Assembly: GCF_004342225.1 (NCBI RefSeq)
Contig: NZ_SMAR01000039.1
Span: 1 to 33,236 of the forward strand
DNA length: 33,236 bases
Direction: 5' to 3'
Source: Martelella mediterranea
Lineage (GTDB): Bacteria > Pseudomonadota > Alphaproteobacteria > Rhizobiales > Rhizobiaceae
The notes under the pieces were generated by a model. It did no database searches. It had not been told where the DNA came from and saw only the letters and a list, made by a program, of their open reading frames with translations. How positions within the stretch are numbered: the stretch's first letter is position 1; every line of letters begins with the position of its first letter. The position numbers were made by a program, and so were the translations under genes. This document shows positions 1-33,236 of this stretch, piece after piece.

Positions 1-108
1 CTGATATCTCCGTATTTGTTGCAGAATACAAAGAATCTGATGGCCGCCCTTCACTCAACCCCGGGCTTCAGCGCCATTCTTGGACAGACACTGAGAGTTT
101 AATTGAGG

Positions 109-507
109 ATGAAATCAAAATACTGCTTTGCGATCGCCGTCGTCGTGGCTCTTTCCGGCTTTTCCGCTCCGGCCTTTGCAGATGGCGATGCCAAACGGGG
201 TGAAGCACTTTTCAAACGTGTTTGTCGTGCCTGTCATACGGTTGAAGGGGACCAGAACCGTGTTGGGCCATATCTCGCCGGGGTCTGGGAGCGACCGGTC
301 GCCTCGGCGAAGGGATATCATTATACCAAGGCAATGCGTGCTTATGGTGATGAACTCGGAAAGTGGAACGAGGCCGCGATGGAAGCGTTTCTGATGAACC
401 CGCGCAAGACGGTTAAAGGTACGCGCATGGCCTATGCCGGGATCCGTGAGCTTGGCCCCGCATCCGACCTTGCTGCCTATCTTAAGAGCCTGCCAACGCC
501 GGAATAG
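109..507 (+). CDS. Class I c-type cytochrome, periplasmic
   Basis: Small electron carrier of the mono-haem cytochrome c class. The N-terminus (residues about 1-24) is a Sec signal peptide ending in a typical AFA cleavage site, so the protein is exported. The haem site C-R-A-C-H lies at residues 39-43, and Met107 in the GTRMAYAG stretch is the likely distal ligand, as in cytochrome c2/c550 types. About 132 residues is normal for the family. I chose ATG at 109; an in-frame TTG at 103 is also possible, and a GAGAG at 93-97 could serve either. No oxidase or dehydrogenase partner is adjacent, so its redox partner cannot be read from context. Nothing recognisable lies in the 100 bp before it. Confidence 0.9.
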   Translation: MKSKYCFAIAVVVALSGFSAPAFADGDAKRGEALFKRVCRACHTVEGDQNRVGPYLAGVWERPVASAKGYHYTKAMRAYGDELGKWNEAAMEAFLMNPRKTVKGTRMAYAGIRELGPASDLAAYLKSLPTPE

Positions 508-649
508 CGATTATAAAAAACCTGGCGGTCAGGAACCACCTGCCGAAGACGTTGGCTTTGGAATTGAAGGCTGGCTGCATGTCGCCTATCTTTCAGTGAC
601 GCGCCGTCAGGCATTCTGGTTGCGGTGAAACAGGGGATGGAGACAGATT

Positions 650-1771
650 ATGCTCGACAGTATGAAGGCCTTCGCAAGGCGCTTATGGACTTTGGCGCGG
701 CGTGGTCTCGGATACCTCTGGGTTGCCATTGCCTTTCCGTTTCGCGCAGGCGGCGGCTTTGTCGCACGGCGTGGCTGGATTGTGAAAGGCAGCGTTCTCG
801 CGATCCTCGTCGCCGTTGTGCTTTTTTATGGGCTCTACGTCTGGCGGGCGGAGGTCTGGCACAATTTCAATCCGGATTATGTCGCCGGGTATCAGCTGAA
901 TGAGCGAAGCGTTCCGGCAGGTGCGCCCCTTCCGGCGGGGGACGGGGAAACCGCGAAAGTCTGCGAGGACTCAGCAATCGTTGAGGTTTTGAGTGGGCTT
1001 GTTGACATGAATGTCAATCAGAATGACTGGCTCTCCTCGACGCTTGCCTATCGTCTCGGTTTCTTCGGCATAAACTGGGATCATACGCTGTTTCTGGATA
1101 ACAAGGCCTCGTTTCAGCGCGGTGTCCATCAGGCCGTGCGTCGCTCGACCGTGGAGCTGGTCGACTCTTTAGGCCGGGTACGCGGTACTTCCGGGGTGGA
1201 TGAAAACCTGCAAGATGCACGCGGCAACCTCCAGTACGATGAGTATTCCTGGTATTTCGGTCTCACTCCGTTCGGGTTTAAAACACCGACTCCGAGCTTT
1301 TACCGGTCTGCCATCCGCAGCCTTGACCGGTTTAACGCTGAACTTGCCGATTGTTCTGCGGTTTTTGATGCGCGTGCCGACAATCTGAGCCAGTTTGTGG
1401 ATCGTGTCGCGGCTGATCTTGGCGCAACATCTGCTATTCTCAGAGAGCGGTCTGAAAACCATAACGGCGGCTGGTTCGATCCGCGTGCCGACGACCGTTT
1501 CTGGTTCGCATACGGGCAGCTATACGGTTATTACGGTATCCTCGCGGCAGCAGAAGCTGACTTTTCTCAGGTTATTGCCCAGCGTGATCTGACAGCACTC
1601 TGGGATGAAACACTTGTCCAGTTCAGATCCGCGCTGGATATTCAGCCGCTGATCATATCGAATGGGCGCGAGGACGGCTGGATCATGCCGAGCCATCTTG
1701 CAACGATTGGTTTTTACATATTGCGGGCACGGTCAAATCTCGTGGAAGTTCGTTCAGTGCTCGAACGCTGA
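650..1771 (+). CDS. DUF2333 family membrane-anchored protein
   Basis: I recognise this as a DUF2333 (PF10095)-type protein of 373 residues; its function is not known. The N-terminus is basic with amphipathic stretches, followed by one clear transmembrane segment at about residues 46-65. The remaining 300 residues, rich in Trp, Tyr, Asp and Arg, would then sit on the periplasmic side, anchored in the inner membrane. The start is supported by GGAGA at 639-643, 6 nt before the ATG. It is transcribed alone: the cytochrome gene ends 142 bp upstream, and the LuxR gene converges from the other strand with only 8 bp between the stop codons. Family assignment rests on remembered sequence character, not a search. 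Confidence 0.75.
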   Translation: MLDSMKAFARRLWTLARRGLGYLWVAIAFPFRAGGGFVARRGWIVKGSVLAILVAVVLFYGLYVWRAEVWHNFNPDYVAGYQLNERSVPAGAPLPAGDGETAKVCEDSAIVEVLSGLVDMNVNQNDWLSSTLAYRLGFFGINWDHTLFLDNKASFQRGVHQAVRRSTVELVDSLGRVRGTSGVDENLQDARGNLQYDEYSWYFGLTPFGFKTPTPSFYRSAIRSLDRFNAELADCSAVFDARADNLSQFVDRVAADLGATSAILRERSENHNGGWFDPRADDRFWFAYGQLYGYYGILAAAEADFSQVIAQRDLTALWDETLVQFRSALDIQPLIISNGREDGWIMPSHLATIGFYILRARSNLVEVRSVLER

Positions 1772-1779
1772 TACATCGG

Positions 1780-2505
1780 TCAGTCGATCAGTTTCAGCCT
1801 CAGGGCTTTGGCGACGAGTTGTGTCCGGTTGACGCAGTCGAGCTTGCGAATGGCATTGGCCAGATAGGCATTGACGGTATGGTCTGACAGGCCAAGGATA
1901 CTGGCGATTTCTGACGAGGTTTTGCCCTCGGCTGACCAGCCGACGACTTCAAGCTCTCGGGCTGAAAGTTTACAAAGCCCAGCCGTTGAGATGTGGCCAA
2001 TGCCTTCGTAGTGGGAACAGACCTTCCGGGCGATCAAAGAAAGGTCATGCTGCTCGCTTTGGCTCAAGGGCGGGCGGTCGCCGAGAAACAGGATCCCCAG
2101 TTTTTCACGGCTTGTCATCGCATGCGCAAAAGCCACACCCATCTTCAGTTTATGCCGGCCCATCAAGCGGCGAAGTCGCCGTGAGCTTGGGTGCTCCGAA
2201 GCAGGCAGGTCTTCAAAAAGCCACTGCGAGCGCGCAAAAGACTGTTCAAGAAGTCTTCGGGTCAGAGGTGCTGACGACAGGCCATGAAGGTCGAAGGCCT
2301 CGAAAAGTGACTTTGGCAAGGAAGACATTCTGACTAAATATGCAAGCCTGATACACTGCGTTTCGGGAATGACCATCACGATATAGTCACGAAAACCAAA
2401 CGCACTGGTCACTCTCTCTACGACAGATTCGAGCTCTTCAGCCGTTGCTGCCACTGCCGCTGCAGCTTGCAATTCGTGTTGTCTTTCATGCGTAGAAAAG
2501 TCCAT
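1780..2505 (-). CDS. LuxR-family transcriptional regulator, orphan, with autoinducer-binding-like domain
   Basis: DNA-binding regulator of 241 residues. Residues about 15-165 look like the autoinducer-binding-like domain and residues 176-241 form a LuxR (GerE-type) helix-turn-helix, with the typical run LSARELEVVGW, EGKTSSEIA, LSDHTVN and RKLDCVNRTQ. No luxI-type synthase is in the window, so it is an orphan. In the ligand domain the positions matching the conserved Trp57, Tyr61 and Asp70 of TraR appear to be Leu/Ser, Phe and Ala, so classical acyl-homoserine-lactone binding is doubtful. This resembles VisN/VisR-like or diverged quorum regulators of rhizobia and Brucella. ATG at 2505 is preferred; an in-frame GTG at 2514 would add three residues. 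It is divergent from putA across an AT-rich gap, so local regulation of putA is possible but unproven. Confidence 0.85.
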   Translation of the reverse strand: MDFSTHERQHELQAAAAVAATAEELESVVERVTSAFGFRDYIVMVIPETQCIRLAYLVRMSSLPKSLFEAFDLHGLSSAPLTRRLLEQSFARSQWLFEDLPASEHPSSRRLRRLMGRHKLKMGVAFAHAMTSREKLGILFLGDRPPLSQSEQHDLSLIARKVCSHYEGIGHISTAGLCKLSARELEVVGWSAEGKTSSEIASILGLSDHTVNAYLANAIRKLDCVNRTQLVAKALRLKLID

Positions 2506-2514
2506 GGGTTGCAC

Positions 2515-2971
2515 ATCTTTTTCTGGATTATCATTGTCTTCTTTGCACCCGACAGCTTCGCTTGACGCGACTTGTTGCTTTTTGAAATGGATTGACCACG
2601 TTGAGATTATATTTCGATTTATCCTTACGTAACAAGGAGATTTAATCGAATTAATCCTCTTTGGCTTCCAAACATGTCAAAATTCAGAAGCGCATATTTA
2701 AAATTGAAAATCAATATAATACAACCAAAAGTATATTATTCTTTCGTTGTCTCTTATGTGCTTTCTGCTCATTAATAATCTTTTCAAGTTATTGAAATTT
2801 ATATACTAATATAGAGACTTTGACGTTGGTTCTCCACAGAGAATGATCGCGCCATTCAAACTGTGATGATTAGGGGTGCATTTGGTCGCATCCTCAAATA
2901 GAGAGGATATAGAGACTGACAAAAGTCACGTTATAGTCGTTGTTGAGTGCCAAACTGCGAAAGGCGAGTTC
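2515..2971. promoter_or_regulatory. AT-rich divergent intergenic region between the luxR-type gene and putA
   Basis: About 450 bp without a gene if putA starts at 2972. The part from roughly 2580 to 2820 is strikingly AT-rich compared with both flanks. It contains an inverted repeat TTAAT-CGA-ATTAA at 2642-2654 and several TATA-like stretches near 2790-2815 that could hold the putA promoter. No assignable protein-binding consensus was recognised. It probably holds divergent promoters for both genes; the exact elements cannot be fixed from sequence alone. Confidence 0.5.
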
Positions 2972-5900
2972 ATGACTGCGATCCCACCATTCTCCGCTTC
3001 ATATGCTGGTGACGATGATGCCCTCATCAAGGCGATGATCCGACGAATTTCGTCGCTTGATATCGATGATGCAGAGATTGACCGTCAGGTTCGTGGCATG
3101 GTCTCCGCCATTCGCGATGACAGCAATGCCAGCATCGGCGGTGTTGAAGACTTTATGCGTGAATATGGTCTTTCGACGCGTGAAGGTCTGGCGCTGATGG
3201 TCATGGCGGAAGCGCTCTTGCGTGTCCCGGATTCTGAAACACAGGAGCGCCTGATTGAAGATAAGCTGAAAGAAGGGGGCTGGCAGGATCACAAGTCGCA
3301 CGGTGATAGCTGGCTCGTTGCCTCTTCAGCCTGGGCACTGGCCACGGCATCTCGTGTGATCAAGCCGGGTGAGATGCCGGACAGCATTTTGCGCGGCCTG
3401 GCCCAGCGTATCGGCATGCCGTCAATGCGCGTTGTGACGCGACAGGCCATGCGCTTCCTCGGACGTCAGTTCGTTCTCGGCGAGAACATGAAAAATGCCC
3501 TTGATCGGGCGCGCAAAAATGAAGCTGCAGGCTACCGCCACTCGTTTGACATGCTGGGCGAGGGCGCCCGCACCCGTGAGGACGCCAAACGCTACTTCAA
3601 GTCTTATGCCGATGCGATTGATGCTCTGGGCAAATACATGAAGAAGAGCGGTAATGATCGTAAACTACCTGACCGTATTGGTATTTCAGTCAAGCTTTCG
3701 GCCATTCACCCGCACTATCTGGCAACCCATCGTGACGAAGTGATGCGCGAGGTCGTGCCGGATCTGCTGAAGCTTGCACAAATGGCGAAAGAGCATGAGC
3801 TGAACTTCACCGTTGATGCTGAAGAAGCGGATCGGCTGGAGCTGTCGCTCGATGTGATTGAGGCTGTCTTTTCCGATCCGTCACTGGAAGGATGGGATGG
3901 CTTCGGCCTGGCTATTCAGGGCTACCAGAAGCGCGCCGGTGCCGTTGTTGATTATATCGATGATCTCTGTGCCCGACTGAACCGCCGGATGATGGTGCGT
4001 CTTGTGAAGGGGGCTTACTGGGATACTGAAATCAAGCGGGCGCAGGAGCGTGGCCTTGACGACTATCCGGTCTGGACCCGTAAGCCGGCCACAGATGTGG
4101 CCTATCTGGATGTTGCCAAGAAGCTTCTGGATAAACGCCCCCGGCTCTATCCGCAGTTTGCAACGCATAACGCGCTGACGATTGCCTCCGTCCTTGCCAT
4201 TGCCGGAGAAGACCGGACAGGCTTTGAGATGCAGCGTCTTCATGGAATGGGCGAAACGCTTTACGACTACTTACACAAGCAGAACAATAGTGTTCCCTGC
4301 CGTATCTATGCGCCCGTCGGCGGTTATCGCGATCTGTTGGCTTATCTGGTGCGCCGTCTTCTGGAAAATGGTGCAAACTCATCTTTTGTGTCCATGGTTG
4401 GCGATAAGAAGGTTCCGGTGGAACATCTTCTTGAGCGGCCTCAGACAAAGCTGAAGCTTGACGAAGGCCATAGCGCACGCAACCGGAATATCCCGCTGCC
4501 CAGCGCGATTTACTCCGACCGACGCAACAGCGCCGGTATTGAGTTTGGTGATCGAGACAGTCTTGCAAAGCTGGTCCGCGATATGGACAAGAACAAGGCT
4601 GCTGTCGATGCAGTGCCACTCATGCCAGGTTTGAAGGCCGACGGCGACAAGAAGCCCGTTATGTCGCCGTCTGATCCCGACCAGCAGGTCGGCACGATTA
4701 TCTGGGCGGAAGCAAGCGCCGTTCAGCCTGCCTTTGATGTTGCAAAAAAAGGGTTTGCGGAATGGTCGCGCCGACCGGTGGAAGAGCGTGCATTGGCGCT
4801 TGAAAAGGCCGCTGACCTGATGGAAGAGCATCATGCGCGCCTCATGCGTCTGCTTTCCGACGAAGCTGGCAAGACGCTGGATGATGGTCTGGCCGAAATC
4901 CGCGAAGCCGTGGATTTCTGCCGCTACTATGCTATTCAGGCGCGCAAGATGTTTGCCGGTCCGATGGCCATGCCGGGCCCGACCGGCGAGGATGACAGCT
5001 ATCGCTGGCGCGGTCGCGGCGTGTTTACGTGCATTTCACCCTGGAATTTTCCGCTTGCCATTTTCATGGGGCAGATCACGGCTGCACTGGTTTCCGGCAA
5101 TGCCGTTATCGCCAAGCCTGCTCCGCAGACGCCACTGATCGCCTTTGAAGCGATCAAGCTGCTGCATCAGGCTGGTGTGCCCGAAAACGCACTTCTGTTC
5201 TTGCCGGGTGGCCCGGAACTGGGTGCGGCGATTACTGAACATCCCGACCTTGGCGGTGTGGCTTTCACTGGCTCGACAGCGACGGCACGTGCAATCAATC
5301 GCACACTGGCTGCCAAGGATGGGCCGATCACCCCGCTGATTGCCGAGACGGGTGGTTTGAACGCAATGATCGTGGATGCCACCGCGTTGCCGGAGCAGGT
5401 TGCCGATGACGTTGTCATGTCGGCCTTCCGGTCCGCTGGGCAGCGCTGTTCGGCGCTTCGTATTCTCTATGTTCAGCAGGATATCGCCGACCGCATGATC
5501 GATATGATCGAAGGTGCTGCGATGGAACTGAACATGGCTGATCCGTCGAAGCCTGATACCGATATGGGGCCGGTGATCGACAAGAAACAGTGGCAGATGC
5601 TGGCCGATCATGTCGCGGATATGAAGCAGAACCAGAAGCTGCGCTATGCCGGCAAAGCGCCGGAAAAGGGAACGTTCTTTGCGCCGCATATCGTTGAACT
5701 TGACAAGCCTGGTTCGCTGACGAAGGAAGTCTTCGGCCCGATCCTGCATATCGTGCGCTATAAAGCCGGAGAGCTGGACAAGGTCTGTGATCAGATCAGT
5801 GCGACAGGCTACGGGCTGACGCTCGGCATTCACAGCCGCATTTCCGGCACGGCAGAGCGTGTGGTCCGCCGTATGGATACGGGCAATATTTATGTCAATC

Positions 5901-6079
5901 GGAATATGATTGGTGCCGTTGTGGGCACGCAGCCTTTTGGTGGCTCGGGTCTTTCCGGAACCGGTTTCAAAGCGGGAGGTCCGGCCTATCTGCTGCGATT
6001 TGCGCTTGAGCAGGTGGTTTCGGTCAACACCGCTGCTGCAGGCGGCAATGCCAGCCTGATTGCGATCGATGACGACTGA
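2972..6079 (+). CDS. putA: Bifunctional proline dehydrogenase / L-glutamate-gamma-semialdehyde dehydrogenase PutA
   Basis: Oxidises proline to pyrroline-5-carboxylate (FAD) and then to glutamate (NAD+), a membrane-peripheral enzyme. Residues about 180-480 are the proline dehydrogenase barrel, with [51 protein letters not shown] and the C-terminal [17 protein letters not shown] helix. Residues about 560-1015 are the aldehyde dehydrogenase, with Glu792 in AETGG and catalytic Cys826 in GQRCSALR. At about 1035 residues it is a short PutA: it has neither the N-terminal ribbon-helix-helix DNA-binding domain of E. coli PutA nor an extended C-terminal domain, so it should not repress its own gene. 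ATG at 2972 with AAGGCGAG upstream is preferred; an in-frame GTG at 2876 would add 32 residues that do not look like PutA. A strong terminator follows. Confidence 0.97.
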
Positions 6080-6110
6080 TCCGGTGGTTTTGAACGTTTT
6101 ATAAGAAAGA

Positions 6111-6148
6111 AGCCCCGCGTCGTTCGAAAACGGCGCGGGGCTTTTTTT
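6111..6148 (+). terminator. Rho-independent terminator of putA
   Basis: A 14-bp stem (6111-6124 with 6129-6142, one T-G mismatch) has a CGAA tetraloop and is followed by seven T residues at 6142-6148. It lies 31 bp past the putA stop codon. It sits between the convergent putA and malic enzyme genes; the minus-strand side has no comparable T run, so it mainly serves putA. Confidence 0.93.
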
Positions 6149-6166
6149 GTGGGTTTCAAAGTGCTG

Positions 6167-8491
6167 TTATTCCGCAGCGACTTTATGCGTTGTTTCGCTT
6201 CGATTGGCCTCAACAACGGCGAGTGTCGCCATATTGACGATGCCGCGTGAGGTGACCGATGGCGACAGAATGTGGGCCGGCATCGCGCTGCCAAGCAGGA
6301 TTGGGCCGACATGCAGTGCGTCCAGCATCTGCTGAACGACAGTCATCGTGATATGCGCGGCATCAAGCGACGGGAAGACCAGAAGATTGGCTTCACCCTT
6401 GAGCGTGCTGTCTGTGATGTTGCGCTTGCGCATCACTTCGGAAATCGCCGCATCGCCGTGCATTTCACCATCGACTTCCAGCTCCGGCATACGTTCACGG
6501 ATGATGCCCAGAGCATCGCGCATTTTGGTTGCACTTTCGGAATCACGCGAACCGAAATTCGAATGGGAAACGAGTGCTGCTTTGGTCGACATGCCAAAGC
6601 GTGCAATCGCATTGGCCGACTGGATCGTCGTTTCGGCGATTTCCTCTGCTGTCGGATTATAGGTTACATGCGTATCAGCAAAAAATGTTGCGCCGCGGTT
6701 TGAAATCAACAGCCCCAGGCTGGAGAAGTCGCGAACATGCTCGTCCTTGCCGACGATGTTGCCAATGTCGCGAAGGTGCCGTTCGAACCGGCCTTCCACA
6801 CCGCACAGCAGCGCATCCGCATCTCCGCGCTTGACGGCCAGTGCGCCAATCACCGTCGTGTTGGTGCGCACGATCGTGCGGGCACGGTCCGGCGTAACGC
6901 CCTTGCGCGCGACCAGCGCCAGATATTCATCGACATATTCGCGAAAGCGGGAATCGCTTTCCGGGTTAATGACCTCAAAGTCTTCATGCAGGCGCATTCT
7001 CAGGCCATAGCGCTTCATGCGGGTTTCCAGCACATTCGGGCGGCCAATCAGAGTTGGCTTGGAAATGCCTTCTTCGACCAGAACCTGCGCTGCACGCATG
7101 ACGCGTTCGTCCTCGCCGTCGGAGAAGATAATGCGCTTTGGTTCGGCTGCCTTGGCGGCTGCAAAAACCGGCTTCATGACAAGGCCGGAGCGGAAAGCGA
7201 AGCGATTGAGATGATCGAAATAGGCCTGGTAATCTTCAATTGGACGTTCCGCAACACCGCTTTCCTCTGCCGCTTTGGCAACGGCCGGAGCAATCCTCAG
7301 GATCAGGCGCGGATCAAATGGTGAAGGGATCAGGTAATCCGGACCAAAAATCAACGGTTCGCCGTTGGCTGCGGTTCCGGTTGCTTCCCAGACTTCTTCT
7401 TTTGCCAGATCGGCTATGGCACGCACCGCCGCCATCTTCATTTCTTCATTGATCGTACGTGCACCGCAATCGAGCGCACCACGGAAGATGTAAGGAAAGC
7501 ACAGAACGTTGTTGACCTGATTTGGAAAGTCCGAGCGACCGGTGCAGATCATCGCGTCTTCGCGTTCTGCACGGGCCAGATCCGGCATGATTTCCGGCAC
7601 TGGATTGGCTAGCGCCATCACCATCGGCTTATCGGCCATCTGCTTCAGAAGATCCGGCTTCAGCACACCGGCTACCGACAGGCCGAGGAATACATCTGCA
7701 CCCTCAATGTGGTCGGCGAGTGTGTGCTTGTCACTTTCCTGCGCGTAAATGGATTTCCACTGATCCATGTGCGTGGTGCGTCCGGGGTAGACGAGACCGT
7801 CAATGTCAAAGACCCAGATGTTCTCGCGCTTCGCACCAAGCGAAACAAGCAGGTTGAGACAGGCAAGAGCCGCCGCACCAGCGCCGGATGCAACGATCTT
7901 GACGTTCTCGATCGATTTTCCGGCGAGTTCCAGTCCGTTGAGGATTGCCGCTGCCACGATGATGGCCGTGCCGTGCTGGTCATCGTGAAAGACCGGGATC
8001 TGCATTTTTTCACGCAGGATCCGCTCAACCTCGAAACATTCCGGAGCTTTGATATCTTCAAGGTTCACACCGCCGAAGGTGGGTTCCAGCGCGCTGATGG
8101 TTGAAACCATGTCTTCAATCGCAGGCGCATCGATTTCGATGTCGAACACATCGATACCGGCGAATTTCTTGAAGAGGACCGCCTTGCCCTCCATCACCGG
8201 CTTTGAGGCCAGCGGACCGATATTGCCAAGGCCGAGAACAGCGGTGCCATTGGAAATGACAGCGACGAGATTACTGCGGGATGTGTATTTGGCGGCATCA
8301 TGCGGATTATCATGAATGGCGAGGCAGGGCGCGCCAACGCCCGGCGAATAGGCAAGGGCCAGATCTCGCTGGTTCCCCAGCGGTTTGATCGCCTGGATCT
8401 CCAGTTTACCAGCGCGCGGATAGCGGTGGTAAAACAGCGCCTGTTCCTTCAGTTCATCGGTCGCTGGCTTCTTGTCTGTAGGTTCGCTCAT
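6167..8491 (-). CDS. maeB: Malic enzyme with C-terminal phosphotransacetylase-like domain
   Basis: Decarboxylates malate to pyruvate with reduction of NAD(P)+, linking the TCA cycle to gluconeogenesis and acetyl-CoA supply. The 774 residues match the long bacterial type. The malic N-terminal domain runs over about residues 20-160 (AYSPGVGAP near 47, EDIKAPE near 145), the metal-site run FHDDQHGTA is at 168-176, and the Rossmann glycines GAGAAA are at 203-208. Residues about 430-760 are a phosphotransacetylase-like domain, which in this family is regulatory (acetyl-CoA sensing) and not catalytic. AGGAGA lies just upstream of the ATG. The sequence alone does not tell the NADP type (MaeB/Tme) from the NAD type (Dme). 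Together with PutA next door it fits growth on amino acids, but the two genes converge and are not an operon. Confidence 0.95.
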
Positions 8492-8862
8492 TCACTTCTC
8501 TCCTTGGCTCCGTACGAGAAAATGCGCCAGCTTTGTCAGCGCCAATGGCCTTTGACGGGCCTTTTCCTTACGCCTGCCCGAAAGCAGGGCAGAGCGACTA
8601 TATGAGGGGCGCAGAGGGACTGCAATCCATCAGTTGCAAACATATCGGCATTGTATGAACGCGCTTTGAATCGCGTGCCTTCAGGTATCAAAGACTGTAC
8701 TCAGTGTTCATCTTATGAGAGCTATCGCATTTCTGGTCCCGCTTTATGATGATCGCAACGAATGACTGAGCCTTGTGCTTCCAAACAGTGTCTTATCACG
8801 AGGCCGCTCGGTTCATGCGATTTCACCAAACCTTCTTCGCCAAGTCTTTCATGGAGACCAAA
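8492..8862. other. Intergenic region between malic enzyme and DoxX genes
   Basis: About 370 bp separate these divergent genes. It must hold both promoters, but I see no clear -35/-10 pair, hairpin or RNA gene. The reading frame open from 8773 toward the DoxX gene has no family-like residues before the proposed start at 8863. Confidence 0.4.
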
Positions 8863-9270
8863 ATGAATTTTGATAAAATCCTTTCGCCGCTTTCTCCTTA
8901 CTTCCTTGCGCTGCTGCGCGTTGTCTCCGGCCTTCTGTTCCTCGAACACGGAACCCAGAAAATCCTGCACTTTCCGGTTTCCGATTTTCATCCGCCGATT
9001 TTCTCACTGCTGGGAGCCGCCGGCATTCTGGAGCTTGTGGGTGGTGTCCTGATCATTCTCGGTCTGTTTACGCGCCCTGCCGCCTTTATTCTCTCGGGAC
9101 AGATGGCATTCGCCTATTTCATGATGCATGCACCGAACAGTGTCTTTCCCGCACTCAACGGCGGTGATGCAGCGATCCTCTTTTGTTTCATCTTTCTGTT
9201 CATGGTCTTTGCTGGTCCTGGAAAGTTCAGCCTTGATGGAAAGCGGAAGGCCCTGCGCCATTCGTATTGA
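8863..9270 (+). CDS. DoxX family inner-membrane protein
   Basis: A 135-residue integral membrane protein of the DoxX/DUF417-like group. It has four hydrophobic segments and typical N-terminal features: LRVVSGLLFLEHGTQKI, then a Gly-rich GAAGILELVGGVLIILGLFTRPAA and a third segment LSGQMAFAYFMMHAP. Members act in quinol- or thiosulfate-linked redox in some organisms, but most are of unknown role. The start at 8863 is chosen because GGAGA at 8853-8857 sits 5 nt upstream; earlier in-frame starts would add a hydrophilic, unrelated leader. It is a single gene followed by its own terminator. Confidence 0.88.
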   Translation: MNFDKILSPLSPYFLALLRVVSGLLFLEHGTQKILHFPVSDFHPPIFSLLGAAGILELVGGVLIILGLFTRPAAFILSGQMAFAYFMMHAPNSVFPALNGGDAAILFCFIFLFMVFAGPGKFSLDGKRKALRHSY

Positions 9271-9296
9271 CGGTTTTCTGAAAGTTCAGATTGGAG

Positions 9297-9325
9297 AAGG
9301 GCGGGCATTTTTGTCCGCCTTTTTC
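9297..9325 (+). terminator. Rho-independent terminator after the DoxX gene
   Basis: The stem GCGGGCA (9301-9307) pairs with TGTCCGC (9312-9318) with one G-T pair and can extend by a few weaker pairs. A run of T residues follows from 9320. It begins 27 bp after the DoxX stop codon. Confidence 0.8.
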
Positions 9326-9472
9326 AGTTTTCGGAGCCGTTCCTTTTCCAAGTTTACGTTCGAATGTTCAAATGAACAACGCTGAGACTGGCAACTCCCC
9401 TTTTATAATCCGGCAAAAGCGTTTACCTCTGACAGAAAACAGGCCCTCAAAGCTTCCAGGAGTTTCCCTTTC

Positions 9473-10774
9473 ATGATGCCGAAGCAATACCTGATCCCGG
9501 GAATGCGGATTCGCGACATTCTGCTGCCGGTTCCGTTGGACTGGAGCAAGCCTGATGGTCCTATCATTCAGTTGTTCGTGCGCGAAATTGTCGATCCGGT
9601 TCTGCGGCATAACAATCTGCCTGTGCTTTGCTTTCTGCAGGGCGGACCGGGAGGCAAAAATCCGCGTCCGGTCAATGGCGGTCCGTCATGGCTGGCTGAA
9701 GCACTGAAGACGCATCGCGTGATCATGATTGATCAGCGTGGAACCGGTCGCAGCAGTGCGGTCGATTCCACTGTTATGGCGCAGTTTGACGACGGGCAGG
9801 CCGGGGCAGATTACCTGATGCATTTTCGGGCCGACAGTATTGTCGCCGACTGCGAGCATGTGCGTAAAAACCTGCTCGGCGAAACGAAGAAATGGGAAAC
9901 ACTGGGTCAGAGTTTTGGCGGATTCATCACTCTGACCTATCTCTCCAAAGCACCGGAAGGGCTGTCGGCCTGCTATGTCACCGGGGGGCTTTCTGGTCTT
10001 TCGGCAACAGCGGATGACGTTTATCACCGGACATATCCGCGGGTCAGTGCCAAGAATGCGGCCTTTTACCGGCGCTATCCGCAGGATGCTGAACTGGCCG
10101 GACATCTGGCTGACCACCTGGAAAACAACGATATCCGCCTGCCCAACGGTGACAGGCTGACTGTGCGCCGTCTTCAGACAATCGGAATGAATTTCGGTAT
10201 GGGGCCGGGGTTTGAAGAGGTGCATTGGCTTTTGGATGAGGCCTTTGCGGACGCCGACCAGTCACGGCTTTCTGAAGGATTTCTGTCGGCCGTCATGGCC
10301 GAAACCGGTTTTGAGGGCCGTCCGTTGTTCGCTGCTATGCAGGAAAGTATTTATGCGCAGGGCAGGGGTGCGACAAGCTGGGCAGCGGAGCGTGTCCGGC
10401 AGGCGTTTCCAAAGTTCAGCCCCTCCAACCGTCCCCTGCTTTTCACTGGTGAGATGATCTACCCTTGGATGTTCGATGAGGTCAGAGCGTTGCGTCCGTT
10501 CAAATCGGCCGTCGACGTGTTGGCGCAACGGGATGACTTTCCTGCGCTTTACGACCCCACGCGCCTGTTTGCCAATGATGTGCCGGTTGCTGCGGCCGTT
10601 TATCATGACGACATGTATGTCGATGCCGGACTTTCACTTGAGACAGCCGGGCGCCTTGGAAACTGCCAGGCGTGGGTGACCAACGAGTTCGAACATGACG
10701 GCGTGCGCCAGAGCCCCGCGGTTTTCCGCCGCCTTCTTGGAATGGTTCGCGAGCGCGGCGGGGCGCTTGCCTAA
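9473..10774 (+). CDS. Alpha/beta hydrolase, prolyl aminopeptidase (proline iminopeptidase)-like
   Basis: Predicted cytoplasmic serine peptidase of family S33 that removes N-terminal proline from peptides. Typical marks of this family are visible: the oxyanion region QGGPGG (56-61), DQRGTGRS (87-94), and the nucleophile elbow GQSFGG with Ser147. A His in NEFEHDGVRQSP near the C-terminus is the likely catalytic base. The 433 residues match the longer bacterial proline iminopeptidases with an inserted cap domain. No signal peptide is seen. AGGAG at 9458-9462 lies 10 nt before the first of two adjacent ATGs (9473, 9476). It stands alone as a transcription unit, but a second peptidase for proline-containing peptides lies 4 kb downstream, so a shared role in peptide use is likely. 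Another S33 hydrolase specificity remains possible. Confidence 0.85.
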   Translation: MMPKQYLIPGMRIRDILLPVPLDWSKPDGPIIQLFVREIVDPVLRHNNLPVLCFLQGGPGGKNPRPVNGGPSWLAEALKTHRVIMIDQRGTGRSSAVDSTVMAQFDDGQAGADYLMHFRADSIVADCEHVRKNLLGETKKWETLGQSFGGFITLTYLSKAPEGLSACYVTGGLSGLSATADDVYHRTYPRVSAKNAAFYRRYPQDAELAGHLADHLENNDIRLPNGDRLTVRRLQTIGMNFGMGPGFEEVHWLLDEAFADADQSRLSEGFLSAVMAETGFEGRPLFAAMQESIYAQGRGATSWAAERVRQAFPKFSPSNRPLLFTGEMIYPWMFDEVRALRPFKSAVDVLAQRDDFPALYDPTRLFANDVPVAAAVYHDDMYVDAGLSLETAGRLGNCQAWVTNEFEHDGVRQSPAVFRRLLGMVRERGGALA

Positions 10775-10863
10775 TAAAACCTCTCTGAGCAGAGCTGTCT
10801 GTCGTTTCAAAGTCCAGGGTCGGATGACGTCTTATCATGTCTCTTTTTTGTCTGCACACATAG

Positions 10864-10873
10864 TGTCGACAAA
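10864..10873 (+). promoter_or_regulatory. Putative operator TGTCGACAAA, copy 1 (upstream of GH127 gene)
   Basis: TGTCGACAAA contains the 8-bp palindrome TGTCGACA (10864-10871). It lies about 82 bp before the GH127 start codon. The same 10-mer is found upstream of the DapA-like gene and the peptide ABC operon, which marks it as a probable binding site of one shared repressor or activator. Confidence 0.6.
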
Positions 10874-10954
10874 ATTTGTGCAGGCAGCTAATCTCCCGGT
10901 AAACAGGCTGGCCAGCTTCAAGTTCACGGGTCAGTCAAGCCGGGAGATATGGGA

Positions 10955-12877
10955 ATGACAAACAAGACGACCAAGAAACACTTGAGCCGCTTCAGGCCGG
11001 TTGATCACGCCGCTGTCGCCTTTGACGGCGGGTTCTGGAAGAGCTGGAAGGATACTGTCCGCACTGTCACGATCCCGACTCAGCACAAGCGCCTTGAAGA
11101 AGAAGGCTTTCTGGAGGTTCTCGATTTCGAAAAACCGCCCGGTCCGCTCGCACGTCCTATCCAGCCGAGCGGACTTTCGATGCAGCACTTCTTTGATTCT
11201 GATTTTGGCAAATGGATTGAGGCGGCCAGCTACACGCTGAAGCAAAACCCTGATGGGAAACTTGAAACGCAGATCGATGCGATCGTTGAGAAACTGGAGC
11301 AGGGCCAGATGGAAGATGGCTATCTTCACAGCTGGTTCATTCGCCGGGAGCCGGAGAACCGATGGACCAATTTGCGTGACCTCCATGAAATGTATTCCAT
11401 GGGGCACCTGCTGGAAGGTGCAATCGCCTATTTCGAAGCGACCGGAAAGCGGCGCTTTCTGGATGTGATGATCCGTGCGATGGATCACATTGCAGCGACC
11501 TTTGGGCGCGAAGGCGGCAAGTTGCGCGGCTATGGTGCTCATGCGGAGATCGAGCTTGCGCTGGTGAAGCTTTACCGTGTGACCGGTGAAGACCGGTTCT
11601 TAAAGCTTGGTACCTATCTGGTGGAGGAGCGCGGCCAGCAACCATCATATTACGATGAAGAGGCCCGCAAGCGCGGTGAAGATCCGGCTGACTATGTTTA
11701 CAAGACTTACGCCTATTCGCAGGCACATGCGCCGGTGCGCGAACAGCCGGATGTCGCCGGGCATGCCGTCCGGGCGATGTATTTCTACTGTGCTGTTGCT
11801 GATCTTGCCTACGAGAATGATGATCCGACACTGAAAGCGGTCTGCGATCGCTTCTTTGATGACCTGACGGGCGACAAGCTTTATGTCACTGGCGGTATCG
11901 GACCTTCGGCTGAGAACGAAGGCTTTACGCGCCCCTTCGATTTGCCCAATGAAAGCGCCTATGCTGAAACCTGTGCAGCTGTGTCACTGGGGTTCTGGAG
12001 CCACCGTATGGCTCAGATCGATCTTGATGCGCGTTATACCGATCAGCTGGAAACCGTTTTGTTCAACGGTGCATTGTCAGGTATTTCACGTGATGGCGAA
12101 CACTATTTCTATGAGAACGTTCTGGAAAGCCACGGTCAGAACCGCAGATGGAAATGGCATTATTGCCCCTGCTGCCCAACCAATATTGCCCGTTTCATCA
12201 CTTCGCTCGGGCAGTATTTTTATACGGTCAAAGACGACGCTGTAGCGGTTCACCTTTATGGAGAAAATGCAGCCGACCTGAATGTTGGCGAGACTTTCCT
12301 GCGGTTAAAGCAGTCGACTGCCTATCCGTGGGAGGGCGATATTGCGATTTCTCTGGGGCTGGAAGCGCCGTCAGAATTTACCCTCTTCCTGCGTGTTCCT
12401 GGCTGGTGTGAAGGTGCAGAAATTTCCGTCAATGGTGCGCCTGTCGATTTGGATACTGTTGTATCAAAAGGTTACGCCGCGCTCAAAAGGCATTGGCAAG
12501 ATGGCGACAGCATCCGGATTCATCTGCCGATGCCGGTCGAGCGTCTTTATGCCCATCCAGCTGTCAGTGCGAATGCCGGTCGTGTGTCGCTGAAACGCGG
12601 CCCCGTGGTCTACTGTGTCGAGGAGGCCGATATCGGCATCGAGCCCCAGCTTTTGCGTTTGCCGCGTGATGTTGCGCTTGAACCGCGTTTTGATGGCGAA
12701 TTTCTCGGCGGTGCAGTGCTTCTTGAAGCCAATGCACGTGCTGCTGAAATGTCCGGGCCGATCTATCGCAAGAAAGCAGCAAAAACGGCGGAAAAAGCGA
12801 TCACAGCGATTCCCTATCATCTCTGGGCAAACCGCGAAGCCGGTGGGATGCAGGTCTGGCTGGCTGAAGAAGTCTGA
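10955..12877 (+). CDS. Glycoside hydrolase family 127, beta-L-arabinofuranosidase
   Basis: Predicted to release L-arabinose from beta-L-arabinofuranosides, the linkage found on hydroxyproline of plant extensins. All residues known from Bifidobacterium HypBA1 can be placed. Numbering from 10949, the acid/base Glu is E324 (NEGF), the zinc ligands E340 and C342 lie in AETC, and the CPCCPTN motif carries nucleophile C408 and C409. The spacing of 16 residues between acid/base Glu and zinc Glu equals that of HypBA1 (322 and 338). An (alpha/alpha)6-barrel fills the first two thirds and beta-rich domains the rest. There is no signal peptide, so it should act inside the cell on imported glycosides. 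ATG at 10955 is preferred over 10949 because CGGGAG at 10941-10946 then has 8-nt spacing. The upstream region carries the shared operator. Confidence 0.93.
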   Translation: MTNKTTKKHLSRFRPVDHAAVAFDGGFWKSWKDTVRTVTIPTQHKRLEEEGFLEVLDFEKPPGPLARPIQPSGLSMQHFFDSDFGKWIEAASYTLKQNPDGKLETQIDAIVEKLEQGQMEDGYLHSWFIRREPENRWTNLRDLHEMYSMGHLLEGAIAYFEATGKRRFLDVMIRAMDHIAATFGREGGKLRGYGAHAEIELALVKLYRVTGEDRFLKLGTYLVEERGQQPSYYDEEARKRGEDPADYVYKTYAYSQAHAPVREQPDVAGHAVRAMYFYCAVADLAYENDDPTLKAVCDRFFDDLTGDKLYVTGGIGPSAENEGFTRPFDLPNESAYAETCAAVSLGFWSHRMAQIDLDARYTDQLETVLFNGALSGISRDGEHYFYENVLESHGQNRRWKWHYCPCCPTNIARFITSLGQYFYTVKDDAVAVHLYGENAADLNVGETFLRLKQSTAYPWEGDIAISLGLEAPSEFTLFLRVPGWCEGAEISVNGAPVDLDTVVSKGYAALKRHWQDGDSIRIHLPMPVERLYAHPAVSANAGRVSLKRGPVVYCVEEADIGIEPQLLRLPRDVALEPRFDGEFLGGAVLLEANARAAEMSGPIYRKKAAKTAEKAITAIPYHLWANREAGGMQVWLAEEV

Positions 12878-12939
12878 AACAAAAACGCCTGCGAATTGAG
12901 ATTCAGCAGGCGCGCTTCATACTTGCAGAATGATCAATG

Positions 12940-12975
12940 AAACACCCCGGACAAGGATTTTGTCCGGGGTGTTTG
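12940..12975. terminator. Shared hairpin terminator between GH127 and DapA-like genes
   Basis: A near-perfect 15-bp inverted repeat (12940-12954 with 12960-12974) with a 5-nt loop lies in the 104-bp gap between two convergent genes. The arm begins with AAAC and ends with GTTT, giving a short U-rich end in both directions. A weaker hairpin CGCCTGC/GCAGGCG lies just before it (12886-12892 with 12906-12912). Confidence 0.85.
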
Positions 12976-12981
12976 TTGTTA

Positions 12982-13941
12982 TCAGGCGGTTTCAGAGACG
13001 ACGCCCGGCTGTTTTTTCCATTCCGCATACCAGTCGCGGAACAGCGTGTATTGTGCTTCGAGATAGTTGCTCTGCGCTGGTGTCAGCGCATCTTCGGCGT
13101 TGAAATGCAGTTCATATTCCGGGCTGCCGGTCAGCACCATCAGCTTTTTATAGAACAGAACGAGGTCCGGACCTTCATCAAAGGTGGACAGAACGTGAAG
13201 CGCCTGATCCAGTTCCTGTGCCTTGACGCGGGCTTCCGTATTGCCAGCAGCGGCAAGCTTGCAAAGCGCGATAAGATGAAGCGCTTCTTTTGGAAGAGCA
13301 TTGCCGATGCCCGTGATGGCGCCGGTCGCGCCGCAGTTTACGAAGCCGTGGAACACCTGTGTGTCAACGCCGACCATCAGCGTTACATCATCGCTCTCAG
13401 ATGTGATGTTTTCAGCTGCATAGCGCAATGATGCGGCGCCACCGAATTCTTTGAAGCCGATGAGGTTTTTGTGCTCGGCACGCAGCGCAAAGAAAAGGTC
13501 TGCCTTGGTTTCAAAGCCATAATAGGGGCTATTGTAGATAACGGCGGGCAAATCAGGTGCGGCGGAAAGCACGGCCTTGAAATGCGCCTTCTGCGCCTGT
13601 GCCGACGAACCGCGGGAGAGAACGCGCGGGATTACCATCAAGCCCGAGGCGCCGACTTCACCAGCGTGCGCACCCAGCGAAACAGCGCTTTTTGAATTGA
13701 TCGCGCCGGTGCCAACAACGGTCGGAACGCCGGCAGCAACCAGACGCGCTACGCCTTCCTTGCGCTCGTCGTCTGTCAGAAGCGGCCAGTCGCCCATGGA
13801 GCCGCAATAGACAACGGCAGACATGCCTGCTGCGATCAGTTCTTTGCCCTTGGCAACAAGCGCATCAAAATCCGGTGTCCGGTCTGCTTTGCAAGGGGTC
13901 ATCAGGGCGGGCATACAGCCGGCGAAAATATTATCAGCCAT
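12982..13941 (-). CDS. DapA-family lyase, HypD-like (hydroxyproline pathway deaminase) or keto-deoxy-sugar-acid dehydratase
   Basis: Class I Schiff-base lyase of the dihydrodipicolinate synthase/N-acetylneuraminate lyase fold, 319 residues. Schiff-base Lys164 is in GFKEFGGA and Tyr136 in YNSPYYGF. The usual DapA GTTGE motif is replaced by CGSMGDWPLLT, so it is not a lysine-biosynthesis enzyme. From memory this variant resembles 1-pyrroline-4-hydroxy-2-carboxylate deaminase (HypD) of bacterial trans-4-hydroxyproline catabolism, which yields 2-oxoglutarate semialdehyde. An L-2-keto-3-deoxyarabonate dehydratase, which gives the same product from L-arabinose, is the main alternative. Both fit a neighbour that frees arabinose from hydroxyproline. 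AAAGGA precedes the ATG by 6 nt. Its promoter region carries the perfect copy of the shared palindrome. Confidence 0.8.
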   Translation of the reverse strand: MADNIFAGCMPALMTPCKADRTPDFDALVAKGKELIAAGMSAVVYCGSMGDWPLLTDDERKEGVARLVAAGVPTVVGTGAINSKSAVSLGAHAGEVGASGLMVIPRVLSRGSSAQAQKAHFKAVLSAAPDLPAVIYNSPYYGFETKADLFFALRAEHKNLIGFKEFGGAASLRYAAENITSESDDVTLMVGVDTQVFHGFVNCGATGAITGIGNALPKEALHLIALCKLAAAGNTEARVKAQELDQALHVLSTFDEGPDLVLFYKKLMVLTGSPEYELHFNAEDALTPAQSNYLEAQYTLFRDWYAEWKKQPGVVSETA

Positions 13942-14144
13942 TTGTTTTCCTTTGGTCTTCCACCGATCAGGTGTTGAGAGGTTGATATTGGTTTCGGTGC
14001 GAAAAATGGCGGATCCAGTTTTTTATGCGGTGTTCGCGAAACTGCTGCATTTTTCAAAACTTCGATCACTTGAAAGCCTATTGGCTGCGTGACTTGCGCT
14101 CCTGTCGTGCGTGCCTCAATCAGTTTTTAATCATAAAAATACTC

Positions 14145-14156
14145 TTTGTCGACAAA
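14145..14156. promoter_or_regulatory. Putative operator TTTGTCGACAAA, copy 2 (perfect palindrome)
   Basis: A perfect 12-bp palindrome TTTGTCGACAAA lies about 200 bp upstream of the DapA-like start codon. It shares TGTCGACAAA with copies upstream of the GH127 gene and the ABC operon. This is the most symmetrical copy and probably the closest to the consensus. Confidence 0.65.
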
Positions 14157-14220
14157 CAAAATACAAAACATAACACCAATTTCTCTCCCTGAGTTCTTCC
14201 GCCGCTCATTATGATTCAGC

Positions 14221-14321
14221 TAGAGCGCCGTGCATCCATTCGGATGCACAAAGGACGCTCTACCCTATTGAATCTACGCATCGTGCTTTCCGAAAATCGA
14301 CTCCGATTTTCGGGCCGATGC
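14221..14321. repeat. Bipartite hairpin intergenic repeat
   Basis: Two adjacent compound hairpins. The first has outer arms TAGAGCG (14221-14227) and CGCTCTA (14256-14262) and an inner perfect stem GTGCATCC/GGATGCAC (14230-14237 with 14242-14249). The second has outer arms GCATCG/CGATGC (14278-14283 with 14316-14321) and an inner perfect 10-bp stem CCGAAAATCG/CGATTTTCGG (14290-14299 with 14304-14313). It resembles palindromic intergenic repeats scattered in Brucella/Ochrobactrum genomes (from memory). It lies 29 bp beyond the 3' end of the aminopeptidase gene, where it may also stop or stabilise that transcript. Confidence 0.75.
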
Positions 14322-14350
14322 TGTAAGTCAGGCGTGAGAGCCTTTGCCAT

Positions 14351-16141
14351 TCAAAGAGCCTGCGTTGAACGCATCAGAAAATCGCGGGCTTCATCGCTGA
14401 TGAGCGGGGCCAGCTTCGCTCTCACTTCAGCGTGGTAATCGTTGATGAAGGTGATTTCTTCACGTGACAGCGCGTCAACGTCGACCGCTTTGAGGTCGAT
14501 CGGAGCGAGCGTCAGCGAGCTGAACCGGCAAAACCCCGGAGCTGTTCTGACCACTTCCACCTGATTTTCCACCCTGAGCCCATAGGTGTCAGCTTCATAG
14601 TAGCCCGGTTCGATGGTCATGATGATGCCGGGCTCAAAACCGTAGGAATTGGCTTTCTTGGAAAAGCGATGCGGGTATTCGTGAACGAGCAGATTGTGCC
14701 CGACGCCGTGGCCGGTTCCGTGGTCGTAGTCGAGCCCAAGCTGCCAAAGGGGAAGCCGGGCAAGTGCGTCGAGCTGATGACCGCATGTTCCATCGGGAAA
14801 CTGCGCCGAAATGAGCGCGATAAAGCCGTTCAGAACCGCCGTATAGCTCCGGCGTATAGGTTCGTCGGGGACCGACAGGAACAGGGTTCGGGTAACGTCT
14901 GTTGTGCCATTTTCATACTGTCCACCTGAATCAATCAGGTAAGGTCCTGCGGGTGTGACGGGCGCGTTACTTTCAGACGTCGCACCGTAATGGCACATGG
15001 CCGCATTGGCGCCGGAGGCCGAGATTGAGCGGAAGCTGGCCTCCAGAAAACCTTTGCGTTTTGATCGGAAAAACAGAAGTTTTTCTTCCGCCTCGATTTC
15101 ACGGATCGGGTCTCCACTGGCCGCACGGGGGGGAGCTTCAGTTTCGAGCCAGGCCAGAAACTCAGTCAATGCGATGCCATCTTCCAGATGGCAATCGCGG
15201 TAACCCTGAAGTTCGGCAGGCGTTTTCCGGGACTTTGCAATTGTCAGCGGATTATCCGTAGCAACTGCTGTCCCTCCGGCTTTTTCGACCGCCAGTCTCA
15301 GGGCAGTCGGGGCAAATGACTGATCGATCATGACTTTCTTGCCGGCTGCATTCTGTGCAACGGTTGCAACAAAATCCTGCGGAGCCAGAATGTTGACATC
15401 TTCCAGTTCAAAATCTGAAAGGTCGTTTGGCAGTTTTCGCGCATCGACAAACCAGTCAACGCTGCCATCAGACTTCAGTATCATGAAGGATTGCGGGACT
15501 GGGTTCATGGCAATATCGCTGCCGCGCAGATTAAGCAGCCAGGCAATGTTATCCGGTAGTGTCTCCGCCAGCATATCAGCGCCGGATGCGGCAAGGTTTG
15601 CACCCATCCGTGCTGTTTTGGCAGCAACACTTTCACCGGAAAGGGCCGCAGACATTGGCCGGACTTGACCAATCGGCTTTGCCGGCCGGTCTGTCCATAT
15701 TTCATCGAAGAAATCGCGTTCAACCGGTACCAGTGTGAGCCCGGATTTATCTGCAGCTGAAGCAAGCCGGTCATAGAGCGCGATATCGATCAGCATCGGG
15801 TCAAAGCCGATCCGCCAGCCTGCCTGGCCATGGGTTGCAAGCCATTGGTCCAGCGGGTCATTGTTGAGGTGATGGACCGCGTAGAGAGCCGGATCGACCT
15901 CGTGACGTACCTGAATCTCATACCGCCCATCGACAAAGATCAGCGCCTTTTCTGGCATCACGAAAGCCAGACCAGCCGAGCCGGAAAAGCCGGTGATAAA
16001 TGCCAGCCGGTCGTCGTGCGGGGCGGCAACTTCGCTTTGGTGTGCATCCGCACGCGGAATGATAAATCCGTTCAGGTGGTCGGCCTTCAAGAGTCGCCGC
16101 AGCGCTGAAACGCGCGACCGGATATCGGGATTTGCAGTCAT
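14351..16141 (-). CDS. Xaa-Pro aminopeptidase (aminopeptidase P, family M24B)
   Basis: Metallopeptidase that removes the N-terminal residue before proline. It has 596 residues in the three-domain layout of long aminopeptidase P: two creatinase-like N-terminal domains (about 1-310) and a pita-bread catalytic domain (about 315-540). The five dinuclear metal ligands are all present: D404 (DSGG), D415 (TDVTR), H478 (GTGHGVGH), E511 (TIEPG) and E525 (VENQ). A C-terminal extension of about 60 residues is usual for this class. No signal peptide, so cytoplasmic. It is the last gene of the peptide ABC operon, 18 bp after the permease gene, which suggests that proline- or hydroxyproline-containing peptides are the transported substrate. 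Confidence 0.95.
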   Translation of the reverse strand: MTANPDIRSRVSALRRLLKADHLNGFIIPRADAHQSEVAAPHDDRLAFITGFSGSAGLAFVMPEKALIFVDGRYEIQVRHEVDPALYAVHHLNNDPLDQWLATHGQAGWRIGFDPMLIDIALYDRLASAADKSGLTLVPVERDFFDEIWTDRPAKPIGQVRPMSAALSGESVAAKTARMGANLAASGADMLAETLPDNIAWLLNLRGSDIAMNPVPQSFMILKSDGSVDWFVDARKLPNDLSDFELEDVNILAPQDFVATVAQNAAGKKVMIDQSFAPTALRLAVEKAGGTAVATDNPLTIAKSRKTPAELQGYRDCHLEDGIALTEFLAWLETEAPPRAASGDPIREIEAEEKLLFFRSKRKGFLEASFRSISASGANAAMCHYGATSESNAPVTPAGPYLIDSGGQYENGTTDVTRTLFLSVPDEPIRRSYTAVLNGFIALISAQFPDGTCGHQLDALARLPLWQLGLDYDHGTGHGVGHNLLVHEYPHRFSKKANSYGFEPGIIMTIEPGYYEADTYGLRVENQVEVVRTAPGFCRFSSLTLAPIDLKAVDVDALSREEITFINDYHAEVRAKLAPLISDEARDFLMRSTQAL

Positions 16142-16159
16142 AAAGTTTTCCTTGCCAGG

Positions 16160-17119
16160 TCAGGCACCACGTACGCGCGGATCCAGAACAGCGTAAAGAA
16201 GATCGACAATGATGTTGGTAATAACGATGAAAAAGCCGCCCATCAGTACAATTCCGATGATCACCGGCCGGTCCAGATTACGCACCGACTGAACGGCCAG
16301 TGCGCCAACACCTTGCAGACCATAAATCTGTTCAATCACAATCACGCCACCCAGAAGAAGCGCAATGTCGGCGCCCAGCTGGGTGATCAGCGGTGTCAGC
16401 GTCGCGCGCAGACCATGCTTGTAGACCACTTTTGCCTCGGAAAGTCCTTTCGCGCGGGCGGTGCGGATATAGTCTTCTCCTAACACCTCGATGAGCTTGC
16501 CGCGGGTCAGGCGGGCATAAATGGCGGCTGTCACCAGAGCCAGTGTCGTCCAGGGCAGGAAGAGGTGCCAGGCCCAGGTAACCGGGTCAGCCAGGAATGG
16601 TTTATATCCGCCGGGCGGGAACAGCATGAACCCGGCTTTGCGCGGCAAAAAGTAAAAGACGTAAAGCGATAACATGCCGAGCACGAATGTTGGAAACGAT
16701 AGCCCCAGCAGGATAAAGCCTTGTCCCAGCCGGTCGCGAAAGCCACCGGGAAAGCGCGCCGACATGATGCCGATGGGGATGCCGAGCGCCAGCCAGAAGA
16801 CCACACCACCGATAACCAGCGATATGGTGGCTGGAAGGCGTCGCACGATCAGCTCTGTAACCGGCTGTTGGTTTCGGTATGAAAAGCCGAGATCGCCCGT
16901 TGCAGCCTTGGAGATGAACTTGCCGTACTGCACATAGATCGGCTGGTCGAGGCCAAGGTTTGAACGAATTTGTTCAAGCTGGGTCTCTGTTGCCTTGTCT
17001 CCGGCAATCATGCGGGCTGGATCACCCGGCGCAATGAAGAACAGGACAAAGACAAAAATACTCAGTGAAAACAGGATCAGCGCCGCAAATCCGATACGCT
17101 GGACAAGATAGCGGATCAT
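16160..17119 (-). CDS. Peptide-type ABC transporter permease (DppB/OppB family)
   Basis: Inner-membrane channel subunit of a cluster-5 (dipeptide/oligopeptide/nickel) importer, 319 residues. It has the typical N-terminal RYLVQRIGFAALILFSLSIFVF helix, a large periplasmic loop with IRSNLGLDQP, and several further membrane segments. The cytoplasmic coupling loop IRTARAKGLSEAKVVYKHGLR carries the EAA-type motif that contacts the ATPase. The ATG overlaps the stop of the second permease gene by one base (TAATG), with AAGGAGG just upstream, so the two are translationally coupled. Confidence 0.95.
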   Translation of the reverse strand: MIRYLVQRIGFAALILFSLSIFVFVLFFIAPGDPARMIAGDKATETQLEQIRSNLGLDQPIYVQYGKFISKAATGDLGFSYRNQQPVTELIVRRLPATISLVIGGVVFWLALGIPIGIMSARFPGGFRDRLGQGFILLGLSFPTFVLGMLSLYVFYFLPRKAGFMLFPPGGYKPFLADPVTWAWHLFLPWTTLALVTAAIYARLTRGKLIEVLGEDYIRTARAKGLSEAKVVYKHGLRATLTPLITQLGADIALLLGGVIVIEQIYGLQGVGALAVQSVRNLDRPVIIGIVLMGGFFIVITNIIVDLLYAVLDPRVRGA

Positions 17120-18093
17120 TAGCGTGCCTCCTTTTTAAGGCGTTTCAGAAGTGACTTGCGAACCGGCCGCGCTTTCGGATCAAGGGCGTCACGCAGGCCG
17201 TCGCCTAAAATGTTGAAGGCCAGCGTCGTCAGAAGCAGGGCGAGGCCGGGGAATACGACCAGCCACCAAGCCACAAGGTAGATCGAGTTGGCTGAGGCAT
17301 CGGCAAGCATTCCGCCCCAGCTGGGCGTTGGCGGCACGATCCCGAGTCCGAGAAAGGAAAGCGTGGCTTCGAAAACGATCGCAGTCGGGATCATCATCGT
17401 TGTGTAAACGATGATCGGGACAGAGAGATTGGGCAGAATATCGCGCAGGATAATCGATACCGGTCCTGCGCCAAGCGAACGGCTCGCAGCCACGAACTCG
17501 CGGCGGCGCAGCGAGGTGACTTCTGCCCGGATAACGCGCCCCATCGTGGTCCAGGAAAAGAATACGATTACGCCGATACTCAAAGACAGGCTGGGTCCGA
17601 AAACCGAAACCAGCGCCAGTGCGCAAAGCAGGAACGGAACGCTCATCACCAGATCCATGATCCGGCTTAAAACCATATCGGTCTTGCCTCCGGCATAACC
17701 GGAAATTGTGCCGATGGTGATGCCGATCATGGCAGCTGCCAGCGAAGCGACAACGCCAACAATCAATGAGATGCGTGCGCCATAGGCAAGACGAACCAAC
17801 ACATCGCGCCCCAGATGGTCCGCACCCAGCCAGAAATTATGATCCGGGCCAACAGGAAGCCCCATCGGGCTCATGCCGATCTTGCGGTATTGCTCAATTG
17901 CCGTGTGTCCCGTGATATCGGCAACCAGTGGCGCACCGATTGCAAAGGCAACGAGAAAAACAATGAAGCAGGCCGCGACGAGGCTGGCGCGATCCCGCAC
18001 AAGCCGCCTGACAGTCAACTCCAGCGGACCGCGCTGGACGACCGCCCCGTTTTCTTCGTCATTTTCCAAGTGGTTCTGGGTGACAGCACTCAT
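17119..18093 (-). CDS. Peptide-type ABC transporter permease (DppC/OppC family)
   Basis: Second channel subunit, 324 residues, with the OppC-type N-terminal leader, a membrane helix near residues 35-60, and an extracellular segment containing FWLGADHLGRDVLVRLAYGA, a hallmark of DppC/OppC proteins. The EAA-type coupling motif is in FVAASRSLGAGPVSIILRDI. The start overlaps the ATPase gene stop by four bases (ATGA), indicating translational coupling within the operon. Confidence 0.95.
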   Translation of the reverse strand: MSAVTQNHLENDEENGAVVQRGPLELTVRRLVRDRASLVAACFIVFLVAFAIGAPLVADITGHTAIEQYRKIGMSPMGLPVGPDHNFWLGADHLGRDVLVRLAYGARISLIVGVVASLAAAMIGITIGTISGYAGGKTDMVLSRIMDLVMSVPFLLCALALVSVFGPSLSLSIGVIVFFSWTTMGRVIRAEVTSLRRREFVAASRSLGAGPVSIILRDILPNLSVPIIVYTTMMIPTAIVFEATLSFLGLGIVPPTPSWGGMLADASANSIYLVAWWLVVFPGLALLLTTLAFNILGDGLRDALDPKARPVRKSLLKRLKKEAR

Positions 18094-19955
18094 GCGGCTT
18101 CTCCTCCAATGCTCTCAATCAATCGCCGCTTTGGTGGCGCGTCCGTCGTGATGTCATGCATGGAGGCGGCCATCAGCTCACGCGTGTAGGGATCCCTGGG
18201 CCGCGCATAGATGTTTTCTGCGGTATCAAGCTCGACGATCTGGCCCTTGTTCATCACGGCGATCCGGTCGCAGACATGGCGAACAACGGAAAGATCGTGG
18301 GAGATGAACAGATATGTCAGGCCCATATCCTCCTGAAGGTGCCGCATAAGATTGAGAATTTGCGCCTGGATAGAGACATCAAGAGCGGAAACCGGCTCAT
18401 CGAAAATGATGATGTCGGGATGAAGTGCCAGCGCACGGGCAATGCCGATGCGCTGCCGCTGCCCACCGGAAAACTCCGAGGGATAGCGGTTATAGTGTTC
18501 CGGATTCAGGCCAACGCGTTCCATCAGCTCCTGCACCTTGCGCTTTCGTTCAGCACCGGCACAGATTTTGTGAATGCGGAAGGGGTCGCCAATAATCGAA
18601 CTGACACGGCGGCGCGGGTTCAGCGAGCCGAAAGGATCCTGAAATACGAGCTGAATGCGCTTGCGCATGGCGCGCCAGTCCGAATGGGTGAGGGTATCAA
18701 GCATCTGCCCTTCCACCACAACATCACCGGAACTTGCCGGAACGAGGCCTGCCAGAACACGGGCCAGTGTCGACTTGCCGCAACCCGACTCGCCAACGAG
18801 GCCAAGCGTTTCCCCCTTGTAGAGCGTCAGATCGATGCCTTTGAGGACATGAAGCGCCTTGGGCGCACCTTTCATTCCGCCGCCGGTTTCATAGCTGAGG
18901 TGAACATTGACCGCTTCAATCATCCTTTGGCGGTGCGTTTGCCCTTCGGAAGCACCGGTCGAAGAATATTCAGCCGGCGCAGCGCCCTCAGGCGCAAGGT
19001 CTTCTGTTTCCTGCCAGCACAGCGCCGCGGTTCCGTCATCGAAAACTCTGAGTGGCGGTGTCTTGGCGCAGACATCCATCGCTTTTGTGCAGCGCGGGCG
19101 AAAGACGCAGCCTTTTGGCGGCGCAAGCAGGCTTGGTGGCCGGCCGGAAATCGGCTCAATCATCGTGCCGGGTGTGTACTTGGCCGGAGAAGAGTTCAGA
19201 AGGCCAGTGGTGTAGGGGTGAACCGGCGCGGAGAAAAGCGTTTTTGCCGGTCCAAGTTCCATCCGGTTTCCGGCATACATCACCATCACCTTTTCGGCGA
19301 TGGATGACAGCAGCGAAAGGTCATGAGTGATCATGATGACGGTGGTGCCGCGTTCGCGGCGCATCTCGTCAAGGAGTTCGATAATCTGCGCCTGAACGGT
19401 TACGTCCAGCGCCGTTGTCGGCTCATCTGCAATGATCAATGGCGGGTTCAGGATCAGCGCCATCGCGATCATGACGCGCTGGCGCATGCCGCCGGAGAAC
19501 TGATGCGGATAATCATCAAACCGGTGTTCCGCATCGCGGATTCCCACGCGCTCCAGCATTTCGACAACGCGAGCGCGGGCCTGTTTGTCACTGACCTTTT
19601 CATGCGTGTGGATCATCTCGGCAATTTGCGTGCCGATGGTATAATAGGGATGCAGGCTGGAAAGCGGATCCTGAAAGATCATGCCGATCCGCGCACCGCG
19701 AAGTGCGCGTAGGCGTCGTCTGTCCAGCTTCAGCAGGTCTTCGTCTTCGAAGGTCACCGTACCGGTGATTTCGGCATTGGGCAGAAAGCCCATAATGGCC
19801 TGCGTCAAAACGCTCTTTCCCGAGCCGGATTCACCGGCAATGCCAAACAGCGAACCTTTTTCGACGCTGAAAGACACTTTGTTGGCGGCATGAACAATAC
19901 CGTCTTCGGTCGGAATTTCGACGGTCAGGTCGCGCACGTCGAGAATGGATGTCAA
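18090..19955 (-). CDS. Fused double ATPase of a peptide-type ABC transporter (DppD-DppF fusion)
   Basis: Energy-coupling subunit with two complete ABC domains in 621 residues, replacing the separate DppD and DppF. Domain 1 (about 1-260) has Walker A GESGSGKS, signature FSGGMRQRV and Walker [13 protein letters not shown], followed by the oligopeptide-transporter C-terminal Cys-containing region (RCTKAMDVC) that may bind an iron-sulfur cluster in some homologues. Domain 2 (about 345-600) has [17 protein letters not shown] and [12 protein letters not shown]. All catalytic motifs look intact in both. The likely start is TTG (19953-19955), with GGAGAAAG about 8 nt upstream and no suitable ATG nearby. 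A hairpin-rich 107-bp gap separates it from the binding-protein gene. Confidence 0.95.
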
Positions 19956-19982
19956 AGAACTTTCTCCATAACGGAACTGGAA

Positions 19983-20050
19983 TCAGACGGAAATTGCGCC
20001 GTCTGATGATGCCATTTGAGGCCCGGCGGAGGGGGCGCCGGGCCGTCTGA
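19983..20050 (-). other. Hairpin cluster between binding-protein and ATPase genes
   Basis: TCAGACGG/CCGTCTGA (19983-19990 with 19999-20006) and the GC-rich stem GGCCCGGCG/CGCCGGGCC (20020-20028 with 20036-20044) lie in the 107-bp intercistronic gap. CCGTCTGA occurs a second time at 20043-20050, so alternative pairings are possible. Such structures usually protect the upstream binding-protein mRNA or attenuate read-through, giving more binding protein than membrane subunits. No T run marks a full terminator. Confidence 0.7.
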
Positions 20051-20062
20051 CCGATTGGCGGC

Positions 20063-21805
20063 TTAGCGGCTCAGCCAGACATTGGTCCAGTCGCCCTGGG
20101 CACCCAGTGCGTAGGGTTCAAAGTTTTCAACGGCGGGGCCGTGATAGAGAATCACATTCTCTGTCGTGTAAGGCACAACGGGCGAATCCTTCATCACCAT
20201 CTCGTCAACCTGGCCCCAAAGTTTTGCCGCCTGTTCCGGTGTGGTTGCGTTGATCGCTTCTTTCGCAATCTTGTTTGCCTCCGGGTTGTTGTAGTCGACA
20301 TAGTTATAGGTCTGGTGGGTGCCGTTATAGGTAAACTGCGGCTGGAAAACCGAGCGCGCAGCGCCACCGACCCAGTCAGGAGACCATCCCACCGGCGCGA
20401 TATCCCAGAGGCCAGCCTTGGTGTTTTCCTGATTGGTCATGAACTTCGAATAGTAGTCCGAAGGCGCGACAGGTGTCAGCTCCAGATTGATGCCGGCCTT
20501 TTTCAGACTGGCCTGAATGGTCTGGGCGATAGCCGGTTCGGCATTCTGGTTACGGAAGGGCATTTTAAGCGTAATTCCGTCAGGATATCCGGCCTCAGCA
20601 AGAAGCTCTTTCGCTTTTTCCGGATCGCCGGAAGCGTTGTCTGTCGGGTACAGATCAAACTCATGGAAGCCGAGAACGCCGGGGCCGAAAATGCCGTTCT
20701 GCGGTGCAGCGACCATGGGGCCGCCCATCTGCTGAACAATGGCTGCCTTGTCGATGGCATACTGAACTGCCTGACGAATTTTCAGATCCCGCAGCGCCCC
20801 GTCATTGTTATCTGTCAGCGTGTTGAACCAGAGGAAGGATGTGCGGCCAACGGACATTGTGACCAGCTTGTCATCACCGGTCGCCGTCAGCATCTGCAGG
20901 ATCGCCGGCGGGATCAGGATATCATAGGTCATATCGGCGTCACCGGCCTGAAGCTGTTGAATGGCGGCATCCGGCTGAATACCGAAGGTGATGTTGATGT
21001 TATCAACGTAGCCGCTGCGTAGCGGATCGGAGTCACTGTTCCAGGCGGGATTGCGCGTCAGCTTGATCGTGCTGTCCGGGATATAAGTTTCAGGCGTATA
21101 GGGGCCCGAAGCGATGAAGTTTTCGCGATAATCCGGGCCGTCCGGCATATAGTCGAGCACTTCGACAGGGGCCGGGGCTGAGGTTGGAAGCGACAGCATG
21201 TAGACAAAGTCACCGGCCTTTTCCGTCAGGTTGATGACGATGGTCTTGTCATCCGGCGTTTCGATACCGGAGATGTCGTTGTTCTGGATATATTCCTTCA
21301 TCGCAGCAGCGGTTGGCTCAACTTGTGCAAAACCGTCGCAGAAGCTGCGCATGCCTTCGATGAGGTCGACATAATAGGTCAGGGCAGCTGAACCGAGGAA
21401 CGGGTTGCACATGCGTTTCATGCCGCGCTCAAAATCGGCGGAAACGATCGGACGTGCGCCGTCCGGCGCGTTCCATGCAACCCCATCGCGCAGGGTGAAG
21501 GTGTAGGTCAGGCCATCATTGGTCGGCTGGGGGACTTCGGTCGCCAGATCGCCTTTCGGCTGAAGCCGTGCATCATCATCCATCGACGCTTCATAACTGA
21601 TCAGCTGGCGGCTGATAGCGCGCAGGAAGTTGTTCGACGTAACAAGCGCGGCGGAGGTCGGATCGAAATGGTCGATATCAGCGGTTCCGACGATTTTCAG
21701 CGTTCCGCCCATTTGCGGTGTTGCCGCCAGTGCCGCTGTGGCGGTGGAAGCGGCAAGCAGTGAAGCGGCAAGTCTGAGTAGGTTCTTTCCGTTGAGTGCA
21801 GTCAT
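20063..21805 (-). CDS. Peptide-type ABC transporter substrate-binding protein (SBP_bac_5)
   Basis: Periplasmic solute-binding protein of the family-5 extracellular binding proteins (PF00496), about 580 residues. It has a Sec signal peptide of about 28 residues ending in TAALA, then the usual N-terminal lobe start GGTLKIVGTADIDHFDP. Family signatures include LTYTFTLRDGVAWNAPDG, a TEKAGDFVY segment and DLKIRQAVQYAIDKAAIVQQM. The start is placed at 21805 because AAAGGGAA lies upstream and the hydrophobic leader follows at once; an upstream in-frame start at 21880 would add an unlikely 25 residues. It is the first gene of the operon. Peptide, glycopeptide or arabinoside ligands cannot be told apart from sequence; the operon partner aminopeptidase P and the shared operator favour proline/hydroxyproline-rich peptides. 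Confidence 0.95.
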   Translation of the reverse strand: MTALNGKNLLRLAASLLAASTATAALAATPQMGGTLKIVGTADIDHFDPTSAALVTSNNFLRAISRQLISYEASMDDDARLQPKGDLATEVPQPTNDGLTYTFTLRDGVAWNAPDGARPIVSADFERGMKRMCNPFLGSAALTYYVDLIEGMRSFCDGFAQVEPTAAAMKEYIQNNDISGIETPDDKTIVINLTEKAGDFVYMLSLPTSAPAPVEVLDYMPDGPDYRENFIASGPYTPETYIPDSTIKLTRNPAWNSDSDPLRSGYVDNINITFGIQPDAAIQQLQAGDADMTYDILIPPAILQMLTATGDDKLVTMSVGRTSFLWFNTLTDNNDGALRDLKIRQAVQYAIDKAAIVQQMGGPMVAAPQNGIFGPGVLGFHEFDLYPTDNASGDPEKAKELLAEAGYPDGITLKMPFRNQNAEPAIAQTIQASLKKAGINLELTPVAPSDYYSKFMTNQENTKAGLWDIAPVGWSPDWVGGAARSVFQPQFTYNGTHQTYNYVDYNNPEANKIAKEAINATTPEQAAKLWGQVDEMVMKDSPVVPYTTENVILYHGPAVENFEPYALGAQGDWTNVWLSR

Positions 21806-21896
21806 GGAACTGTTCCCTTTCGTTATCGCGACATGTTTGATGCCGGTCAGTTTCCAGGGACAATTTTTGCGATTGTTCAATCTATGTCAACGATTA

Positions 21897-21906
21897 TGTC
21901 GACAAA
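21897..21906. promoter_or_regulatory. Putative operator TGTCGACAAA, copy 3 (upstream of peptide ABC operon)
   Basis: TGTCGACAAA with the palindrome TGTCGACA (21897-21904) lies about 92 bp before the binding-protein start. Related half-sites flank it on both sides (ATGTCAAC at 21884-21891, GACGACAAA at 21909-21917). On the gene strand TTGACA at 21884-21889 could be the -35 box, which would place the operator just upstream of the promoter. Confidence 0.6.
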
Positions 21907-22010
21907 CTGACGACAAAGTTTGATGCGGGCAGAGATAACGCCCCGAAAAGGTGGTGTTTCCGGGCAATGCTCTGCTGTAAAAAAAAGAGGGTCTGGCTTA
22001 TTGTCCGCCC

Positions 22011-22035
22011 AAAAAAACCGGAGCTAAAGCTCGGT
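22011..22035 (-). terminator. Terminator overlapping the end of the glycosyltransferase-like gene
   Basis: On the minus strand ACCGAGC (22035-22029) pairs with GCTC-CGGT (22024-22017) with one bulged C, and a run of T residues follows at 22017-22011. The gene's stop codon TAG (22026-22024) lies in the loop and the start of the right arm. Confidence 0.8.
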
Positions 22036-22887
22036 CTTTTCGTCGTCCGCGTTTCTTTCAAGCCGGTTATGCTCAAATATTCCGGGGTAGAGCAGTCCGA
22101 TCCGGAAGCGACTGCCGCGCCACCAATGACGGTTGGCCGGGCAGCAGATCGGGTGTTCGAGGTCAGGCATCCCGTTTACCCGTTTTTTGCCGGGGTTGGC
22201 GCGGGCAAATGGCAGAAGCTCGCCAAGGAAAAATGTTCTTGTTGTGAGAAACGGGCGATTGCACCAGTTCACACAATCTGAATGCGTGAGGTAAATTCCG
22301 CGTTCAAGCTTGTCTATGAATTCGTTCCCGTTTATCGCAACATCGTTCAGAGTCAGTGCTTCATGAACCCGGGCGCGCGCAGGGCCGGGCCGCAACCGCC
22401 CCATCAACGTTGGTTTCAACGGCGTTTTCGGATGCCAGTAACGTAGAAAACGGTCGGAGAGCTTCGGGTCACGCTGATGTAGCTGGAAGGCCTTTATATC
22501 GTGCTCTGGCTTTGTCATGGCGTGGATTGCGCCATTCAGCAGGTAGCGGGCGTCGTCACGTGACACCAGCATATTGTCGCCCTCGACGATCAGGACAAGC
22601 TCTGTCTCAGCGGCATCTGCGCAACGGGCAAGCCCTTCCTGTATGCCGAGATTTTTGTCTGTAGGCACCGGCTTGAAGCCAAAAGCCTGGGCGATCCTGA
22701 TTTCTTCGGGATCGCCTTCCTGGCAAATAACGTAACGATGGGAGAAAATGTCTTTAACGCGCGAAAGCGATTTAAGCGTGTTCTTCAGCGTCTTCGGAGA
22801 CTTCCACGTCAGCACCGAGAGTGAAACCGGCGGCAACATGCCTGCGGTTTTACTGTTTTCAGAAGCAGCGGAAGGGGCCTGTGGCAT
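22024..22887 (-). CDS. GT-A-fold glycosyltransferase-like protein (family 2-type)
   Basis: A 287-residue soluble protein whose N-terminal half looks like a GT-A nucleotide-sugar transferase: beta-strand VSLSVLTWKSP (21-31), helix, VICQEGDPEE, the NLGIQEGLARC motif (79-89), and the metal-binding-type acidic motif EGDN (102-105, in place of DxD). The C-terminal half is rich in Trp, Arg, His and Cys and not recognised. The donor and acceptor are unknown; envelope polysaccharide work is a reasonable guess. It starts 24 bp after the greA stop and may be co-transcribed with it. The ribosome-binding site is weak, and an internal ATG at 22839 (M17) is possible. Confidence 0.65.
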   Translation of the reverse strand: MPQAPSAASENSKTAGMLPPVSLSVLTWKSPKTLKNTLKSLSRVKDIFSHRYVICQEGDPEEIRIAQAFGFKPVPTDKNLGIQEGLARCADAAETELVLIVEGDNMLVSRDDARYLLNGAIHAMTKPEHDIKAFQLHQRDPKLSDRFLRYWHPKTPLKPTLMGRLRPGPARARVHEALTLNDVAINGNEFIDKLERGIYLTHSDCVNWCNRPFLTTRTFFLGELLPFARANPGKKRVNGMPDLEHPICCPANRHWWRGSRFRIGLLYPGIFEHNRLERNADDEKTEL

Positions 22888-22911
22888 AAGCTGATCAGCC
22901 GTTCAGTATCG

Positions 22912-23388
22912 TTACTTCCAGATGACTTCGAGAATTTCGTAAGCGCGGGATCCACCGGGGGCGTTGACTTCGATGGAATCACCGACTTCCTTGCCGATAA
23001 GCGCGCGGGAAATCGGAGACGAAACAGAGATGCGCCCGGATTTCACATCGGCTTCCTGATCGCCGACGATCTGATAAGTCTTCTCTTCTTCCGTGTCCTC
23101 GTCCACGAGCTTCACGGTCGCCCCAAAACGCACTTTTTCGCCAGACATTTTGGCCGGGTCTACGACTTCGGCACGGGTGGTGATGTCTTCCAGCTCGCTG
23201 ATGCGGCCTTCGTTGTAGCTCTGGGCTTCCTTGGCTGCATGGTATTCAGCGTTCTCGGAGAGGTCGCCATGAGCGCGGGCTTCGGCAATAGCCTGAATGA
23301 TCCGCGGGCGCTCATCCTGCTGACGCCAGCGCAATTCCTCCCGGAGCTGGTCTGCACCAGACTTCGTCATCGGTACTTTTTCGACCAT
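22912..23388 (-). CDS. greA: Transcription elongation factor GreA
   Basis: Rescues backtracked RNA polymerase by stimulating transcript cleavage through the secondary channel. The 158 residues match the family exactly. Residues 1-75 form the coiled-coil finger, with the acidic tip in [14 protein letters not shown] that coordinates the catalytic metal. The C-terminal domain follows, with [17 protein letters not shown] and [21 protein letters not shown] at 23388 is the start, with AGGAA 7 nt upstream; an open frame extends to 23574 but has no GreA character. The upstream permease gene ends in its own terminator, so greA probably has a separate promoter in 23389-23530. Confidence 0.97.
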
Positions 23389-23531
23389 ATTATTATTCCT
23401 TTGGTCTTTTTGACGGCGGCAAAATATCCTTGGCAAAGCCTGTTCAGGTTTGCCGCGCATCATTGTTTTCGTGTTGTCCTTTGCCCAAAACCGCCTTCTA
23501 GGTAGGAACCCTCTGGCAGTTTTGCCACACA

Positions 23532-23566
23532 AAAAGAAACAGGTTCCGAAGGTTTTCTTCGGAACC
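23532..23566 (-). terminator. Rho-independent terminator of the permease gene
   Basis: A perfect 10-bp stem GGTTCCGAAG/CTTCGGAACC (23542-23551 with 23557-23566) has a 5-nt loop and is followed on the minus strand by TGTTTCTTTTTG (23541-23530). It separates the permease gene from greA. Confidence 0.9.
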
Positions 23567-23652
23567 AGTTCCATAGCATTCCGCTCTTATAACAGAGTTG
23601 GCGGCTGAATTGCCAGATAAATCGTTGCCAGACGCAGAGATGACATGGCGGA

Positions 23653-24768
23653 TTATCCGTGATGATGGTGCTGGGATTTGTTGTGAATGCCGGTCCAGAC
23701 CATCCAGCCAGCCGGTAAAGCGAAGATAAGGTTTAGCCAGAATGTGTAGTCGACTGCAAAGGAGGTGAGCTCACGCTGAATATCCGGTGCTTCGCTCGGC
23801 ACAAGGCCGAGAGTTGTGAAAATGACGTCCATGACAATGCCGGCAATCACCATCGTCGCAAATAAAACTGCACCGATATAGGCCGCCATTTTCCAACCGA
23901 AGTAGCGGCGATAGGCATCCAGCAGCGGCAGGATGATCAGGTCAGCATAGATAAATGAAAGGACGCCGCCAAACGAAGCGCCGCTGGCAAAAAGTACCGC
24001 TGCCAGAGGGACGTTGCCGATGGAGCAGACAAACGTCACGATGGCGATCAGCGGGCCGATAATGGCGTTGAGCGGAAGCTTGATCCATTCAGATGTATTG
24101 GAGAAGAAAATGGCTTGCCAGAAACTGTCCGGAATGAAAACAGATAAAAAGCCGCCAATCAGGAAGCCGATCATCAGGTCTTTCCATAGCATCGACCATT
24201 CCATCAGAAAATTCTGGGAAATGCGGACCGGTGCTTCCGGATCTTTGAGGCGCTGGCGCCATGTGTCACCGGAAAGCGGTTCGGCAGAATGCTGGTGCCC
24301 ACCTTCGGTTTCTTCATGTTGCCGGGCTTTCTCCGCAAGCTTCTGCGGATAGGTCAGTTTCACGACAACGCTCATGATTGCGATCAACAAGATACCGCCG
24401 ATCCATTCAGCGGCCATAAACTGCCATCCGAGCAGGAGAAACAGGATGATCCCGAGTTCAATCACCAGATTGGTCGAGGCAAACAGGAAGGCCAGTGCAT
24501 TCGTGAGTGCTGCGCCCTTCTTATAAAGGGTACGCATAATGGCGGCTGATGCATAAGAACAGGATGAGCTTGCCGCACCGGCTGCCGTGGCAAAAGCTAG
24601 TTCTTTGGCGGTGCCTTTGCCAAGGCGTTCAGAGACGCTTTTCGTTGAAACGATGGCTTGCAGGATTGAGGAAATTGAAAAGCCCAAAACCAGCGTCCAT
24701 CCGGTTTTCCAGGCCATTCCCAGCGCAACCAGCAGTGCCAGCCCGATGTCTGAAAGAAAGCTTTGCAT
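23653..24768 (-). CDS. Permease of the PF03773 / ArsP-like family
   Basis: Polytopic inner-membrane protein of 371 residues with about eight to ten hydrophobic segments in two homologous halves. Each half carries the family's Ser/Cys motif: SSSCSYASAAI (C70) and CSIGNVPLAA (C248). Some members (ArsP) export trivalent organoarsenicals; most are uncharacterised. Two metal-binding-looking stretches stand out: the cytoplasmic linker HEETEGGHQH (151-160) and a C-terminal HHHH. These hint at a metal ion substrate or regulation, by inference only. The ATG at 24768 is preferred because AAAGGGGA lies just upstream; an in-frame start at 24789 is less likely. No arsR- or merR-type regulator is adjacent. 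Confidence 0.85.
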   Translation of the reverse strand: MQSFLSDIGLALLVALGMAWKTGWTLVLGFSISSILQAIVSTKSVSERLGKGTAKELAFATAAGAASSSCSYASAAIMRTLYKKGAALTNALAFLFASTNLVIELGIILFLLLGWQFMAAEWIGGILLIAIMSVVVKLTYPQKLAEKARQHEETEGGHQHSAEPLSGDTWRQRLKDPEAPVRISQNFLMEWSMLWKDLMIGFLIGGFLSVFIPDSFWQAIFFSNTSEWIKLPLNAIIGPLIAIVTFVCSIGNVPLAAVLFASGASFGGVLSFIYADLIILPLLDAYRRYFGWKMAAYIGAVLFATMVIAGIVMDVIFTTLGLVPSEAPDIQRELTSFAVDYTFWLNLIFALPAGWMVWTGIHNKSQHHHHG

Positions 24769-24962
24769 TGGAAATCCCCTTTCTGACACTAATGCGCTAA
24801 ACAGACGAAGGGTTCCGAAGGGGCGATTGAATCTTGAAAAGGGAACGGATTAAAAGACTTTGAGCCTTACACAGAAAAGGCCGGTCTTTTTACAAAAAGC
24901 GTTTGTGCCAATGAAGCATAAGAGTGCACACCCTTGAAAAGCCTGCCAGTTTATAGCCAAGC

Positions 24963-24988
24963 AAAAAGGCCCGCTCAAAGCGGACCTT
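24963..24988 (-). terminator. Terminator at the end of the truncated hydrolase
   Basis: A 9-bp stem (24980-24988 with 24966-24974, one G-U pair in RNA) with loop TCAAA is followed on the minus strand by five T residues (24967-24963). The stop codon of the truncated hydrolase frame (24977-24975) lies inside the loop. Confidence 0.85.
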
Positions 24989-25232
24989 CTCGCGTTCGAT
25001 ACTCGCCCGCCGACGTGCGGTCCTGTGGTCCGTCCCCATGGACAAAGACAACGGCCGTCCGGGGTGGTTCGTCGGGAAGCCAGAGTGTTCCCGAGATGGC
25101 TTCGCCCGAGGATACGAAGTCGAAAGGTTCGCTGGCGCGCCGGTCGAGGTCAAGATCGGCCAAACGCCAGAAAACCAGACCTGTGGCGATTGCCATAACA
25201 AGAGTGATTGCCAGAACCGTGCGTAGTTTCAA
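24975..25232 (-). pseudogene. 3'-truncated alpha/beta hydrolase remnant
   Basis: Only the first 85 or so residues of a hydrolase are left. They show an N-terminal membrane anchor (LRTVLAITLVMAIATGLVFW), a short linker, then SGTLWLPDEPPRTAVVFVHGDGPQDRTSAGEY, which is the first strand and HGxGPQDR oxyanion loop of a serine alpha/beta hydrolase. The nucleophile, acid and base that should follow over another 200 residues are absent; the frame ends within a terminator hairpin, and no other frame downstream continues the fold. A TTG at 25232 with GGGAGA upstream is a plausible start; the frame is open to 25313. It is most simply a gene that lost its middle and 3' part by deletion. Confidence 0.7.
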
Positions 25233-25573
25233 TGGAATCCATCTCCCGGTCTCGCCATTTGATAAGGCATATTTATCGAGGCGGTGCATTGAATACAAAT
25301 CCGGTTCGGCCATCTTTTCAGATCGCGGACGTTTCCGGCGCTGCAGTCTCGCGACCGGGAAGATTGGGAAATCCAGACGGTGCGGGCAGGGTGGTCACAA
25401 CAGCTCCGACTGTGCAGTCTCGTTTCCCGGTGCGCGGTCGATGATTGCGCGGCGGAAAGGGTCCGTATGGAGGCGCGCGCAGAAATCAGCATGACTTTAG
25501 GCTCGGAAATCGCCCACCCTTGCGAAATGGTTTTGTTCTAAATAATAATAAACTAATTCATTGGGAGGAAGGA
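25233..25573. other. Intergenic stretch at the left edge of the high-GC sugar island
   Basis: About 340 bp with no credible gene. It holds a 9-bp direct repeat GCAGTCTCG (25343-25351 and 25414-25422) and an AT-rich end from 25530 that carries one candidate operator. Base composition changes toward higher GC to the right of it. The exact junction of the two sequence types is not visible; no integrase or tRNA is seen. Confidence 0.45.
25535..25547 (+). promoter_or_regulatory. Candidate GntR operator, copy A (upstream of mannitol-dehydrogenase-family gene)
   Basis: GTTCTAAATAATA matches the copies upstream of the ABC transporter operon at 11 of 13 positions against GTACTAAATTATA. It lies 26 bp before the start codon, close enough to block a promoter or transcript start. 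Confidence 0.5.
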
Positions 25574-26680
25574 ATGTCTAAAACTCCGATCATCCAGTTT
25601 GGCACGAGTCGTTTCCTGCAGGCGCATCTGGATCTGTTCATTTCCGAGGCAGCGGCCAACAACGAGGCGCTGGGGGGCATCACGGTGGTGCAGACGAGCG
25701 GCCACGGCGGGCGGGCGAAGCGGCTTTCGGCGCTTGCTGAGGGTTATGGTGTTCGCCTGCGCGGCCTGAGCGAGGGCGAACGGGTCGACGAAACCCTTCA
25801 TGTGACAAGCATCAAACGCGGCCTGGGTCTGGTCGATGACCGCGCTGAGGTGCAGCGCATCATCGTCGAAGAGGCCGAGATCATTGTCTCGAACACCGCC
25901 GATGCGGGTTTTCGCCCGCAGCCGGCCGACCGGTCGTCGCAATTCGATCCGGCCATGTCCTATCCGGCCAAGCTGGCGCACCTGTTGCGCCCCCGCTTCG
26001 AGGCCGGGGCCGCCGCGCCGCAGATCATGCCGACCGAACTCGTCCGGAGCAATGGTGATGTGCTGCGCGGGCTGGTGCTCGACGCAGCAGCCCGCATGGA
26101 CACGCGCTATCGTACCTGGCTGGCGGAAGAGGTGCTCTGGGTCAATTCGCTGGTCGACCGCATCGTGTCCGAGCCGCTCGAACCCGCTGGCGCTATCGCC
26201 GAACCCTACGCGCTCTGGGCCATCGAGGACCGGTCGGGCCTGCGCCTGCCCTGCCGCCATCCCGCCATCAACGTCGTGGCCGATCTCGGTCCGATTGAGC
26301 GCCGCAAGCTCTTTGTTCTCAACCTCGGACACACATGGATGGTCTCCGACTGGCTGGCACGCGGACGCGTCGGCGCAATCTTCGTGCGGGATGTCATGGC
26401 GGACCCAGACTGGTCGAACCGCCTTCGTGCGCTCTACGCCGAAGAGGTCATGCCGGGTTTTGTCGCTGCCGGTGAGGAGGATGGGATCGAAGACTATATT
26501 GAGATCACGCTCGAGCGTTTCGCCAATCCGTTTCTCGACCATCGGCTGGAGGACATCGCCGCAAACCATGGCGAAAAGCTGCGTCGCCGGATCGGCGCCT
26601 TTGTCGAATGGGCGCGGCAGCATGGCGACGGGCGTGGGAAGCCTTTACTGGAAGCGGCATTGAAGGAGGAAGACACGTGA
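25574..26680 (+). CDS. Mannitol dehydrogenase-family oxidoreductase (polyol / hexuronate dehydrogenase)
   Basis: NAD-dependent long-chain polyol dehydrogenase, 368 residues. The N-terminal Rossmann part starts IIQFGTSRFLQAHLDLF, a GxxxF-R-H-type motif of the family. The C-terminal part has the catalytic Lys245, Asn250 and His253 in KLFVLNLGH, and EPYALWAIED and NPFLDHRLEDIAANHGEKL, all as in mannitol dehydrogenase, mannonate oxidoreductase and tagaturonate reductase. The exact substrate is open; at 368 residues it is shorter than classical mannitol dehydrogenase (about 490) and nearer to the tagaturonate-reductase-like branch. GGAGGAAGG just upstream fixes the ATG at 25574. The stop overlaps the start of the next gene, so the two form a coupled pair. 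Confidence 0.85.
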   Translation: MSKTPIIQFGTSRFLQAHLDLFISEAAANNEALGGITVVQTSGHGGRAKRLSALAEGYGVRLRGLSEGERVDETLHVTSIKRGLGLVDDRAEVQRIIVEEAEIIVSNTADAGFRPQPADRSSQFDPAMSYPAKLAHLLRPRFEAGAAAPQIMPTELVRSNGDVLRGLVLDAAARMDTRYRTWLAEEVLWVNSLVDRIVSEPLEPAGAIAEPYALWAIEDRSGLRLPCRHPAINVVADLGPIERRKLFVLNLGHTWMVSDWLARGRVGAIFVRDVMADPDWSNRLRALYAEEVMPGFVAAGEEDGIEDYIEITLERFANPFLDHRLEDIAANHGEKLRRRIGAFVEWARQHGDGRGKPLLEAALKEEDT

Positions 26681-27639
26681 AGACAAACCGGATCGGCCGC
26701 ACGGCCGTGGACGTCACCGAAGTCTCCTTCGGTTGCGCCAGCGTCGGCAACCTCTATCGGGAGATTACCGACGACGATGCCAGGGCTGTGCTGGAAACGG
26801 CCTGGAGGGGCGGGATCCGCTATTTCGACACCGCGCCGCATTATGGCCGGGGGCTTTCGGAAATGCGGCTCGGGCGTTTTTTCGAAGGGCGTACCGGATA
26901 TGCGGTGTCGACCAAGGTCGGCCGTATTCTCTCCCCGGCGGCGGAGCCCATCGCGGAAGTGGACGGTTTCGTGAAGCCGGCGCAAAACGATGTGCACTAC
27001 GACTATTCCGGCGATGGTATCGAGGAAAGCCTCGAGCAGAGTTTTCAGCGGCTTGGCCGCACCCATATCGATATCGTCTATGTGCACGATATCGGCGAAT
27101 ATACGCACGGTTCCGGTAATGCGGCGCATATGGAGGATTTCCTCGGCTCCGGCTATGAGCGTCTTGTCCGGCTGAAGGAGGCCGGCCGGATCGGGGCTTT
27201 CGGGCTGGGGGTGAACGAGTGTCAGGTCTGCCTCGATGTGATGGATCACGGGCCGATCGATGTCATCCTTCTGGCGGGCCGGTTGACGCTGCTCGACCGT
27301 TCGGCCGAGGCGGAACTCGTTCCCCGCTGCCGCAAGACGGAAACCAGCCTCGTGCTCGGCGGCATCTTCAACTCGGGCATCCTTGCGACCGGTCCGGTCG
27401 ATGGCGCGACCTACGATTACGGGCCGGCGCCGCAGGCGGTGCTGGATCAGGTGGCTGCGCTGCAGACAGAGGCGGAACGGCTTGGACTGACCCTGCCGAC
27501 GGCCGCGCTGCAGTTTGCAAAGCGCCACCCGGCATCGGCCTCGGTTCTGATCGGCACGGCCAAACCCGCTACGCTTTCGCGAAATCTTGAGGCATTGCAG
27601 GCCGACATACCCGCTGAGGCAGACCGTCTTCTAGGCTAG
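26677..27639 (+). CDS. Aldo-keto reductase, D-threo-aldose 1-dehydrogenase (L-fucose dehydrogenase)-like
   Basis: NAD(P)-dependent oxidoreductase with the AKR (alpha/beta)8 barrel, 320 residues. The catalytic tetrad is complete: D51 and Y56 in YFDTAPHYG, K80 in STKVGR and H137 in VYVHDIGEY. The HDIGEYTHG segment and overall order match the D-threo-aldose 1-dehydrogenase / pyridoxal 4-dehydrogenase branch, whose members oxidise L-fucose, D-arabinose or related sugars to lactones. The start is GTG at 26677, overlapping the previous stop (GTGA), with AAGGAGGAAG upstream. It overlaps the convergent GntR gene by 9 bp at its 3' end. Confidence 0.85.
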   Translation: MKTNRIGRTAVDVTEVSFGCASVGNLYREITDDDARAVLETAWRGGIRYFDTAPHYGRGLSEMRLGRFFEGRTGYAVSTKVGRILSPAAEPIAEVDGFVKPAQNDVHYDYSGDGIEESLEQSFQRLGRTHIDIVYVHDIGEYTHGSGNAAHMEDFLGSGYERLVRLKEAGRIGAFGLGVNECQVCLDVMDHGPIDVILLAGRLTLLDRSAEAELVPRCRKTETSLVLGGIFNSGILATGPVDGATYDYGPAPQAVLDQVAALQTEAERLGLTLPTAALQFAKRHPASASVLIGTAKPATLSRNLEALQADIPAEADRLLG

Positions 27640-28533
27640 TTCGTGGTCGCGGAGCGACGACAGAAGCGTCGTCTTGGAGGTGCGCAGATGGCGTGAGGCC
27701 GCATCGCGGGCCGCGGCGGCGTCGCGTCTTTCAAGCGCGTCGATGATCGCCAGATGCTCGCCGATTGCGGCGGCGTTGCGGGCCTTTTCATCGGTCTTGT
27801 CCCACATGTAGTGATAATGGAAGATGAGCGATATGACCTTCTGAAACTCCTCGACGAAGCGGTTCTTGACGATCGAATTGATGGCGGCATGGAAGGCTTC
27901 GTCGAGCTTGGAAAATTCGTGATAATCCGTCTCGATGCTCTGCTGAAGCGCGATATGGGCTGTCCGCAATGCGGCGAGCCTGGCCCAGATGGGATGGTCG
28001 ACGGGTGCCTCGACGGCCTGGTTCACGGCATTGAGTTCCAGGATCGAACGGAAGTCCGACAGCTCCACCGCGAACTCCATCGTGAAGCCACGGAGCGTCC
28101 AGCCGCCTTTTTTGCGGCGGGCCACAAGGCCGAAGCGGCTGAGGCCGGCCAGAAATTCCTTGATCTCATGCTGGGGCACGCCGAAGGTCCGCGAAAGATC
28201 GGCCACCGACAAGGGCGTGTCGGCCGGGACATCGAAGCGCAGGATCCAGTCGAGAAAGCGCTGTTCGAGATCGTCGCTCGGTATGTCCGGCTGCGCGATC
28301 TTGATGCGGTCGGCATCGACCGGCTTGCGCAGCATGTGCTTTTCCCGCCCCTCCCACGAAATCAGACCTTGCTCCTGCATCCGGCTCAGGCAACGCCGCA
28401 CCACCGTCCGGCTGACGTCGGCAACTTCGCTTAAACTGGTTTCGGCCGGGATTGCCGCACCGACCGGCCATGTCTCGCAATAATCGAGCAGTCGGTTATA
28501 TGCCGTTCTGAAGCGGGTGTCGCTTCTTGCCAT
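27631..28533 (-). CDS. GntR-family (FCD-type) regulator with an apparent second winged-helix domain
   Basis: Predicted repressor of the surrounding sugar genes, 300 residues. The first winged helix lies near residues 8-70 (PAETSLSEVADVSRTVVRRCLSRM, then QGLISWEG). A second, similar segment follows at about 88-150 (PLSVADLSRTFGVPQHEIKEFLAGLSRFGLV and a KKGG wing). The C-terminal FCD effector domain (about 150-300) has DEAFHAAI, HYHYMWDKT and HLAIIDALERRD, with the His/Asp residues that bind metal and ligand in this family. One winged helix is normal, so the total is longer than usual FadR/FCD proteins (about 230). ATG at 28533 has GGGGAT upstream. It is divergent from the ABC operon across a 133-bp region with two candidate operators. 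Confidence 0.9.
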   Translation of the reverse strand: MARSDTRFRTAYNRLLDYCETWPVGAAIPAETSLSEVADVSRTVVRRCLSRMQEQGLISWEGREKHMLRKPVDADRIKIAQPDIPSDDLEQRFLDWILRFDVPADTPLSVADLSRTFGVPQHEIKEFLAGLSRFGLVARRKKGGWTLRGFTMEFAVELSDFRSILELNAVNQAVEAPVDHPIWARLAALRTAHIALQQSIETDYHEFSKLDEAFHAAINSIVKNRFVEEFQKVISLIFHYHYMWDKTDEKARNAAAIGEHLAIIDALERRDAAAARDAASRHLRTSKTTLLSSLRDHELA

Positions 28534-28575
28534 TGCTTTTATCCCCACGAATCGCGCCGTCAGTTCACAATATGA

Positions 28576-28589
28576 TAGTACTAAATTAT
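28576..28589 (+). promoter_or_regulatory. Candidate GntR operator, copy B
   Basis: TAGTACTAAATTAT starts with the 8-bp palindrome TAGTACTA. It matches copy C (28626-28639) at 12 of 14 positions and starts exactly 50 bp upstream of it, close to five helical turns. It lies upstream of the probable -35 box of the ABC operon. Confidence 0.6.
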
Positions 28590-28598
28590 AAAAAACAA

Positions 28599-28627
28599 TT
28601 GACGCGCATCAAGTACACCGTTATCTG
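28599..28627 (+). promoter_or_regulatory. Probable promoter of the sugar ABC operon
   Basis: TTGACG at 28599-28604 and TATCTG at 28622-28627 are separated by 17 bp, a sigma-70 type arrangement. The two candidate operators flank it, one upstream and one over the start region, as expected for repression. Confidence 0.5.
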
Positions 28628-28639
28628 GTATTAAATTAT
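28626..28639 (+). promoter_or_regulatory. Candidate GntR operator, copy C
   Basis: TGGTATTAAATTAT repeats copy B with two changes. It overlaps the end of the -10 box and the expected transcription start of the ABC operon, 27 bp before the permease start codon. Confidence 0.6.
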
Positions 28640-28666
28640 TACGTACAGAACGAGGGAGGAGACCTC

Positions 28667-29698
28667 ATGTTCGATGCGAGCGGACCGGTGCAGGGCCGCG
28701 GCTGGGGAGGCGTGTCGTTCGGGCAGGCCCAGTTCCACCGGCTTTCGGCGCTGATCACGCTCCTGTTGCTGATCGTCGGGTTCGGTCTTGCGAACCAGGC
28801 CTTTTTTTCGGTCAACAATGGCCTGACCGTGCTGTTGCAGACATCGGTGATCGGTCTTCTCGGCATCGGCATGACAATGGTGATCATCACCGGTGGCATC
28901 GATCTGTCCGTCGGCTCTGTCCTGGCCCTTTCCGGCGTTATCACTGCAATGTCCGTCAAGGCAGGTCTGCCCGTCGCCCCGGCCATGCTGGTGGGCGTGA
29001 TGGCCGGGGCTCTCTGCGGCGCGTTCAACGGTTTCGTCATTACCAGGCTGCGCATTCCGCCCTTCGTCGCAACGCTCGGAATGATGCTGATCGCCCGCGG
29101 TCTGGCGCTGCAGCTGACGGGCGCACGCCCCATCTCCCAGCTCGGCGAGGCCTTCGGCATGCTCGGAAACGGCGCGCTGTTCCGCGTCGTCGAGATGCAG
29201 GCGAACGGCTTTCCAAGGGTGATCTTCCCCGGCATTCCCTATCCGGCGATCCTCATGTTTGCGATGGCGATTGCCGCGGCCTACCTGTTGAACCGCCGCC
29301 AGATCGGCCGCCACATCTATGCCACCGGTTCCAACGAGGAGGCCGCGCGCCTTTCCGGTGTGAGGACGAACCACACCAAGCTGTTCGCTTACACCATGTC
29401 CGGCGCTCTGGCCGGGGTTGCGGGCAATGTGTTGATGTCGCGGCTCGTCACCGCCCAGCCCAGCGAAGGCGTGATGTATGAGCTCGATGCGATCGCTGCT
29501 GCCGTCATTGGCGGCGCGTCGCTGTCCGGCGGCGTCGGCACGATCTCCGGCACCATGATCGGCGCCTTCATCATCGGTATCCTGCGCAACGGCCTCAATA
29601 TGGCGGGCGTCTCCGCCTTCATTCAGCAGATCGTGATCGGCTTCGTCGTTATCGGCGCGGTCTGGATCGACCAGGTGCGCAGTCGCAGGAGCGACTGA
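28667..29698 (+). CDS. Ribose-type sugar ABC transporter permease (RbsC family)
   Basis: Inner-membrane channel of a carbohydrate-uptake (CUT2) importer, 343 residues with eight to ten hydrophobic segments. Family marks are MTMVIITGGIDLSVGSVLALSG, NGFVITRLRIPPFVATLGMMLIARGLAL, the GRHIYATGSNEEAARLSGV loop that touches the ATPase, and AVIGGASLSGGVGTISGT. GGGAGGAGA precedes the ATG. First gene of a four-gene operon with binding protein, ATPase and zinc dehydrogenase; permease-first order is less common than binding-protein-first. Confidence 0.95.
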   Translation: MFDASGPVQGRGWGGVSFGQAQFHRLSALITLLLLIVGFGLANQAFFSVNNGLTVLLQTSVIGLLGIGMTMVIITGGIDLSVGSVLALSGVITAMSVKAGLPVAPAMLVGVMAGALCGAFNGFVITRLRIPPFVATLGMMLIARGLALQLTGARPISQLGEAFGMLGNGALFRVVEMQANGFPRVIFPGIPYPAILMFAMAIAAAYLLNRRQIGRHIYATGSNEEAARLSGVRTNHTKLFAYTMSGALAGVAGNVLMSRLVTAQPSEGVMYELDAIAAAVIGGASLSGGVGTISGTMIGAFIIGILRNGLNMAGVSAFIQQIVIGFVVIGAVWIDQVRSRRSD

Positions 29699-29738
29699 CC
29701 ACCTCGGTTTGTGTGCATCTCAAAAGAGGAGGAATGAG

Positions 29739-30677
29739 ATGAAAACCCTGAAATACCTTATCGCAGCGTCCGCGTTCGCACTGACCGCGGGAATGGCGCA
29801 TGCCGGCGAAATCGCCGTCATCGTGAAGACCACGAATTCCAACTTCTGGCAGAACGTCAACAAGGGCGCCCAGGCGGCCATCGAGAACCAGTCGGAGCAT
29901 ACGATGAGCTTCGACGGGCCGGCGGCCGAGAGCGATATCGCCGACGAGGTGAACCTGGTTGAAAACGCCATCAACCGCGGCGTCGCCGGCATCGTGCTGG
30001 CACCGTCAGACCCGGAAGCGCTCGGCCCGGTGGTCAATCGCGCCTATCAGAGCGGCATTCCCGTCGTCATCATCGATAGCGCTTTGGCCGACCAGTACAA
30101 GGACAGCTACCAGGCCTTCCTTTCGACCGACAACTGCGCGGCCGGCGAGCAGGTCGCAAAACGGATGATCGATGAGGCCGGGACGACGGGCAAGGTTGCC
30201 GTCATGTCCTATGTCGCGGGCGTCGGCTCGGAAATCGGCCGCGTCGGCTGCTTCCAGGACTATATCGGCGAAAATTCCGATATCGAGATTGTCGGTCCCT
30301 ATTATTCGGAAAGCCAGATGGCGAAGGCGCTGAACCAGACCACCGACATTCTGGCCGCCAATCCCGACCTCGTCGGCATCTTCGGTGCCAACGAACCGAC
30401 AGCCGTCGGCATGGGTCGTGCCATCGTCCAGGCCGGCAAGGCCGGCGATCTCGTGGCACTCGGCTTCGATGGCAATGCCGATCTGCAGGAGTTCGTGCGT
30501 GACGGCGTGCTGGAGGCCATTGCGGTGCAGGGCTCCTTCGCCATGGGCGAAAAAGGCGTGAACACGGTCATCGAACTGCTCAACGGCCAAAAGGTCGAAG
30601 ACTTCATCAACACCGGCGTCGTCATGGTCGACAAGGAGAATATCGACTCCGACGAAGCCCAGAACGTGCTCTACTGA
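29739..30677 (+). CDS. Sugar ABC transporter substrate-binding protein (RbsB-like, periplasmic-binding family 4)
   Basis: Periplasmic pentose/hexose binding protein of 312 residues. A Sec signal peptide (about 1-22, ending AGMAHA) is followed by GEIAVIVKTTNSNFWQNVNKGAQAA, the typical first strand and helix. NRGVAGIVLAPSDPEALGPVVNRA, the PVVIIDSAL hinge, GIFGANEPTAVGMGRAI and VALGFDGNADLQEFVRDGVLEAIAVQ are further family marks. The ligand cannot be read with certainty; a ribose-, xylose- or fructose-like sugar or polyol is likely. GAGGAGG lies upstream of the ATG at 29739. A 65-bp spacer with AGGCTGG...CCGGC inverted symmetry (30690-30710) leads to the ATPase gene. Confidence 0.95.
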   Translation: MKTLKYLIAASAFALTAGMAHAGEIAVIVKTTNSNFWQNVNKGAQAAIENQSEHTMSFDGPAAESDIADEVNLVENAINRGVAGIVLAPSDPEALGPVVNRAYQSGIPVVIIDSALADQYKDSYQAFLSTDNCAAGEQVAKRMIDEAGTTGKVAVMSYVAGVGSEIGRVGCFQDYIGENSDIEIVGPYYSESQMAKALNQTTDILAANPDLVGIFGANEPTAVGMGRAIVQAGKAGDLVALGFDGNADLQEFVRDGVLEAIAVQGSFAMGEKGVNTVIELLNGQKVEDFINTGVVMVDKENIDSDEAQNVLY

Positions 30678-30742
30678 GCCTTTGCCGGAGGCTGGCATAA
30701 AGCCTCCGGCCATTTTTCAAGCTCCAAGCGAAAGATCAAGCC

Positions 30743-31519
30743 ATGTCCCGAACACCGCTTGTCGAAATGATCGGTATCGAAAAACACTTTGGCGGCGTGC
30801 GCGCCGTGGATCATGTGTCGGTCGATCTCCATCCGGGCGAGGTCGTCGGCCTGCTTGGCCACAACGGGGCCGGCAAGTCCTGTCTGATGAAGATGCTCGC
30901 GGGCGCGATGGTCCCCAATGAGGGCGAAATCCGGGTGGATGGCGAGACAGTGCATTTTACCGAGCCGAACGACGCCCGGGCTGCCGGCATCGAGACCATC
31001 TATCAGACGCTTGCGCTGTCGGACCATCTCGATGCCCCGGCGAACCTGTTTCTCGGTCGCGAGCTCAAGACCCGGTTCGGCAATCTGGATGACGCCCGCA
31101 TGCTGCGTGAGGCGCGGGAGGTGCTTGCCCGGCTGAACCCGAATTTCAAGAACCTGCGCGATCCGGTCTCGAGCCTCTCGGGCGGTCAGCGGCAGGTGAT
31201 CGCGATTGCGCGGGCAATCTATTTCGATACCAAGATACTGATCATGGACGAGCCGACGGCAGCACTCGGGCCTTCCGAAACCGCCATGGTGGCGGATCTG
31301 ATCGTCAAGCTGCGCGATGAAGGCATCGGCATCTTTCTCGTCAGCCATGACATGCATGACGTGTTCGACTTGTGCGACCGCGTGGTCGTGATGAACAAGG
31401 GCCGGGTTGTCGGCGCACACCCCATCGATGAAGTGACCAAGGATGACGTGCTCAGCCTGATCATCAAGGGCGAACTGCCGGCCGACTGGTCCGCCAAGAA
31501 TCTGGAGCCGACAGCCTGA
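30743..31519 (+). CDS. Sugar ABC transporter ATP-binding protein, single-domain (FrcA-like)
   Basis: ATPase of the CUT2 importer, 258 residues. Walker A GHNGAGKS (39-46), signature LSGGQRQ (145-151), Walker [16 protein letters not shown] (165-179) and the H-loop VSHDMHDV are all present. It has a single ABC domain, as in the fructose importer ATPase FrcA of rhizobia, and not the tandem domains of RbsA; it would work as a homodimer. The stop codon overlaps the next start by one base (TGATG), so translation of the dehydrogenase is coupled. Confidence 0.95.
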
Positions 31520-32526
31520 TGGACACGAAAACGGACATGATGGAGAGTATCGTTTGCGTCGAACCTGGGCAGATGGCTCTGGAACAGAGGCCGCGCCCGG
31601 TTAAGGCGCCCGAAGGCTGGGTTCTGGTTGACATTGCGGCGATCGGAATCTGCGGGACGGATTACCACATCTTCGAGGGCAAGCATCCGTTTCTGGATTA
31701 TCCGCGCGTCATCGGCCATGAACTGTCCGGCCATATCGAAAGCGGGCCGGATGCCGGCAAGCTTGTCGTCATCAACCCCTATCTCTCCTGCGGCGCCTGC
31801 CGGGCCTGCCGGCGCGGCAAGCCGAACTGCTGCAGCGCGGTTTCGGTGCTCGGTGTCCACCGTGACGGCGGCATGTGCGCACGCATCGCCGTGCCGGCCG
31901 AAAACGTCTATCCGGCAGACGGTCTCACGCCGCAACAGGCTGCCATGGTGGAGTTTCTGGCCATCGGGGCACATGCGGTTGCCCGCTCCGGTACGGGGGA
32001 GGGGGACGTCGTGCTCGTGACCGGGGCCGGCCCGATCGGCATCGGCACGGCGCTGTTTGCCCGGCTGGCCGGCGCGGAGGTTCACCTGATGGACCTGAGC
32101 CCGACCCGGCTCGATCTCGCGCGCGACCTTTTCGGCTTCGAAAAACGGTACCAGCCCGACGAGGACATTCTTGCGGGTGCGCTCTCCGAAGGTTTCGATG
32201 TCGTCTTCGACGCAACCGGAAACGCCAGGGCAATCGAGGCGGGGTTTCCGCTGCTCGCCCATGGCGGAAGCGCCGTGCTCGTCAGCGTGGTGAAGGACGA
32301 TATCACCTTCGCCGATTCAGAATTCCACAAGCGCGAAGCCCGTATCATCGGCTCGCGCAACGCGCTGAAATCCGATTTCGAACGCGTGATGGCCGCAATG
32401 CGCGCGGGCGATATTCCAACCGACGCCCTTCAGTCCGAAGTCATCGCGATGGCTGACCTGCCCGGACGTTTCGCCGATCTGGTGGGCGCGCGCGACCATC
32501 TGGTGAAGGTGCTCGTTAGGCCGTGA
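31519..32526 (+). CDS. Zinc-dependent alcohol / polyol dehydrogenase (MDR family, RspB-like)
   Basis: Medium-chain dehydrogenase of 335 residues. Catalytic zinc ligands are C45 in GICGTDYH and H67-E68 in GHELSG; the structural zinc site is C91, C94, C97 and C105 in [15 protein letters not shown]. The Rossmann motif [15 protein letters not shown] follows the linker. This is the group of L-idonate, sorbitol, galactitol and L-galactonate 5-dehydrogenases and RspB. The ABC operon position says that it oxidises the imported sugar, polyol or sugar acid, or an early product. A rho-independent terminator follows 50 bp later. Confidence 0.93.
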
Positions 32527-32575
32527 GCCTGGCCGCCACCGCGCTGTCCCTGAAAGGGTATCCCACGACAGGTAA

Positions 32576-32606
32576 ACCCGCCGCCGCATCGAAGCGGCGG
32601 GTCTTT
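32576..32606 (+). terminator. Terminator of the sugar ABC operon
   Basis: The 9-bp perfect stem ACCCGCCGC/GCGGCGGGT (32576-32584 with 32594-32602) has a 9-nt loop and is followed by TCTTT. It ends the four-gene operon. Confidence 0.85.
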
Positions 32607-32809
32607 GACGTTACTGGCGAACCGCTTTGACGTCCGAGATCGCCTGGAGATAGCCGACCCATCGCATCGGCATTCTCCTCCGTCATGGCCCAGTCGGCTC
32701 GAAGCTGTGTTTTTGGTCAACTCGAAGAACGTTGTGGGAACATATCCTGCGGGATTGATCTGCGAAGCGCCCGCTCGTGACATTGAGCTCCGATTTAAGG
32801 AGTGTGTTG
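32607..32809. other. Intergenic stretch before the transposase fragment
   Basis: About 200 bp without a credible gene. The outer end of the Tn3-like element should lie here, but I could not recognise a 38-bp Tn3-type terminal repeat by eye. Confidence 0.4.
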
Positions 32810-33080
32810 ATGAGTATCGGTATTTCAAGTTCGGATTTTGTCGGCCAATGGAGCCTGAGCTTCGCCGACATTGAGTTCATCAATTCCAAACCGGCTGCTA
32901 CCAAGCTCGGCCTGGCCGCTCAGTTGAAGTTTTTCAACGCTCGCGGTTTTTTCGCTGACAATGATACATTGATCCCGAACAATGCGGGCGAATATCTGGC
33001 TGTGCAGATCGGCGTCCGAGCCGACACGCTATCCGGCTATGATTTCGGTGGGAGAAGTGCCCGACGGGATTGCGCCGAGA
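32810..33080 (+). pseudogene. N-terminal fragment of a Tn3-family transposase (DUF4158 region)
   Basis: About 90 residues match the start of Tn3-family TnpA proteins, the DUF4158 region: DFVGQWSLSFADIEFINSKPAATKLGLAAQLKFF, then NNAGEYLAVQIGV and YDFGGRSARRDCAEI. A complete TnpA has nearly 1000 residues. Family character stops near 33080; the same frame stays open to 33169 but its residues look random. AAGGAG at 32797-32802 is 7 nt before the ATG. It is a dead remnant, cut short by deletion and a second insertion just to its right. Confidence 0.65.
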
Positions 33081-33144
33081 TTTTCCTGACATCAGCGTCG
33101 TCATCGGCAGCCTTCCGATCGCGGGCTTTCAGCGGCCGGGGCTC

Positions 33145-33236
33145 AGAGTCTGTTCAAGAAAGCGGATAGCGGGCGAGCCGCCTTGTCATGAGCTTGATCA
33201 TCGCGGTCTGGATGAAGGCGAGGCTTGTTGCCGAGA
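33145..33236 (-). mobile_element. End of an IS5-like insertion sequence (runs off the window)
   Basis: From about 33145 (GAGTCTGTTCAAG) the sequence resembles IS5-family (IS1031/IS427-type) ends, and the preceding TCA (33142-33144) fits their 3-bp TNA target duplication. On the minus strand a partial reading frame enters from the window edge and stops at 33154, giving LAFIQTAMIKLMTRRLARY near its end, which looks like an IS5-type transposase C-terminus. Only about 90 bp are visible, so the family call is tentative. Confidence 0.45.
33154..33236 (-). CDS. Partial transposase C-terminus, IS5-like
   Basis: The frame contains 26 complete codons before the TGA at 33156-33154 and continues beyond the window. 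The helical, Arg-rich ending is typical of IS transposases that stop some ten bases before the element's terminal repeat. Identification is by resemblance only. Confidence 0.4.
   Translation of the reverse strand, partial: SATSLAFIQTAMIKLMTRRLARYPLS

Follow-up and report, generated by a model that had tools for sequence, protein, structure and literature searches.

Predicted operators of a HypR-type repressor upstream of arabinofuranosidase, DapA-like and peptide import genes in Martelella mediterranea

The window, a stretch of 33,236 nucleotides of Martelella mediterranea analysed at its full length, contains the 10-mer TGTCGACAAA upstream of three separate units. This raises the question of whether these copies are operators of a shared regulon, and which regulator reads them.

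Sites and genes of the window

An exact-match scan found TGTCGACAAA at positions 10864-10873 (plus strand), 14147-14156 (plus) together with 14145-14154 (minus), and 21897-21906 (plus), and nowhere else in the window, in agreement with the sequence-only reading that preceded this analysis. Each copy precedes a different unit, as had been proposed: a GH127 gene, a DapA-like gene, and a peptide ABC operon. Site 1 is located about 75 bp 5′ of the GH127 ATG (10949), site 2 about 200 bp 5′ of the DapA-like ATG (13941), and site 3 about 90 bp 5′ of the likely ATG of the solute-binding protein (SBP) gene (21805). The listed ORF of this SBP opens with TTG at 21880, and 21805 is the likely start instead. 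The arrangement argues against a single transcript shared by the three units, as GH127 is opposite to the other two and each unit possesses its own site. The search of the window against Rfam gave no match.

The predicted operators, given here without strand, differ in their flanking elements. Operator 1 (GH127, 10853-10873) comprises the core at 10862-10873 and the flank TGCACACATAG. Operator 2 (DapA-like/HypD, 14145-14168) includes the palindrome TTTGTCGACAAA, in which both strand matches of the middle copy are located, and a half-site ATACAAA 11 bp further. The operator exceeds the palindrome described in the sequence-only reading, an extra half-site being close by. Operator 3 (SBP operon, 21885-21917) contains the core (21895-21906), a half-site CGACAAA (21911-21917), and TTGACA on the minus strand (21885-21890). 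TTGT, core, and TTGACA were all retained across eight aligned SBP promoters.

The GH127 gene (10949-12877, plus) encodes a β-L-arabinofuranosidase-like hydrolase (Pfam PF07944, 2.4e-96) with the catalytic, middle, and C-terminal domains of the family. Its best solved relative is 4qjy, labelled as GH127 β-L-arabinofuranosidase (2.2e-180), and the score against the NCBIfam aceric acid hydrolase was 395.7 bits, under the cut-off of 950. The motifs YAETC and CPCC align with the solved relatives, and presumably correspond to the zinc and nucleophile residues. The protein would be a candidate hydrolase for hydroxyproline-linked β-L-arabinofuranose. The DapA-family protein (12982-13941, minus; PF00701) is a candidate HypD, pyrroline-4-hydroxy-2-carboxylate deaminase, and is 73-75% identical to hypR-adjoining genes of S. 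medicae, Ciceribacter, and Rhizobium ACO-34A.

The third unit, on the minus strand, encodes a family 5 SBP (20063-21805; PF00496, 9.1e-68), whose start was assigned from the sequence and from the starts in relatives. It also encodes a DppD/F-like double ATPase (18090-19955), the Opp/Dpp-type permeases C (17119-18093) and B (16160-17119), all three by family profile matches, and an M24 Xaa-Pro aminopeptidase (14351-16141; best match 3ctz, Xaa-Pro aminopeptidase 1, 3.3e-105). A prolyl-aminopeptidase-like α/β hydrolase gene (9473-10774, plus; best solved relative 8jgn/8jgm, AT3g61540, 1e-111) showed no site of its own, and no upstream hit was present among the top 15 matrix matches of the window. 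In relatives this gene belongs to the peptide operon (Agrobacterium AGB01, Ciceribacter, and genome G050) or closes the GH127 operon (G285), and it is linked to the system by neighbourhood.

Specificity of the core

In dinucleotide-shuffled versions of the window TGTCGACAAA had a mean of 0.01 matches, and four matches were reached in none of 100 shuffles. The 12-mer with up to two mismatches gave four matches against 1.58 expected, a number that 11 shuffles also reached and that is not unusual. With a scoring matrix trained on hypR loci of relatives, the three sites scored higher than anything else in the window (17.0, 16.3, and 16.2), the next score being 9.2.

In the whole genome the 10-mer was found at 18 distinct places, corresponding to 13 in likely genes, the three of the window, and two on contig C22. 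It gave 19 strand matches, compared with 11 for the reversed-word control, and the 12-mer with one mismatch gave 16 places compared with 23 for its control. The 10-mer alone is non-specific genome-wide. The further TTGTCGACAA places were all inside genes (10/10), and the core matrix was rejected as sole criterion of specificity, since L009 and L012, two copies inside genes, reached 17.4 and so equalled the operators. According to the sequence-only reading, a motif equally common inside genes would count against a regulon; as the bare 10-mer is common there (13/18), this objection applies in part, to the core alone, and position and conservation carry the case for the regulon.

All five places outside likely genes precede hydroxyproline, peptide, or arabinoside units. 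Four of these five are overlapped by ORFs of 61-136 amino acids, which were taken as spurious in view of the neighbouring genes. The genomic numbers, with 18 places against 11 control matches and 13 places in likely genes, are what could arise by chance for any word that includes GTCGAC. Nevertheless, at the genome-wide density the window is expected to hold 0.14 copies (Poisson P for three or more, 4e-4), and all three copies are well placed and conserved in orthologous promoters that are otherwise poorly conserved, which makes chance extremely improbable as their origin.

The contig C22 regulator and its relatives

The sequence-only reading predicted a regulator encoded elsewhere and suggested a search for a GntR- or LacI-type gene carrying the same site. 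Such a gene was found on contig C22 of the same genome (G000): a GntR/FCD gene (32384-33139; PF00392 and PF07729), candidate for a HypR-type repressor, with the core 98 bp upstream. A second C22 copy precedes the M24 gene beside it. Site 1 and the copy preceding this GntR gene of C22 are identical in 21 of 22 bases, TGCACACATA(G/A)TGTCGACAAAA. Contig C22 harbours a hydroxyproline-catabolism cluster, in which a 4-hydroxyproline epimerase (538 bits, NCBIfam cut-off 376) accompanies the GntR/FCD gene. The hydroxyproline enzymes of the regulon comprise this epimerase, assigned by NCBIfam, and a flavoprotein, an aldehyde dehydrogenase, and the DapA-like protein, assigned by homology. The earlier proposal of a local regulon is too narrow, since the regulon has its core on a contig other than that of the window.

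The C22 protein is 58% identical to the Ciceribacter gene adjoining a DapA-like gene, and the motif SRTP(I/V)REAL of the DNA-binding domain is shared by all 26 HypR proteins of an alignment that covers both types. By these sequence features it is a HypR relative. The tree assigns it, with support of 100/99, to a sister subtype that comprises 12 proteins and excludes the S. medicae type. This own type is referred to as HypR-II, and was assigned by at least 70% identity, and by the tree for part of the genomes only. A remnant of canonical hypR was sought beside the DapA-like gene of the window, and none was found. In the operator core TTGTCGACAA, GT and AC are 2 nt apart, and the same spacing in the HypR sites published in PMC4494728 was counted in favour of HypR.

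A different regulator of the same genome could read the sites, the match to the HypR loci being indirect: the HypR query retrieved 17 own matches at E ≤ 1e-3, and another GntR/FCD gene is present in the window (27631-28548, minus). This is very unlikely, as the best own match is 58% identical and the next just 35%, and core and hypR are linked in relatives. The GntR/FCD gene of the window was rejected as the regulator; its upstream region lacks such a site, and it borders a sugar cluster.

Among the 29 hypR family loci of relatives, the nine-letter core accompanies the hypR homologue in 20 and is missing from nine; of the 16 control GntR loci, taken from the own genome, one has it (Fisher 4.6e-5). 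In S. medicae the core precedes both the HypR-like gene and the DapA homologue. The sites are kept upstream of close orthologues of all three units, the conservation that the sequence-only reading had suggested looking for. Close DapA-like orthologues possess the core 102-209 bp upstream in 11/11 cases read, and SBP orthologues with at least 75% identity in 10/10. At 61-66% identity the SBP site was present in 0/7, though those checked carry hypR. The rest of the orthologous promoter sequence around the core is poorly conserved.

HypR-II genes have TGTCGACA within 400 bp upstream in 13 of the 21 cases read, and lack it there in eight. GH127 is present in 18 of 394 genomes, all 18 with a HypR homologue (154/394 overall). 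GH127 operons carried TGTCGACA in 15/15 genomes having HypR-II, compared with 2/6 having only canonical HypR (P = 0.0025). As the genomes are related, neither these counts nor those above are independent. Under the rule, fixed beforehand, that the GH127 site occurs only with HypR-II, the seven predicted presences all held, and one of three predicted absences did (G166 and G368 failed).

A possible alternative reader of the GH127 site is the LacI-type regulator that neighbours the GH127/sugar-ABC operon in relatives, in which case only sites 2 and 3 would belong to HypR. In relatives the site falls in the LacI/sugar-SBP promoter region, and it also occurs in 2/6 genomes without HypR-II. Yet LacI is present in all close GH127 operons of relatives that were read, including four without the site, all of them without HypR-II. 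The own genome possesses no close LacI orthologue (best 51%, with the adjoining SBP only 39% identical), and despite this retains a site that almost matches the one preceding the regulator gene. We regard the LacI-type regulator as unlikely. The three sites are probably operators of the HypR-type GntR/FCD repressor encoded on C22, in a predicted expanded HypR regulon for the use of hydroxyproline-rich glycoproteins.

Known HypR systems and proposed function

HypR regulons including proline peptidases and collagenases are already published. In the S. meliloti-type regulon of Proteobacteria, the GntR-family HypR is accompanied by hyp enzymes; many genomes show autoregulation, and certain gammaproteobacteria also have collagenases, proline peptidases, and a peptide permease under HypR control (Leyn et al. 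2016, PMC5343134). The system described here is similar in its GntR-family regulator, hyp enzymes, and operator before the regulator gene itself. It differs in that the site precedes genes for a GH127 arabinofuranosidase and an Opp-type importer, and in that the regulator is a paralogous subtype. The text of Leyn et al. 2016 gave no matches for extensin or plant.

In S. coelicolor, a gene for a collagenase and the hydroxyproline genes are repressed by HypR, a regulator of the GntR/FadR type (PMC6608401). The motif of this HypR, CTNTGC(A/C)ATGTCAC, differs from the operator found here, which counts against the HypR assignment, and the parts of that account covered include no arabinofuranosidase, unlike the present system. 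The β-L-arabinooligosaccharide system of Bifidobacterium longum, directed at the sugars carried by hydroxyproline-rich glycoproteins of plants, shares GH127 and an ABC importer with the system of M. mediterranea (PMC7263609, PMC10850190), whereas the hydroxyproline catabolism and HypR found here were not seen in the portions covered of those reports. Neither an arabinofuranosidase/peptide-import branch of the HypR regulon nor HypR-II was found in the open-access literature searched.

By analogy with published HypR biology, a HypR dimer on TTGTCGACAA, aided by the extra half-site, would block transcription without hydroxyproline, and hydroxyproline or its epimer would release it. GH127 would then take off β-L-arabinofuranose, the Opp-type system would bring in proline/hydroxyproline-rich peptides, and the Xaa-Pro aminopeptidase and other peptidases would cleave them. 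The epimerase, a flavoprotein similar to D-amino-acid dehydrogenase, the DapA-like HypD, and the aldehyde dehydrogenase would convert hydroxyproline to α-ketoglutarate. Judging from this enzyme set, the food is likely a plant hydroxyproline-rich glycoprotein such as extensin.

More tentatively, and somewhat short of probable, HypR-II may be a duplicated HypR that has become the master switch for the use of such glycoproteins, a single operator uniting sugar trimming by the β-L-arabinofuranosidase, (glyco)peptide import, prolyl peptidases, and the oxidation of hydroxyproline. Where canonical hypR has been lost (the own genome, G388, and G227), it may have taken over the operator still retained by the DapA-like hypD. 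This suggests that a repressor paralogue replaces its sister while the operators remain. The predicted regulon ties a sugar hydrolase and a peptide importer to the catabolism of hydroxyproline in plant-associated Rhizobiales in a concrete, testable way, and offers a possible route for these bacteria to live on extensin-type cell-wall protein.

Occurrence of the proposed operator word

An exact search returned TGTCGACAAA at the three places listed by the sequence-only reading, and no further copy in the window. As it had claimed, each copy precedes a different unit: GH127 (10949-12877, + strand), a DapA-family gene (12982-13941, - strand), and an operon (14351-21805, - strand) encoding a solute-binding protein (SBP), a double ATPase, two permeases, and an Xaa-Pro aminopeptidase. 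The 4.30-Mb draft genome, whose contig C39 is the window, contains 19 strand matches of the 10-mer at 18 distinct places (reversed-word control: 11). Thirteen out of the eighteen lie inside likely genes; Pfam detected a clear family in eight of ten ORFs analysed, weak hits in one, and none in one. The remaining five places are the three in the window and two on contig C22, and the ORFs of 61-136 aa (short or antisense) across four of these five were taken as spurious. TTGTCGACAA occurs at ten further genomic places, all within ORFs of at least 136 aa, and the 12-mer with one mismatch allowed at 16, versus 23 for the control word. Because of the in-gene copies and control-word counts, the genome scan proposed earlier found the position specific, but not the bare core.

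Contigs C56 and C57 share near-identical stretches with the 10-mer in an ORF (L017:1397 and L018:1501), a repeated gene. Close to the end of the window contig lies a DUF4158 stretch (32777-33169), possibly a transposase fragment.

Candidate regulator and its family

The regulator gene had been placed elsewhere than among the three units, possibly as a GntR- or LacI-type gene carrying the same site. A GntR/FCD gene of this kind, with one site upstream, is present on C22 (G000:C22:32384-33139); this site and that of GH127 have 21 out of 22 bases in common. The locus (L035) is a hydroxyproline cluster, in which the GntR/FCD gene is followed by a DAO-type flavoprotein. The second C22 site is upstream of an M24 peptidase, after which come genes for 4-hydroxyproline epimerase (538 bits with NCBIfam, against a cut-off of 376) and aldehyde dehydrogenase. 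According to a passage of PMC5343134, HypR of S. meliloti belongs to the GntR family and controls the hyp genes negatively, hydroxyproline being the inducer. A MetNIQ-like ABC operon (L035:7127-9721, - strand), divergent from the hypR-like gene with a common operator region, is a candidate importer within the regulon.

The window also encodes a GntR/FCD gene (27631-28548, - strand) with two GntR-type helix-turn-helix stretches before the FCD domain (Pfam), adjoining a sugar-ABC/dehydrogenase cluster. The HypR core was absent from the AT-rich region upstream of it (28549-28650).

Among 121 family genomes, SBP (E <= 1e-150) was detected in five and HypR homologues (E <= 1e-60) in forty, the five carrying both. 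HypR loci were obtained for thirty of the forty, and the nine-letter core was present in 20 of the 29 relatives' loci, versus 1 of 16 loci of the own genome's other GntR matches. With a matrix built from 27 sites (lowest training score 13.3), the five own sites scored 16.2-17.4; among 980 control windows, each 400 bp long, 0.9% scored at least 16. In a tree of 38 proteins, the own regulator belongs to a subfamily of 12 (support 100/99), here named HypR-II, separate from the S. medicae/Ciceribacter type. Both types are present in M. mediterranea, Ciceribacter, G281, G322, and G359, and SRTP(I/V)REAL is identical in all 26 aligned proteins. TGTCGACA lies within 400 bp upstream of 13 of 21 HypR-II genes and is missing from eight; judged from these promoters, autoregulation of HypR-II genes is not universal.

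The peptide operon, GntR gene, and DapA-like gene stand in one row in Ciceribacter and Rhizobium sp. ACO-34A, with sites preceding both SBP and the DapA-like gene. On S. medicae pSymB, the core is upstream of the HypR-like gene and of a DapA homologue (the record has no gene table there). In two Rhizobium plasmids (L062:10978-11889, L063:12944-13855), a HypR-II gene is divergent from another DapA-family gene, with CTGTCGACAAG between them. This gene, about 28% identical to the DapA-like gene of the window, perhaps encodes another pathway step.

The core TTGTCGACAA is frequently accompanied by an extra box. TTTGTAT is found 11 bp from the core at many hypD/hypR promoters, including the window site before the DapA-like gene, and TGAACACA or TGCACACA on the opposite side at Martelella hypR-II and GH127. 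Extra half-sites 7-12 nt off centre are described for GntR-family sites in a passage of PMC4494728.

Promoter conservation among relatives

Conservation before orthologues, which the regulon idea had called for, was complete for the DapA-like gene, with the core 102-209 bp upstream in 11 of 11 close orthologues examined (73-100% identity). Three genomes whose only detected type is HypR-II (the own one, G388, and G227) retain the site. Between the aminopeptidase and this site in the window, inverted-repeat-like runs (14219-14335, by eye) look like a rhizobial intergenic repeat element.

For SBP, conservation held only among nearer orthologues. The window SBP is 88% identical to that of M. mediterranea and 91% to that of M. 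radicis. The core was present in all ten orthologues of at least 75% identity (own, L036-L040, L061, G050, G359, and G368; L036 and G359 probably represent a single species), but in none of seven at 61-66% (G075, G108, G051, G295, G320, G385, and G386; 500 bp examined). Alignment of eight of the ten promoters showed TTGT, the core, and TTGACA as conspicuously conserved; the last of these may represent a -35 box or else a third half-site. One SBP copy (L181, G359:C2:162378-164186; 88% identical) has two in-frame TGA codons and an intact operator.

Of 394 family genomes, 18 have a close GH127 orthologue (E <= 1e-250). Each of these also carries a HypR homologue, versus 154 of 394 overall, and 12 carry HypR-II as assigned by identity. 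In relatives, GH127 and a sugar ABC transporter share an operon that adjoins a LacI gene, and LacI is a possible reader of the GH127 site. Regarding HypR-II as reader, TGTCGACA was present in the promoter region (of the GH127/sugar-ABC operon in relatives, directly before GH127 in the own genome) in 15 of 15 HypR-II genomes, namely these 12 as well as M. mediterranea, M. radicis, and Agrobacterium sp. AGB01 (G359 is close to M. mediterranea). Conservation failed in most others, with the site in only two of six (present in G166 and G368; absent from G023, G050, G102, and G285). The association gave Fisher P = 0.0025 with the genomes' kinship ignored. Outcomes forecast in advance for ten of these genomes were correct in eight and wrong in two.

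Predicted role of the regulon

HypR regulons with collagenases and proline peptidases are already described in passages of PMC5343134 and PMC6608401; our open-access literature search found no publication on an arabinofuranosidase/peptide-import branch. In G050 and G368 the peptide operon is the direct neighbour of the GH127 operon, in G388 the DapA-like gene is, and in G285 a prolyl-peptidase-like hydrolase comes after it. This gene order supports one joint task. A HypR-type regulator would repress the GH127, peptide, and DapA-like units until relieved, the enzymes would each have their predicted chemistry in this genome, and extensin may be the substrate.
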